DNA of 64,000 nt from Betaproteobacteria bacterium (GTDB lineage Bacteria; Pseudomonadota; Gammaproteobacteria; Burkholderiales; Burkholderiaceae_A). The stretch spans positions 1-64,000 of the forward strand of contig JAGWWC010000003.1 in assembly GCA_018970545.1 (NCBI GenBank), in the 5' to 3' direction. Each line of letters starts with the position of its first letter. Positions within the stretch are counted from its first letter, which is position 1. Positions 1 to 64,000 of the stretch are shown here, piece after piece. The notes beneath the pieces were generated by a model that was not told the DNA's origin, did not search any database, and saw only the letters and a program-made list of their open reading frames with translations. A program made the translations under genes and the position numbers.

Positions 1-1
1 G

Positions 2-364
2 CTCTGGACAATCAATAACGAGCTCATCAGTCAGCTTGTCAATCGCGCAGGTGGAAAGAATGGCGGTATCGTTAGTCCCAAAGGCCCCGCAGGATCGATG
101 CTATTGTTCCACAGCTGCCTGGTCCATGCGTCGAGCAGCAATCTTTCGCCTTTTAATCGCATCAGCGTCTACCTAAGCTTATGTGCTGTAAGCAATCATA
201 TTCGGCGATTCAAGCGCCCTGAATACATCGCCCACCGAGACTTCACACCGATTGAGTGCCTGCCCGATGACTGCCTTCTCAAAGAGTACCCAGTGGATTT
301 GCCTTGGAAAAACGGAATGCCCGAATCTGCGCTGAAGGTATCGATGGAGCAACTTGCCGCCTAG
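2..364 (+). CDS. Phytanoyl-CoA dioxygenase / ectoine-hydroxylase-like protein, C-terminal part (5' truncated by window edge)
   Basis: Frame 2 is open from the window edge to 364; HSCLVHASSSNLSPFNRISVYLSL resembles the distal H...R region of PhyH-type Fe/2OG dioxygenases. Confidence 0.6.
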   Translation, partial: LWTINNELISQLVNRAGGKNGGIVSPKGPAGSMLLFHSCLVHASSSNLSPFNRISVYLSLCAVSNHIRRFKRPEYIAHRDFTPIECLPDDCLLKEYPVDLPWKNGMPESALKVSMEQLAA

Positions 365-414
365 TCAGTGACATACGACGGTGACGAATACGGCAAGATA
401 GGCTCCTCTTGGGC

Positions 415-1566
415 TTAGGTCGGCCGTGCTGCAAGCAGTCCGCGCGCAATGATTGTTCTCTGAATTTCCGATGATCCCTCGTAGATCCGCATGATGCGGG
501 CATCTCGAACATAACGTTCAAGCGGCAGGCTTCGGGTATAGCCGTAGCCTCCAAAAATCTGAAGCGCTTCATCCGCAACAAACGCCGCCATCTCTGAGGC
601 GTAAAGTTTGCACATGCTCGACTCCGCCGAGAATGCAACGCCCGCCTGCCGCTTGGCACAGGCCTGCAGGGTAAGCAGCCATGCCGCTTCGAGCCGCATT
701 TTCATGTCCGCCAGCTTCCATTGAATCCCCTGCTTTGCGGCAAGTGGCTCGCCCCCCACCTGGCGACTCTGAGCCCAATCGACCGCGGCGGCCAGCGCGG
801 CCTCCCCGATTCCGAGGCAGGTGGCCGCCACATCCATCCGGCTGTTATCCAAAATCCGCATGGCCGTGCGAAACCCCGTTCCCTCCTGGCCAAGGCGTTG
901 ACTCTCGGGCACTCGACAGTCAAACGACATTTCAAATGCATGGGCACCGCGTATCCCCATGAGTTTTTCCGGGGCCGAAATGTGCAGTCCGGGTGTTTCT
1001 TTATCCACCACGAATGCGCTAATCCCCCGATGACCCCCCGCTGGATCGGTTTTGGCAAAAACCACAATGAAATCGGCCTCCCCTGCATTCGAGATGAAGT
1101 GCTTGGTGCCACTAAGGTGATAGCAGCTTCCATCCCGGGTGGCGCGTGTCGCCATATCAGCCGGATTGGATCCGGCGCGGGGTTCGGTGAGAGCAAAAGC
1201 ACCAAGTTTTTTCCCGCTGGCGGCCTGAGGCAAATAGCGCTGCTGCAAGTCGTCATCCCCGCCCATCAGAATCGAATCGGTGGCAAGGAAATGTGCACCA
1301 ATCATCGACGAGGTGGAGGCGCAGGCCTCTGCGATTGCAGCGAGCGACAAAACAAGCGCAGTTGGCGAGATCTCTGCACCACCCCAGCGCTCAGGAAGAT
1401 TCATGCCCATCACTCCCAGTTCAGCCAGTAGCGGTACATACCGCACTGTGGAGATCTCTTGATCATCGACCGCCTGTGCTCGGGGTGCTAATTCCTCGGC
1501 CGAAAAACGCACAATGGCGTCTGCCACAGCCTGATCGTCAGGCGTAATACCAAATCGAGGTTTCAA
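415..1566 (-). CDS. Acyl-CoA dehydrogenase
   Basis: ORF of 383 aa; FALTEPRAGSNPADM, GTKHFISNAGEADF and QIFGGYGYTRSLPLERYVRDARIMRIYEGSSEIQR are ACAD signatures. Confidence 0.93.
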   Translation of the reverse strand: MKPRFGITPDDQAVADAIVRFSAEELAPRAQAVDDQEISTVRYVPLLAELGVMGMNLPERWGGAEISPTALVLSLAAIAEACASTSSMIGAHFLATDSILMGGDDDLQQRYLPQAASGKKLGAFALTEPRAGSNPADMATRATRDGSCYHLSGTKHFISNAGEADFIVVFAKTDPAGGHRGISAFVVDKETPGLHISAPEKLMGIRGAHAFEMSFDCRVPESQRLGQEGTGFRTAMRILDNSRMDVAATCLGIGEAALAAAVDWAQSRQVGGEPLAAKQGIQWKLADMKMRLEAAWLLTLQACAKRQAGVAFSAESSMCKLYASEMAAFVADEALQIFGGYGYTRSLPLERYVRDARIMRIYEGSSEIQRTIIARGLLAARPT

Positions 1567-2858
1567 CTCTGACTCCTGTTGGCAGTTGGAGAAGCATGAC
1601 CGAAGGCGCCAAGATTGCGCAGCTGGGCAATCTTTTCGGCAGAAAGCCCAAGAAGGCGAATGAGGGTTGCGTCGGTGTGCTCACCAAGTCGGGGGGCGCG
1701 ATCGACAGCCATTGGCGGGTAGCTTGAGAATTTCAATGGCTGGACCGGCAGCCGAAGGCCGGGCAGCTCGGGGTCCTCAACCGGTTGAATCACCGCCCGA
1801 TGTAGGCTCTGCGGAGAATTGAGGGCTTGTTCGATATTCCAGATGGGTGCCGCCGGAATCTCGCCGTCTTCGAGGCGCTGAATCACCTGCTCCACCGTGA
1901 GCTGTTGGGACCAGGCCTCAATGGCAGCACGAAGTATCGGTTCATTTTTCGAACGTTCTTCATCGGACGCGAACCGCGGATCGTGAGCGAGCTCTGGCCG
2001 GCCAAGCAACTCACAGAGCTTGCCGAACAATTTATTATTTAAGACAGCCAGCACATAGTGGCCGTTTGCGGCGGCATAGACACCGAACGGCGCCGACAGG
2101 GGATGCCGATTGCCGACCCGAGCAGGACTTTTTCCTGTAAACAGGTAGCGCGAAACCGAAGTGGCATTGAACACCAAGGTGGAATCCAGCATGCCAATAT
2201 CCACCTGCGTGCCCTTACCCGTGCGCTCTCGAGCCAGCAAGGCCGCAAGAATCCCCCAGCTCGCAAACAGGCCGCTGACCACGTCGGAGACGGCCTCCCC
2301 TACCAACGTGGGCGGCCCATCCGGAGAACCAGTCGCCTCCATAAGCCCAGTCATGGCCTGCAGCACAATGTCATAGGCGGGCCGGTGCGCCGCCGGACCG
2401 GTCTGGCCAAACCCAGAAATACTGGCGTAAATCACCCGCGGGTTGATGTGCTGAATCACGTCGTAGCCGATACCGAGTTTTTCGGCCACTGCAGGGCGAA
2501 AGTTCTCAACGACCACATCTGCCTGAGCACACAATTCCCTCGCTAAAGCCACAGCCTCTGGCTGCTTTAGATCCAGCACCACACTCTGCTTGCCGCGATT
2601 CATCACACTAAAAAGTGCGCTGTGGCCATTGCGCATCGGCCCAATCGCCCGATAGTCATCGCCCTGCGGCGGCTCCACCTTAATGACCTCGGCACCCAAA
2701 TCTGCCAAAAGTGCCGTGCAAAATGGCCCCGAGAGCACCCGCGTGAAATCCACAATTCGCAGGCCAGCCAACGGGCCCTGAGCGTTGCGCTGGTCATCTG
2801 ACATGAGTGCTCCCTTGGCAGGACTCTTTGATTCAATATCCGTCGATACTCGGCTCAT
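1563..2858 (-). CDS. CaiB/BaiF family (class III) CoA-transferase
   Basis: LAGLRIVDFTRVLSGPFCTALLADLGAEVIKVEPPQGDD and later GFGQTGP motif; overlaps the ACAD start. Confidence 0.93.
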   Translation of the reverse strand: MSRVSTDIESKSPAKGALMSDDQRNAQGPLAGLRIVDFTRVLSGPFCTALLADLGAEVIKVEPPQGDDYRAIGPMRNGHSALFSVMNRGKQSVVLDLKQPEAVALARELCAQADVVVENFRPAVAEKLGIGYDVIQHINPRVIYASISGFGQTGPAAHRPAYDIVLQAMTGLMEATGSPDGPPTLVGEAVSDVVSGLFASWGILAALLARERTGKGTQVDIGMLDSTLVFNATSVSRYLFTGKSPARVGNRHPLSAPFGVYAAANGHYVLAVLNNKLFGKLCELLGRPELAHDPRFASDEERSKNEPILRAAIEAWSQQLTVEQVIQRLEDGEIPAAPIWNIEQALNSPQSLHRAVIQPVEDPELPGLRLPVQPLKFSSYPPMAVDRAPRLGEHTDATLIRLLGLSAEKIAQLRNLGAFGHASPTANRSQS

Positions 2859-3679
2859 GATGCTTCAAAGGACCCGATGAAATTCAGTGTTGCCTCTAGC
2901 ATGCTGCGCAAGTGGGGCTGAATCTTTGCGGCCAGCAATGGCCGATACTCAAACGGATAATCCTCTTCCATGTAAACAGACTGCGCCATCTCCAGTTGAA
3001 TCGCATGAATTCCCTGGGAGGGCGCACCGAAATGCCGCGTGATGTGGCCGCCTTTGAATCGACCATTGAGCACCGCCGTATAGACTTGGGTTTTTTGGCC
3101 AATGTCCAAAAGAGTTGCCGCAAGCCGTGGATCACAGCTCGCGCCATCGGCTGTTCCGAGATTCAGATCGGGCAGACGGCCCGCAAAAAATCGTGGCACC
3201 CGTGATCGAATCGAATGCGCATCCCACAACGCGGCCATACCGTGTTCAGTCTTGAGACGGGCCAGCTCAGCAGTGATTTGAGCATGGTAGGGTTCCCAGA
3301 GGCTTTGCCTTCGCTGAGCCACCTCCTGCTGATCCGGCTGGTCGGCCGTTCTCAGATACAGCGGCGCGCCACTGAAAGTATCTACCGGACACAATCCGGT
3401 CACGCTCTGTCCCGGATAGAGGCTGCTGCCGTCAGGCGGACGATTCAGATCAATCACGTAACGCGAATGCGTTGCCACGAGAAGAGACACACCAAGGGCC
3501 CGAGCAAACTCATAAAGTCGCTCCAAATGCCAATCCGTATCCGGTGTGGTGATCGCTTCCTCTGTGAGTCGATGCCGCACGCAATCCGGCAGATACGTGC
3601 CGACATGTGGCATTGAAATTAACAAGGGGCGCTGTCCCGCGACAAAGTGAAAGGCTGGCACTGACGTCTCGAACTTCAT
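2855..3679 (-). CDS. hutG: N-formylglutamate deformylase (N-formylglutamate amidohydrolase)
   Basis: FGH family sequence (LLISMPHVGTYLP, DTDWHLERLYEFA, LWDAHSIRSRVPRFF) inside a hut operon. Confidence 0.9.
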   Translation of the reverse strand: MKFETSVPAFHFVAGQRPLLISMPHVGTYLPDCVRHRLTEEAITTPDTDWHLERLYEFARALGVSLLVATHSRYVIDLNRPPDGSSLYPGQSVTGLCPVDTFSGAPLYLRTADQPDQQEVAQRRQSLWEPYHAQITAELARLKTEHGMAALWDAHSIRSRVPRFFAGRLPDLNLGTADGASCDPRLAATLLDIGQKTQVYTAVLNGRFKGGHITRHFGAPSQGIHAIQLEMAQSVYMEEDYPFEYRPLLAAKIQPHLRSMLEATLNFIGSFEAS

Positions 3680-5145
3680 GAGCGAGATGTCTCCATGAGT
3701 TGGCTGCGGGCCGCCTGAAACTCAGACCTCGCAATCATCGAGTCCGAGTGTTTGCCCTGCTGCACACGCGGCTGACCCGCCACCCAGACCTCGGCAATCG
3801 CAGACCGACGACTGCTCGCGAAAATGTGGGCGGAGAGCATGGATTCGGCATTGGGCAGGCCTTGAAGCGCAGGATGATCAGCATCCAGAATCACCCAATC
3901 CGCCTGCTGCCCGACCGCCAGACCGGCCACGCGACGGCCGCTTGCTTGTGCGCCACCCGCGACTGCCTCCAGCGTCATGGAGGTGGCCACTGATGATGCA
4001 TACGGGCCGATTAACAGGTTACGTTTCTGCGCAGCCAGCCGCTGGCCATACTCCAGCATCATGAGCTCCTCTGCCGCATTGACCACGATATGACTATCGG
4101 AGCCAATCCCCCAACGTCCACCAAGAGACCGCCACGATCGCACATCGAAAATTCCATCTCCCAAATTTGCCTCAGTCGTGGGACAAAGCCCTACGACTGC
4201 TCCAGATGCTGCTGCTCGCTGGCACTCCTGCGAGTCGATGTGCGTCGCATGGATCAAACACCAACGCTCATCCACAGCGCAATGGTCCAAAAGCCACTGT
4301 AAGGGGCGCTTGCCGCTCCACCTCACGCAGGCGTCTACCTCTGCAATCTGTTCGGCAATATGAAGGTGTATCGGAGCAGAAGGATCCAGTGACTTCAGCC
4401 CCAAGAGGGCTTGCTGCAAGGCATCGGGGGGCACAGCCCGAAGTGAATGCGGAGCAAGCCCCAGCCGCGCATACTGGGAATCACATGCAGGTTTTAATGC
4501 CTCCAGCAACGCAAGCATATTCTCGGTACGGCGGATAAAGCGCCGCTGATCGGGACGCGGTACACGATCGCCAAAATCGCTCGTCTGATAAAGCACAGGC
4601 AGCAGGGTGAACCCAATCCCTGACTTTTCGGCAGCCCGCAGCAGACGCAAGGAAAGCTCCCGATCATCGGCATAAGACCTGCCCTCTTGGTCGTGATGAA
4701 GATAATGAAATTCGCACACGCTGGTAAACCCCGCCTCCATCATCTCGATGTAGACGGCGGTGGCAATCGCTTCGAGTTGATCGGGCGTGATCTCTGCCGC
4801 AAAGCGATACATCAGATCTCGCCAGCTCCAGAAGTTGTCCTGGGCGGCTTGTCCATATTCAGTCAGACCCGCCATGGCCCTTTGAAAGGCGTGAGAATGG
4901 AGATTCGGCATTCCCGGCAGGACAGGGCCCTTGGCATGAGGCGCATCGCCTGGTGACGCATGCGTCTGCACCGATGTCAGCTGGCCGCTCTGATCCCATT
5001 GCAAGAGCACCTGACTCGCCCAGCCACTCGGCAACAGGGCCTCTTGTGCAAACAGACACCGCGACACCTTGGTGCTCGCATCAAATGAGGGCACACTCAT
5101 CACCAAGAAACTTCTCTGAATAAAAACAGTAACGACATCAGTCAA
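3676..5145 (-). CDS. hutF: Formimidoylglutamate deiminase (start may be internal, ATG at 5100)
   Basis: Amidohydrolase with PGMPNLHSHAFQRAMAGLTE; adjacent to hutG. Confidence 0.92.
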   Translation of the reverse strand: MTDVVTVFIQRSFLVMSVPSFDASTKVSRCLFAQEALLPSGWASQVLLQWDQSGQLTSVQTHASPGDAPHAKGPVLPGMPNLHSHAFQRAMAGLTEYGQAAQDNFWSWRDLMYRFAAEITPDQLEAIATAVYIEMMEAGFTSVCEFHYLHHDQEGRSYADDRELSLRLLRAAEKSGIGFTLLPVLYQTSDFGDRVPRPDQRRFIRRTENMLALLEALKPACDSQYARLGLAPHSLRAVPPDALQQALLGLKSLDPSAPIHLHIAEQIAEVDACVRWSGKRPLQWLLDHCAVDERWCLIHATHIDSQECQRAAASGAVVGLCPTTEANLGDGIFDVRSWRSLGGRWGIGSDSHIVVNAAEELMMLEYGQRLAAQKRNLLIGPYASSVATSMTLEAVAGGAQASGRRVAGLAVGQQADWVILDADHPALQGLPNAESMLSAHIFASSRRSAIAEVWVAGQPRVQQGKHSDSMIARSEFQAARSQLMETSRS

Positions 5146-6523
5146 ACACCTTCCCGGGATTCATAATCCCGGCGGGATCCAAAGCCCGCTTAATGGCGCG
5201 CATCACCTCCAGCTCTGCTGCGGTTCGGCTGGCGCTGAGGTATGGCTTCTTATGTAGGCCGATGCCATGCTCGGCCGAGACGCTGCCGCCGTAAGACTCC
5301 ACGAGCCCATAGACTAAGGACTCCACATCATGAAGGGCCTGGGCCACTGTAGACCCATCGGTTGAGATGTGCAGATTGCCATCAGCCACATGACCAAAAA
5401 ATATCGTCTGATGCCCGGACCACTGCTCAGACAATGCTGCGCGACAGTCCTGGGCGAATCGGCCGATTTCCGCCAATGGCAGGCTCACATCAAAATTAAT
5501 TGGTGGATGCATATGAACCGAAAGCTCGGCAGTTGCCTCGCGTATTTTCCACAGGGCACGCGATTGCTGCTGCGACTGTGCAATCACCACATCAATGATT
5601 TCTCCAGCCGCCATTGCATCGGTGAGAACTGGTTCGAGCGCAGACTGAAGCGCCTCAGCGCTACAGCCATCGACCGTCAGCAGCACGGCCATGGGGTGAA
5701 TTTTCGAAAAAGGGTCACGCAGCTTCTGCCAAGACAAAGAGGTCACGAAAAAATCCTGCCACATCAACTCATATGCAGAAATCGCACCGGGAAAGGATGC
5801 TGAAAGGCGAGCAAGCAGTGCCAACGACGCATCAAAATTCGGTAGGGCAGCCAATGCGGTGGCCTTGGCCTGCGGCAAAGGTCGCAAACGCAATACGGCC
5901 CGGGTAATGACACCGAGTGTTCCCTCTGCCCCGGTGAACCACTGCTTGAGATCGTAGCCCGTATTATTTTTGAGCATCGGCCGAAGCATGGGCAATACTG
6001 TGCCGTCCGCAAGCACAATCTCCAAACCCAGTACTTGCTCCCGCATCATTCCGTATTGCAGGACGCCATTGCCGCCTGCGTTCGTCGAGATCGCGCCGCC
6101 AATCTGAGCAGAGCCACGGGCGCCAAAATCCACACCGAACTGCAGTCCCATCTTGATTGCAGCCTCTTGGACCGACTGGACGGTCGCGCCTGCCTGAGCA
6201 CGGACAATCGCTGCGTGAGGCTCGATAGATTCAATCGCATTCATGAGCTCAAAAGAGAGGGCGATGCCATTGGCCCGGGGAACGGCCCCGCCCGCAAGCC
6301 CGGTCAGTCCGCCTTGCGGCACCACGGGAACATGGTGCAGGCTGCACAATTGCAAAACCTTAGAGACCTCCTGAGTGTCTTGGGGGCACACCAGTGCAAG
6401 GGGCGCGGCCGGATCTGCACCACTCCAATCGGTGTGGCATCGCGCGGGAATTCGATCTCCTGTCAGAACCCGATCTGAGCCGATCTCCTCGGCCAGTTGT
6501 TTCAAGAAGTCGGTGGTGGGCAT
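5138..6523 (-). CDS. FAD-binding GlcD-type oxidoreductase (D-2-hydroxyacid dehydrogenase family)
   Basis: PQGGLTGLAGGAVP, GGAISTNAGGNGVLQYGMMREQVLGLEIVLADG and SAEHGIGLHKKPYL; lies between hutI and hutF. Confidence 0.9.
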   Translation of the reverse strand: MPTTDFLKQLAEEIGSDRVLTGDRIPARCHTDWSGADPAAPLALVCPQDTQEVSKVLQLCSLHHVPVVPQGGLTGLAGGAVPRANGIALSFELMNAIESIEPHAAIVRAQAGATVQSVQEAAIKMGLQFGVDFGARGSAQIGGAISTNAGGNGVLQYGMMREQVLGLEIVLADGTVLPMLRPMLKNNTGYDLKQWFTGAEGTLGVITRAVLRLRPLPQAKATALAALPNFDASLALLARLSASFPGAISAYELMWQDFFVTSLSWQKLRDPFSKIHPMAVLLTVDGCSAEALQSALEPVLTDAMAAGEIIDVVIAQSQQQSRALWKIREATAELSVHMHPPINFDVSLPLAEIGRFAQDCRAALSEQWSGHQTIFFGHVADGNLHISTDGSTVAQALHDVESLVYGLVESYGGSVSAEHGIGLHKKPYLSASRTAAELEVMRAIKRALDPAGIMNPGKVFD

Positions 6524-7767
6524 TAACCAGGACCCTGCATAATTCGGCCCTGTCGGACAACAGTCGGCATCGGTTTGTGGCCTAGCCAGTAAGCCAACTC
6601 AGCGGGCTCATCAACCGGCCAGAGGACAAAGTTTGCGGGTCTGCCCTGGCCAATCTGGCCATGCGTATCGGAGAGTCTGAGGGCGCGAGCTGCGTGACGG
6701 GTCACCCCGGCCAGAACCTCTGGCACGGTTAGCCGAAACAGCGTACAGGCCATATTCATCATCAACAAAAGACTGAGCGCCGGCGAAGTGCCCGGATTGT
6801 GATCGGTGGAAACCGCCATCGGCACGCCCGCCTCACGCAGCGCGCTCACTGGGGGAAGATGAGTATCACGCAAAAAATAATAGGCACCGGGCAACAAGAC
6901 CGCCACAGTCCCCGCCTGCCGCATCCGCGAGATACCTTCTGCATCAAGATGTTCAATGTGATCGCAAGAGAGCGCACCGTAGCGGGCTGCGAGGGCTGCT
7001 CCTCCCATATTCGAAAGCTGCTCCGCATGTAATTTCACTGGCAATCCCAAATCCTGAGCAGCACGGAATACTTGCTCGGTTTCAGAAAGCGAGAATCCAA
7101 TCGTCTCGCAGAATGCATCGACAGCATCAATCAGGCCCTCGGAGGCAAGGGCCGGCATCATCTCTTTACAGACAAGATCAATATAGGCCTGACTTCTTCC
7201 CGCGTATTCGGGAGGCAATGCATGTGCGCCAAGAAATGTGGTGCGTACGGTCACACCGAAGTGCTCACCAAGCCGGCGGGCGACACGAAGCTGAGCCCGC
7301 TCATAGATCAGATTCAGTCCGTATCCCGATTTGATCTCAAGTGCACAGAGTCCCTCGGCCAAAAGGGACTCGAGTCTTGGCATGGCCTGGGCAAATAACT
7401 CCTCTTCGCTGGCAGCACGCGTTGCCCGAACGCTGGAGACAATGCCACCCCCAGCCCGAGCGACTTCTTCATAGCTCGCGCCCGCCAATCGCATCGCAAA
7501 CTCATTGGCACGTTGGCCGCCATAGACCAGGTGGGTATGGCAGTCAATCAAACCAGGTGTGACGAGTGCACCACGGCCGAGATGGCGAGGCATGGACGCA
7601 TAAAGTATTGGCAAAGCGCGTTGGCTGCCAATCCAGACCATGATGCCGTTGGACACCACAATCGCTGCATCACGAAAAGCCTGTTCGCCCTCTCCCAGCG
7701 CCTCCGGCGCAAGACAGAGATCGGTCCAGACGCCGTCAGCGCTTGGCATTGCTGAGGCGAAACTCAT
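6523..7767 (-). CDS. hutI: Imidazolonepropionase
   Basis: [38 protein letters not shown]; start set to ATG at 7767, which overlaps the hutD stop in an ATGA. Confidence 0.95.
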
Positions 7768-8357
7768 GGCCTCACCGGATAAATCAGCGCAGTTAACAAG
7801 ATCGCCCCTTTGGTCTCGGTCGATAGGGCCCATGAGGTAGGCCTGTCTGCCCACCACAGGCCATGACCAGGGGCGAGCACTTCAGTATTCAGTTGCCACA
7901 TGCCGAGCAACGACATCATTACGCCTGCCGGCGCTGGGCCGAGTCTGTCGGCGCCTCGATATACCGAGACCTGCGCGGCGCAAGCGCCGCGTCGCGTCAT
8001 CACATTGAAGTCTTGACAAGGGCCATCGAGCAATTCGGCTGTGATCGGAAGATCCCCCGAAAAATCAAATGGCTGAAACGGCTCATTCAGAAGATGATTC
8101 ACACCGCTTCTCTCCCCCTGCTGGCTCACGAGCCGAATGCCATTGCCGGAGAGCAAAGTAATCACACGATCGATACCTGAAAAATCGGAGAAAGGCCCAT
8201 CCCGCGTAATCTCCGCAATGCTCATTCGCCACGCAAACGACTCAACATCCGCACCAGCTGGATAGCAAGCGATCTCGCGAGTGACGCCACCACCATTTTT
8301 CCACGGTACACACGGTAGATGCTCACGATCAAACCGATGAAAAGCGCTTCCTTGCAC
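7764..8357 (-). CDS. hutD: HutD family protein
   Basis: [48 protein letters not shown] are typical HutD/Ves. Confidence 0.92.
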
Positions 8358-10075
8358 TAACGCACCATCGGTAGCTTTAGGCCAAATCTGTTGGCCGTCT
8401 GGATCGCCAAGTCATATCCCGCATCCGCATGACGCATTACCCCAGAGCCGCAGTCGTTGACCAGCACGCGGGCCAGCCGCTCCGCGGCTGCATCGCTTCC
8501 ATCGGCCACAATCACCATGCCCGAATGCTGTGAGTAGCCCATTCCGACACCGCCGCCATGGTGCAGGCTCACCCAGCTCGCACCGCCCGCGGTGTTGAGC
8601 AACGCGTTCAGCAGCGGCCAGTCACTCACTGCGTCTGTGCCATCTTTCATGTCTTCCGTTTCGCGATTTGGACTCGCTACTGAGCCGGTATCCAAATGAT
8701 CACGGCCAATCACGATCGGTGCTTTTAGCTCGCCCTTTTTCACCATCTCGTTAAATGCCAGCCCGGCCACATGCCGCTCGCCCAGGCCCAGCCAACAAAT
8801 CCGTGCAGGCAGGCCCTGGAAGCGAATGCGCTCGCGCGCCATCTCTAGCCATCGGTGGGTGTGCTTATTCTGCGGAAATAGCTCCTTGATTTTGGCATCG
8901 GTCCTATAAATATCTTCGGGATCTCCCGAGAGTGCCACCCAACGAAACGGTCCCTTACCCTCGCAGAACATCGGCCGAATGTAAGCCGGCACAAATCCAG
9001 GGAAATCGAACGCGTTCTTCACTCCTGCATCGAGGGCCACCTGTCGAATGTTGTTGCCATAGTCTACGGTGGGTATCCCCATGGCGTGAAACTCAAGTAA
9101 TGCGCGCACATGGATCGCACAGCTCTGCGCTGCGGCCGACTGTAAGGCAGCATGCTGAGAAGGATCACTCTGAGCTGCTCGCCACTGGGGAATCGTCCAG
9201 CCGGCCGGCAAATACCCGTTGATCAGGTCATGGGCTGATGTCTGATCGGTCACGATATCGGGCCGGATGCCACCGGCCTTGGCCCGCCGGACAAGCTCCG
9301 GCAATAGCTCCGCAGCGTTTCCCAATAATGCGATCGAGACCGGCTCCTTCAAGGCGGTGTGGTGCTGAATCAACGCAAGGGCGTCATCCACATCCTTTGC
9401 CTGCTTATCAACATAACGAGTGCGAAGCCGGAAGTCGATACTGGCTTGTTGACACTCAATATTGAGCGAGCAGGCCCCCGCCAACGTCGCCGCCAAGGGC
9501 TGTGCACCCCCCATGCCGCCAAGGCCGGCTGTGAGAATCCACTTGCCTGAAAGATCATTGTTGAAGTGCTGGCGACCAGCCTCAACAAAGGTCTCGAATG
9601 TTCCTTGCACGATGCCCTGACTGCCAATGTAAATCCAACTTCCCGCCGTCATCTGCCCGTACATGAACAGGCCCTTGCGATCGAGTTCGCTGAAGTGCTC
9701 CCAGTTGGCCCATTTGGGAACAAGATTGGAATTTGCCAGCAGCACTCGCGGAGCGTTCGGGTGGGTTTTGAATACACCCACAGGCTTACCCGACTGAATC
9801 AATAAAGATTCGTCCTCGTTCAGATCTCGCAGGGATGCGAGGATCTGGTCGAAACATTCCCAATTCCGGGCAGCCCGGCCAATACCGCCATACACCACCA
9901 GATGCTGAGGATGCTCGGCAACCTCTGGATCAAGATTGTTTTGAATCATGCGGTAGGCCGCCTCGGTGACCCAACTCTTGCAGTTCAGTTGCGGGCCACG
10001 GGGCGCACGTATCACCCGGCTAGTGTCAAGCCGAGGATCAATTTCTTTTTCAAAAATTGCGTCGTTCACGTTCAT
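8357..10075 (-). CDS. hutU: Urocanate hydratase
   Basis: 572 aa; [70 protein letters not shown]. Confidence 0.97.
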
Positions 10076-10110
10076 GTTTTGCTCCGGTTCTTAACAAAAT
10101 AAGGATCCAC

Positions 10111-11625
10111 TTACACCACAGAAGGCAAATCAAGTCCCCGGATCAGCTGCCCGCTACGCACCATCCCAAGAGCGGCCTGAAGATCAGGATAAATGTAGCG
10201 ATCATCGGTCAGCCGAGGAATACGGGCTCGAAGACAGGTCCGCACTGCCTCAAGCATTGGGCTTGAAGTGAGCGGAGCATGAAAGTCACAGCCCTGCGCG
10301 GCACATAGCCACTCGATCGCAATAATGTTGAGCGCATTGTCCACCATCGGTCGGAGCCTTCGGCTAGCGTGGGCCGCCATCGAAACATGGTCCTCTTGAT
10401 TTGCCGATGTCGGTATTGAGTCAACACTCGCGGGAGAGGCTCGTTGTTTATTTTCCGACACCAGTGCGGCAGCCGTTACCTGCGCGATCATGAAGCCTGA
10501 GTTCAGTCCCGGCTGAGGGGTGAGGAAGGCCGGAAGCCCCGATAACGCTGGATCCATCAGCATCGCGATACGACGCTCGGCCAGCGAACCGATTTCACAG
10601 ATGGCCATCGCAATCATGTCAGCCGCAAAGGCCACTGGCTCCGCATGAAAATTACCTCCCGACAAGGCCACTCCTTCCTGCTCGACGCCAAAGATGAGTG
10701 GGTTATCCGAGACGCTATTGGCCTCGGTTTCTAGAGTGGATGCGGCAAACTGCAGCAGGTCAAGACACGCCCCCATCACCTGCGGCTGGCAACGAAGGCA
10801 ATAGGGATCTTGCACACGCTCATCACCCCTGAGATGCGATGATCGAATGACGCTGCCTGCCAGCAATTGCCGCAAGGCCTGCGCCGTCACCATCTGGCCC
10901 CTGTGCCTTCTCAGCGCATGAATTCGTGGATCAAACGGCGCATCAGAACCCTTGGCGGCATCGGTCGATAAGGCACCTGTCACAAGAGCAGACCGAAACA
11001 AAACATCCGCATCGAAGAGCGCTGCCAGCGCATGGGCGGTTGAGAATTGGGTGCCATTCAAGAGCGCCAATCCCTCTTTGGGGCCGAGCGTCACCGGCTG
11101 CAGCCCAACACGCTTTAGCGCCTGCACCGCGGGCAGGCGCCCATCGGGCGTATCGGCTTCCCCCACTCCAATCATGACGGCTGTCATGTGGGCCAGAGGT
11201 GCCAAATCGCCGGATGCCCCCACCGAGCCTTGAGCTGGCACTACGGGAATAATGTCTCGAGTCAGCATCGCTTCCAGCAGATCCATGGTGGCCAGGCGAA
11301 TTCCCGAGGCTCCCTGAGCCAAGCTGACAAGTTTTAAAGCCATCATCAGCCGCGTCACTTGGGGTGCCGTGCTGTCACCTACACCGGCTGCATGCGAGAG
11401 CACAATGTTGCGCTGGAGGCATTCCAAGTCCTCGGTCGCGATGCGCACGCTGGATAACTTTCCAAATCCGGTGTTCACCCCATAAATGGGGTCTCCGGCA
11501 GCCACCATGCGCTCAACGGTGGCTGCACTCGAGCGCACCCCCTCCCGGCAGGCAGGATCGAGCACTGGCATGGCGCCGTGATAAATCTCTCGCCACTGGG
11601 CCAACGTTACAGAACCCGGAGTCAC
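10111..11625 (-). CDS. hutH: Histidine ammonia-lyase
   Basis: [30 protein letters not shown] (MIO-forming ASG), [16 protein letters not shown]. Confidence 0.97.
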
Positions 11626-11634
11626 GGTCAGGGC

Positions 11635-12423
11635 CTAAGGCGAGCTTGGGGTGCCGTCTGCTCGATATCGGCTACCCAGTCGATATCGAGAGGGATGAAA
11701 ACATCGCACCAGAGTTACGGGAACGCCGCGCGTCCAGGTCCTTCGAGTCAGCAGCAGGCAAGGCTGGTCTGGATCCATTTGCAAGCGCAGCGCCTGCTCC
11801 GGGGTGGGGAGTACCGCATCAACGACGTGCTCAATCTCATCAAAAGGCACATTGCGCACGAGATACTCCGAGGGCTGTTGCTGACTGAAATCTTGCTGAA
11901 CGAAATCGGGCGCCAATCGCGGATTCACATAACGGTCCTCGAGCTGAACCGCCACGCGATCCTCGTAATGCACACAGACGGAGTGGTAGACCGACTCACC
12001 CGTGCGCAGCTCGAGAGCAGCGGCCACCTCAAGCGGGGCAGCCACACGCTCCAGCGTTATCATTTCACAGTGATAGTCGTGACCTCGCTGGCGAATCTCG
12101 CTGGCCAAATTCGCGATTCTCAGCAGCGTCGAGTGCGGCTTTTGCTCACTGACGAAGCTGCCTACTCCAGCAATCCGCACAATGCGGCCCTGCTCTGCCA
12201 ACTCACGCAAAGCACGATTTACCGTCATTCGCGACATGCCAAACCGCGCCACCAGTTCGTGCTCCGAGGGCAGTCGGTCTCCTGGCCCAAGCGTGCCATC
12301 TTGAATCTGTCGCGAGACCAAATCCTTAATCTGCTGATAAAGCGCTACGGCACCCGCCTTTCTTGCGGGCGCATGACGGCGGTGGCTGACAAGGGATTTC
12401 AGGGCAACAGCAGCACGAGCCAT
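11635..12423 (-). CDS. hutC: GntR-family histidine utilisation repressor (HutC type, UTRA domain)
   Basis: YQQIKDLVSRQIQDGTLGPGDRLPSEHELVARFGMSRMTVNRALRELAEQG; next to hutH. Confidence 0.9.
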   Translation of the reverse strand: MARAAVALKSLVSHRRHAPARKAGAVALYQQIKDLVSRQIQDGTLGPGDRLPSEHELVARFGMSRMTVNRALRELAEQGRIVRIAGVGSFVSEQKPHSTLLRIANLASEIRQRGHDYHCEMITLERVAAPLEVAAALELRTGESVYHSVCVHYEDRVAVQLEDRYVNPRLAPDFVQQDFSQQQPSEYLVRNVPFDEIEHVVDAVLPTPEQALRLQMDPDQPCLLLTRRTWTRGVPVTLVRCFHPSRYRLGSRYRADGTPSSP

Positions 12424-12484
12424 GGTGTTAGTCAGCGAATTCAGATCGTTTCAATTCAGACTCAGCACGCTATACGGTGTACAT

Positions 12485-13264
12485 TCAATGCTCGACGGCG
12501 GCCATAGACTCCGCCCGAATTTCCTCTGTGAGCCGCGCCTTCAAGGCCATAAATTCCGGAGATGTCTTGATGGTGTAGTGCCGAGGATGCGGTAAATCAA
12601 CGTTAAGCTCAGTCTTGATCCGCCCTGGTCGGGCCGTGAACACGACAACACGATTGGCCATAAAGATCGCCTCGTCGATGTCATGTGTGACAAAAAGAAC
12701 AGTCTTTTGGGCAGACTCCCAGATCCCAAGCAAGAGCTCCTGCATCAACACCCGCGTCTGGTTATCCAGGGCACCAAAAGGCTCGTCCATCAACAGAATC
12801 TTTGGGTCGTTGGCCAAAGCGCGGGCGATCGCTGTGCGCTGCTGCATTCCGCCGGAAAGCTGCTTAGGATAGTGCTGCTCAAATCCTCTTAGACCCACCT
12901 TGGCAATGAAATAGGCGGCCCGCTCCCTCTGTGCGGCCTCTGGGGTGCCGCACTCTCGCATTCCAAAACAGATGTTCTGCTCCACAGTCAACCACGGGAA
13001 AAGCGTATAACTTTGGAAGACCATGCCACGCTCGGCACCAGGGCCTTCTACGGGGTTGCCATCAAGCAAAACACTGCCCGTCGTCGGCTGATCGAGCCCT
13101 GCAACAATACGCAACAGGGTGGACTTGCCGCAACCCGATGGGCCCAGAATCGTGACAAAGTCATTTTCTCGAACATTAAAATCGATTGGCGTGAGGGCCT
13201 GCGTTGTTGCGCCCTTCCTTCCCACAAAAACGCGGGATACACCTTGAATAGTGAGCTTGTTCAC
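12485..13264 (-). CDS. NitT/TauT-type ABC transporter ATP-binding protein
   Basis: Walker A GPSGCGKST, signature LSGGMQQR, Walker B ILLMDEP; GTG start at 13264 preferred over ORF start at 13354. Confidence 0.92.
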   Translation of the reverse strand: MNKLTIQGVSRVFVGRKGATTQALTPIDFNVRENDFVTILGPSGCGKSTLLRIVAGLDQPTTGSVLLDGNPVEGPGAERGMVFQSYTLFPWLTVEQNICFGMRECGTPEAAQRERAAYFIAKVGLRGFEQHYPKQLSGGMQQRTAIARALANDPKILLMDEPFGALDNQTRVLMQELLLGIWESAQKTVLFVTHDIDEAIFMANRVVVFTARPGRIKTELNVDLPHPRHYTIKTSPEFMALKARLTEEIRAESMAAVEH

Positions 13265-13304
13265 TGTCTCGATCGCTTCAAGGATACGATCCAGCGCGCA
13301 TCCA

Positions 13305-14150
13305 TCAGAGCGAGCTCCAAACAAAAAGCCGTCTGTTAAAGGCCTTGAACGCAAAATCAGAGATCAGCCCAATCAGGCCAATCACAATAATGCCGAAAAT
13401 AATCTGGCCAGTATTCAGCAATGCCTGACTGTCAGTGATCATGTGGCCAATGCCAGAAGAGGAGCCGATCAACTCCGCCACGATGACATAGGTCCAGGCC
13501 CAGCCCAGCACGAGACGAAGGGTCTCCGCGATCTCGGGGGCGGCGCCCGGAATCAGCACGCGCCGAACGATCCCCTGCGGCGAGGCACCTAAGGTGTAGG
13601 CGGCCTCCACCAGATCCCTTCGCGCAGCCCCGACCGTCACCGCCACCATCAAAATGATTTGAAAAACAGATCCGATGAAGATCACAAGAATTTTTTGCAG
13701 CTCACCAATTCCTGCCCAAAGAATGAGCAGCGGGATAAAGGCCGAGGCCGGTAGATATCGGCAAAACGATACGAAGGGCTCCAGAAAAGCCTCGACGCCC
13801 TTGTGGGCACCCATCATGATTCCAAGCGGCACGGCGATTACAGCCGCCAGAATAAATCCACCCATGACTCGCCATACGGTCATGCCGATGTCATGGATAA
13901 AGTTAAATTCCACAAACAAGAGCCAGCCTTCTCTCACCATCGCGATCGGGCTCGCTAAGAAAGTGGGCGAGACATAGCCACCGATCGTGAAAAAAGCCCA
14001 AACGAGAAAAAACAGAACGAAGAAGGCCAGAGCAAGGCCCCATCGTGCAACAGCACTGACTGGCTCTAGAGGCGCCCGTTTCCGGCGGCCAGCCCTCGCA
14101 AGGGCGACCGCCGGAGTATCAGATGCAACAGTAGTGCTGCGGCTGCTCAC
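13305..14150 (-). CDS. NitT/TauT-type ABC transporter permease
   Basis: Hydrophobic, YLPASAFIPLLILWAGIGELQKILVIFIG and GWAWTYVIVAELIGSSSGIG. Confidence 0.92.
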   Translation of the reverse strand: MSSRSTTVASDTPAVALARAGRRKRAPLEPVSAVARWGLALAFFVLFFLVWAFFTIGGYVSPTFLASPIAMVREGWLLFVEFNFIHDIGMTVWRVMGGFILAAVIAVPLGIMMGAHKGVEAFLEPFVSFCRYLPASAFIPLLILWAGIGELQKILVIFIGSVFQIILMVAVTVGAARRDLVEAAYTLGASPQGIVRRVLIPGAAPEIAETLRLVLGWAWTYVIVAELIGSSSGIGHMITDSQALLNTGQIIFGIIVIGLIGLISDFAFKAFNRRLFVWSSL

Positions 14151-15103
14151 TTAAGGAAGCTGGTGTCGTACATTGCATCAAAGTTACTGGGGATGCTTCG
14201 AATGACTCCTGCCTCGAGTAGGATCGCGGCTGCGTCTTTCATGAAAGCCTGTAGCTCTCCCGCAAAAAACTTTTGGTTTGCAGCCCGATCCTGCCAGCGT
14301 AAATACGAAGCCGATTTCGCAAACGCCTCGCCAGTCTGCTTCACCGCCGCGCCCATAATCTCATTTGACTTTGCGGGTTCATTTTTGATCATTTCTAACG
14401 CGTCAAAATAAGCATTGGCAAGATTGCGAGCTGCCTTGGGATTGGCCTTCAGCCAATCCGGAGCGCATCCCACCGTGTCCATCACCATGGGGTAATCGAG
14501 CGTTGTGGCCATGATTTTTCCTGCGGAAGGGTTGGCCCGAACCGTAGAAAGAAAGGGCTCATAGGTCATGGCCGCATCATTTTGGCCGGTAACAAACGCC
14601 TGAGCAGCCGCCTGGGGAGACATCGTGACGGTCTTGACATCCTTCATGCTCATACCGTTTTTACTCAGCATCCAAGCCAGGCCAAAGTAAGGTGCGGTGC
14701 CCGGGGCATCCACACTGATCGTCTTACCTTTGAGATCTGCAAACTTGTTGATGTTCGCCCGAACTGCAATCCCGTCTGCACCGAACGATTTGTCCAGCTG
14801 GAAGATCTGAACGATGGGTACGCCGTTGGCATTCCAGGCGACGTGCGTCTCAACCGTTGTGGCCGCACACTGAATCGACTTGGAGGCGAGCGCCAGATGA
14901 CGATCCTTTTGGGGAATCATTTTGATCTCGACATCGAGGCCGTGCTTCTTAAAGATGCCAGCCTTATCGGCCAGCGTCAGGGGTGCGAAACCGGTCCATC
15001 CCGACATGCCCAATGCAAGTTTGGTTTCCTGGGCATGCGCTGAGACGGCCACGCTGGCACAAAAGGCGGTCAGGGCCGCCGTTTTAATCAGAGACGAGCG
15101 CAT
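14147..15103 (-). CDS. NitT/TauT-type ABC transporter substrate-binding protein (signal peptide MRSSLIKTAALTAFCASVAVSAHAQ)
   Basis: LTLADKAGIFKKHGLDVEIKMIPQ; adjacent permease; start moved to MRSSLIK. Confidence 0.9.
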   Translation of the reverse strand: MRSSLIKTAALTAFCASVAVSAHAQETKLALGMSGWTGFAPLTLADKAGIFKKHGLDVEIKMIPQKDRHLALASKSIQCAATTVETHVAWNANGVPIVQIFQLDKSFGADGIAVRANINKFADLKGKTISVDAPGTAPYFGLAWMLSKNGMSMKDVKTVTMSPQAAAQAFVTGQNDAAMTYEPFLSTVRANPSAGKIMATTLDYPMVMDTVGCAPDWLKANPKAARNLANAYFDALEMIKNEPAKSNEIMGAAVKQTGEAFAKSASYLRWQDRAANQKFFAGELQAFMKDAAAILLEAGVIRSIPSNFDAMYDTSFLK

Positions 15104-15184
15104 AAAAAACTTCCTCCTTAAAGAATGTCTGCCTTGACGGCGAATCGGAACCCTCAACTCCCCTTTTTTTGGCGCCCGCTATTT

Positions 15185-15194
15185 TGTCTATACA
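15185..15194. promoter_or_regulatory. Candidate HutC-type operator TGTCTATACA
   Basis: Near-palindrome upstream of the ABC/hut operon; differs by one base from TGTCTAGACA at 15321. Confidence 0.45.
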
Positions 15195-15320
15195 GGGCAG
15201 AAAACGGTCCTGTAAACCGCCGCTGAAAGTGGTCGCAGCTCGGCCAGAAAAAGATGAATCAGGCCGAAGAATCTTGATTCTTGAGGCCAAGTGGAAACAT
15301 TCGGAGATGCACTGTCTTGC

Positions 15321-15330
15321 TGTCTAGACA
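15321..15330. promoter_or_regulatory. Candidate HutC-type operator TGTCTAGACA
   Basis: Perfect 10-bp palindrome in the same intergenic region, 136 bp from the first copy. Confidence 0.45.
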
Positions 15331-15395
15331 AATCCGTGCTACCCCGAAAATCGGGGCCATGACATCACCTGCAAAGGCGTCGAGCCAAACGGTCC

Positions 15396-16370
15396 CTAGT
15401 CCAGCTTTGCACCGGCAGCCTTCACGGCTTGTGCCCAGCGAGGCATCTCGCGGGCCAGAAAGGCAGCAAACGGCTCGGGGCCCAGCCAGGCCGGCTCGGA
15501 CCCCTGATCACCCATCGTTTTTTGAATCTCGGCCGCGTCGAGCGCTTCTTTAAACGCTAGGCTTAATTTACGGACGACCTCCGCGGGCGTGCCTTTGGGG
15601 GCAAGAATTCCGTAAAAACCGACGACATCGAGCGAAGCGACCCCAGTTTCCAGCACCGTCGGAACGCCCGCGAGCGCAGGATTTCTTTTGTTGCTGGTCA
15701 CCGCCAGCACGCGAATCTTGCCATCTTTGAAATGATTCACTGCTTGCGGAATCGACTCGGCCATGAAATCAACGTGGCCGGCCAAAAGATCCGTGAAAGC
15801 AGGCGCGGTCCCTTTGTAAGGCACATGAACCATTGAAATTCCGGTCTCGGTCTTGAGCATCTCCGGCACCAGATGAGAGATGCCCCCATTTCCCGCAGAC
15901 CCGTAATTGAGCTTGCCGGGATTTGCCTTTGCGTGCTGGATAAGTTCCTTCAAATTTTTCGCCGGCACTTTATTGTTCACAATCAGTGCAAGGGCCTGCT
16001 GAGCCGTGCGCGCAACGGGAGCGAAATCTCGTAAGGTGTCGTATGGCTTCTGCGTATAGATTGCCGGATTGATGACCATCGTTCCGGTATTCGCAAGCAA
16101 CAAGGTGTAGCCATCCGGCGGCGACTGAGCGACGAATTGTGCGCCAATCGTGCCACCGGCACCGGCTCGGTAGTCAATCACCACAGGCTGGCCGAGCGAG
16201 GCGGCAAGTCGGGTCGACAGCAGGCGAATATGCTGGTCCAGCGGACCGCCCGCAGGAAACCCCATCACAATCCGTACCGGTTTGTCGGGAAACGTCGTGG
16301 CCTGCGCCATTGCAGGCGGCAGGCTGGCAATTGTGATTACGATTGCAGCAAAGAATCGATAGATGCTCAT
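15396..16370 (-). CDS. Tripartite tricarboxylate transporter (Bug/TctC family) substrate-binding protein
   Basis: FPDKPVRIVMGFPAGGPLDQHIRLL, IDYRAGAGGTIGAQFVAQSPPDGYTLLL; start ATG 16370 with signal peptide. Confidence 0.93.
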   Translation of the reverse strand: MSIYRFFAAIVITIASLPPAMAQATTFPDKPVRIVMGFPAGGPLDQHIRLLSTRLAASLGQPVVIDYRAGAGGTIGAQFVAQSPPDGYTLLLANTGTMVINPAIYTQKPYDTLRDFAPVARTAQQALALIVNNKVPAKNLKELIQHAKANPGKLNYGSAGNGGISHLVPEMLKTETGISMVHVPYKGTAPAFTDLLAGHVDFMAESIPQAVNHFKDGKIRVLAVTSNKRNPALAGVPTVLETGVASLDVVGFYGILAPKGTPAEVVRKLSLAFKEALDAAEIQKTMGDQGSEPAWLGPEPFAAFLAREMPRWAQAVKAAGAKLD

Positions 16371-16419
16371 TGATGACTCCCGAAACTCGTCAGCCAGTAC
16401 ACGGCGCCAAAACCAAATC

Positions 16420-17499
16420 CTAGTCCAGAGTAAACGCCTCATGAAGTGCGCTCTGAATATCGCCGCCCATGATGGGCCCGCCTCCGGCAACGTAAATCAT
16501 GTTCCCAATTGCAGCCGCTCCCATCCCGTGCCGGGGGGTCGGCATCGGCGCGTAGGACTCCCAGCGATCCGTCTGAAGATCATACGCTTCATTCTGACCA
16601 TACACGCGATTGGTACCCTCCCCGCCCATCACAAAAATCTTACCTTTGAAAAAAACTGCTCCATGTCCTGATCGAGCTGTCGGAAGCGGGTTGCGCATTG
16701 TCCAACGATCTGTTTTTGCGTCCCATGAGTGGTGAAGGTTTGAATTTGTATGAAAGCTATCCACCCGCCCCCCAAGAACGTGTATCAAGTCGTTGACCAC
16801 CAACGTGCCTGTATGGTCTCTTCCGGTGGGCAACGGCGTCAGGGCCACCCAACGATCTTGAGCGGGAACATACATGGTGTGCCAATTGACGGATTTTTTG
16901 TCACTGAATGTATCGCCAATGGCTCCCCCAACCGCGTGAATGTTCCCATTCAATGCCACGAGCGCCACTGCGCCACAGCGCTGAGGGAGCGGTGCAATTT
17001 CGCGCCACTGAGACTTTTCAAGAACGAAGCACCGCGAATCCGGCTTTCGATTCTGCTCCAAATGGCCGCCCACGGCGTAAAGCTGATCTCCTAGGACAGC
17101 AACGCCTACATGATTCGCACCACGGGGCAATGCAGGAGCATCAAACCATCGATCCTGTTTCGGGTCATAAACATGATGATAGGCACGATCCACTCGCTGT
17201 TCACCGTAGCCGCCCAAGACATGCATCTGCTGATTCATGACCGTCGCCCAGGCCATCTCACTTCGCGGCAACGGAAGAGTAGCCCGACGCATCCATCTTC
17301 CGGGCTGCTTTGATTTCGGTGCAGGCGAATCAAACACATGCTGCTGAGCCATCAGTGCAGTCGGCGCTTCCTTTGCACTGGGATCCCGAAGGGAGGAGTA
17401 AAGAGCGTCGCCATGATGCGAGTGGGATGCGGCCTGAGGCCATGAGGGCGACGAGATAATCAACCCCCCGATCATTCCTAAGAAATTTCGACGTTCCAT
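16420..17499 (-). CDS. Kelch-repeat protein with Tat-like signal (MERRNFLGMIGG)
   Basis: Repeated ...VLGG/AVGG/VMGG.../DRW blades; twin-arginine RRNFLG N-terminus. Confidence 0.85.
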   Translation of the reverse strand: MERRNFLGMIGGLIISSPSWPQAASHSHHGDALYSSLRDPSAKEAPTALMAQQHVFDSPAPKSKQPGRWMRRATLPLPRSEMAWATVMNQQMHVLGGYGEQRVDRAYHHVYDPKQDRWFDAPALPRGANHVGVAVLGDQLYAVGGHLEQNRKPDSRCFVLEKSQWREIAPLPQRCGAVALVALNGNIHAVGGAIGDTFSDKKSVNWHTMYVPAQDRWVALTPLPTGRDHTGTLVVNDLIHVLGGRVDSFHTNSNLHHSWDAKTDRWTMRNPLPTARSGHGAVFFKGKIFVMGGEGTNRVYGQNEAYDLQTDRWESYAPMPTPRHGMGAAAIGNMIYVAGGGPIMGGDIQSALHEAFTLD

Positions 17500-17506
17500 A
17501 AACGAC

Positions 17507-19108
17507 CTATAAATATTGCTGCTTGAGTTGATCCGCAATCTTCTCCGCCACCATGATGGTCGGAATGTTGGTGTTACTACTGGTTAAAAAAGGAAAAATC
17601 GAGGCGTCCACGACGCGCAGTCGCTCCAAGCCATGGACCCGACAGCCGGTATCCACCACCGCATCAGGATCATTGCCCATCCGGCAGGTGCCTGCCGGAT
17701 GCCAACAGGTCTGGCCCGTCGATCGAGCGTACTCAACCAATGCCTCATCAGATTGGACCGGGGCACCTGGCCGAATTTCATGATCAATCAGTGCTGAAAG
17801 CGCCTGTGACTGGCTCAGTCGCCGAGCGATTCTCATGCCCGCCAACAAAGTGGTGACATCCAGCGGATTTCTCAGGTATCCGGGCTGCACCGATGGGCTG
17901 ACCTCGGGATCGGTTGATTGAATATGCGTATCACCGCGCGATTGGGGGTAGATGCCATAGACACCGATTTGAAATGCTGAACCCGGATCCATCCCTTCAC
18001 GAAGTGACTCGGGGATTCGGTTGGTGGCGCTGGCAAGACTGATCTGAATGCGGAGATCAGGATTGTTTTCGTGCCCAAGACTTGACGCATAAAGCGTCGC
18101 TTTCAATGTGGCATCGGTAAAAAGTCCCCGCCTCAAAATCGCGTATTTTACCGCCTCCGTCATGAGCCGCCATGATTTGGTCAGCATGTAATTGATCGTG
18201 TCTTTTGATGACGTGGAGAAACAAAGTCGCGTCATGATGTGGTCCTGGAGATTCTCGCCGACTGCAGGCCGATCCAACACGGTTGGTATTCCGAATTCGG
18301 CAGTGATCTGGCGATTGCCAACGCCGGAGAGTTCGAGAATCTGCGGGCTGCGAACTGCGCCGGCACACAACAAAACCTCTTTTCCGGCGAGATATTCACG
18401 CTCAGCACCGCCATGCTTTACGACCACACCAACGGCCCGCTGCCGCTGAAACAGGAGTCGCTGCACGACTGCCCCGGTGATGACGGTGAGATTGTCTCTT
18501 CCCCGTGCAGCAGCCAAATAGCCCTCAGCAGTCCCTGTCCGGGCGCCTTGTCGCGTCGAGATCTGAAGATAGCTCGCACCGCAGGGGTTGCCCGCGTTGT
18601 AGTCAGCGATGATCGGATAACCAAGCTCCGCGCATCCGGAGATAAACGCATCGCAGAGCGTATTGTTTTCCACAAAACTGATATGGATCGGGCCGCCACG
18701 ACCGCGGTGCGGTGCCGCCGGGCCCGGCCAGTGCTCGAGTCTGCGAAAGTACGGAAGACAGTCTTCATAGGACCAATCCCCCACCATCTCCCCCCAGGCG
18801 TCGTATTTCGCGGGGTGCCCACGAACAACCAGCAAACCATTGACTGCGCTGGATCCGCCCAAGCACCTGCCACTGACCCAGTCGCGGGTGATGTGATTTG
18901 AGGCCGGGTCGGGCTGCGTGCGCAGCTTCCACGTGCGGCTCGGATCATTTAAAAGCTTTCCGACACCAATCGGAATGCGACTCCATAAGCCGCCCGAGTG
19001 CTGCCCCGCCTCCAGCAACAACACCCGATGGCGCGGATTTTCCGATAGCCGGGCAGCGAGCGTTGCACCCGCTGAGCCGGCCCCGACAACGATAAAATCA
19101 ATATTCAT
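17507..19108 (-). CDS. GMC family FAD oxidoreductase (choline dehydrogenase-like)
   Basis: IVVGAGSAGATLAARLSEN, RCLGGSSAVNGLLVVRGHPAKYDAW, CWHPAGTCRMG, TSSNTNIPTIMVAEKIAD. Confidence 0.95.
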   Translation of the reverse strand: MNIDFIVVGAGSAGATLAARLSENPRHRVLLLEAGQHSGGLWSRIPIGVGKLLNDPSRTWKLRTQPDPASNHITRDWVSGRCLGGSSAVNGLLVVRGHPAKYDAWGEMVGDWSYEDCLPYFRRLEHWPGPAAPHRGRGGPIHISFVENNTLCDAFISGCAELGYPIIADYNAGNPCGASYLQISTRQGARTGTAEGYLAAARGRDNLTVITGAVVQRLLFQRQRAVGVVVKHGGAEREYLAGKEVLLCAGAVRSPQILELSGVGNRQITAEFGIPTVLDRPAVGENLQDHIMTRLCFSTSSKDTINYMLTKSWRLMTEAVKYAILRRGLFTDATLKATLYASSLGHENNPDLRIQISLASATNRIPESLREGMDPGSAFQIGVYGIYPQSRGDTHIQSTDPEVSPSVQPGYLRNPLDVTTLLAGMRIARRLSQSQALSALIDHEIRPGAPVQSDEALVEYARSTGQTCWHPAGTCRMGNDPDAVVDTGCRVHGLERLRVVDASIFPFLTSSNTNIPTIMVAEKIADQLKQQYL

Positions 19109-19297
19109 TTTGAAGAGCTATTTCAGCTGGTTTCACTGCGCCCGATAGTACTTTGACTCATCCTCTGATCCAGCAGAATAGCCGGTGACGGACACCACCT
19201 GTCCGCACCTCATGCGGCCAGCCCCAATCGGATGGATCGTCTCTCTCCGAGGATCAGGGATTACACGAATATGGCCCCGGGGACAATTCATTAAGAC

Positions 19298-19311
19298 TGA
19301 AAGCGGTTACA
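19298..19311. promoter_or_regulatory. LacI-family operator TGAAAGCGGTTACA
   Basis: LacI/GalR-like palindrome 40 bp upstream of SBP start; matches sites at 28229 and 34473. Confidence 0.6.
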
Positions 19312-19350
19312 ACAAAAAACTCAAGAAGTTATCGACATTCGGGGGGATTT

Positions 19351-20646
19351 ATGGCGATTCGCTTTTTCTCAACATCCATGCGTGCACTCGGCGCCGCAAT
19401 CACGACGCTCATGTTGGCTTTGGTGCCGCTCTCTCAAGCGACTGCCCAAAACTTCACCGAGTGGGGCTTTCCTCAGCCATATGAGCGAGTGTCCGCAAAA
19501 TCAATTGAATGGATGAAAGCCAAGGGCTGGTGGCCCATGTCAGTCGCCTACCAGCCGCCATGGTCGGGGCAAAACGCGATTTTTGCGGTCATGAATCAAC
19601 AAAAATTGCTTCAGGCGCGCGGTATCGATGTCACATTCCAGACCTTTCCCTCGGGTCCCGCGCTCAACGAGGTGTTCATTTCCGGCCGCGCCCAGGTCGG
19701 TAACGGCGGAAACTTCCCAATGAACACGCTGATTGACCGAAATGTGCCGGTTCGTGTTGTGGCCATCATGTCGCCAGGGCTTCGCCATCAGTTGATCGTT
19801 CCCAATGACTCCCCTTTAAAGAGGATGGAAGACTTGCGCGGTGGCAATCCTGCCACCAAAGAGCCATGGGTAATCGGTATTGCAACCGGCTCCTCTGCGG
19901 AGTTCTATCTTCAGCTGTCGCTGGCTGCCAACAAGTTGACGATCGGAAAAGACATTACCTTCCGCAATATGCCGCCGCCCGAGCAGGCACTGCTGCCCAA
20001 AGGCATCGATGCAGTCGTCCCTTGGGACTTCACGAACTCATTGATTCTCAATGAGCGTAAGACTGGTCGCGCGCTGGAGGCCCACTACAACTATGTGATG
20101 TACCTGGGCGTGACCTATGTCCGCCAGGAACTGGTCGACAATGTTCCCGATGTCGTTCAGGCGCTGACCGATGCAATCGCCGAAGCACAGCTTTGGATGC
20201 GACTGAATCCAGAAAAAGCAGTGGATGCCCTTCTGGAGGATCCCAATCTAAAACTACAGCCAAAAACGCTACTCTCCCAGCAAATTGCCGAATACAACAA
20301 CCACTTCAAGCCAACCTATCTGTATCCTCATACCGCTTTCTGGTTCCAAGAGAATAAAAACACGGTCAATTGGCTTTACGAAAACAAGCGGATGAAGACA
20401 CCTCTGACCGAGGATGAATTCAGAGCCGTTTTCCGCCCGGAGTTCATGGGCAAGACTTTTGAAAAATTGGGCTGGGCAGTTCCGAAATCCCCCCCGTTCA
20501 TTCCTGCCGGATGGAAAGGCAAGGTGGGCGAGCCGCCCTATCCTGAATACCTGACCTATCTGAACATGAAGGGGCCTCAGGCGTTCCCCGAAAAAGGGGA
20601 TCTGGTGAAGCCATGGACTTTCAAAGGTCGGACATACCGGCCCTAA
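19351..20646 (+). CDS. ABC transporter substrate-binding protein (NitT/TauT type)
   Basis: Signal peptide ending ATAQN; NEVFISGRAQVGNGGNFPMNTLIDRNVPVRVVAIMSPG; followed by permease and ATPase. Confidence 0.88.
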   Translation: MAIRFFSTSMRALGAAITTLMLALVPLSQATAQNFTEWGFPQPYERVSAKSIEWMKAKGWWPMSVAYQPPWSGQNAIFAVMNQQKLLQARGIDVTFQTFPSGPALNEVFISGRAQVGNGGNFPMNTLIDRNVPVRVVAIMSPGLRHQLIVPNDSPLKRMEDLRGGNPATKEPWVIGIATGSSAEFYLQLSLAANKLTIGKDITFRNMPPPEQALLPKGIDAVVPWDFTNSLILNERKTGRALEAHYNYVMYLGVTYVRQELVDNVPDVVQALTDAIAEAQLWMRLNPEKAVDALLEDPNLKLQPKTLLSQQIAEYNNHFKPTYLYPHTAFWFQENKNTVNWLYENKRMKTPLTEDEFRAVFRPEFMGKTFEKLGWAVPKSPPFIPAGWKGKVGEPPYPEYLTYLNMKGPQAFPEKGDLVKPWTFKGRTYRP

Positions 20647-20684
20647 GCCCAACGTCAGCGCCAATCTCTTCATCGCAGTGAATT

Positions 20685-21551
20685 TTGAAAGTGAGTGACA
20701 CGGCCAATGCGCAATTGGCCGACCCCTCCGCTTTGACTCCCGCAGAGGAGGCGGCAGTGGCTCGAATTCGGCGGGGCCCCGGCTGGCTCAGCGGAATGGT
20801 GCGGTATTTGGGTCTGCTGGTCTTTTTTGGGGTGTGGCAAATCATCTCAGCGTTTGTGCTGCCGCGTATTGATGCCAACCTTGTATCGTTGATGCCACCG
20901 CCCACAGAAGTCGTCAAAGCCGCGATTGCACTGCTGGTCTCCGGAGAGTTGTTAAAACATTTTTTGACCAGCCTGCAGCGCGAGGTGATTGCATTCACCT
21001 ATGCCTGCATCGCGATTCCTCTTGGTGTGCTGATGGGATGGTCAAAAACAGTTCAAAATCTAATGGAGCCAGTTTTTGAGATGCTTCGACCGATTCCACC
21101 GATCGCATGGATTCCGCTAGCCATCCTCTGGTTTGGCATCAGCGATCTGCAGAATCAATTCATCATCTTCCTTGGTATTTTCTTTCCGCTTTTGATCAAT
21201 ACGATTACGGGTGTCAAGAATGTTGAATACAACATTGTCCGGGCTGCACGCTGTCTAGGGGCCAGCGAGAGAGCGGTTCTGGTCAAGGTCGTGTTTCGGG
21301 CAGCACTGCCGCAGATCGTGACCGGTATTCGAGTGGGTCTTGGCGTCGGCTGGATGGCGCTGGTGGCTGCCGAATTGGTGGGCGCTACCTCGGGCCTAGG
21401 CTGGTTGATCTCTGATGCACGCAGCGTATTACGTACCGATATTATTTTGGTCGGAATGATTTCAATTGGCGTAGCGGGTCTACTCATCGACCAAGGACTA
21501 CGATGGGTGGCACGCAAGCTGCTGCCGTGGTCGCTGGCAATGACCAAATGA
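20685..21551 (+). CDS. ABC transporter permease (NitT/TauT type)
   Basis: EMLRPIPPIAWIPLAILWFGISDLQNQFIIFLG; GVGWMALVAAELVGATSGLGWLI. Confidence 0.93.
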   Translation: MKVSDTANAQLADPSALTPAEEAAVARIRRGPGWLSGMVRYLGLLVFFGVWQIISAFVLPRIDANLVSLMPPPTEVVKAAIALLVSGELLKHFLTSLQREVIAFTYACIAIPLGVLMGWSKTVQNLMEPVFEMLRPIPPIAWIPLAILWFGISDLQNQFIIFLGIFFPLLINTITGVKNVEYNIVRAARCLGASERAVLVKVVFRAALPQIVTGIRVGLGVGWMALVAAELVGATSGLGWLISDARSVLRTDIILVGMISIGVAGLLIDQGLRWVARKLLPWSLAMTK

Positions 21552-21615
21552 CAAGGCTCGATTCCCCCTTGCGGCCAGGGTCCAGCAAAACAGAATTCCA
21601 AGATGGTGGGACAAA

Positions 21616-22407
21616 ATGGGTGTTCTGAAGGTCCAGGAGGTTGTCAAAATTTACCCAGGGCACAGCCCTTCTGATGCGCCGGTGAAGGCTTTGGCCAACG
21701 TTTCCTTTACGGTGCAAGAAAATGAATTCTGTTCCATTCTGGGGCACTCGGGCTGCGGCAAAACCACCTTACTGAACATCATGGCTGGCTTTGATGACGC
21801 CACATTGGGCGAAATCACGCTGGATGGAAAATCTGTCGGCAAGCCCAGCTGGGAGCGGGCAATGATCTTTCAGGACTACGCTCTGTTTCCTTGGCTGACG
21901 GTGTCGGGAAATGTCAGCTTTGGTCTTGAAATGAAAGGCATTGGGGCAGAACAAGGCCGTCGAATCGCACAAGAGAAAATCGAGCTGGTCGGCCTGAAGG
22001 GTTTTGAAAATCGCTATCCTCATCAGCTCTCGGGCGGCATGCGCCAGCGGGTCGCCATCGCACGTGCGCTGGCGGTGGATCCCTCGGTACTCCTGATGGA
22101 TGAGCCGTTTGCTGCTCTAGACGCCCAAAATCGCAGCATGTTGCAAGATGAAATGGTGCGTATCTTTATTGAGCAGCAAAAGACAATGGTCTTGGTCACT
22201 CACTCCATTGAGGAAGCCATCAAGCTTTCAGATCGCATCGTGGTCATGACGCGCCGGCCTGGCCGCGTCAAAGCGATCATCGAGGTGAACATGCCAAGGC
22301 CACGGTCTGAAGAAGATCCCGAATTCCTCAGATTGAAAACTCGGATTCGTGATCTGATTCATGATGAGTTCGACCTGACCGAGGTTCCCATTCAAAATCC
22401 CGCATAG
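21616..22407 (+). CDS. ABC transporter ATP-binding protein (NitT/TauT type)
   Basis: [44 protein letters not shown]. Confidence 0.95.
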   Translation: MGVLKVQEVVKIYPGHSPSDAPVKALANVSFTVQENEFCSILGHSGCGKTTLLNIMAGFDDATLGEITLDGKSVGKPSWERAMIFQDYALFPWLTVSGNVSFGLEMKGIGAEQGRRIAQEKIELVGLKGFENRYPHQLSGGMRQRVAIARALAVDPSVLLMDEPFAALDAQNRSMLQDEMVRIFIEQQKTMVLVTHSIEEAIKLSDRIVVMTRRPGRVKAIIEVNMPRPRSEEDPEFLRLKTRIRDLIHDEFDLTEVPIQNPA

Positions 22408-22426
22408 GGCTGCAAAGCGGGGCTCA

Positions 22427-23176
22427 TTAAGCAATCAAAATCATTGCTGACACGGCCAGCATGAGCCAGATCGTCAGCCTTCGAAAGCGTTCCTCGGAGA
22501 GACGGGCAAAAATACGACCGCCAAAGGTGACGCCAGCCATAAAAAGCGGTGTCATCGCGAGCGCGAGCATCAGCACTTTCTCCGTAATCAAACCCTGAAT
22601 CAAAAATACGGTCAGCGCCACAATCGAAATCAGGGCAACATAAAAAGTCATGGTGGCTCTGACCGTGGCAGGATGATCGGAGCCGGCCAGCAGGTAGAGA
22701 ATGACGGGCGGCGCGCCAATGCCAGAAGTTCCGACCATGACGCCGCTCAAGGCGCCCAGACCAAGACTCGTCCGCAGTCGGTGCACGCCTCGCCAGCGTA
22801 TTCCCGCCAGAAGCATCAGGCTAAAGCCGATCACAAATAGCGCAATCATTCTCCTTGTGATTTCGCGGTCCAGATGAGTAAGGAGGAGGACCCCAAGAGG
22901 CAGACAGGCCGTTGCGGCCAAAAGAATGGGAATCAGCAAGGGCCATCGTGCCTGGCGCCTTAGGCCGGGCAGCATCGGCGCAGCTGCGAACCCCTCTAAG
23001 ATCAATACCAACGGCACTGCCACGCTGGGCCCCAGCAGCAACGCCAGCGGCGGAGACATCACCATTGCCGCACCAAATCCTGTCACGCCGCGCACAAGCC
23101 CAGCGAGTGCTCCCAAGGCAATTGCCAAAAACCAGGTGGACGGAGCAGACAACTCGCCAACGGACCCCAAGCTCAC
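22427..23176 (-). CDS. TauE/SafE family sulfite/anion exporter
   Basis: GALAGLVRGVTGFGAAMVMSPPLALLLGP; GALSGVMVGTSGIGAPPVILYLL. Confidence 0.88.
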   Translation of the reverse strand: MSLGSVGELSAPSTWFLAIALGALAGLVRGVTGFGAAMVMSPPLALLLGPSVAVPLVLILEGFAAAPMLPGLRRQARWPLLIPILLAATACLPLGVLLLTHLDREITRRMIALFVIGFSLMLLAGIRWRGVHRLRTSLGLGALSGVMVGTSGIGAPPVILYLLAGSDHPATVRATMTFYVALISIVALTVFLIQGLITEKVLMLALAMTPLFMAGVTFGGRIFARLSEERFRRLTIWLMLAVSAMILIA

Positions 23177-23199
23177 AATAACCGCCGACAGACTCTGCT

Positions 23200-24579
23200 C
23201 TATGACGAAATCAATGCCGCTTGCAGCAGCCTATCGCCAACAAGCCCCTGACACTCCCACTGAGGCATATGGCCGACGCCCGCAATAAGATGGAGAGCCG
23301 TTTTTGCAGGCGCATTCAGGGCGTGCCGCCAGGGAATAATCTGATCCTGTCGGCCCCAAAAAACCGTTACAGGAACCGGCAACTCTTCCAACACCCCCCT
23401 GATGTCAATTTGTTGAACACCATCTTGACAGAGCTCTCTGGCCATAAATCGCAGATCTTTTTCCCCGGATTGAATTTTAGACATTAAGTTTGACAGAAAT
23501 TCGTCGCTGATCGCGGGCAACTGGTTCGCTAGCTTTGCCAGTTCACGACGTACAACAATCTCCGAGCCGCTGTTCAGCAAACCATCAATGAAACCCTGAT
23601 TGATTTCAGTACCCAGTCCCGCTGGAGCGAGTAAGACTAACGACGATACCGATCCCTTGGGCATTTGCTGAGCAAGCAATGCAGCAATCGCACCGCCAAG
23701 AGAGTGACCAACCAAAACCTTCGGACCGGACGGCAATCGAGAAATCGCCTCCTTCAGCGCAGTGGTCATATTGGCAATACTCATCCCAGACAAAGGGCTC
23801 CGTCCATGGGCGGGCAAATCAAATGCAGCCACTGCCTGTCCAGCCGAGCCAAGCCGACCGAAGATACCCGCCCAAGTATCCGCATTTCCGAAAATTCCAT
23901 GCAAAAGAACAATCGTGGTCGAAGAACTTGACTCCGAAATATTTACCGAGCGCATAAACATCTCTCCGAGGGCCGTCGACACCATACGCTCTTGCGCTAT
24001 CGAAGTGGCGGCGACGCGTCGGTGCTCAGTGTGCGAAGCGCCTGCGATACGTTCGAGGTCTCTCAGAACCACTCGCCCGCCCACCCCGGAGCCCGAAGGG
24101 GGTATCCGAACTCCGCTTGCTTTTGCAAAACTTCGCGCTGCCGGCGATGCCAACGTCCTAGCGATCAGGGTGTTGTACTGCTCATCGCCACTTACCGCTT
24201 TGCCGATTTCCGACGTCCCCGTGAAAAGAGTGCCCTCTGATCCGCGACGAATGCTCGCGATCTGCGAGGAAACTCCTGCAACCTTCTCTGCTGTCGTCTG
24301 ATCACTATCCACCGTACCCTTCTGAACCATGAAGGCATCTACATCAACCATAGCTAGCGGCTGATCAAATTCAATCATCTGATCGATGTGCACCAATTGC
24401 TCTTTCAGCACACCGTCATAGCTGACGGGAACCTCTACGATCGCCTTGTCAGTCTCAACCTCAAGCAACACATCTCCGGCTAGAAAGCTCTCACCCTCTG
24501 ATTTTCTCCAGGCAATCACTCGCCCATCAAGTTCCGAACCGCCGAGTCTGGGTAAGCAAAAAGCAATGGTCTCTACCAA
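23200..24579 (-). CDS. Lipoyl domain - E3-binding-like domain - alpha/beta hydrolase fusion (acetoin dehydrogenase E2/AcoC-like)
   Basis: Lipoylation motif EVETDKAIVEVPV; TLASPAARSFAKASGVRIPPSG; GHSLGGAIAAL hydrolase nucleophile elbow; TTG start at 24579 preceded by AAAGGGG. Confidence 0.88.
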   Translation of the reverse strand: MVETIAFCLPRLGGSELDGRVIAWRKSEGESFLAGDVLLEVETDKAIVEVPVSYDGVLKEQLVHIDQMIEFDQPLAMVDVDAFMVQKGTVDSDQTTAEKVAGVSSQIASIRRGSEGTLFTGTSEIGKAVSGDEQYNTLIARTLASPAARSFAKASGVRIPPSGSGVGGRVVLRDLERIAGASHTEHRRVAATSIAQERMVSTALGEMFMRSVNISESSSSTTIVLLHGIFGNADTWAGIFGRLGSAGQAVAAFDLPAHGRSPLSGMSIANMTTALKEAISRLPSGPKVLVGHSLGGAIAALLAQQMPKGSVSSLVLLAPAGLGTEINQGFIDGLLNSGSEIVVRRELAKLANQLPAISDEFLSNLMSKIQSGEKDLRFMARELCQDGVQQIDIRGVLEELPVPVTVFWGRQDQIIPWRHALNAPAKTALHLIAGVGHMPQWECQGLVGDRLLQAALISS

Positions 24580-24616
24580 AACGAACCCCTTTAACTTTAG
24601 ATATAAAAAAGATGAG

Positions 24617-25528
24617 CTACGAAGATCGGGCAAGGTCCTCAAGTAACAACAACATCGCTGTGCAATCCTGCTGTGAGCGTCCCCATGGTTTTGCCAGCGC
24701 AAATAGCTCTCGAGCGGCACCCCCCAAAAAGAGGGGGGCGCCCTCCGCTTTGGCCAATTCGACGGCGAGGGATATATCTTTCAACCCGAGCGAAAGCGGA
24801 AAATCGGGGGAGATATCTCCCGCCAACACTTTTCTTGGAAAATTAACATTGATCTGACCTTTTCCCGCGGTAGTACTTTGAAGCACCTTCACCGCAATAT
24901 CTCGATCGATTCCTGCCTTCTTGGCAAGCAACAGCGTTTCAGCAGTCAGCACCATCCCAACCATCGACATATAGTTATTGACAATCTTCAACCGAATTGC
25001 ATGCCCAGGAGGCCCCACCAACACAATATCTTTTCCAAAGCATTCCAGAAGCGGCCTAATTTCATCGAGCGTTTCTTCATCAGCGCCCACCAGCACCAAG
25101 AGGTCGCCTCGTTTGGCGTGACCGGGGGTGCGACCGACCGGCGCATCAATTATTCGAATATGTTGTTGATGGAGCCTTTTTCGAAAATCCTGAAAAGCAA
25201 CTGGGCTTCCCGTACTCATCTCAATGATCAACGCTTTCTCGCGCAACTTCAATACCGCGCCGTTTTCCCCGAAGAGCACCTCTTCAACCACTTCAGAGTC
25301 AGGCAGCATGGTGAAGAAATAGTCTGCGTCAATGGCGGCATCCATGGGAGAGCTCGCGATTCTACAGTTTGGAATAGACCAAAAGTCCTCTAGTTTATCG
25401 ACATCGGAGTCAAATACGGCGACTTCCATCCCTGAACGCAGCAAATTTTGCGCCATAGCAGAACCCATCGTTCCCAGCCCGATAAACCCAGCTTTTATTT
25501 TTGATTTTCGTCGCATTTGTTCGCTCAA
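24617..25528 (-). CDS. NAD-binding 3-hydroxyisobutyrate dehydrogenase-family protein, resembling sulfolactaldehyde 3-reductase (YihU)
   Basis: GFIGLGTMGSAMAQNLL; VLFGENG, APVGRT, KIVNNYMS, TTAGKG, KVLAGDISPDF as in YihU (recalled comparison). Confidence 0.8.
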   Translation of the reverse strand: MSEQMRRKSKIKAGFIGLGTMGSAMAQNLLRSGMEVAVFDSDVDKLEDFWSIPNCRIASSPMDAAIDADYFFTMLPDSEVVEEVLFGENGAVLKLREKALIIEMSTGSPVAFQDFRKRLHQQHIRIIDAPVGRTPGHAKRGDLLVLVGADEETLDEIRPLLECFGKDIVLVGPPGHAIRLKIVNNYMSMVGMVLTAETLLLAKKAGIDRDIAVKVLQSTTAGKGQINVNFPRKVLAGDISPDFPLSLGLKDISLAVELAKAEGAPLFLGGAARELFALAKPWGRSQQDCTAMLLLLEDLARSS

Positions 25529-25540
25529 CTTTCTGCGTCT

Positions 25541-26014
25541 CTAGAGTGCTCCGGCAGTTCTCGCAGCGGCACGGATTTCCAAAAACTCAACTGCAATTCC
25601 TTCTGGCCCATGGACATACACCGGCCGAGTTATTCCGTTTCTCAGATCTTGGGGATCTGAGAACGTGGTGTAGCCAGCAGCTCGGATGCGTCGGCATACC
25701 TCATCGGTATTGTTAACTTGGAAGGCGATATGTGTAATTCCGCGATCGCATTGACGTAGTGCAATCTTCTTTCCGTCGGGTTGATAATATTTAAATAATT
25801 CAATGCGATAACCAAAAAATTCAAGCATTGCCCAACGAATAATTGCGCCGGGCAGGCCCACGACGACACCAAGAGCCGGTTCAGATCGTTGATCCATTTC
25901 TGCCTCGATTTGCATACCGACGATTTCGGTAAAAAAATCTCGCGCAGATTCGAAGTTTTCAACACAGATCGCGGTGTGGTGAGCACGTAGTATCAAGCCG
26001 TCAAGAAGAGCCAT
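25541..26014 (-). CDS. VOC (glyoxalase/dioxygenase superfamily) protein
   Basis: LILRAHHTAICVENFESARDFFTEIVGMQ ... ITHIAFQVNNTDEVCRRIRAAGY ... YVHGPEGIAVEFLEI. Confidence 0.9.
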   Translation of the reverse strand: MALLDGLILRAHHTAICVENFESARDFFTEIVGMQIEAEMDQRSEPALGVVVGLPGAIIRWAMLEFFGYRIELFKYYQPDGKKIALRQCDRGITHIAFQVNNTDEVCRRIRAAGYTTFSDPQDLRNGITRPVYVHGPEGIAVEFLEIRAAARTAGAL

Positions 26015-26037
26015 CTCAATCTCCCGTTTCCAATTCG

Positions 26038-28203
26038 TTACCGCACAAGCGACTCAAGGCCTTGCGCAAACTCCTCTCGCCTCGCGAGCGCTGCGCGCTC
26101 AAGTACCTTCGATACAACAGGAGATGAATGGGTCCCTGAAACATGTAAAATTTCGTTATCTAGAAAATCGAAACACTCAAACTGAATTCGATCGACGAGG
26201 TGTTTGCCGATTGAGGTTCCACGCGTGGTCTCTTCGGCGATCATGATTCGATTGGTGAGCTTGAGACTGTTCTCAATCGTATTCAGATCAATTCCTGTCG
26301 GATCAAGAGTACGAAGATCAATGATCTCAGCGTCAATTCCTGTCATCTCAACAGCCGCAAGAACCTCAGGTATTGAACCGCCATAGGTCAGCACGGTGCA
26401 CGCCTTTCCTTTGCGCACAATCCTTGCCTTCCCAAAGGGCACAACGTAATCCAATCCCTGCGTTGGCACTAGCCCCTTGGACTGAAACAGTGAACCGTAT
26501 TCAACAATCAACACTGGATCTTCGCTATTCAGTGCTGCATTAAAGAGGCCGATATAGTCATAGGGGGTGGACGGGGCGACAATGCGCCATCCGGGATACA
26601 TTGCGAATAGTCCCGAAGCGTCCATTGAATGCTGAGAGCCATAACCACTGCCAGCGGAGACGCGACTTCGTACGATCAAGGGCATTGGATGCTCTCCGCC
26701 AAACATATGACGGACCTTTCCTGCTTGATTGAACAGCTGATCAGCCGCACCCAAAACGAAATCCGGATACATAATCTCAACGACTGGCCTGAGTCCGTTT
26801 AGAGCAGCGCCGATGGCCATGCCACAAAAACCGTTCTCACAGATTGGGGTCCCGAATAGCCGCTCAGGGAAGAGATCAGCAACGCCCTTTGTTGCTCCTG
26901 CGGTTCCGCCCTTTAGCCTATGAACATCCTCACCAAGAATTATGATGCGAGGGTCACGGCCCATCGCCTCTCGCGCAGCCAAAGAGATGGCATCGATAAA
27001 TTTTATCGTTTCCATCTCATTTTCCCTCTGCGGCGGGTTTTCTCGTGTCGCAGACGAAACCGTATTGGTGGTATTACCACGGATTCCTACCTCTACCGTA
27101 GACGGATCGGGCCATAGCGCTGGTATGAGGCGTACTTTTCCAGCGGAGTCAGTCTCCGTTAACTTCGCGTTTACTGACTGAATAAGTTTCTGGACTCTCT
27201 GATCGTACCCCCCTCTATCCGATTCTTTAACACAGCCGAGAGTAACCATCCGACCCCATGTCCTCTCGAGCGGATCTCGTTGGCGCCAGTTGTCCTCCTC
27301 AGTCTTTTCGCGATATCCAAAAGCACTTCCAGTAAGTGGGCCTGACTGGTGAAAATATCGATAAGTCTCTGCTTCAATCAACACCGGCCCTTGATTGCTT
27401 TCCATCAACTTTCGAGCGTATTGGACGGCCATCCGGACGGCGATAGGATCCATTCCGTCGACCGTGATACCGGGGATGCCGAGCGAAACACCACGGCCCG
27501 AAAGTCGAGGCTCGTGCGTTTGCTCTGTGATATGCGTAGAAACCGCATATAAATTGTTTTCGCAGAAAAAGACCACGGGGAGACGATAGAGCGCCGCTAA
27601 ATTAAAGGACTCATACGCTGCACCGTTTTGGATCGCACCATCGCCAAAAAACCCAACGGCGATATTCCCTGTCTCCCTCAATTTTTCCGCGAGTGCGTAT
27701 CCGACCGCATGGGGAATATTGCCCCCGACGATGGCATTGGATCCAAGTACGCCACACTCGTCCCACTTCAGGTGCATCGAGCCACCACGCCCGCCACCGA
27801 AACCCGGTGTTAGTCCAAGAATTTCGGCCAACGTTCGGAATACAACATCCTCTAGTTCAGCGGGGATATTGTCGGAGAGCGGATCGTAAGCACGTGGCGT
27901 CCGGTAGTTGAGTGCTTTGGCAAGAAACTGGTGATGCATACGATGGGTGCCGTTGATCTTATCGTCGGACTGCAGAGCGGACATACAGCCCACCGCCGCT
28001 CCCTCCTGACCGATACTGGAATGGGCCGGACCGTGTAGCAGGCCTCCCGAACTGAACTCGAGCAGATTCTCCTCGAAGCGTCGGATGATCAGAATCTGCT
28101 CATAAATTCGACGAAGCTCGTTCGCCGGAATGCCCTCCCACTCCGAATCCTCCACCGCGACTGAAATCCATGGAACCGCCGGCTTCAACTCTTGTATTTT
28201 CAT
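26038..28203 (-). CDS. Fused alpha-beta E1 component of a thiamine-dependent 2-oxoacid/acetoin-type dehydrogenase
   Basis: 721 aa; TPP motif GDGAIQNGAAYESFNLAALYRLPVVFFCENN in N-half; beta-like ILGEDVHRLKGGTAGATKGVADLFPERLFGTPICENGFCGMAIGAALNGLRPVVEIM in C-half. Confidence 0.93.
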   Translation of the reverse strand: MKIQELKPAVPWISVAVEDSEWEGIPANELRRIYEQILIIRRFEENLLEFSSGGLLHGPAHSSIGQEGAAVGCMSALQSDDKINGTHRMHHQFLAKALNYRTPRAYDPLSDNIPAELEDVVFRTLAEILGLTPGFGGGRGGSMHLKWDECGVLGSNAIVGGNIPHAVGYALAEKLRETGNIAVGFFGDGAIQNGAAYESFNLAALYRLPVVFFCENNLYAVSTHITEQTHEPRLSGRGVSLGIPGITVDGMDPIAVRMAVQYARKLMESNQGPVLIEAETYRYFHQSGPLTGSAFGYREKTEEDNWRQRDPLERTWGRMVTLGCVKESDRGGYDQRVQKLIQSVNAKLTETDSAGKVRLIPALWPDPSTVEVGIRGNTTNTVSSATRENPPQRENEMETIKFIDAISLAAREAMGRDPRIIILGEDVHRLKGGTAGATKGVADLFPERLFGTPICENGFCGMAIGAALNGLRPVVEIMYPDFVLGAADQLFNQAGKVRHMFGGEHPMPLIVRSRVSAGSGYGSQHSMDASGLFAMYPGWRIVAPSTPYDYIGLFNAALNSEDPVLIVEYGSLFQSKGLVPTQGLDYVVPFGKARIVRKGKACTVLTYGGSIPEVLAAVEMTGIDAEIIDLRTLDPTGIDLNTIENSLKLTNRIMIAEETTRGTSIGKHLVDRIQFECFDFLDNEILHVSGTHSSPVVSKVLERAALARREEFAQGLESLVR

Positions 28204-28228
28204 GAAAAAATCCTTCTTATCAGCTGAT

Positions 28229-28242
28229 TGAAAGCGCTTACA
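28229..28242. promoter_or_regulatory. LacI-family operator TGAAAGCGCTTACA between the divergent E1 and lacI-type genes
   Basis: Pseudo-palindrome overlapping TTGAAA (28228-28233) -N16- TATAAT (28250-28255) of the regulator promoter. Confidence 0.7.
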
Positions 28243-28293
28243 AAATCGTTATAATTTCGTTTATCTTCAGTTAAATTAGGACCTACGGCAAAA

Positions 28294-29343
28294 ATGGCAT
28301 CGGAGAGATCGGCACCCTCCATTACGATTGACGACGTAGCACGTCTGGCGAAGGTATCGATCGCCACCGTCTCCAGGACCATTAATCGCCCAGACTCAGT
28401 AAGCGCGGTGCTCAAGGGCAGAGTACTGGAGGCCATCCGCAGAACCGGATTCATTCCAAATGCGGGTGCTCGGCTCCTCATGACAAACCGCTCAGGGGCA
28501 ATTGGAGTTGTGATGCCGACACTGAGCAACACGATATTTGCCCAGAGTCTGTCGGGGTTCCAGCAGCGAACAGCGATCGAATCATTTCAGGTGATTGTGG
28601 CATTTACTGACTTTGACTCTGTAAGAGAGTCGGCTCAAATTCTTAATTTGGTGAAAAGTGGGGTTGAAGCGGTAGCGCTGACCGGGGCCGGTCAGGAACC
28701 ATGGATCCTGCGTCTTCTCCAGCAACGAAAGCTTCCCTATATTCACGTGGTCTGCTGTGAAGCACCGTTTGGCGGCCAAACGATCGGTTTTGATAATGCC
28801 AAGGCGATGAAGCTGGTCGTATCCCACCTGCTGGAGCGGGGCCATAAACATATGGGTGTTCTGATCAGCACCACAGAAGGCAATGATCGGGCCTCGGCCA
28901 GACTCCGTGGCGCTCGGGAGGCCATTCAGCAGGCCGGGCTGCAACTCCCGCTGAATCGAATTGTTGAGACGCGAAGTCAAATCTCCGCGATTCGAGCGGG
29001 CTTGCGCGCCCTTTTGAAGAGCGCTCCAGAGATTACCGCGGTGATTTGCGGCAACGATCTTCTTGCTCACGGCGCGCTCATTGAGGCTCAGCATATGAAT
29101 ATCCGAGTTCCAACTGATCTATCCATTACTGGATTCGACGATTTTGAAATGTCGGCACACACCCTTCCTCCAATCACCACCGTGCGAACCGGTGCGCATA
29201 ACATGTGGGCGATGGCTGCTGAGCATCTTCTGACGAAACTTAATACGAATAAGCAAGTGCAAGGACATATCCCCACCGAGGTTGAACTCATTATTCGCGA
29301 TTCCACAGCGGCCCCTCGTATCTCAAAAATCAAGCTAACTTAA
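28294..29343 (+). CDS. LacI family transcriptional regulator
   Basis: ITIDDVARLAKVSIATVSRTINRPDSVS HTH; periplasmic-binding-like effector domain. Confidence 0.95.
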   Translation: MASERSAPSITIDDVARLAKVSIATVSRTINRPDSVSAVLKGRVLEAIRRTGFIPNAGARLLMTNRSGAIGVVMPTLSNTIFAQSLSGFQQRTAIESFQVIVAFTDFDSVRESAQILNLVKSGVEAVALTGAGQEPWILRLLQQRKLPYIHVVCCEAPFGGQTIGFDNAKAMKLVVSHLLERGHKHMGVLISTTEGNDRASARLRGAREAIQQAGLQLPLNRIVETRSQISAIRAGLRALLKSAPEITAVICGNDLLAHGALIEAQHMNIRVPTDLSITGFDDFEMSAHTLPPITTVRTGAHNMWAMAAEHLLTKLNTNKQVQGHIPTEVELIIRDSTAAPRISKIKLT

Positions 29344-30976
29344 AACCCAAATAGTCGTTTTCTTCTATTTCTCTGCATTTGCGCTCATAGCTTGGAAAAC
29401 CGATATAAGGCATGAACATTCGGGGTTTATTTGGAATATTCGCGCCCAAATACCAGGAGTTACAGGAAGGGAAAATAGTGTTGGAGGCGATTTCTGTGAC
29501 CGTGTCAATCCACCTCGCCTCGGATTCCTCTGTCGCCTCAATTTCCGATAACTGTCGTAATTTCATCGATTGAATACAGCGCGAAATCCATGCGGCGTGC
29601 TGATCGATTGAAACATGCATATTTGTAAGTACCGACGGGCTACCCGGTCCCGTCATAATGAAAAGGTTCGGGAAACCGCATACGGACAAGCCAAGATAAT
29701 TTCGTGGTCCCTCGCTCCATTTTTCGCGCAGTGTTAAGCCGTTCCTACCGGTAATCTGAATGGAAAGAATTGGGCCCGTCATCGCATCAAATCCAGTGGC
29801 AAAAATCAGACTATCGCACCGATAGCTGGTTCGATCCGTCTCAATAGACTCTTCGCCCAATCGATGAATTCCGCTCTGCGATATATCCACGAGCGTCACA
29901 TTCCCAGAATTAAAAGACTCGTAATAGCCATCGCCAACCGATACTCTTTTACATCCAATCGGGTGTCTTGGGCACAAGAGCTCTGACACAGCCGGGTTTT
30001 TTACTATTTTTCGAATTTTCGATTTTACGAATTCTGCCGCAATCTTATTGGCTTCTGAACTGGTCAGCAAATCATTGAATCCGTCAAGAAAATTTAATCC
30101 TCCTATATTCCAACGACGCTCAAGATCACGCTCTACCTCCTCCCGCGAAACACTCAGTGCAGATGTGTCTTTTCCGCGATTACGAAAGCCGTGAGCCCGA
30201 ATCATCTTTGCATTATTGTGACGAAACGATATTGGATCGGCCATCACCGCCGCTTCATAGTCGTTAGGAATTTTTCCATTCCATGCCGGCACAACATAGT
30301 TTGCGGTTCGCTGAAACACATACAAATGCCTCAACTGGGGGGCTATCGTCGGAATGACTTGCACTGCAGATGAGCCGGTACCAACTATCCCGACGACTTG
30401 ATCGGAGAAATCTACGCCCTCTTTTGGCCAGTTTCCCGTGTGGTAGACCCGCCCGCGAAAGCGCTCCATTCCTGGTATTTCCGGAAGATGAGCAGTCGAC
30501 AAGCAACCCGTTGCCAAAATCAAGAAATCAGAAGCAAGACTTTCTCCGCGGCTCGTGGTAGTAAACCATTTTCGAGTTTTCTCATCATAGTGCGACTTCT
30601 CAACTGCGGAATTGAGGTGGATATTTTTGTAGAGATCAAATTTTCGCGCTACGTGCTGTGCGTAGCGTAATAGCTCGGCCTGCGTTGCAAATCTTTCGGA
30701 CCACTTCCACTCCCGAAATAACTCAGTTGAAAATTGATACGAATATTCCAAGCTTTCTGTATCGCAGCGTGCACCTGGATAGCGATTCCAAAACCAGGTT
30801 CCTCCAACATCTGATCCACGCTCATAAACGCGCGCGCTAAGTCCTAGTGCACGAGTTTGATAGAGCATCAACAGACCGGCAAAACCAGCTCCGACGATGA
30901 CAACATCAACAGATGTTTTTTGACTATCAACCTCTTTGTGCATTTGATTGATCGCCCTAGGACTTACACTCTCCAT
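29330..30976 (-). CDS. Type I Baeyer-Villiger-type flavin monooxygenase
   Basis: VIVGAGFAGLLMLYQTRALGLSARVYERGSDVGGTWFWNRYPGARCD; BVMO fingerprint FRGRVYHTGNWP. Confidence 0.92.
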   Translation of the reverse strand: MESVSPRAINQMHKEVDSQKTSVDVVIVGAGFAGLLMLYQTRALGLSARVYERGSDVGGTWFWNRYPGARCDTESLEYSYQFSTELFREWKWSERFATQAELLRYAQHVARKFDLYKNIHLNSAVEKSHYDEKTRKWFTTTSRGESLASDFLILATGCLSTAHLPEIPGMERFRGRVYHTGNWPKEGVDFSDQVVGIVGTGSSAVQVIPTIAPQLRHLYVFQRTANYVVPAWNGKIPNDYEAAVMADPISFRHNNAKMIRAHGFRNRGKDTSALSVSREEVERDLERRWNIGGLNFLDGFNDLLTSSEANKIAAEFVKSKIRKIVKNPAVSELLCPRHPIGCKRVSVGDGYYESFNSGNVTLVDISQSGIHRLGEESIETDRTSYRCDSLIFATGFDAMTGPILSIQITGRNGLTLREKWSEGPRNYLGLSVCGFPNLFIMTGPGSPSVLTNMHVSIDQHAAWISRCIQSMKLRQLSEIEATEESEARWIDTVTEIASNTIFPSCNSWYLGANIPNKPRMFMPYIGFPSYERKCREIEENDYLGFKLA

Positions 30977-31746
30977 GCTGAAAAGTGCCTCTCAACACGA
31001 CGCAGTAGTGAATCAAGAAATACACCGATAACACTAATCACGGCCATTGCGCCAATCGTCAAGTCTGCATGAAGCTGCTGCTGCCCCTGAAGGATTAGGT
31101 ATCCAAGCCCATCTCGCGTTCCGGTGCCGGCAACTATCTCAGCCGCGATCAGTGCCATCCAGCCAGCAGCAAGTCCGATTCGAACGCCCGTCATGATGAG
31201 CGGAAATGCTGCCGGCAGCGCAATCTCCGTAAGAATCGTCCAGGTGCGTGCCCCAAGGCTAAGGCCGGCATTCAGCAGATGAGTGTCAATGAGCTTTACC
31301 CCAAGAAATGAGTTGATCAATATGGGTGGGAATGCGGAGGTAAAAATAACGTAGGCCTGAGCGGCGTTTCCGGCTCCGAACCAAAATAGCGCGAATGGCG
31401 CCCAGGCAATCGGGGGGATATACCGAAATAATTCAAAGATCGGCGTCACTGCCCAATTTATCGGCCGGAAATACGCCATGAGCAATCCGAGCGGAACCCC
31501 AAGCAACAGTGCGGACACAAAACCGCTCAACAGCCGCGTCACACTCGCCGCCGCATGGGTAACCAGCGTTCCAGCCCCAATCGGCTCGTAAGACAAGGTG
31601 ATTATTCTCTCCATAACCTCAACCGGGTTTGGAAGAAAATCTGAAGAGACCTCAAAAACCTCAACAATCAATCCCCAAACAGCGAGCCATAAACAGAGGA
31701 TCAAGGCTCGCTCAGTCCATAAAGACCTTTGTATTTTGATCGCCAT
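30964..31746 (-). CDS. ABC transporter permease (NitT/TauT type)
   Basis: ELFRYIPPIAWAPFALFWFGAGNAAQAYVIFTSAF; LAAGWMALIAAEIVAGTGTRDGLGYLI. Confidence 0.92.
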   Translation of the reverse strand: MAIKIQRSLWTERALILCLWLAVWGLIVEVFEVSSDFLPNPVEVMERIITLSYEPIGAGTLVTHAAASVTRLLSGFVSALLLGVPLGLLMAYFRPINWAVTPIFELFRYIPPIAWAPFALFWFGAGNAAQAYVIFTSAFPPILINSFLGVKLIDTHLLNAGLSLGARTWTILTEIALPAAFPLIMTGVRIGLAAGWMALIAAEIVAGTGTRDGLGYLILQGQQQLHADLTIGAMAVISVIGVFLDSLLRRVERHFSAWRV

Positions 31747-31755
31747 TTCAATTTT

Positions 31756-32538
31756 CTACTTCTCTGATGGCATCCAGGGAACTAGTTTTTGACTGAGTCG
31801 AAGGAATAGAAAATTCATTAAGAATCCAGTGATTGCGACAGCAAGCATGCCGCAAAAAACGATATTCGATTCGAGATTACGATAACCATTCATAATCAAG
31901 AAACCAAAGCCGGCCAAAGACACAACAAGTTCAGCTGCTACGATTGTCGCCCATGCGGTACCAAGGGCGATACGAAGTCCGCCCAAAATCACTGGTAATG
32001 CGGCGGGGACCACGATCTCCATGAGGAGCACTCTTTTTGTCGCGCCGAGGCTTCGCCCCGCATTGAGCAAATCAACCGGTACACTTTTGATGCCCTGATA
32101 GCTGTTTAGGAGACATGGAACAACCGCAGCGACAAAAACAATAAACACTTTCGCGGTGAGATCAATGCCAAACCACAATATGGTGAGCGGTATCCAGGCT
32201 GGCGGCGGAATGGGTCGAACCGCAGAGACCACCGGTGAAAGAAGTCTGTCGAGACTCGGGATCCATGCCATACCAATACCAAAAGACACACCGACGACCA
32301 CGGCCGAGAGATAACCCAAAACCATCACAGAAAGACTCGCCTTAAAGTGATTGAGAAAAGGGACGCCCAAATAGCCATGCCAGATATCAATCAGACCAAG
32401 TCCAACCTCGCCCGGCGACGGCAGGATCAGTGGGCGGACCAGCCCAAGTGAGGTCACTCCCCACCATGTAGAGATCAACGCCAGCACTGATGTCAGCGCC
32501 AGCGCATTTTTTAGTAAGGAGCTTCGTTTTTGCAACAT
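31756..32538 (-). CDS. ABC transporter permease (NitT/TauT type)
   Basis: SAVRPIPPPAWIPLTILWFGIDLTAKVFIVFVAAVVP; GTAWATIVAAELVVSLAGFGFLI. Confidence 0.92.
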   Translation of the reverse strand: MLQKRSSLLKNALALTSVLALISTWWGVTSLGLVRPLILPSPGEVGLGLIDIWHGYLGVPFLNHFKASLSVMVLGYLSAVVVGVSFGIGMAWIPSLDRLLSPVVSAVRPIPPPAWIPLTILWFGIDLTAKVFIVFVAAVVPCLLNSYQGIKSVPVDLLNAGRSLGATKRVLLMEIVVPAALPVILGGLRIALGTAWATIVAAELVVSLAGFGFLIMNGYRNLESNIVFCGMLAVAITGFLMNFLFLRLSQKLVPWMPSEK

Positions 32539-32548
32539 TTCCGCGTCG

Positions 32549-33373
32549 CTAATGCCGATCTCCGATCTCCGATTTCACGAGCCGCCAAACCTGTGCTCTC
32601 AGCTCTTGAAAATCAGTTCGTCGGATTACATCATCGTAAGGAAGTGCACGCCAATGAGAGGTAAGATCACCCATGAAATCGCGCGGCCTGAGGACTTCCT
32701 TAATTCGGCCGGGGCGGCGACTCATCACAATAATTCTGTCAGCCAAAAAGACTGCCTCTTCTACGCTGTGGGTAATGAAGAGTACGGTTGGCTTCTGTGT
32801 CTGCCAGATTCGAACTAACTCCTCCTGCATCAACTGTCGATTCTGTGCATCGAGCGCTGCAAACGGCTCGTCCATAAGAAGTACCTGCGGCTGCAGAACA
32901 AAGCTACGCGCGATGGCCACTCGCTGCTGCATTCCACCTGATAGCTGGCGCGGAAAATGCTGTTCAAAGCCTTCCAGCCCAATGAGTTGTATCGCATTAA
33001 TAACGAGTCGCTGCCTCTCAGCGAGAGGCACGCCATTTATTCGCAACCCAAACTCAATATTGTCGTAGACCGACTTCCAAGGAAATAAAGAAAAGTTTTG
33101 AAAGACGATCGCTTTGTCAGGGCCGGGCTCTACAATTTTTTTGCCGCCCAGCAAGACCTGTCCTGAGGTTGGCGCGGTAAGACCCGATGTAATGTGAAGA
33201 AGGGTGGTCTTACCGCAGCCAGAGGGGCCAACGATAACAATGAACTCGTTACCTAGAATATGAAAATTGAATGGATCTAGCGCCCTAACTATCCCAGCTG
33301 CGCTTTCAAAATCCATACAAACTTCCTCATAAACTAGGTCATTCCGATCCCCGGATTTGCCTTGACTTATCAC
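32549..33373 (-). CDS. ABC transporter ATP-binding protein (NitT/TauT type)
   Basis: [44 protein letters not shown]. Confidence 0.95.
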   Translation of the reverse strand: MISQGKSGDRNDLVYEEVCMDFESAAGIVRALDPFNFHILGNEFIVIVGPSGCGKTTLLHITSGLTAPTSGQVLLGGKKIVEPGPDKAIVFQNFSLFPWKSVYDNIEFGLRINGVPLAERQRLVINAIQLIGLEGFEQHFPRQLSGGMQQRVAIARSFVLQPQVLLMDEPFAALDAQNRQLMQEELVRIWQTQKPTVLFITHSVEEAVFLADRIIVMSRRPGRIKEVLRPRDFMGDLTSHWRALPYDDVIRRTDFQELRAQVWRLVKSEIGDRH

Positions 33374-33377
33374 AGCA

Positions 33378-34409
33378 TTATCTGGCTGGGAGAGCGGCTG
33401 CCTTCCGAATCCAGCTCGGGTCGGGCATTTTCATAATCTCAGGAGCAACCTCTTTCATGCGTCCAATTCGAATATAAAACTGAGAGATCTCGTCTAATAC
33501 TTGATAAACATAGACCTTTTCCCCCGGCTTCCCAATCATTCGCTCAAACTGAGCCTGCATCGGCCACAAATCCATCGCAAGGTCAACCTCTTCCCTAAGA
33601 AAGGCCTCCTCAGTTTGGGTTCCGCGAAACTTATCCCACTCCTTGTACAGGGCAGCTGTCCTCGCTTTATCCTTTTGAGCCCACTCGGCGCCCTCAAGAG
33701 TCGCGCGTAGCCAGCGAACTGCTGCATCAGGATTCTTCTTCGCAAACTCAGGGTGAATCACCCATACTGACGGGACTTTCACGCCTGCCTCTGTCGCATC
33801 GCAAAATACTTTCATTCCTCTTCCGCGAGCAGCAGTCGATTGAGGCGTCCACAGCTGCGCAAGATCGCCATTGCCGGCCATGAAGGCAGACAGCGAGGCT
33901 GCTTGTTCGCTCGGGAGCACTTGGATATCGGCCATGGTTCGCCCATATTTTTTGAGGCAGCCCTCGACCATGAAATGCCCAGTTGATGCCGTTGTAACAA
34001 ATACTTTTGATCCTTTAAGTAAGGCAGGATTCTTTTTGACTCGATCGACATAATCCGGCCGACCAATCAGTTGGTGAATAACGGCCTCTTCACTGATCAC
34101 ACCAGCGATGATGAGGCCCAATTTGAATCCCTGGACTGTTGGCGGTAGGCCAATGTGCGCCACATCCCATTCCGCGGTAGCGGCTGCTTGAACGATTGGG
34201 CCGCCAGAGGGGTATACCTTGATGGTGGGATCAAGGCCCCACTTTGCGTAGATCCCCTGGCTCATCGCGGCATACTGCGGAAAAGACGGGTACCAAACTT
34301 GCGCCGCGATTCTTATCTTGTCTCGCTGTTGCGCGGACACGCCACCAATAAATCCTACCGCGCATGCAACCGCAACGAAAAGTCGAACGAACGTCGAGAA
34401 CATTGCCAT
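33378..34409 (-). CDS. ABC transporter substrate-binding protein (NitT/TauT type)
   Basis: Signal peptide ...GGVSAQQ; AAMSQGIYAKWGLDPTIKVYPSGGPIVQAAATAEWDVAHIG. Confidence 0.9.
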   Translation of the reverse strand: MAMFSTFVRLFVAVACAVGFIGGVSAQQRDKIRIAAQVWYPSFPQYAAMSQGIYAKWGLDPTIKVYPSGGPIVQAAATAEWDVAHIGLPPTVQGFKLGLIIAGVISEEAVIHQLIGRPDYVDRVKKNPALLKGSKVFVTTASTGHFMVEGCLKKYGRTMADIQVLPSEQAASLSAFMAGNGDLAQLWTPQSTAARGRGMKVFCDATEAGVKVPSVWVIHPEFAKKNPDAAVRWLRATLEGAEWAQKDKARTAALYKEWDKFRGTQTEEAFLREEVDLAMDLWPMQAQFERMIGKPGEKVYVYQVLDEISQFYIRIGRMKEVAPEIMKMPDPSWIRKAAALPAR

Positions 34410-34472
34410 TTCTCTGCCTCCCCTTGGTTAGATGCTTATTTTTTTAATAACGACTGCCAAGTAACGGTAGAT

Positions 34473-34486
34473 TGAAAGCGCTTACC
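34473..34486. promoter_or_regulatory. LacI-family operator TGAAAGCGCTTACC
   Basis: 15-nt ATTGAAAGCGCTTAC identical to 28227-28241; upstream of SBP gene. Confidence 0.65.
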
Positions 34487-34536
34487 GAACATTGGGGTAA
34501 ACCCGAAAAGTATCTCGAGGCTCAGAAACGCGATGT

Positions 34537-35325
34537 CTAGTGCATTTCAAGTCCGCCCGACAAGTTCACTGATTGTCCTGTCATGTAATCGGACTCGCTC
34601 GAGGCGAGGAAAGCAACAAGCTTTGCGACTCCAGCCGGGCTGTCCATGCGCCCGAGAGGAATATCGGCAATCGCCCGCGCTCGTAATGATCCAGCCGCAT
34701 CCCCAGTAAGCGCAGTAACAGCCCGATCCATCTGATCCCACATATCCGTGTCAACCAGCCCAGGGCAGAAGCAATTCACGTTAATTCGACTAGGAGCTAA
34801 CTCAAGGGCAAGCGACCGGGTGAATCCGATTACTCCATGCTTCGTGGTCGAGTAAGCGCCGATCGGGGCATAGCGTGACGGGGTTTTTCCCGCCTTCGAA
34901 GAGGCGTTGATGATTTTTCCTCCGGTGCCTCTGCTGATCATCTGGGGGGCTATCGCGCGCGCACAAAGCCAATAACTCTTTAAGTTAACTTCAAATAGAC
35001 GGTCCCATTCCCTCTCTGTCATTTGAAGCATCGGCTTCACGAGATTGATTCCGGCGTTATTGACCAAAATATCTATTTTTCCGAAATGTTGCATCGCAGC
35101 CTTGACCATCTGATCAACCTGATCCGCGCTGGCAACATCCACCTGGAGACCGAGGCTGCTTGCACCGTGGTGTCTCACTTGCTCTGCTACGGCCTCCGCG
35201 AGTACCCCGTCAATGTCCACAACCACAACATCGGCCCCCTCCCGCGCGAGTCGAAGTGCGATCGCTGCGCCAATCCCGCGCCCAGCGCCGGTAACCAAAG
35301 CGGTCTTTCCACCCAAGTCATACAT
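34537..35325 (-). CDS. SDR family oxidoreductase
   Basis: GKTALVTGAGRGIGAAIALRLAREGADVVVVDIDG; YSTTKHGVIGFTRSLALE. Confidence 0.94.
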   Translation of the reverse strand: MYDLGGKTALVTGAGRGIGAAIALRLAREGADVVVVDIDGVLAEAVAEQVRHHGASSLGLQVDVASADQVDQMVKAAMQHFGKIDILVNNAGINLVKPMLQMTEREWDRLFEVNLKSYWLCARAIAPQMISRGTGGKIINASSKAGKTPSRYAPIGAYSTTKHGVIGFTRSLALELAPSRINVNCFCPGLVDTDMWDQMDRAVTALTGDAAGSLRARAIADIPLGRMDSPAGVAKLVAFLASSESDYMTGQSVNLSGGLEMH

Positions 35326-35367
35326 AGAGCACTCCCCTATCTCAGTCTCACCCTGTTTCGCAATACT

Positions 35368-36174
35368 TTACGCGGACGAGGAAGGGAAGATGTCGAATCC
35401 GCCATAGGGCGCCCATCCGCTCCCAGCGATAACGCCCCCATCACAAGGAATCGTGACTCCGGTAATAGCGCGAGACGAGTCTGACAACAAAAAATAGATG
35501 ACCTCGGCAATTTCGCGCGGTGATAGCAAACGCTTTTGCGGCGTCGCATCGATAATTGGCGAGAGGTCCCGATCTGCCCGACCCGGCGGCCGAAGAAAGG
35601 GCGTTTCTGTCCACCCTGGCGCCACCGCATTGACACGCACACCGGACTTTGCCCAATGCACCGCCAGGGACTCCGTAAGGCTCACGACCCCGCTTTTTGC
35701 GGCTCCATAGGCCAAAACCGGGCCTGATCTGAATGCCAGTACAGATGCGAGATTAACAATCGCGCCACGACCCAATCGTGCGAGCTCAGACCCAATAACT
35801 TTACAGGGAATATACGTTCCGGTGAGGTGCGACTCGAGCAAACGCGACCACTCGGAAACCTCGTAAGTTTCGATCGGCGCCGGTATCGGAGGGACACCTG
35901 CACAATTTACCAATCCATTGATGGGGCGATCCAGTGCATTGGCCATCTGGGACCAAGCATCCGAAACCGCGGCCTGGTCAAGGGTACTCGCAACCACGTG
36001 TGCGCAACGGCCTTTACGAGACGATAAGTTCGTACTGCATTTCGTGAAATCAATATCAAGAATTCCGACGTAGCCTCCCCGCTCGAGGACTAACTCCGCT
36101 ACCGCAGCGCCGATACCACTCGCCCCTCCCGTCACAATAATGCTAAGTTGACAGTCACTGATTGATTCGGACAT
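35368..36174 (-). CDS. SDR family oxidoreductase
   Basis: IIVTGGASGIGAAVAELVLERGG; YGAAKSGVVSLTESLAVHWAKSGVRVNAVAPGW. Confidence 0.93.
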   Translation of the reverse strand: MSESISDCQLSIIVTGGASGIGAAVAELVLERGGYVGILDIDFTKCSTNLSSRKGRCAHVVASTLDQAAVSDAWSQMANALDRPINGLVNCAGVPPIPAPIETYEVSEWSRLLESHLTGTYIPCKVIGSELARLGRGAIVNLASVLAFRSGPVLAYGAAKSGVVSLTESLAVHWAKSGVRVNAVAPGWTETPFLRPPGRADRDLSPIIDATPQKRLLSPREIAEVIYFLLSDSSRAITGVTIPCDGGVIAGSGWAPYGGFDIFPSSSA

Positions 36175-36228
36175 TCTCTACCTCCTCGTATAAACGCATA
36201 AAAATTAACTTTGCCTAAGACTGACATC

Positions 36229-37002
36229 ATGAAGACAAACTGGACAGAGCTTTATCACTATAAACATAAAAAAGCCCTGATCACAGGCGGTAACTCAGGA
36301 CTCGGGTTTGCGATGGCAACTTACCTAGGACTAGCCGGAGCTGAAATTATTCTTCTTGCTCGACGGGAAGAGGCGCTCAAACAATCAATCAATGACTTGC
36401 GTGAAAAAGGTATCACGGCAGATTATTTGCCGTGGGATCTCTCCTCTGACGAAGGCGCCTTATTGGCAGCTGAAGCGATCAAACAGAAGTTTGAGTCAAT
36501 TGATATCTTGATCAATGCAGCCGGCACAAACCTTCGCAGACCATTCGCTGACGTGACTACGGCTGGGTGGAAGTCTGAGTTGAATCTTCACCTAACCGCC
36601 CCCTTTTTCTTGGTTCAAGGCCTTGCACCAAAAATGAAAGAAAAGGGATGGGGCCGGATTGTCAATATCGCATCCCTACAGTCTTTTAGAGCTTTCCCAA
36701 ATAGCGCAGCATACGGAGCTGGTAAGGGCGGGGTTGTCCAATTGACACGAGCGATTGCCGAGGAGTGGTCAAAGCATGGAATCACGTGCAATGCGATCGC
36801 ACCTGGTCTTTTTAGAACCCCATTAACTGAGGTTGTATTTCAAAATGAGGAAGTGGCAAATCGATTTGCTCTGCAAACCTGCATGGGGCGAAACGGAGAG
36901 TACGAAGATATTCAAGGCCTCACACTTTTTTTAACAAGCGATGCAAGTCGTTTTATCACCGGACAGACGATCTGTCTTGATGGTGGATTTACCGCAAAAT
37001 GA
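36229..37002 (+). CDS. SDR family oxidoreductase
   Basis: [68 protein letters not shown] at 36229 preferred over the TTG at 36211. Confidence 0.93.
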   Translation: MKTNWTELYHYKHKKALITGGNSGLGFAMATYLGLAGAEIILLARREEALKQSINDLREKGITADYLPWDLSSDEGALLAAEAIKQKFESIDILINAAGTNLRRPFADVTTAGWKSELNLHLTAPFFLVQGLAPKMKEKGWGRIVNIASLQSFRAFPNSAAYGAGKGGVVQLTRAIAEEWSKHGITCNAIAPGLFRTPLTEVVFQNEEVANRFALQTCMGRNGEYEDIQGLTLFLTSDASRFITGQTICLDGGFTAK

Positions 37003-37841
37003 CCAACTCACTCGAATACGAATTTATTCCGAGACTTTCTGTTCCCAACTTTGAAGAGTATTTTCAAGAGGAACAGAACCAGAGTCAGAAAATCCGAGCA
37101 AGTCGTCGCAGCGTCCTGGATATTCCCTATGGCGACACCGAACGCAGCAAACTTGATATCTTCCCTGGCGCAAGTACAGGACTACCGACGCTCGTCTTTG
37201 TGCATGGCGGTTATTGGAGAAGTCGACATAAAGACGAGTTTAGTTTTATCGCCAATGCCGTTGATCAGGCCCAGGCGGGTGTGATCGTTATTGGCTACGA
37301 TCTATGCCCAACTTACACTGTTCGAGAGATTGTTGAACAAATTCGAAAAGCACTTATTTGGGTTGCTGATAATGCGGATCGTTATGGGTGCCGCGGAGAG
37401 GGTTTGGTTCTGTGCGGTCACTCTGCCGGAGCCCATCTTCTCGCTGCACAAATTACAGACTTCTGGCTTGGTAGGGAGTTTTCGCGTGAGCTTATTTCTG
37501 CGATGGTCTTGATAAGCGGAATCTACCAGCTCGATCCGGTACTGCAAATTTCTGTCAATAACGATATCCGTCTCACGAGCGATGAAGCGAGGGAATTAAG
37601 CCCTATGCGACACTCTCCGGACCCCCTCATTCCGGTTGATATCGTAGTAGGCGACTCCGAGACACAAGGGTGGAAAGCGCAATCAGTAGACTTCTTCAGA
37701 CTTATTCAGCAACACTCTCCGCTCAGTGCCTTTCATCTCAGGCCGGGACTCAATCATTTCTCGATCCTCAATGAAGTGGCGGCACCTGACCGCTATATTG
37801 CTCGCCTTTTGCAGGCTCGCCTCGCCGCAACAGACCGCTGA
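36999..37841 (+). CDS. Alpha/beta hydrolase (arylformamidase-like)
   Basis: FVHGGYWRSRHKDEF and CGHSAGAHLLA; ATGA overlap with upstream SDR. Confidence 0.88.
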   Translation: MTNSLEYEFIPRLSVPNFEEYFQEEQNQSQKIRASRRSVLDIPYGDTERSKLDIFPGASTGLPTLVFVHGGYWRSRHKDEFSFIANAVDQAQAGVIVIGYDLCPTYTVREIVEQIRKALIWVADNADRYGCRGEGLVLCGHSAGAHLLAAQITDFWLGREFSRELISAMVLISGIYQLDPVLQISVNNDIRLTSDEARELSPMRHSPDPLIPVDIVVGDSETQGWKAQSVDFFRLIQQHSPLSAFHLRPGLNHFSILNEVAAPDRYIARLLQARLAATDR

Positions 37842-37848
37842 GAGGCGC

Positions 37849-38868
37849 TTAGTGGTTCACCAAGAAGGGCTTGAGTAGAATTTTTGCTGAGCCGGAGCGG
37901 CCATGATGTAGATCTGAGAATGCTGCCGGACCCTCCTCAAGGGGCCTGCGATCCACCCAGCCGCAGGCGCCGAAAACTCCACGATCCAAATATCGAACGG
38001 TATTCTGTAGGTCGACCGTCGTATACGTGTAGGTTCCAAGCAGTGTGATCTCAGCCAGGGTGAGCTTACGCATATCAATGTCACTGGCCCATTCCTGAAG
38101 CCCCACATGCATGATGACACCACCGGGTCGGATAGCCTGAAACGCGGTGGATCGCGTGATCGCAGAGCCAACACAATCCACTACCAATTCGTAATGATTT
38201 TCGCCACAGCTTTCCGCCGTGGGATCAATCACCTTGCACCGAGTTTCTTCGGCCAGGACCTGTCTTCTCAATGGATTGACTTCGATGACATCGAGCTCAA
38301 GAACACCGAAATGCTTCAGTAAAAGTGCCGTAAACATTCCGATCGCCCCACCGCCGATCACCAGCACCCGACATTCCTGCACTGGCCGACGCAGTGCTCG
38401 CACCGATAGATCAATTGCGTGGACTGCTGTGGCAGCAGGCTCGGTCAAAGCGGCGGTATCCGAGTCCATTGTTTCTGGAATGGCGATCAGCGACAAGGCC
38501 GGAATACTCATGTACTCAGCAAAAGCGCCCGGCCGTGTCATCCCCACCATGGTCCGATTGGCACACAGATTATTACGGCCCTGTTGACAGTACTCACAGC
38601 GTCCACAAGTAATCAAGGGGTTCCCCGTCACCCGCGCGCCTTTGTCAAAAAGCGACGACCGGCTCTGCACGACGGTCCCTGCAAACTCGTGCCCAAGAAT
38701 CAGGCCAGGCTTTCGGCGCGGATCATGGCCATGATAAGCATGCATATCGCTGCCACAGATGCCCACCGCATCAATTCGAAGAATGACTTCATCCGACTCC
38801 AGGATTGGCTCCGGATGCTGCTGGATACGAACTTCATTGGGCTGTGTATACACCAACGCTTTCATCAT
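37849..38868 (-). CDS. Zinc-dependent alcohol dehydrogenase (candidate DHPS 2-dehydrogenase partner of HpsN)
   Basis: GICGSDMHAYHGHDPRRKPGLILGHEFAGTV; CGRCEYCQQGRNNLC structural Zn; in hpsN operon. Confidence 0.9.
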   Translation of the reverse strand: MMKALVYTQPNEVRIQQHPEPILESDEVILRIDAVGICGSDMHAYHGHDPRRKPGLILGHEFAGTVVQSRSSLFDKGARVTGNPLITCGRCEYCQQGRNNLCANRTMVGMTRPGAFAEYMSIPALSLIAIPETMDSDTAALTEPAATAVHAIDLSVRALRRPVQECRVLVIGGGAIGMFTALLLKHFGVLELDVIEVNPLRRQVLAEETRCKVIDPTAESCGENHYELVVDCVGSAITRSTAFQAIRPGGVIMHVGLQEWASDIDMRKLTLAEITLLGTYTYTTVDLQNTVRYLDRGVFGACGWVDRRPLEEGPAAFSDLHHGRSGSAKILLKPFLVNH

Positions 38869-38887
38869 GCTTTCCTTCTCGCTTGGT

Positions 38888-40971
<2,084 letters not shown>

Positions 40972-40989
40972 TCATCTCTTAAAGTTTTT

Positions 40990-41012
40990 GTGGCGGGGCA
41001 TTGCCCCGCCAC
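40990..41012. repeat. Intercistronic hairpin GTGGCGGGGC-ATT-GCCCCGCCAC between SBP and hpsN
   Basis: Perfect 10-bp inverted repeat with 3-nt loop. Confidence 0.85.
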
Positions 41013-41019
41013 ATCCGCA

Positions 41020-42072
41020 TTAGTTTGTGCGGTTTGCAAAGTCCCGAAGGGTTTTATCGGAATTCACCATTTTGATGAATTCGTCAGTAATGTAGGCATT
41101 TGCGGCGGGAACATCGGTAATTGCGCCCGTGCCCTTGATGAACTCAGCCATCGCGGTAAACCAGCCATCCATCTGTGAGTTTCCCTTCGAGCGATCCATA
41201 ATTCGAAGTTGCCCAGCCAGATCGAAGGTCGGACGAGTGTCGAATTCTTTTCGCATCGAAGCCTCTGAAATGCTCACTCCTCCCTGCTCATAGAATTTTT
41301 TCATCATTGCAATTGCCTCGTTACGATTGGCGCCCATCCAGCGCCAAGCCCGGAGGTAAATGGCGAGAAACTTGGCGACGTTTTGGGGGCTCTCCTTGGC
41401 GTAATCCCCCCGGACCACAATCGCGCCCGGAACGAATGCGCCCCCGTCCTTACCACTACAGATCACCCGGCTGCCCGCTTTCTCTTCAACCGTATAAATA
41501 TTAGGCGCCCAGAGGCCGGCCAAATCGGCATTTCCAGATGACATGGCCGAAATAATTTCAGCCTGCCCCATATTGCGCATGGTGACATCGGACTTCGATA
41601 GGCCAAATTTCTTCAAGCAAGACTGCACCGCATAGTCGCCAGTCGAATTTGCCGTCAAGACAATTGTTTGTCCTTTGATCGACTGAGGATTCGCTGAAAA
41701 TGCTGCTGCTGTTTTGCCGCTCGCCACAAGGGCATTGCCCGCTGATTCATCGTTGGAGAGGGCGATGGTTCTGAGGCCAAAACGCACGTGTCCCAACACC
41801 GCCGGTACCCCGCCAGTGCCGCCGATATCCCAAGATTTTGATGCGGAGGCCGCGATCTGGGGCACACCGGCCGGGAATGTACTAAAGGTAGGCTTTAAGC
41901 CTAGCTCTGCCCACCAGTTGCGCTCGGTCGCAATATAAAACGGGAGTGCCCAATAGACTGCAGGCTGATAACTCACTTTGATCTCAGTGAGACTCCCCTG
42001 AGCATTGACAGGTTTTACCGCAAATAAAGCCAAGGCGCTTAGCGCGCATGCAAGTTTGTAACGGTGCTTCAT
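41020..42072 (-). CDS. ABC transporter substrate-binding protein (NitT/TauT type; candidate DHPS/sulfonate binder)
   Basis: Signal peptide ...AVKPVNAQG; FYIATERNWWAELGLKPTFSTFPAGVPQIAA. Confidence 0.9.
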   Translation of the reverse strand: MKHRYKLACALSALALFAVKPVNAQGSLTEIKVSYQPAVYWALPFYIATERNWWAELGLKPTFSTFPAGVPQIAASASKSWDIGGTGGVPAVLGHVRFGLRTIALSNDESAGNALVASGKTAAAFSANPQSIKGQTIVLTANSTGDYAVQSCLKKFGLSKSDVTMRNMGQAEIISAMSSGNADLAGLWAPNIYTVEEKAGSRVICSGKDGGAFVPGAIVVRGDYAKESPQNVAKFLAIYLRAWRWMGANRNEAIAMMKKFYEQGGVSISEASMRKEFDTRPTFDLAGQLRIMDRSKGNSQMDGWFTAMAEFIKGTGAITDVPAANAYITDEFIKMVNSDKTLRDFANRTN

Positions 42073-42094
42073 TTTCCCTCTCCTTTTTTAAAAA

Positions 42095-42892
42095 TTACTG
42101 ATCGTCTCCCAGATGCTGCTCACGCAGAAGCCTCCAGATATGGCTCCTCAGGTGGACAAACGATCCCAAATCCATGACATCTTCAATCCGCGGATGGTCA
42201 TCCCAACGCTCTTCTTCGCGTACCGTTTTGATATCGATGATTTCACGAATCAGACCGGGCCGCCGCGACATCACCACCACTCGGTCGGCGAGATAAACCG
42301 CCTCCTCTACCGAGTGGGTAATGAACAATACCGTTTTTGGATTCTTTCTGGCGAGCCGCACAAGCTCCTCTTGCATGACCACCCGGGTCTGCGCGTCGAG
42401 CGCGCCGAAGGGCTCATCCATGAGCAAAACGCCCGGATCAAGGACATAGGCCCGGGCAATCGCAACCCGCTGCTGCATGCCCCCCGAAAGCTGATGCGGG
42501 TAGGCCTGCTCATAACCCGACAGGCCCATCATTGAAATAAATCGATTGACCCGATCATCAATTTCCGCCTGGCCCAGCCCCATCGCCCGCAGGCCGAACG
42601 CTATGTTTTCAAACACGGTCTTCCATGGAAACAGCGCGAACTGCTGAAAGACCACGGCACGCTCTGGCCCGGGCCCAGTCACCTCTTCGCCATTGACCAG
42701 CACACGGCCACTGCTGGGCTGATCCAGGCCTGCCGCCATTCGCATGCAGGTGGTCTTACCGCAGCCGGACGGCCCCACGATGGCGACGAACTCCCGATTG
42801 GCGACCACCAGGTCAATCCCTCCGACTGCCAGAAACTCCTTGCCGCCTTGCACAAAGGCGCGCTGGACTGCCTCAAAACGTATATCCGCCAT
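42095..42892 (-). CDS. ABC transporter ATP-binding protein (NitT/TauT type)
   Basis: [48 protein letters not shown]. Confidence 0.95.
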   Translation of the reverse strand: MADIRFEAVQRAFVQGGKEFLAVGGIDLVVANREFVAIVGPSGCGKTTCMRMAAGLDQPSSGRVLVNGEEVTGPGPERAVVFQQFALFPWKTVFENIAFGLRAMGLGQAEIDDRVNRFISMMGLSGYEQAYPHQLSGGMQQRVAIARAYVLDPGVLLMDEPFGALDAQTRVVMQEELVRLARKNPKTVLFITHSVEEAVYLADRVVVMSRRPGLIREIIDIKTVREEERWDDHPRIEDVMDLGSFVHLRSHIWRLLREQHLGDDQ

Positions 42893-43695
42893 CAGTGAAC
42901 CTCTTGGTAACGATTAAATCGCCGTTCAAGACGGCGCAACAAAATGTCAATCAGCAAACCGACAAGGCCAATCGCGATCATGCCGGCCATCACAATCTGG
43001 GTCTGAATACTGGCCTGGCCCTTGACCATCATGTAGCCCACGCCACTGGAGGCCACAATCAACTCTGCGCCGACCAAGGATTGCCAGCCCAACCCCGCAG
43101 AAATCCGAAGGCCCGCCACGATCGAGGGAAGTGCCGCAGGAAAGAGCACCTGAGTCATCAGGCGAATAGGGCCTGCCCCCAACATTTTGGCGGCCTCAAT
43201 GTACTTGCGGTCTACATAAATCGCGCCGCGATAGGTATTGATCAGAACCGGTGGAAATGCGCCCATGAAAATGACCAACGTGGGGCCGCCGATGCCGGTG
43301 CCAAACCACAGCGCTGCGAAGGGTACCCAGGCAATCGGTGCGATAAATCGAATGCTTTCAAAAATTGGGGTGACCAAAAGTTGAACGCCCCGGGACAAAG
43401 CCATCAACAATCCAAGCGGGATTCCAATCGCAACCGCAAGTAAAAATCCGTTCAGGAAGCGACGCAAACTCGACAGTAAGTGTTGCCCCAGCGCAAAGCC
43501 AGCAAATGGCTCTTGGGTCAGCCGAATAAACTGGAGTACGACTTCGTGCGGGGCCGGGAGAAATCGACGTGGGGTGATGCCTGAGAAGACCGCCAGATAC
43601 CACACCCCAAGAAAAAGCAGCACTCCAACAAGCGACAGGCGCAGGGTCTGCTGCCAGCTATTGCTTGAATGATCAACAATCATACCGGCCTCCAT
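42892..43695 (-). CDS. ABC transporter permease (NitT/TauT type)
   Basis: ESIRFIAPIAWVPFAALWFGTGIGGPTLVIFMGAFPPV; GLGWQSLVGAELIVASSGVGYMM. Confidence 0.93.
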   Translation of the reverse strand: MEAGMIVDHSSNSWQQTLRLSLVGVLLFLGVWYLAVFSGITPRRFLPAPHEVVLQFIRLTQEPFAGFALGQHLLSSLRRFLNGFLLAVAIGIPLGLLMALSRGVQLLVTPIFESIRFIAPIAWVPFAALWFGTGIGGPTLVIFMGAFPPVLINTYRGAIYVDRKYIEAAKMLGAGPIRLMTQVLFPAALPSIVAGLRISAGLGWQSLVGAELIVASSGVGYMMVKGQASIQTQIVMAGMIAIGLVGLLIDILLRRLERRFNRYQEVH

Positions 43696-44450
43696 GGGAT
43701 CGCCATGCGTTCAAGTCGGCCAAGAATGAATGTCATGAGCCAGCCGCACAAGGCCACAAAAACCATTCCCACTAAGATCATCGGCGGGTTGATGTCTTGG
43801 GCCGCCTGATTCAGGATTGAGCCCAATCCCAGCACGGCACCAACCAACTCTGACGCCACGAGTGTTGTCCACGATGCCTGAAGTGACAGTCGCATGCCCG
43901 TAAAAATCATGGGCATGGCAGCGGGGATGAGCACCTCGAAGTAATACGCTCGGCCGCGAATACCCAACATGCGGGCTGCTTCGCGTTGCGGTACCTCGAG
44001 CGAGCGGATACCTGTGAACGTGTTGATCACCGACGGCACAAACGCAGCAACAAAAATCACCATCACTTTGGCGCTGTTTTCCAGCCCAAGCCAGACGATC
44101 GCCAGCGGGATCCAGGCGAGAGGAGGAATGGGTCTCAACGTCAAAAAAATCGGATTCACCAGCGCTTCGACTTTTCGACTGGCACCCATGAAAATGCCCA
44201 GGGCAATTCCCAGAGCCGCAGAGATCGCAAAACTCAACGACACCAGGAGCACGCTCTGCACGATGTGTTGATGCAGTCGGCCGTTGCCATAGCCCTGAAT
44301 CAGGATCTGACGAAATGCCTCAGCAGTCTGTGTGGGCGTCGGAAAACGCGTGGGCGAGATCCATTGCCACCACTCCGACACCGCGAACCAGGCCAGCAGC
44401 GTGCCCAACAAAAACACAGGGGGGTAGAGATAACGTACAAAGGGCGGCAA
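43680..44450 (-). CDS. ABC transporter permease (NitT/TauT type)
   Basis: LTLRPIPPLAWIPLAIVWLGLENSAKVMVIFVAAF; TTG start at 44450 behind GAAGGAG; the ORF-track TTG at 44510 is the -35 box of the promoter. Confidence 0.88.
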   Translation of the reverse strand: MPPFVRYLYPPVFLLGTLLAWFAVSEWWQWISPTRFPTPTQTAEAFRQILIQGYGNGRLHQHIVQSVLLVSLSFAISAALGIALGIFMGASRKVEALVNPIFLTLRPIPPLAWIPLAIVWLGLENSAKVMVIFVAAFVPSVINTFTGIRSLEVPQREAARMLGIRGRAYYFEVLIPAAMPMIFTGMRLSLQASWTTLVASELVGAVLGLGSILNQAAQDINPPMILVGMVFVALCGWLMTFILGRLERMAIPWRPV

Positions 44451-44481
44451 CGGCGAGACTCCTTCGGCGAGCGGTGGACCG

Positions 44482-44510
44482 ATCCTAGACGCGGGCCCCG
44501 CCCCTGTCAA
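44482..44510 (-). promoter_or_regulatory. Sigma70-like promoter TTGACA-N17-TAGGAT for the ABC-hpsN operon
   Basis: -35 at 44505-44510 and -10 at 44482-44487 read on the minus strand; abuts the palindrome. Confidence 0.7.
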
Positions 44511-44532
44511 CTAGGTCATATATATGACCTAG
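44511..44532. promoter_or_regulatory. Operator: perfect 22-bp palindrome CTAGGTCATATATATGACCTAG
   Basis: Exact self-complementarity; in divergent promoter region; 24-nt inverted copy at 45801. Confidence 0.85.
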
Positions 44533-44631
44533 ACTCCGCCCAGGGGAATCCGGAACAACCCTTGCCCCGCTGGTGGCGCAAAGCGCTGGCCAGGGGGCCT
44601 ATCATGCCAATCGAATCGAGAGGAGCCGAGC

Positions 44632-45774
44632 ATGTCGCAGATCATCTATCTGAATCAGGTCCATATTGAATTTGGTGCCCTGAGCCACCTGCAAAACAGT
44701 TGCGTACAACACAAAATTGACCATGCGCTGATCGTGACCGATCCCGGTATCAAGGCAGTCGGGATACTGGACAAGGTACTCCTTCAGTGCGCCGCAGCAG
44801 GACTTAAGGTTTCAGTTTTTGATCAGACACCCTCAAATCCGACTGAACGGGCCGTGCATGCTGCCCGCGCGATTTATGTTGAACAAGGCTGTAACGGCCT
44901 GATTGCTCTTGGCGGCGGCAGCGCCTTGGATTGCGCCAAAGGGGTCGCGATCGCCGTACATCATCCCGGACCCTTAAAGACCTATGCGACCATCGAAGGA
45001 GGCTCCACAAAAATTACTGCCAACTTACCGCCGCTCATCGCGATCCCCACAACGGCGGGCACCGGCAGTGAGGTCGCCCGCGGGGCCATCATCATTGTTG
45101 AAGACGGCCGAAAGCTTGGATTTCACAACTGGCACCTGGTGCCGAAAACCGCCCTGCTGGACCCGGAACTCACCCTTGATTTGCCCCCAAAACTCACCGC
45201 TGCAACCGGCATGGATGCCATCACCCACTGCATGGAAACTTTTATCTCAGCAGCTTTCAATCCACCGGCAGACGGCATCGCCTTAGACGGCTTAAGCCGA
45301 GGCTGGAGTTGCATCGAACGGGCGGTACGCGATGGAAAAGACCGCGAGGCACGGCTCAATATGATGAGCGCGAGCATGCAAGGTGCGATGGCATTTCAAA
45401 AGGGATTGGGTTGCGTTCACTCGCTGAGCCACAGCCTGGGCGGCATCGATCCGCGGCTGCATCATGGCACGCTGAACGCAATCTTTTTGCCAGCAGTGCT
45501 GACGTTTAATCGTGAAGCGGAATCGGTCAAACGAGAATCGCGGATGCAACGCATGGCTGCCGTGATGGGGCTTGAAAATGCCAATGACATTCCGCTGGCG
45601 GTCAAGGAGTTGAATGCGCGAATCGGACTGCCCAGTGGACTGGCGGCCCTCGGTGTAAAGGCAAACCAGTTCCCCGACATCATCCGCGGCGCGATGGCGG
45701 ACCACTGCCATCCCACCAACCCACGGCCCGCTACCGCCGCCGACTACGAATCCCTGCTGGCGGCCTCGCTCTAA
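44632..45774 (+). CDS. Iron-containing (group III) alcohol dehydrogenase
   Basis: LIALGGGSALDCAKGVAIA, IPTTAGTGSEVARGAII, GCVHSLSHSLGGIDPRLHHGTLNAIFLPAVLTFN. Confidence 0.94.
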   Translation: MSQIIYLNQVHIEFGALSHLQNSCVQHKIDHALIVTDPGIKAVGILDKVLLQCAAAGLKVSVFDQTPSNPTERAVHAARAIYVEQGCNGLIALGGGSALDCAKGVAIAVHHPGPLKTYATIEGGSTKITANLPPLIAIPTTAGTGSEVARGAIIIVEDGRKLGFHNWHLVPKTALLDPELTLDLPPKLTAATGMDAITHCMETFISAAFNPPADGIALDGLSRGWSCIERAVRDGKDREARLNMMSASMQGAMAFQKGLGCVHSLSHSLGGIDPRLHHGTLNAIFLPAVLTFNREAESVKRESRMQRMAAVMGLENANDIPLAVKELNARIGLPSGLAALGVKANQFPDIIRGAMADHCHPTNPRPATAADYESLLAASL

Positions 45775-45800
45775 GCCCAAGGGGCCCGCCCGGGCCCCAA

Positions 45801-45824
45801 GTCATATATATGACCTAGTTGACA
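45801..45824. promoter_or_regulatory. Operator copy GTCATATATATGACCTAGTTGACA upstream of suyAB
   Basis: Exact reverse complement of 44505-44528; contains GTCATATATATGAC palindrome. Confidence 0.85.
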
Positions 45825-45848
45825 GGGGGCCGGCCCGGCGACTAGCAT
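45819..45848 (+). promoter_or_regulatory. Promoter TTGACA-N18-TAGCAT for suyAB
   Basis: Same operator/-35 overlap as at 44510. Confidence 0.6.
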
Positions 45849-45876
45849 GGATCCGTTGGCAGCCTAAGGAGCACAA

Positions 45877-46158
45877 ATGATTCACGTTGTATTGCATGAC
45901 GCAAAAGACACGGTCGCCGTTGCAGTGGTGGAAGGCATTAAGCCCGGCGTGGAACTGAACGCCTGGATCATGGACGAGGATCGCACTGTCACGGTGAAAG
46001 CCATCCAGGAGATCCCCATCGGCCACAAGGTAGCCCTCAAGGACATGTCTGTGGGAGATACGGTCTTTAAGTACGGCATTGATATCGGCAAGGTGGTGGC
46101 CCCCATCAAAGCCGGAGAGCATGCCCACGTTCACAACATCAAGACCAAGCGCTGGTAA
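45877..46158 (+). CDS. suyA: (2R)-3-sulfolactate sulfo-lyase small subunit (UxaA/SAF family)
   Basis: 93 aa SAF-domain protein [48 protein letters not shown]; paired with suyB. Confidence 0.85.
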
Positions 46159-46184
46159 GCCGCGCAAAAAATAAAGGACCCATC

Positions 46185-47360
46185 ATGTCGGTTGTTTCAA
46201 AAAATACTACGTTCTGGGGCTATCGCCGCGATAACAAGCGTGTCGGTGTCCGCAATCACGTCATCATCCTTCCACTTGATGATCTCTCCAATGCTGCCGC
46301 AGAGGCCGTTGCAGTGGCCATCAAGGGCACCATGGCGATCCCCCATCCTTACGGACGCCTTCAATTTGGCCCGGACCTGGATCTCCACTTTCAGACACTG
46401 ATTGGCACCGGCTGCAACCCAAATGTTGCCGCGGTGGTGGTGATCGGCATTGAGGATGGCTGGACCAAGCGCGTTGTTGACGGAATCGCAGCGACTGGAA
46501 AGCCGGTTGTGGGATTTGGCATCGAGGGCCACGGCGATCACAACACCATCATGCGGGCCTCAAAAGCAGCGAAGGAATTTGTTCAGTACGCCACCGGGTT
46601 ACACCGGGTTGAGTGCCCGATCCAGGAGCTCTGGGTCTCCACCAAATGTGGTGAATCGGACACCACCTCAGGCTGCGGCGCCAATCCCACAGTGGGCAAT
46701 GCCTTCGATAAATTACATCCGCTGGGCACCACCCTGGTCTTCGGCGAGACCTCAGAACTCACCGGGGGCGAGGCAATCGTGGCCGCCCGATGCGCCAATG
46801 ACAAAGTCAGAGAACGGTTCATGTTCATGTTCAATCGCTACCAGGACATGATCAATCGCTGGAAGACCACGGATCTCTCCGAGTCGCAGCCCACCAAGGG
46901 CAACATCGCGGGCGGCCTGACCACCATTGAAGAAAAAGCGCTTGGCAATATTCAGAAAATCGGCAAGAAATGTACGGTGGACGGAGTTCTGGACAAGGCG
47001 GAAATCCCATCGCATGCCGGCCTCTGGTTTATGGACTCTTCCTCGGCGGCCGCTGAGATGGTCACACTTTGTGCCGCCTCGGGCTATGTGGTGCATTTCT
47101 TTCCCACTGGCCAGGGCAATGTCATCGGTAACCCCATTCTTCCCGTGATCAAGCTTTGCGCGAACCCGCGGACGGTGCGGCTCATGTCCGAGCATATTGA
47201 CGTGGATTGCTCGGGCCTCTTACAGCGCGAGATGACACTCGATCAAACGGGCGACAAGCTATTGGAGTGCATGATGGCCACCGCCAATGGCCGCTGGACC
47301 GCTGCCGAGGCGCTCGGCCATCGAGAATTCGTGCTCACCCGGATCCACGAATCTGCATGA
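46185..47360 (+). CDS. suyB: (2R)-3-sulfolactate sulfo-lyase large subunit (UxaA family)
   Basis: [34 protein letters not shown]...[39 protein letters not shown]; strongly SuyB-like as recalled; next to sulfite exporter. Confidence 0.86.
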
Positions 47361-47378
47361 GCCAATCTCATTGGCATG

Positions 47379-47408
47379 AAAAAGGGTCAGCGTGCTGACC
47401 CTTTTTTT
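47379..47408 (+). terminator. Rho-independent terminator after suyB overlapping the tauE start
   Basis: AAAAAGGGTCAG-CGTG-CTGACCC TTTTTTT hairpin with 7-T tract. Confidence 0.85.
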
Positions 47409-48147
47409 AACGGCTTGTTTTGTTTTTCTTGGATATCTGACTTACGGCCTAACTGGGTTTGGTGCCTCAATCGTGGCACTGCCATTGATCGTGCAATTCG
47501 TACCACTAAAAATTGCCGTCGCGCTGATGCTGGCGATGGATCTAGTAGCCGGTTTTCTTTTTGGCCTCAAAAACCGAAAAGACATTCAATTTCGAGAGGC
47601 CAGGCCGTTAATCATCTGGATGATGCTCGGCATGACACTGGGCGTGACCCTGCTGGTCAAGGCACCGGAGCCGCTGCTACTGGTGGTGCTCGGATTGTTT
47701 GCGGTGATGCAGAGTTTTCGGGGGCTGAGAACCCTATCGGCCCAATTCATTCCGATCGCTGACCACTGGCGGATGTTTTACGGAACCATCGGTGGCGTCT
47801 TCTCTTCGCTCTTTGGCACCGGTGGCCCCCTCTACATTATTTATATTGCGCGACGACTGGCCTCTGAAGCGAGTCAGAGGGCGACGGTTGCATTTTTGAT
47901 TTTTGTGGCAACACTCGGTCGGCTCGTGCTGTTTGTCATCGCCGGGCTCGTTTTTGATCCAAAGCTTGGGCCTTATCTGATGGTGTGCCTGCCGGTCAGT
48001 CTGCTGGGGGTGTACACCGGAAGCCAACTGCGACGTCGACTGCAGCTCAAACACCTTCGCCAGCTGGTCTGGCTGATTGTCGGCCTGGCGGGGATCTCTC
48101 TTTTGGTACGAAATCTCCCGAAACTCCCGGCACTCTGGGCCCTCTAA
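47392..48147 (+). CDS. TauE/SafE family sulfite exporter
   Basis: LTACFVFLGYLTYGLTGFGASIVALPLIVQFVPLKIAVALMLAMDLVAG; GTG start inside the terminator. Confidence 0.88.
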   Translation: MLTLFLTACFVFLGYLTYGLTGFGASIVALPLIVQFVPLKIAVALMLAMDLVAGFLFGLKNRKDIQFREARPLIIWMMLGMTLGVTLLVKAPEPLLLVVLGLFAVMQSFRGLRTLSAQFIPIADHWRMFYGTIGGVFSSLFGTGGPLYIIYIARRLASEASQRATVAFLIFVATLGRLVLFVIAGLVFDPKLGPYLMVCLPVSLLGVYTGSQLRRRLQLKHLRQLVWLIVGLAGISLLVRNLPKLPALWAL

Positions 48148-48198
48148 GGCACTGCGTGGACCGTTGCACATGCGGGGCTCGGCGCCGCACGTCCGCCA

Positions 48199-49926
48199 CT
48201 ATGCCGCGGCGGGCTCAGCCTGAAGAATAGTCTCGCCGGGTTTCACGCGTGTAAATTGCACCGGGGTCCACTGAAGATCAAGATGGTCGTCCCGTGCACG
48301 AACGGTGGTGAAGGCAGACTGCTCCAAATGTCGAGTTTCAGGAAAGTCCTCCCGGTAATGAGCGCCCCGTGAATCCTCACGCGCTAAGGCGGCGGTAGCA
48401 ATCACACGGCTGACATCAATCAGATTTCGCAAGTTAAGCCAGTCATGCCAAGACAGGTTAAAGGCGCGATCCGATTGCGCAAGCCCCACGGAATGCAATC
48501 CTTGCGCCAGCATCTGAAGCTCGGTCTGGGCCTGCTGCAGATCTGTGCTGGAGCGAAGAATTCCGACCCGCTCCCACATCGTGGCGTAAAGCCGCTCACG
48601 AATTTCTTCCAAGCCTTTGCCTTGCTGTTGAAAAGGCCGCTCGTGCTGCGCAACGCTCTGTGCGATCGCCTGCTCATCTGCAGGAACAAACTTTTGCTGC
48701 TGCTGGATCCATCGGGCCATACTCTCTCCGGCGATACCACCAAAGACCGTAGAGTTGGCAACGCCGTTTCCTCCGAGCCGGTTCGCACCATGAACACCGC
48801 CGGTATCTTCGCCTGCGGCAAACAGGCCAGGAAGCTCAGTGCTGCAGTCTGGCGCAAAAACGACTCCTCCCATCATGTAGTGGGCAGTGGGTACCACCTC
48901 CACCAGGCCGCCTGCAAGATCAAAGCCACAGTCGGCACATCGCTCCACCATGCCTTTGAATGCCTTGCTGACATTTTCGGGGCCAAGATGTGACATCTGG
49001 ATGAATACGCCACCGTTGGGGGATGCACGGCCGGCGCGCATCTCTGAATAGATTGATCGGGATACGATATCGCGCGTAGCACGCTCACCACGCGGATCAT
49101 AGTGATGCATGAACCGCTCCCGTTGGCCGTTTAACAGATAGCCGCCCGCGCCGCGTAAGCCCTCTTCGATGACGGTACCCGTCATGCGTGTGCCACTTCC
49201 GGCGAGCAACCCCGTCGGATGAAACTGCACCATCTCCATATCACGCAACGCTAGGCCAGCCCGCAATGCCATTGCCAGACCATCACAGCTTTTGTCGCCC
49301 GAGGGGGTGTGATAGCGATACATCGTCGGGCCGCCTCCGGTTGCCAGCAAGACGGCCTTGGCGCGAACAAAAACAAACTCGCCATCGCGCATATCGATCA
49401 TCAGGACTCCGGCCAGCTGCTGGCCATCTGCAGTCTTAATGAATTCGATGGCGCGATGCTCCTCCAGGCGTTGAATATTGCGGGCCCAGACCTGCTCGGC
49501 AAGCCGATTGATAATCTCAATGCCGGTCAGATCGCCTTTGTGAACCGTACGATCAAACGTCTGGCCAGCGAACGCTTTTTGATGAATCGTGCCATCCGGA
49601 TTGCGATCAAAAAAACAGCCCAGCTCGTTTTCGAGCTCGTGAATGCGCTCCACCGCCTTGGTGACCAGCGTCCAGGCCAACTCTTGATCAGCAAGCCATT
49701 TACTGCCTTCGATGGTGTCCATGAAATGGCGTTCCACCGAATCCCCTTCGGCCAGGGCCACGTTATAACCCCCCTGGACCATTCGGGTGCAGCCACATTT
49801 ACCCAGCAGCCCTTTCACTGCCACTGTGATCGAGGCCTGCGGGGCAAGTTGATGCGCGTGCAGCGCCGCAAACAGTCCGGCGCCACCAGCGCCCAGAATC
49901 AAGATATCCGTGGACTGAGTCCTCAT
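48199..49926 (-). CDS. Succinate dehydrogenase/fumarate reductase-like flavoprotein subunit
   Basis: ILGAGGAGLFAALHAHQ; MVQGGYNVA; FHPTGLLAGSGTRMTGTVIEEGLRG; RATRDIVSRS; PTAHYMMGGV; EDTGGVHGANRLGGN. Confidence 0.93.
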   Translation of the reverse strand: MRTQSTDILILGAGGAGLFAALHAHQLAPQASITVAVKGLLGKCGCTRMVQGGYNVALAEGDSVERHFMDTIEGSKWLADQELAWTLVTKAVERIHELENELGCFFDRNPDGTIHQKAFAGQTFDRTVHKGDLTGIEIINRLAEQVWARNIQRLEEHRAIEFIKTADGQQLAGVLMIDMRDGEFVFVRAKAVLLATGGGPTMYRYHTPSGDKSCDGLAMALRAGLALRDMEMVQFHPTGLLAGSGTRMTGTVIEEGLRGAGGYLLNGQRERFMHHYDPRGERATRDIVSRSIYSEMRAGRASPNGGVFIQMSHLGPENVSKAFKGMVERCADCGFDLAGGLVEVVPTAHYMMGGVVFAPDCSTELPGLFAAGEDTGGVHGANRLGGNGVANSTVFGGIAGESMARWIQQQQKFVPADEQAIAQSVAQHERPFQQQGKGLEEIRERLYATMWERVGILRSSTDLQQAQTELQMLAQGLHSVGLAQSDRAFNLSWHDWLNLRNLIDVSRVIATAALAREDSRGAHYREDFPETRHLEQSAFTTVRARDDHLDLQWTPVQFTRVKPGETILQAEPAAA

Positions 49927-50534
49927 CGGCCCACCCCGAGCTCTGCCAGCACCTTATCGCGCTGGGCTGCGGTATGAGCGCGAACCGTGTCGTAGAGGCT
50001 ACCGCCGTGGCTGTCCATACCCACCAGCAAGGGCCCAAACTGCCGAATCCGAAAACGCCATAGCGATTCAGGATTCAGGTCGTCCATATCGACATCCTCA
50101 ATCTGCTCGATCCAGGTCGTCTCCAGGGCGGCTGTTCCGCCAATGATCGCTAGATACGCGCCCCCCAGCTCGCCAAAGGCGGCCTTTGAGTCTTCGCGCA
50201 TTCCCCCCTTGCCCACAATCAGCCGCACACCATATTGCGTCATGAGTGGCCGTGTAAACCGCTCCATCCGATCAGAAGTCGTGGTACCCACGCATACCGC
50301 CGCATAGCCCGCCGGATACTGTGCGCTCACCGGCACCTTCTTGACATTCGGCGCAGTGTGAATCACCGCATGCCCCCGCAGATCAAATTTGGTTTTGCGT
50401 CCACGATCAAAAAGGTGAATCTGTGTCGCATCTCGAATACCAAATAGCGTCTGCTCAAGCGTGACCGTGTCGTTGATGCGAAGCTGCCGAACTTGCGCTT
50501 CGGTAACTGGCATCTGAAAGGTGTGGTGGGCCAT
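49923..50534 (-). CDS. Class I fumarase / tartrate dehydratase-type beta subunit
   Basis: TPNVKKV...YPAGYAAVCVGTTTSDRMERFTRPLMTQYGVRLIVGKGGM; starts 11 bp after alpha subunit stop. Confidence 0.9.
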   Translation of the reverse strand: MAHHTFQMPVTEAQVRQLRINDTVTLEQTLFGIRDATQIHLFDRGRKTKFDLRGHAVIHTAPNVKKVPVSAQYPAGYAAVCVGTTTSDRMERFTRPLMTQYGVRLIVGKGGMREDSKAAFGELGGAYLAIIGGTAALETTWIEQIEDVDMDDLNPESLWRFRIRQFGPLLVGMDSHGGSLYDTVRAHTAAQRDKVLAELGVGR

Positions 50535-50544
50535 GGATTCTTTT

Positions 50545-51423
50545 TCAATAACCGTAATGAATGCCGTCGGCCGAGAATTGCGCCGATGCACGACGGGCCG
50601 AATGACACTGCATATTGACGGCGACCGGATTCATGGTGATGTGGGTTGCAGCCATCTCCACGTGAACAGCAAACGCCGTGCCGTCGCCGCCAAGGCCCTG
50701 GGGCCCGATGCCCAAGTGATTGACGGCACTGGTGAGTTCGCGCTCCAAAGCAGCGCCCTCCGCGTCGGCACAGACCGAGCCCAGGGCGCGGGTGGCCGCT
50801 TTTTTTGCCAGCGCCACACACAGATCGCTGGTTCCTCCGACACCAACACCCACAATGGTCGGCGGACAGGTCTTGCCGCCCGAGGCAATGACCGAATCAA
50901 TCACAAAGGTTTTGACCGCGGCAAGGCCCTCAGCCGGAATCGCCATGCGCAAATATGAATTGTTTTCTGATCCGCTGCCTTTGGGCACCATCTCAAGCCG
51001 CACATATTCCCGCGTATCAACAAAATCGAAATGAATCACGGGCACTTCGATGCCGCAAGAGGTGTGTTCGTTTTTTCGGGTGATTGGATGCACGACCGAA
51101 GACCTGAGCGGATATTCTCGCGTGGCGCGCTCACATCCCTTTCGTATCGCTGACTTGACTGCTGCCCCGTCGAACACTACATCACGCCCGATCCAGACGT
51201 TGTAGATGGGAATGCCGGTATCTTGGCAGAGCAGATTGTCAGTCTCTTCGGCGACCGAGATATTCCTGATCATGGTCGACAAAATGCCCTTCGCAGTTCC
51301 ATTGGTCTCGCGATCTGACAGGGCCTGAAATCCGGACTTGATGTCCGGCGGCAGCGCCTTCAGGGCGCGGATATAAAGCTCTTTGGCAGCCTCTTCAATT
51401 AAATTCGGCGAGAGTTGAAACAT
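50545..51423 (-). CDS. Class I fumarase / tartrate dehydratase-type alpha subunit
   Basis: LLCQDTGIPIYNVWIG; GGKTCPPTIVGVGVGGTSDLC; start ATG 51423 in TGATG overlap. Confidence 0.92.
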   Translation of the reverse strand: MFQLSPNLIEEAAKELYIRALKALPPDIKSGFQALSDRETNGTAKGILSTMIRNISVAEETDNLLCQDTGIPIYNVWIGRDVVFDGAAVKSAIRKGCERATREYPLRSSVVHPITRKNEHTSCGIEVPVIHFDFVDTREYVRLEMVPKGSGSENNSYLRMAIPAEGLAAVKTFVIDSVIASGGKTCPPTIVGVGVGGTSDLCVALAKKAATRALGSVCADAEGAALERELTSAVNHLGIGPQGLGGDGTAFAVHVEMAATHITMNPVAVNMQCHSARRASAQFSADGIHYGY

Positions 51424-51767
51424 CAGTTCACCAAGCTGTAGAGAAATAAAAATCCTGTGACCCCAGAGGTGATCACGGTTGCCGTAATCCAGCCCGACCG
51501 CACGCCCCGCCAAGGGCCAAACTCGATCAGCAGCAGTCGGGCACCGCCCACAAGATGCAATGTCAGCAGCACGACCAGTCCCCACTCGGCAAATTTCACG
51601 ATCAGGGAATCGGTGAGCCGCAGGGCCCGATCCAATTCAGACTCCCCGCGGATCGCCTGCGCGAGCACAAAAAAATGCAGCGGCAAAAAGATCGCCAGCC
51701 CCAGGCCAGAGAGCCGATGCATCAGAAACGCTGTGTAAGACAGCGGGCGGGGCCGCAACGACTTCAT
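51423..51767 (-). CDS. Succinate dehydrogenase-like membrane anchor / cytochrome b subunit
   Basis: RPRPLSYTAFLMHRLSGLGLAIFLPLHFFVLAQAI; HxxGGARLLLIEF; ATGA overlap with preceding gene. Confidence 0.85.
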   Translation of the reverse strand: MKSLRPRPLSYTAFLMHRLSGLGLAIFLPLHFFVLAQAIRGESELDRALRLTDSLIVKFAEWGLVVLLTLHLVGGARLLLIEFGPWRGVRSGWITATVITSGVTGFLFLYSLVN

Positions 51768-52111
51768 GAGGCAGTCACCGCCCAAACCGCGGTCAGGCCC
51801 AGCACCAGAATCAGTGCGGCAAACCCCCGTGTCAGCAGCTGCGCAGTGGATGGCTGCATCCCGCCCCATTCTTCAGCGATTTTCTGCAGGCCCAGGGGCA
51901 CGTGAATGACACAGGCCAGCACAAACACTGCGTAGAACAGACCCAATCCAATATTGCCCTGCGTACGGCCAAGAATCTCTGCAGCGGTCAGGCCGCCACG
52001 CATGGCGTACAGAATCAAGCCAAGGTGAATGAACACGAAGACCATCAACACCATGGCGCTGATGCGCTGCCAGTACCAGGCGCGGGCCTGTGCGATTGCC
52101 GTTGATGCCAT
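51764..52111 (-). CDS. Succinate dehydrogenase-like membrane anchor subunit
   Basis: WYWQRISAMVLMVFVFIHLGLILYAMRGG; three predicted TM segments. Confidence 0.83.
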   Translation of the reverse strand: MASTAIAQARAWYWQRISAMVLMVFVFIHLGLILYAMRGGLTAAEILGRTQGNIGLGLFYAVFVLACVIHVPLGLQKIAEEWGGMQPSTAQLLTRGFAALILVLGLTAVWAVTAS

Positions 52112-52112
52112 C

Positions 52113-52880
52113 TCAGAGCGCCCCCTTGGCGGCCAGCCGGCCCACCTTCTTTTTCAGTCCTGCAATGCCTGCGGTTGGCGAAATGCGCTTCGGGCAGCGC
52201 TCAGTGCACGAGAAGTGGCTATGGCAGGCATGGCAGCCCGCATCTCCTGCGACTGCCCGCAGCCGCTCGAGCTGTTGAGTGTCGCGCTCGTCATTGGCCA
52301 GCGTCCAGGCACGGTTTAATGCGGCAGGCCCAAGGTAATCGGGGCGCCATGCGACAACATCACAGGAGCTGTAGCAAACGCCGCAGCCGATGCATTCAAT
52401 TCCTGCATCAACCGCACGCCGCTGGGCCGATTCAGGCTTCACTCTCGCGAAATCATCTTGGCGTGTTGCGTCACCCTTAAACTGGCCTTTCGCACGGGCC
52501 CACTTATCAAAAAACTCAGTCATATCAGTGACCAGATCTTTGATGATCGGAAGGTTGGCCAGAGGCGCGATCTCCAGCTCAGCAGATTCGTCGATGACTT
52601 TGCTCACGTGGGTACGACAGGTCCAGCGGGCCTGGCCATTGACCCGCATTGCACATGATCCACACATCCCCACTCGGCAAGCAAATCGATAGCTCAATGT
52701 TGGATCGAGCGATCGCTGGATATATGTCACAACATCCAGAATCGTTTGGCTCGCAGCCCTCGGCACCTCGTAGCGTTGAAATCCGCCGGCTGCAGCACCG
52801 CGCCAGATGCGCACTGAAATCAGCGGTGAATTATTCAACGACATCTCGGTGGACATATTCGTGATGGTGGGTATTGACAT
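52113..52880 (-). CDS. Succinate dehydrogenase/fumarate reductase-like iron-sulfur subunit
   Basis: CRVGMCGSC [2Fe-2S]; CIGCGVCYSSC and CHSHFSCTERCP clusters. Confidence 0.93.
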   Translation of the reverse strand: MSIPTITNMSTEMSLNNSPLISVRIWRGAAAGGFQRYEVPRAASQTILDVVTYIQRSLDPTLSYRFACRVGMCGSCAMRVNGQARWTCRTHVSKVIDESAELEIAPLANLPIIKDLVTDMTEFFDKWARAKGQFKGDATRQDDFARVKPESAQRRAVDAGIECIGCGVCYSSCDVVAWRPDYLGPAALNRAWTLANDERDTQQLERLRAVAGDAGCHACHSHFSCTERCPKRISPTAGIAGLKKKVGRLAAKGAL

Positions 52881-53571
52881 GGGAGATTCGCCACTCGACC
52901 GGCTGCCGATTAAACGTCAAGGCAATCCTGCGAATTTCCAACACGGGATCGCCCACCTTCAGACCGAGTAGCTTTCCCGTGGCTGCATTGACGCTTGCCG
53001 CGCGGACACGCTCATCGATACGGAGAACATTGACCGAAAAAGCATCCAAATACAGCCGGTACAGCGTATTCGGCCGATCGCGAACCAACTCCTCCGTCAT
53101 GCCCTTAAACCGTCGGGCTGCCAAGGTGATGGTATCCACGATCACCGGCCGGCCCTGCATGGAGAGCAGATTCTTGATTCTGATGACGTCGCTATGCACC
53201 GGAATTGCAAGCTTTTCTGCGGCAGTTCGGTCTGCCTTTGCAAAGCCAAACTGAAGCAACGAGATCTCAGGATAGCTGCGGGGGCCATCGTGGGGGCTGA
53301 TGTTGAAGAATTGAAAAAACTGACGGGGCCTGCTGTGACTCGCCACAAACGTGCCCAAGCCCTGGCGTCGCACCAACAGATGATCGGCCACCAGCGCATC
53401 AATGGCCTTGCGCAGGGTGCCAATTGAGACACCAAACCGATCGCAGAGCCGCTTCTCTGAGGGAATGGCCTCATCCGGCCGCCACTCCCCCCGCTCCAAT
53501 GCCTCCAACATCTGGCGCTGAACCGATTCATAAAGGGGCATCTCAGCCGCCAACGCATCCCAACCGTTCAT
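52831..53571 (-). CDS. GntR family transcriptional regulator (HutC/UTRA subfamily)
   Basis: LYESVQRQMLEALERGEWRPDEAIPSEKRLCDRFGVSIGTLRKAIDALVADHLLVRRQGLGTFV. Confidence 0.93.
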   Translation of the reverse strand: MNGWDALAAEMPLYESVQRQMLEALERGEWRPDEAIPSEKRLCDRFGVSIGTLRKAIDALVADHLLVRRQGLGTFVASHSRPRQFFQFFNISPHDGPRSYPEISLLQFGFAKADRTAAEKLAIPVHSDVIRIKNLLSMQGRPVIVDTITLAARRFKGMTEELVRDRPNTLYRLYLDAFSVNVLRIDERVRAASVNAATGKLLGLKVGDPVLEIRRIALTFNRQPVEWRISHVNTHHHEYVHRDVVE

Positions 53572-53603
53572 GGCCCCATCGTACCCAAACCCGCCAAGAG
53601 ATA

Positions 53604-53621
53604 CAACTCATATAGTTGACT
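53604..53621. promoter_or_regulatory. Operator-like CAACTCATATAGTTG overlapping -35 of slcC promoter
   Basis: Imperfect palindrome in gntR/slcC divergent region; TAGTTGAC shared with operators at 44511 and 45801. Confidence 0.55.
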
Positions 53622-53644
53622 GGCGGGACCGGGACCCGTAGCAT
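53616..53644 (+). promoter_or_regulatory. Promoter TTGACT-N17-TAGCAT for slcC operon
   Basis: -35 53616-53621, -10 53639-53644; same layout as the two other sulfonate promoters. Confidence 0.6.
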
Positions 53645-53679
53645 GATCCGATCAGGCCCTGTGCGGCGCGGAGCAGTCG

Positions 53680-54627
53680 ATGGCATCAGTCGTGATTACC
53701 GAATTTATGGACGCCCCAGCAGTTGCGGCCCTGTCCGCCCAACTGACGGTCACCTATGATCCCGGCCTCGTCGATCAGCCGGAGCGGCTGCGGGCCCTGC
53801 TCGTCTCGGCGGACGCCCTGATCGTGCGCAATCGCACCCAGGTCAACCGCGAACTGCTGGCATCGGCACCACAACTGCGGGCGGTCGGACGACTCGGTGT
53901 CGGGCTGGACAATATTGACGTGCCAGCCTGTGCAGAGCGGAGCATCACCGTCATTCCTGCGACCGGCGCCAATGCACAGGCAGTGGCCGAATACGTGCTG
54001 GCCACCACCCTCATGCTGATTCGTGGTGCTTACCAAACCACCGCCGCAGTCGCCAACGGCCAGTGGCCGAGGGCAGCGTTTTCCAATGGCCATGAGCTGC
54101 ACGGCAAAGTCATGGGGCTCGTTGGCTTTGGCACGATTGGGCGACGGGTCAGTGACCTGGTAAAGCCCTTTGGTATGCAGATCATGGCGTTTGATCCCGC
54201 ACTGCCTGCCGAACACGAGGCCTATCGGCTGCATCAGGTCGCCTGTTGCCCGGACCTGGAGCTGCTGCTGAGCAAGGCAGATGTTGTCAGCCTGCATGTG
54301 CCATTGACGCCATCAACGCGGCATTTATTCAACGCAAAACGGCTGGCACAGATGAAGCCCAACGCCGTATTGATCAATACGGCACGCGGCGGCATTGTGG
54401 ACGAGCGCGCCTTGATCGACGCGCTGCGCGAGGAGCAGCTCGCAGGCGCGGCGCTCGATGTCTTTGATCATGAGCCCCCGCTGGCGGGTCAGTTGCCTGC
54501 CGATCACCCCCGACTGATTCTGACGCCCCATATCGCCGGGCTGACGCAGGAATCCAATACACGCGTCTCCACGATGATTGCCGAACGAATTGCCGCCTTC
54601 TTCATCAACGCTACCCCGCCCGCATGA
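53680..54627 (+). CDS. slcC: D-isomer-specific 2-hydroxyacid dehydrogenase, candidate (S)-sulfolactate dehydrogenase
   Basis: GRLGVGLDNIDVPAC, GLVGFGTIGRRVSDLVKPFGMQIMAFDP, NTARGGIVDERALIDAL; paired with ComC-type gene. Confidence 0.8.
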   Translation: MASVVITEFMDAPAVAALSAQLTVTYDPGLVDQPERLRALLVSADALIVRNRTQVNRELLASAPQLRAVGRLGVGLDNIDVPACAERSITVIPATGANAQAVAEYVLATTLMLIRGAYQTTAAVANGQWPRAAFSNGHELHGKVMGLVGFGTIGRRVSDLVKPFGMQIMAFDPALPAEHEAYRLHQVACCPDLELLLSKADVVSLHVPLTPSTRHLFNAKRLAQMKPNAVLINTARGGIVDERALIDALREEQLAGAALDVFDHEPPLAGQLPADHPRLILTPHIAGLTQESNTRVSTMIAERIAAFFINATPPA

Positions 54628-55640
54628 GAGTTTCCATCGAAGAAGTCCGCCGCCTGTGCGCAAACGCATTCAGAGCTCACGGGGTGGCCCCCCATCAGGC
54701 CGAGCCCACGATTGATGCCTTGCTGCTCGCCGAGTCCCAAGGACTTGTCTCTCATGGACTCTCCCGTGTGCCGATGTATCTCGCCCATGTGCGGCACCAC
54801 CGTGTGGATGCAACAGCAGCACCCAAAATCAGAAAACGTTCTCCATCGGCCGTGCTCGTCGATGCGGGCAACGGTTTTGCTTTTCCTGCCTGCGCGACCG
54901 CGATCACTGCAGCAATCGAACAGGCCCACCAGACTGGAATCTCGATTGCCGCAGTCACCAACAGTCATCACTTTGGGGTTGCAGGCAATCATCTGCTCAA
55001 GATCGCAGAGGCGGAAATGGTCGGCTGGGCCATGGGAAACTCGCCTGCCGCCATGCCCGCCTGGGGCGGAAAACGCGCAATTTTCGGCACCAATCCGATC
55101 GCTGCGATTTTCCCTCGCCGTCAGACGGATCCTTTACTGATTGACTTGTCGTTGTCCGAAGTCGCGCGCGGCAAGATCATGGTTGCCGCAAAGGCAGGCA
55201 AGCCCATCCCAGAGGGCTGGGCTCTCGATGCCGCAGGTAATCCCACCACCGATGCGAAAGCCGCGTTGATGGGCATGATGCTGCCGATGGGGGGTGTGAA
55301 AGGAGCAATGCTCGCACTGATGGTGGAGTTGATGGTGACCGCGCTCACCGGCGCCCACTTTGGTGCCGAAGCGGATTCTTTTTTCGTCGACGATGGAAAC
55401 CGGCCCCAACTCGGACAAGTCTTTCTCGCCATTGATCCACGGGCGCTCGCCGGTGATGAAACGTATCACGCTCGATTTGCGGATTTGACCACCGCAATGC
55501 TGTCTGATCCTGAGGTTCGGCTGCCCGGTTCACGACGATTCGACCTCGCTCGGCAGGCTGCCAGAGATGGCTTGGAATGCTCAGAAGAGTGGATGGCGCA
55601 GGTTCGTGCGCTCGGCGAAGGCTCAGGCCAATCGTCATGA
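54624..55640 (+). CDS. comC: Ldh2/malate-lactate dehydrogenase family, candidate (R)-sulfolactate dehydrogenase
   Basis: SHGLSRVPMYLAHVR, TNSHHFGVAGNHLLKIAEAEMVGWAMGNSPAAMPAWGGKRAIFGTNPIA; ATGA overlap with slcC. Confidence 0.8.
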   Translation: MRVSIEEVRRLCANAFRAHGVAPHQAEPTIDALLLAESQGLVSHGLSRVPMYLAHVRHHRVDATAAPKIRKRSPSAVLVDAGNGFAFPACATAITAAIEQAHQTGISIAAVTNSHHFGVAGNHLLKIAEAEMVGWAMGNSPAAMPAWGGKRAIFGTNPIAAIFPRRQTDPLLIDLSLSEVARGKIMVAAKAGKPIPEGWALDAAGNPTTDAKAALMGMMLPMGGVKGAMLALMVELMVTALTGAHFGAEADSFFVDDGNRPQLGQVFLAIDPRALAGDETYHARFADLTTAMLSDPEVRLPGSRRFDLARQAARDGLECSEEWMAQVRALGEGSGQSS

Positions 55641-56452
55641 ATGTGGAGCATTGGCTGCCCGATATCTGCGAACTCGCCACGCAGGCCTCCCAGCTGGCGT
55701 TACAACGGTTTCGTGAAGGATCACGCCACATCGAAAAGGGGCCCGGCGACTGGGCCAGTGAGGCCGATCTTGAGGTTGAAGAGTTAATTCGCAGAGGATT
55801 GCATCACATTGCTCCCGGCACTCTGGTGCACGGCGAAGAGACTGGGCCGGTGGGTGCGAGCGCCAGCCGATTCATCTGGCACGTGGACCCCATTGATGGC
55901 AGTGCGAATTTTTTACGAGGAATACCGCATTTCGCGACCGTGCTCTCTCTGTCAGGGATTGATGAAGCGGGCCAAGAGCATATTCTGATGGGGGTGACAT
56001 CCGACCCCTGCCGCAGGGAATTATTTGTGGCCTCAGCCGCTCAGGCCACCACGCTCAATGGCGCTGATGTTCGCGTTTCAAATGTTTCTCAGGGGCTAAA
56101 AGCCTTGCTCGCAGTCGTTACGCCAAAGCCCAACAGCGCGCACGTCGATCATTTTGAAGCGTGGTTTTCTCGCCAACTGCGGTCCTTCGGAGGAGTGCGG
56201 CGCAGCGGTGCGATGGCCCTTGATCTGGCCTGGGTCGCCTGTGGGAGGCTCGATGCTTTCGGCGGTATTGATCTTGCGCCTTGGGATATTCGTGCCGGCC
56301 TGCTGCAGGTGATGCAATCGGGCGGCGTCGTTGAATCGAACACCCCGATTAGGTCATTCCCTAACCAGCCACCAACGCAGATGTGTTTAGTGGCAAATTC
56401 CGATTCACTCATCAAGCTTTTAATAGGAGACAACAATGGCCAATCAAACTAA
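55637..56452 (+). CDS. Inositol monophosphatase-family phosphatase
   Basis: VHGEETGPVG, WHVDPIDGSANFLRGIPHFATVLSL, APWDIRAGLLQVMQSGGVV; start ATG 55637 overlaps comC stop. Confidence 0.88.
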   Translation: MNVEHWLPDICELATQASQLALQRFREGSRHIEKGPGDWASEADLEVEELIRRGLHHIAPGTLVHGEETGPVGASASRFIWHVDPIDGSANFLRGIPHFATVLSLSGIDEAGQEHILMGVTSDPCRRELFVASAAQATTLNGADVRVSNVSQGLKALLAVVTPKPNSAHVDHFEAWFSRQLRSFGGVRRSGAMALDLAWVACGRLDAFGGIDLAPWDIRAGLLQVMQSGGVVESNTPIRSFPNQPPTQMCLVANSDSLIKLLIGDNNGQSN

Positions 56453-57440
56453 ACGGCACGCGAACCGATTTCTACTCGCAGCCCTGATGGGGTGCGTGAC
56501 CTTGGGCCTGACCGCCTATACGGCCCCTGCAAACGCACAGGCCTTTCCCAATAAGCCCGTGAGACTCATTGTTCCGTTTGTCGCCGGTGGCGCCACCGAC
56601 ATCGTGGCTCGGCTCGTCGCCCAAAAATTATCAGCCGCCTGGGGCCAGCCGGTTGTGGTTGAAAACCGTGGTGGTGCAGGCGGAAACATCGGGGCCGACG
56701 CGGTCGCGAAATCTCCTGCCGATGGCTACACGATTCTGGTGACCTCCGGGAGCATCGTGACGGTGAATCCCCACATGTACGCCAAGATGCCCTTTGATGC
56801 GAAAAAAGATCTCGCACCGATTACGAATCTTGCCAGCGGTCCCCAGGTCCTTGTGGTCCATCCGGCTGTGCCTGCGAAAAACGTCAAAGAATTGGTTGCA
56901 CTTGCAAAGAGCAAGCCCGGTCAATTGAATTTCGGCTCTGCTGGAATCGGTAGCCAGGTGCATATGGCAGGAGAAGCATTCGTCTATGCGGCTGGCATCG
57001 AGGCCCAACACATTCCTTATAAGGGTGAGGCTGTCGCGTTTACTGACCTGGCAGGCGGCCAGGTGCAATTCATGGTGGGCAATATCGCTGGCGCGACGGG
57101 CCATATTCAGTCGGGCCGAATTCGTGCGCTTGGTGTCACCAGCGCAAAACGCTCGCCACAGCTGCCTGATGTTCCCACCGTCGCGGAGGCGGGCCTTCCC
57201 GGCTTTGAAAATACGGGATGGTTCGGATTCATGGCGCCCGCGGGTACTCCCAAACCCATTATTGACAAGATCCATGCCGACACGGTGAAAGTCTTGACTG
57301 ACCAGGAGGTCAAAGATCGTCTCACCCAGCTGGGCATGGCACCCGTGGGGAACTCACCGGCGGACTTCGGCAAGGAAATCGCGGTGGAATATGAACGCTG
57401 GGGTAAGGTGGTATCGGCCCGAAAACTAACGGCCAATTAA
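56436..57440 (+). CDS. Tripartite tricarboxylate transporter (Bug/TctC) substrate-binding protein (SlcH-like position)
   Basis: FPNKPVRLIVPFVAGGATDIVARLVAQKLSAAWGQPVVVENRGGAGGNIGADAVAKSPADGYTIL. Confidence 0.92.
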   Translation: MANQTKRHANRFLLAALMGCVTLGLTAYTAPANAQAFPNKPVRLIVPFVAGGATDIVARLVAQKLSAAWGQPVVVENRGGAGGNIGADAVAKSPADGYTILVTSGSIVTVNPHMYAKMPFDAKKDLAPITNLASGPQVLVVHPAVPAKNVKELVALAKSKPGQLNFGSAGIGSQVHMAGEAFVYAAGIEAQHIPYKGEAVAFTDLAGGQVQFMVGNIAGATGHIQSGRIRALGVTSAKRSPQLPDVPTVAEAGLPGFENTGWFGFMAPAGTPKPIIDKIHADTVKVLTDQEVKDRLTQLGMAPVGNSPADFGKEIAVEYERWGKVVSARKLTAN

Positions 57441-57471
57441 TCAGATGCCCGACAGTGGGTGTGGTGGCCGA

Positions 57472-58320
57472 CTACACCCGCCCACGCCAGGGCACGAGCC
57501 GCCGCTCCAGCCACCGCATCATCAAGTCGAACACATAAGCAACGACGCCGATCACAATAATGCCCATGATCACGATATCAGTTCTCAAAAAGTTGGAAGC
57601 ATTGAGCACCATCTGCCCAAGTCCCACATTGGCTGCCACCATCTCAGCTGCGACGAGCGTCGTCCAGCCGAATCCGATCGCAATCCGCATGCCCACCAAA
57701 ATTTCAGGAAGGGCCGCCGGCAGAATCACATAACGCACGACTTGCTGATAATTTGCACCCATCGAGTAGGCCGCGTGAATCTGCTCTGAGGTGGCGCTTC
57801 GAATGCCAGAGCGGGCCGCCATGGCAAGAGGCGCGAAGCAGGCCAGATAAATCAGCAGTACTTTCGGAAGCTCATCAATCCCAAACCAAATGATGATCAG
57901 GGGAAGATAGGCCAGCGGTGGCAACGGCCGATAAAACTCAATCGGCGGATCGAAAATACCGCGCGCAACACGGCTCATCCCCATCGCGATCCCGACAGGA
58001 ACGGCGGTCAAGACTGCCGCCGCGAATGCTGCCCCCACCCGAAATAGGCTCATCAGAAAATGATCCAGGAGGGGCTTGTCGTTGGCGATCCCGGTCGCGT
58101 ATTCCCAGAACTGCTGAATGACCGCCTGAGGGGGTGGTAAAAATAGGGGCTTGATCCAGCCCAGACGAGTGACCCCATACCAGGCCAACAGCAGCACAGC
58201 AATCGTGATGACGCTGATCGAGAGGCTGGACCCCTCACCGAGCTCGCGAAATCGACTGGTCTTGGTCGGCTGGTCGGCAGTTTTGGCGGGGGAGTTCGGC
58301 TTATTCATGAGCCGGCTCAC
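57472..58320 (-). CDS. ABC transporter permease (NitT/TauT type)
   Basis: [60 protein letters not shown]. Confidence 0.93.
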
Positions 58321-59089
58321 GGTGATGAATCAACGCCAAGATCTCCTCACGCATCCGAATAAATTCGGTTCCAGACTTCACTTTGCGCGCGTCTTCGCCC
58401 GCAATAAACTCTCGAGAAAACGGAACATCGTCATACCGATGGGTAATTCTGCCTGGACTGGGCGACATCACAATCAGCCGTGTTCCCAAAAAAAGCGCCT
58501 CTTCAACAGAGTGCGTAATAAAAAAGACCATCTTGTTCGAAGCGGACCAGGCATGCAGCAGAATTTCTTGCACCTGCTCACGCGTGAATGCGTCTAAGGC
58601 ACCCATCGGCTCATCCATCAACAAGACTTTCGGGTCACTGGCCAGCGCTCTTGCAATGCCAACACGCTGCTGCATGCCCCCTGATAACTCATAGACCGCC
58701 CGATCGCCGTACTCTGCGAGCCCAACTAGTCCCAGCTTTTCGTCGGCCACACTGGCTTGTTTCGTCCGGCTCTCACCGCGCAACCGTAGCCCGAGTGACA
58801 CGTTGTCCCGCACATTTAACCAAGGCAGCAATGCATGCTTCTGAAACACTACACCGCGATCGGCGCCCGGCCCAGTAATGGGTTGGCCATCCAAAAAAAT
58901 TTGGCCGGTTGACGGCGGTAAAAAGCCGGCGATGCAGTTTAAGAGCGTGGTTTTGCCGCAGCCGGACGCTCCGAGTGCCACCAGAAAATCGCCATCTCGG
59001 CAGGTCAGGTCCACCGGCGCAAGTGCCTGAATCAACCCCGCCTTGGCGGCGTAGTTGACAGACAGTGCTTTTATTTCAAGCAACGGCAT
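58301..59089 (-). CDS. ABC transporter ATP-binding protein (taurine/NitT type)
   Basis: [74 protein letters not shown]. Confidence 0.94.
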
Positions 59090-59095
59090 GCATGA

Positions 59096-59126
59096 AAAAG
59101 GGCAGCCCTTTACGGGCCACCCTTTT
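59096..59126 (-). terminator. Intra-operon terminator/attenuator between SBP and ATPase
   Basis: Minus strand AAAAGGGTGGCCC-GTAAA-GGGCTGCCCTTTTT (two wobble pairs), 5-T run. Confidence 0.7.
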
Positions 59127-59166
59127 GATCATCTGAGGACCGATGGGAACACCAGATCAGTCAGAA

Positions 59167-60171
59167 TTATTTCGCCGCTGAGGCCTTTCTCACGTAGATG
59201 TCAGTGACGAAGGCGGCGTAATTGGGCTTGACTTCCTGGATTCGGCCCTGCTCCTTCAAAAAGACCGCGGTATTCGCCATTGCTTTGGCAGCGCCACCAC
59301 CGAGCCATGCGCCGGACGCCTGCTCCTGAAGTGTGGGGAACTTGTAGAGCTTCATGGCCGCCGGCACATCTTTCGCGTCGGCCTTTGTCCACTTCGCGAC
59401 CGCCTTTACTTGAGCAGATTCCGCGGTCCACTTCGCAGCGTTTTTACGATATTCATCATCATATTTCGCCAAAAGTCGGACCAAGGCCACCATGAAGGCT
59501 TCGTTTTCGGCGGCCCATTTTGCATTCACCACCAAGCCATCAAACGTGGGGAATCCTTTTGCGCCAATACTGGCAGAGCTGGCGATGGCCTTGCCGTTGC
59601 CTTTAATTTTTGAAAGAACGGGGTCCCAAATGAAGGCGGCATCAATGTCGCCACGCTCCCAGGCGGCAGCGATCTCGGGGGGGCGCAGATTCATCACATT
59701 GACGCTCTTCGCATCCAGTCCATCCATTTTCATGGCGGCCATCAGCTGATAGTGGGCGGTGGACACGAAGGGGGTTGCCACCTTCTTGCCTTTCAGGTCC
59801 TTAACGCTGTTAATTCCCGTGCCATTTCGTGCGATCAACGCTTCGGCATCCGCGATGTCGTCCAGAATCCAGAACAGCCGGATATCCTGGCCCTGGCTGG
59901 CGGCTGCAGTAATTGGGCTCGAGCCCGCTTCGCCGAGCTGCACATCCCCGCTCGCCATGGCCTTAATGACATCTCCGCCACCACCGAACATACGCCAATT
60001 AATCTTGTAGCCCGTGACTTTTTCAAGTTCACCCGACTCCATCAGCACCCGTAACGGCACCAGCATGTCCTGGTGGGCAAAGGTGACTTCCTTTTTCTGG
60101 GCGAAGGCCCCGCCCGAGACGGCCACCGAGGCGGCCGCCAGCAATGCCATAAGGCTTTTTCGAAATCTCAT
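59167..60171 (-). CDS. ABC transporter substrate-binding protein (taurine-type)
   Basis: Signal peptide; KVTGYKINWRMFGGGGDVIKAMASGDVQLGEAGSSPITAAASQGQDIRLFWILDDIADAEALIARNGTGI. Confidence 0.9.
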   Translation of the reverse strand: MRFRKSLMALLAAASVAVSGGAFAQKKEVTFAHQDMLVPLRVLMESGELEKVTGYKINWRMFGGGGDVIKAMASGDVQLGEAGSSPITAAASQGQDIRLFWILDDIADAEALIARNGTGINSVKDLKGKKVATPFVSTAHYQLMAAMKMDGLDAKSVNVMNLRPPEIAAAWERGDIDAAFIWDPVLSKIKGNGKAIASSASIGAKGFPTFDGLVVNAKWAAENEAFMVALVRLLAKYDDEYRKNAAKWTAESAQVKAVAKWTKADAKDVPAAMKLYKFPTLQEQASGAWLGGGAAKAMANTAVFLKEQGRIQEVKPNYAAFVTDIYVRKASAAK

Positions 60172-60372
60172 GTCGACTCCCTATGTTGAAATGGGCCTGC
60201 GGCACTGGCCGAGGCTATTTTTGTACTTCTGCTGACAGGATAGAGAGAATCTCCCCGTTTCACCACCCCCGCAGGACCGGCCCGAATCCTAGGGAAACTA
60301 CCGTTCCCAACGCCCAATTTCGGTGCGTCTTGGTACCATCTGACACTTACGATATCAACAAGGGAGCAGGTT

Positions 60373-61707
60373 GTGGGCCACTCGGATCCAGTGATCAATG
60401 TAGAAGCTCGGCAGAACTTTTGGATGCCGTTTTCTCCGAATAAAGAATTCAAAGCCGAGCCTCGGATGTTTGTTCGCGGCGAAGGCATGTACCTCTATAA
60501 GCCCAACGGCGACAAAGTCATTGACGCCTCGGCGGGATTATTTTGCGTTGCGGCAGGGCACTGCCGACCCGAAATCGCACAGGCGGTATTTGAGCAGCTC
60601 AGTACGCTCGATTACACGATGCCATTCACCCGGGCCCACCCAAAGGCCTTTGAGCTCGCGGAACAGATCGCAAGCTACACGCCCGCAGACCTGAACCGGA
60701 TTTTCTTTTGTTGCTCTGGATCGGAGTCCGTTGACTCTGCGATGAAAATTGCTTTGGCGTATCACCGCGTGCGGGGCCAGGGTCACCGTCAATTGTTTGT
60801 CTCGCGTGAACGCGCCTACCATGGCGTGAACATGGGCGGTGTCGCCCTGTCGGGCATGGTGAATAACCGCCGAGCCTTTGGCCCTGGGATGGCGGGCGTT
60901 TATCACATGCGCCATACAGCGCTACCGGAGAATAAATTTGTGCGCGGCCAGCCCGAGAAAGGCGCCGAATTGGCCGAGGATCTTCTGCGGATTTGCAATC
61001 TGGTAGGTGGTGAAAATATCGCTGCAGTGTTTGTAGAGCCGGCCGCCGGATCATTTGGCTGCCTGCCGCCTCCACAAGGCTACTTAAATCGCCTCCGTGA
61101 AATCTGCGACCAGCAGGGCATCCTTCTGGTGTTTGATGAAGTGATCACGGGATGGGGCCGCATGGGCGCGGCCTTTGGTGCTCAAAAGTTTGGTGTGAAT
61201 CCCGACATTCTCACCATGGCCAAGGCAGTCACCAATGCCTCGCAGCCACTCGGAGCGGTTGCCGTTCGGCAGGACGTGTACGACACCATCACCAACTCGG
61301 GACCGGAAAAAGGCATTGAGTTCTTTCATGGCTACACCTATTCCGCCCACCCTGCGAGCTGCGCGGCTGGCCTGGCCATGATGGACATCTTCAGGAAAGA
61401 GCAACTGATTGAGCGGGCAGCGGCCATGTCAGATTACTTCCTGGATGGAATCTTCTCGCTCAAGGATATTCCCGGCCTTGTCGATATTCGCGGCGTTGGC
61501 ATGATGGCAGCGATCGAACTGGCACCCGGGGCTACGCCCGGTGCTCGCGGCCACGAAGCTCAGAAGGCCCTCTACGATGCGAATCTGAATCTCAAGGCCA
61601 CTGGAGACTCCATCATCTTTGGCCCTCCGTTTATTGCAGAAAAGCATCACATCGACGAAATCATCAACAAGACCCGCTCAGTGCTGACAGCAATGTCGAA
61701 AAAGTAA
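60373..61707 (+). CDS. Class III omega-amino acid:pyruvate aminotransferase (beta-alanine/taurine type)
   Basis: FWMPFSPNKEFKAEPRMFVRGEGMYLYKPNGDKVIDASAGLFCVAAGH; LLVFDEVITGWGRMGAAFGAQKFGVNPDILTMAKAVTNA (PLP Lys); GTG start. Confidence 0.9.
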   Translation: MGHSDPVINVEARQNFWMPFSPNKEFKAEPRMFVRGEGMYLYKPNGDKVIDASAGLFCVAAGHCRPEIAQAVFEQLSTLDYTMPFTRAHPKAFELAEQIASYTPADLNRIFFCCSGSESVDSAMKIALAYHRVRGQGHRQLFVSRERAYHGVNMGGVALSGMVNNRRAFGPGMAGVYHMRHTALPENKFVRGQPEKGAELAEDLLRICNLVGGENIAAVFVEPAAGSFGCLPPPQGYLNRLREICDQQGILLVFDEVITGWGRMGAAFGAQKFGVNPDILTMAKAVTNASQPLGAVAVRQDVYDTITNSGPEKGIEFFHGYTYSAHPASCAAGLAMMDIFRKEQLIERAAAMSDYFLDGIFSLKDIPGLVDIRGVGMMAAIELAPGATPGARGHEAQKALYDANLNLKATGDSIIFGPPFIAEKHHIDEIINKTRSVLTAMSKK

Positions 61708-61728
61708 TCGGTCTTTGGCGTGGCCGAC

Positions 61729-63000
61729 TCAGCTGCGAGCGCGGAAGAGTCGGCCACAAATCGGTACACATGCGAGACCGAGCAAAATCGCCCATTCCAG
61801 CGATATCAACAACGTTGCAACGCACGTCACCATCATGGGAATCGACTCTCGGGGGCCTGCCCGCCACTCGTGAAGAATCTGACGATGATCGATCAGGCCC
61901 CAGGCGACTGCGAGCAGCAAAGCGGCAATCACGGCATAGGGAAGATAAACCGCCAGCGGCGAAACGAACAGCAGCAACACCACAAGAAAAACCCCCGCGC
62001 TGGCTGCCGACAGTGGCGTCCTCGCTCCGGAGGCGGCATTCACGCCAGAGCGGTTGAAAGATCCGCTTGATGGATAGGCCGAAAAAAAAGAACCGGCCAG
62101 ATTGGCGAGCCCTTGACCGACAAACTCCTGATTGGCATTAAACGCATCGTTACGCTTAAGCGCCATGGCTTTTGCAATCGCCATCGCCTCTGTCGAAGCG
62201 AGCAAGGTCATCACCAGTAATGGGGCGATCAACTGCTGCAGCGTCTGCCAACGCAGATCGGGTATTGAAAGCGGTGGAAGTGCGCCAGGAATCGCGGCCA
62301 CCTTGCGAAAAACCACCTCATCTAAAAATAACGACTCCATCAGTATCGCCACCAGACTGCCCACGATCACCGCGACCAACATCGAGGGAATCAACCGATT
62401 CAGCGGCCGCCAAATTCGCATCGTGAGCAGAGTGATCAACACCAACAGTGGTGACCACCATTGCACCTGGCCCGCGCCTATTGCAACACTGGCCTGACGA
62501 AGGGTCTCCGGGACTGAGAGTCCGCGCTCCAAAGGGTGGCCCAACAATGTCCCGACCTGACTATTGATAATCAACACTGCTGCACCCACCGTAAAGCCAA
62601 TCACAACCGAGTGGGGCACGCGCTCGACCCACTTTCCGAGCCCCCCAAGGCCCAGTGCGATCTGCATGACACCAACCAAAAAACTCAGCGTCAACACCAG
62701 CGCCACATAGTCGACACTTTCCGTGATTGCCAACGGCGCAATCAATGCCATGGTCGTCAACGAAATCGCATTCGCGGGGCCCGTGACCATCAATCGACTG
62801 GAGCCAAAAACTGCAGCCACAATGCACGGCACGATTGCCGAGTACAGGCCGTAATGCGGTGGCATTCCCGCCAGCGTGGCGAAGGCGAACCCCTGTGGCA
62901 AGACCACGATCGCGCCCGTCAGGCCCGCCAACAAATCTGCCCTCAGCGCTCCAGGGGCTCTCCACTCTGGCAGCCATCGCAACACCGGAAACCAACGCAT
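61729..63000 (-). CDS. SulP-family anion (sulfate) permease lacking a STAS domain
   Basis: DLLAGLTGAIVVLPQGFAFATLAGMPPHYGLYSAIVPCIVAAVFGSSRLMVTGPANAISL; ends directly after the last TM helix (423 aa). Confidence 0.9.
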   Translation of the reverse strand: MRWFPVLRWLPEWRAPGALRADLLAGLTGAIVVLPQGFAFATLAGMPPHYGLYSAIVPCIVAAVFGSSRLMVTGPANAISLTTMALIAPLAITESVDYVALVLTLSFLVGVMQIALGLGGLGKWVERVPHSVVIGFTVGAAVLIINSQVGTLLGHPLERGLSVPETLRQASVAIGAGQVQWWSPLLVLITLLTMRIWRPLNRLIPSMLVAVIVGSLVAILMESLFLDEVVFRKVAAIPGALPPLSIPDLRWQTLQQLIAPLLVMTLLASTEAMAIAKAMALKRNDAFNANQEFVGQGLANLAGSFFSAYPSSGSFNRSGVNAASGARTPLSAASAGVFLVVLLLFVSPLAVYLPYAVIAALLLAVAWGLIDHRQILHEWRAGPRESIPMMVTCVATLLISLEWAILLGLACVPICGRLFRARS

Positions 63001-63007
63001 CAGCTGA

Positions 63008-64000
63008 CTAACCCCAGTCCGCCAATTTCAGGCGCTGAACCTTCCCCGAAGGCCCGCGTGGAAAATGATCGACAAAGCGCCATACCTTCGGACTTTTAAA
63101 GCGGCCGAGCTTTTCAAGGCAGAAATTCCGGATCTCCTCTTCGGAGCATGCGCTTCCCTCTTTCAGGATCAGGCAGGCCATGATCTCTTGACCATAATTT
63201 TCATCGGGTATGCCAACGCAAGCGGCATCCAGTACCGCGGGATGCTGCAATAGGATCTCGTCGATTTCCCGTGGTGCAATATTTTCGCCGCCTTTGATGA
63301 TGAGTTCTTTCAAGCGGCCCGTCACAAAATAAAAGCCGTCCGCATCCCGATGGCCAAGATCGCCCGTCTTGAGCCAACCGTTCGAGTCAAAGGACTTCCG
63401 AGTCTCCTCTTCGGCGTTGTAGTAGCCCGACATCACGTTAGCACCGGAGAAACAAATCTCTCCCGTGATTCCATCGTCAACTTCTTGGCCTTCGGTGTCC
63501 ACGATTTTTGCCATGACACCGCATGGAAGGCCCGGACTGCCGTAGCGCCGACGCTCATCATGCGGATTACAAAAAACCACCGACGCGGATTCCGTCATTC
63601 CCATCGCCTCAATCACGGTGATACCAAAACGTTTTTCAAACGCCCTGTGGTGCTCCGGCGGCAAGGGGGCGGACGCGGAGCGTGCAAAACGCACCCTCTT
63701 GAGATCCTGTGGCTGTACTTGGCTACTCTCAGCCGAATTCAATAGGTAGGCAATGATGGTGGGTACCAAATTGATCCAGCTGCACTCCTGCTCCAGCACC
63801 CAGCCCCACCACTGAGAGGCAGAAAATTTTTGTGCGGTAACGATACTGCCGCCAGAGAAAAAAGGGGTGATGGTTGCGATACATTGGCCATTAATGTGAT
63901 AAATCGGCAAGGAGCTGAGTACCCGATCTTCGGGAGTCAGTTGGTGCCAAGCGCTGACGGTGCGCGCCGCATGCAGCACATTGGCATGAGTCAATTGAAC
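63008..64000 (-). CDS. AMP-forming acyl-CoA synthetase (N-terminus beyond window)
   Basis: EAMGMTESASVVFCNPHDERRRYGSPGLPCG, GWLKTGDLGHRDADGFYFVTGRLKELIIKGGENIAPREID, PRGPSGKVQR; the first Met (MTHANVLHAARTV) is internal to the fold. Confidence 0.93.
   Translation of the reverse strand, partial: VQLTHANVLHAARTVSAWHQLTPEDRVLSSLPIYHINGQCIATITPFFSGGSIVTAQKFSASQWWGWVLEQECSWINLVPTIIAYLLNSAESSQVQPQDLKRVRFARSASAPLPPEHHRAFEKRFGITVIEAMGMTESASVVFCNPHDERRRYGSPGLPCGVMAKIVDTEGQEVDDGITGEICFSGANVMSGYYNAEEETRKSFDSNGWLKTGDLGHRDADGFYFVTGRLKELIIKGGENIAPREIDEILLQHPAVLDAACVGIPDENYGQEIMACLILKEGSACSEEEIRNFCLEKLGRFKSPKVWRFVDHFPRGPSGKVQRLKLADWG

Follow-up and report, generated by a model that had tools for sequence, protein, structure and literature searches.

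A complex II paralogue and a class I fumarase-type hydratase, encoded together in one operon of the 64-kb stretch of betaproteobacterial DNA analysed here (the window), most likely run 3-sulfopropionate via sulfoacrylate to (R)-sulfolactate and on to pyruvate and sulfite, as parts of a proposed module with a common operator. A sequence-only reading of this DNA had put forward the same course. It is supported, at the level of sequence, by gene neighbourhoods, the common operator and family-specific active-site changes, which also back a dedicated sulfonate role; 3-sulfopropionate would be the simplest substrate to fit an SDH and a fumarase that feed SuyAB.

The gene content observed in the window was identified by NCBIfam and Pfam profile searches. 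On the minus strand, the operon opens with a GntR/UTRA regulator (52831..53571), followed by an SDH-like iron-sulfur subunit (52113..52880; 12 Cys in Fe-S motifs), SdhD-like and SdhC-like membrane anchors (51764..52111 and 51423..51767; three predicted helices each), the alpha and beta subunits of the hydratase (50545..51423 and 49923..50534; profiles and alignment) and an SDH-like flavoprotein (48199..49926), in which alignment places GCTRM where the FAD-linking His is expected and EEG where the catalytic Thr is expected. Divergent from this operon, on the plus strand, are genes for an SlcC-like 2-hydroxyacid dehydrogenase, a candidate (S)-sulfolactate dehydrogenase (53680..54627; profile match), and a ComC-like candidate L-sulfolactate dehydrogenase (54624..55640; 218 bits against a cut-off of 500). 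Convergent with it, also on the plus strand, lie suyA and suyB, for the small and large subunits of (R)-sulfolactate sulfo-lyase (45877..46158 and 46185..47360; profile matches), and a TauE-family sulfite exporter gene (47392..48147). This layout agrees with the sequence-only reading, which had placed four SDH/FRD-like subunits and both class I fumarase subunits in one GntR-headed operon diverging from slcC-comC and adjoining suyAB-tauE. SuyB and SuyA share 91.8% and 85% identity with their counterparts from an annotated hpsN-hpsO cluster in Cupriavidus pinatubonensis, the next group of homologues reaching at most 40%; judged by identity, the window SuyAB is orthologous to that of a known C3-sulfonate gene cluster. 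Also on the minus strand, Zn-ADH, SDR and HisD-like genes (37849..40965; Pfam only) are probably hpsPON, for DHPS oxidation.

In the route that we infer, with its substrate, direction and stereochemistry, the membrane-bound, quinone-linked complex II paralogue would oxidise 3-sulfopropionate, the succinate analogue, to 3-sulfoacrylate, to which the hydratase would add water to give (R)-3-sulfolactate; SuyAB would then release pyruvate and sulfite, the latter leaving the cell via TauE. Under the CIP rules, L-malate has (R)-sulfolactate as its sulfonate counterpart, which is itself the SuyAB substrate, and SlcC and ComC would therefore be unneeded for the 3-sulfopropionate branch; they may instead serve (S)-sulfolactate arriving from other sources. 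The 3-sulfopropionate could be either imported or formed from 3-hydroxypropanesulfonate by an Fe-ADH and an SSADH encoded elsewhere, no aldehyde dehydrogenase for its synthesis being found within the window. Homotaurine, which the sequence-only reading had named as a source, is weakened as the obvious precursor: the transaminase (60373-61707) is grouped with tauABC, and immediately beyond the window end come xsc and sauS, so that this enzyme is more likely to act on taurine, and the setting as a whole suggests taurine and sulfoacetate.

Operator sites were observed at three places in the window (no strand assigned): a variant, CTCATATAGTTGAC, between the divergent gntR and slcC genes (53607..53620), a perfect palindrome, GTCATATATATGAC, upstream of suyA (45801..45814), and a perfect palindrome between an ABC operon and an Fe-ADH gene (44515..44528). 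The palindrome is thus common to SDH-fum/slcC-comC, suyAB and the 4-hydroxybutyrate-dehydrogenase-like gene, and no other exact site of its core occurs in the genome. Methylobacterium repeats the link, with one site before suyA and one before the SDH-fum operon. The GntR protein would be the probable partner of this operator, through which it may control SDH-fum, slcC-comC, suyAB-tauE and the Fe-ADH gene. The latter (44632..45774, plus strand) is of the 4-hydroxybutyrate dehydrogenase type (NF058672, 618 bits, cut-off 500) and encodes a possible 3-hydroxypropanesulfonate dehydrogenase. In this genome it has the operator in common with the module, but elsewhere it is not among the recurrent neighbours, and it was rejected as a conserved module component.

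The gene arrangement of the module recurs in dozens of genomes and is therefore not a chance one; slcC-like and comC-like genes are recurrent neighbours, as are genes for dicarboxylate- and tricarboxylate-type transporters. Among loci with the hydratase type of the window (variant A), suyAB lies no more than about 10 kb away in 30 of the 40 with full flanks; of 40 genomes with no SuyB in the examined stretch, 33 encode it elsewhere. Genome-wide, SuyB is strongly enriched alongside the module, with co-occurrence in two classes, in tests not fully corrected for shared ancestry. The altered SDH/fumarase set also occurs in further Proteobacteria as well as in one actinobacterium and one archaeon, and in Rhodococcus and Haloarcula the flavoprotein is found together with suyAB and comC. 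A sister variant (variant B) combines the same flavoprotein family with another hydratase; suyAB is near only 1 of its 30 loci, and the flavoprotein is therefore not tied to SuyAB alone. For variant B as a whole class, a general sulfonate link is unsupported.

Against the SDH/FRD model TIGR01812 the flavoprotein reaches 456 bits, short of the 567 cut-off, and its best raw match is the fumarate reductase TfrA (525 bits, under the 718 cut-off). Across the alignment, it belongs to a discrete family: the substitutions observed are Gly-Cys for the FAD-linking His44 in 128/128 members and Glu for the catalytic Thr244 in all 106 aligned members (EEG motif in 127/128), other catalytic residues being retained. 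Both positions are important for succinate chemistry, and the changes indicate that the flavoprotein is not an ordinary succinate dehydrogenase. Nor are the operon genes the only sdh and fum genes of the genome, the outcome that the sequence-only reading had listed first as counting against it, because a complete, separate housekeeping sdhCDAB (SdhA, 960 bits to TIGR01816, cut-off 727) and another, single-chain class I fumarase are encoded elsewhere; for class II FumC the genome gave a weak superfamily match only. Both observations bear on an auxiliary Krebs-cycle role, in which a second SDH and fumarase would act on succinate, fumarate and malate or close methyl analogues and be merely co-induced on C3 sulfonates. 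The fold and most catalytic residues are indeed of the SDH and class I fumarase type, variant B is often without sulfonate neighbours, and the authors of PMC12421959 take the induced fumarate/tartrate cluster of sulfofucose-grown Paracoccus as Krebs-linked. We nevertheless consider such a role unlikely, given the housekeeping set already present, the almost exceptionless replacement of two residues key to succinate chemistry, and the suyAB linkage and operator sharing in distant lineages.

Loss of the FAD-linking His would, unless FAD is bound otherwise, lower the FAD potential, which counts against oxidation, and related free-FAD enzymes reduce fumarate and do not oxidise succinate. Together with the TfrA match, this would suit a reverse direction, in which sulfolactate is dehydrated to sulfoacrylate, whose reduction to 3-sulfopropionate would serve as an electron sink. 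Yet SuyAB, TauE and the sulfonate uptake genes indicate catabolism with sulfite release, the hosts include the aerobes Polynucleobacter and Methylobacterium, and the invariant Cys in place of His44 could itself carry FAD, all of which makes reversal very improbable. A larger succinate-like sulfonate such as sulfosuccinate, which the capping-loop insert, the Thr-to-Glu change and the recurrent transporter genes could accommodate, is a highly unlikely substrate, as SDH and fumarase would not turn it into a SuyAB substrate without further steps, none of which was found, and the literature search yielded nothing useful on sulfosuccinate routes.

Returning to 3-sulfopropionate oxidation, it is possible, if doubtful, that the flavoprotein family forms a complex II branch devoted to sulfonates, perhaps with FAD linked to the Cys that replaces His44, passing sulfopropionate electrons straight to quinone. 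The two hydratases would then define two desulfonation routes: sulfolactate to SuyAB in variant A and, in variant B, addition of water at the sulfonate-bearing carbon to give a bisulfite adduct and hence malonate semialdehyde and sulfite without SuyAB.

If the proposed route is true, it frees the carbon of 3-sulfopropionate for use and releases its sulfur, and offers a clear example of the joint rebuilding of complex II and fumarase for sulfonate analogues. The module might likewise account for 'Krebs-cycle' proteins that are induced during growth on sulfonates, and a defined gene set of wide occurrence would open a step still lacking from the organosulfonate cycle to direct test.

Compared with complex II (SdhCDAB/FrdABCD), the module shares four subunits, the flavoprotein fold, an Fe-S subunit with three Cys groups, two three-helix anchors and conserved His232, Glu245, Arg287, His355 and Arg390 (FrdA numbering), but differs in residues 44 and 244, in a five-residue capping-loop insert, in scores under curated SDH/FRD cut-offs and in its link to sulfonate genes. 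The hydratase, whose alpha subunit is above the NF004885 cut-off, retains the Fe-S ligand and substrate-binding motifs of two-subunit class I (Fe-S) fumarases (CQDTG, KGxGSE, R, H); unlike them, it shares an operon with SDH-like genes and carries family-wide beta-subunit changes close to active-site motifs (ARDEAH to GIRDAT, GPTTS to GTTTS). The SlcC-ComC-SuyAB pathway of Chromohalobacter, Paracoccus and Cupriavidus, which converts sulfolactate to pyruvate and sulfite, has the same SuyAB, SlcC, ComC and TauE set but is without the SDH/fumarase module, and would here gain an entry for 3-sulfopropionate. For Roseovarius nubinhibens ISM, the same intermediates (3-sulfopropionate, sulfoacrylate and sulfolactate) have already been proposed in a thesis cited in PMC11489063; that 2024 paper leaves the enzymes unnamed and gives the thesis as the one report of bacterial 3-sulfopropionate degradation. 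We found no paper naming enzymes for these steps, and no description of sulfoacrylate in the coenzyme M papers searched. DHPS, via anaerobic gut bacteria, and homotaurine are sources of 3-sulfopropionate (PMC11489063). In the HpfG-HpfD-HpfX-HpfYZ pathway of Enterococcus gilvus, which includes a PF00465 dehydrogenase active on 3-hydroxypropanesulfonate (PMC11489063), succinate-type enzymes are likewise recruited for C3-sulfonate analogues; there, however, 3-sulfopropionate is the end product, whereas the module described here would consume it.

The operon runs on the minus strand and encodes, in transcription order, a GntR/UTRA regulator (52831-53571), an Fe-S subunit (52113-52880), SdhD-like (51764-52111) and SdhC-like (51423-51767) subunits, fumarase alpha (50545-51423) and beta (49923-50534) subunits, and a flavoprotein (48199-49926). 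slcC and comC diverge from it, and suyA, suyB and tauE are convergent with it; every gene named in the sequence-only reading was thus found at the operon and its flanks. The flavoprotein falls under all curated SDH/FRD cut-offs shown, its top raw matches being TfrA and the general SDH/FRD model, and SuyB is 91.8% identical to a protein of the annotated Cupriavidus pinatubonensis hpsN-hpsO cluster. Directly 3' of comC, in the sulfonate cluster, lies an inositol-monophosphatase-family gene (55637-56452).

The assembly (1.87 Mb, 118 contigs, 90.8% complete) also holds a complete canonical sdhCDAB on contig C84, whose SdhA scores 960 bits (cut-off 727), and, on contig C57, a single-chain class I fumarase. 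The second, housekeeping sdhCDAB that the sequence-only reading asked to be checked for is therefore present, and the window operon is a separate, non-housekeeping set. The surrounding contig region is a C2/C3-sulfonate island: HisD-, SDR- and Zn-ADH-type genes at 37849-40965 look like hpsN, hpsO and hpsP, taurine-type ABC genes and an AptA-like transaminase lie on the same contig, and just past the window end (G000:C48, about 63009-68768; L195) an acyl-CoA ligase, SauS (735 bits) and Xsc (1035 bits) extend the island with sulfoacetate and taurine degradation genes. The window also carries histidine utilisation genes hutF, hutI, hutU and hutH (3676-11625).

The complex II and fumarase pair is apparently dedicated to sulfonates. 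By analogy with succinate and fumarate, the SDH-like complex would convert 3-sulfopropionate to sulfoacrylate, which the hydratase would convert to (R)-sulfolactate, as fumarate to L-malate; SuyAB would then split (R)-sulfolactate directly into pyruvate and sulfite. This direct use is possible since the analogue of L-malate is (R) under CIP priorities and the sulfo-lyase SuyAB takes (2R)-sulfolactate (PMC11489063). Substrate and direction are deduced by analogy, and we regard this route, as put forward in the sequence-only reading, as supported and probable. Bacterial degradation of 3-sulfopropionate has been stated to be unreported except in Roseovarius nubinhibens (PMC11489063), which, by the account of a thesis cited there, degrades homotaurine via 3-sulfopropionate, sulfoacrylate and sulfolactate; the route itself is consequently not new, and the open-access literature searched names no enzymes for it.

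A palindrome, GTCATATATATGAC, occurs at 44515-44528 and, upstream of suyA, at 45801-45814, and a variant, CTCATATAGTTGAC, lies in the gntR/slcC spacer (53607-53620). An exact genome-wide search with the core TCATATANNTGAC returned no further site (reversed control, 0 sites). Related loci totalling 2.43 Mb hold 17 sites with at most two mismatches, most of them where suyA or slcC begins; 40 palindromes of equal composition gave 1.65 sites on average and never more than 7. Methylobacterium has one site before suyA and another before an operon with sdhBDC-fumAB-sdhA. From these sites we infer a single regulon; the regulator binding the putative operator is a guess, assigned by position only. Behind the 44515 site lies a 4-hydroxybutyrate-dehydrogenase-type Fe-ADH gene. 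The sulfonate counterpart of 4-hydroxybutyrate is 3-hydroxypropanesulfonate, and Enterococcus HpfD, which acts on the latter, belongs to the same Pfam family; an SSADH is located on contig C71.

One genome scan returned 80 loci, most carrying the cassette, with suyAB, slcC, comC and tauE as recurrent neighbours. The window's hydratase type is present in 40 full-flank loci; suyAB lies within about 10 kb in 30 of them, and suyAB, slcC or comC lies nearby in 32. SuyB is encoded elsewhere in 33 of 40 genomes whose fetched stretch was without suyAB. Of 369 genomes sampled evenly across the window's class, 9 have the flavoprotein, 13 have SuyB and 6 have both (p = 4e-8; one per genus, own genome left out, p = 2e-5). 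For 386 genomes of the Alphaproteobacteria, the class to which the Nisaea genome belongs, the corresponding counts are 32, 35 and 20 (p = 3e-16). Shared ancestry is incompletely corrected in these tests. In eight loci (cluster c20; L087:6015-7394, similarly L045 and L066) a sulfatase-family gene sits inside the module, between sdhC and a Bug-type binding protein. Also within the module, at L066:2703-4355, L096:12684-14309 and about 20 more loci (22 genome-scan loci, 6 variant B loci), lies a gene for a thiamine-diphosphate enzyme (about 550 aa) that resembles acetolactate synthase and is not Xsc.

Variant B loci combine the same flavoprotein family with another class I hydratase, whose alpha subunit shares about 35% identity with that of variant A, the window's type. 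suyAB is nearby in 1 of 30 variant B loci versus 45 of 71 variant A loci, and SuyB is found somewhere in half of the variant B alphaproteobacterial genomes. Variant B loci, which usually lack suyAB, include L095, L098, L099, L100, L101, L103, L080 and L086. Some adjoin TauE, YeiH, sulfite oxidase, MMSDH, SSADH or a NIPSNAP protein, a CoA-acylating MMSDH being near variant B in Pseudomonas sp. MPC6 (L100) and Cupriavidus sp. P-10 (L103). Desulfonation without SuyAB is possible in variant B. Sulfofucose-grown Paracoccus wurundjeri induces nine 'fumarate and tartrate metabolism' proteins with a TauE homologue (cluster 3), for which the authors suggest a Krebs-cycle link (PMC12421959); since Paracoccus versutus (L095) has a variant B cassette with TauE, this cluster may be such a cassette.

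More distantly, about 27 kb of Rhodococcus jostii RHA1 pRHL1 carry fumAB-, SDHA-, SDHB- and SSADH-like genes, comC, slcC, suyAB and a YeiH-type exporter, and in two marine Rhodospirillaceae loci (L085, L088) Xsc (928 bits in L085) and a phosphate acetyltransferase are encoded close to the module. Haloarcula sp. GH36 encodes ComC, SuyB, SuyA, TauE, SDHA and SDHB together, with an argininosuccinate-lyase-family gene (L102:10278-11780) in the fumarase's place beside SDHA and SDHB, near suyAB. Bacterial coenzyme M synthesis through XcbC proceeds via sulfoacrylate. The Haloarcula protein resembles XcbC (257 bits, under the XcbC cut-off) and, for these reasons, may be a stand-in hydratase; it exceeds the argH cut-off (323 versus 279.5 bits) and may alternatively be an ordinary ArgH. 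Against FrdA and housekeeping SdhA the flavoproteins form a single clade (support 0.997), in which Rhodococcus and Haloarcula, each with suyAB, are the deepest pair and variants A and B interleave above. The hydratase seems to have been swapped while the flavoprotein stayed the same.

Aligned with E. coli FrdA, the flavoprotein family keeps His232, Glu245, Arg287, His355 and Arg390. Gly-Cys replaces the FAD-linking His44 in 128 of 128 members. Thr244 is replaced by Glu in 106 of 106 aligned members, an EEG motif is present in 127 of 128, and a five-residue insert lengthens the capping loop. The hydratase retains the motifs of class I fumarases and carries changes next to them throughout the family. 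Thr244 aids the transition state and succinate oxidation needs covalent FAD (PMC10238741, PMC9557727). With these two residues, important in succinate chemistry, replaced, the complex is a complex II by build and no ordinary SDH. FAD, if free, would weigh against the oxidative direction; the Cys is a candidate FAD carrier. What the flavoprotein family shares with known complex II is its build and conserved catalytic residues, whereas the Gly-Cys, the Glu and the longer loop set it apart.
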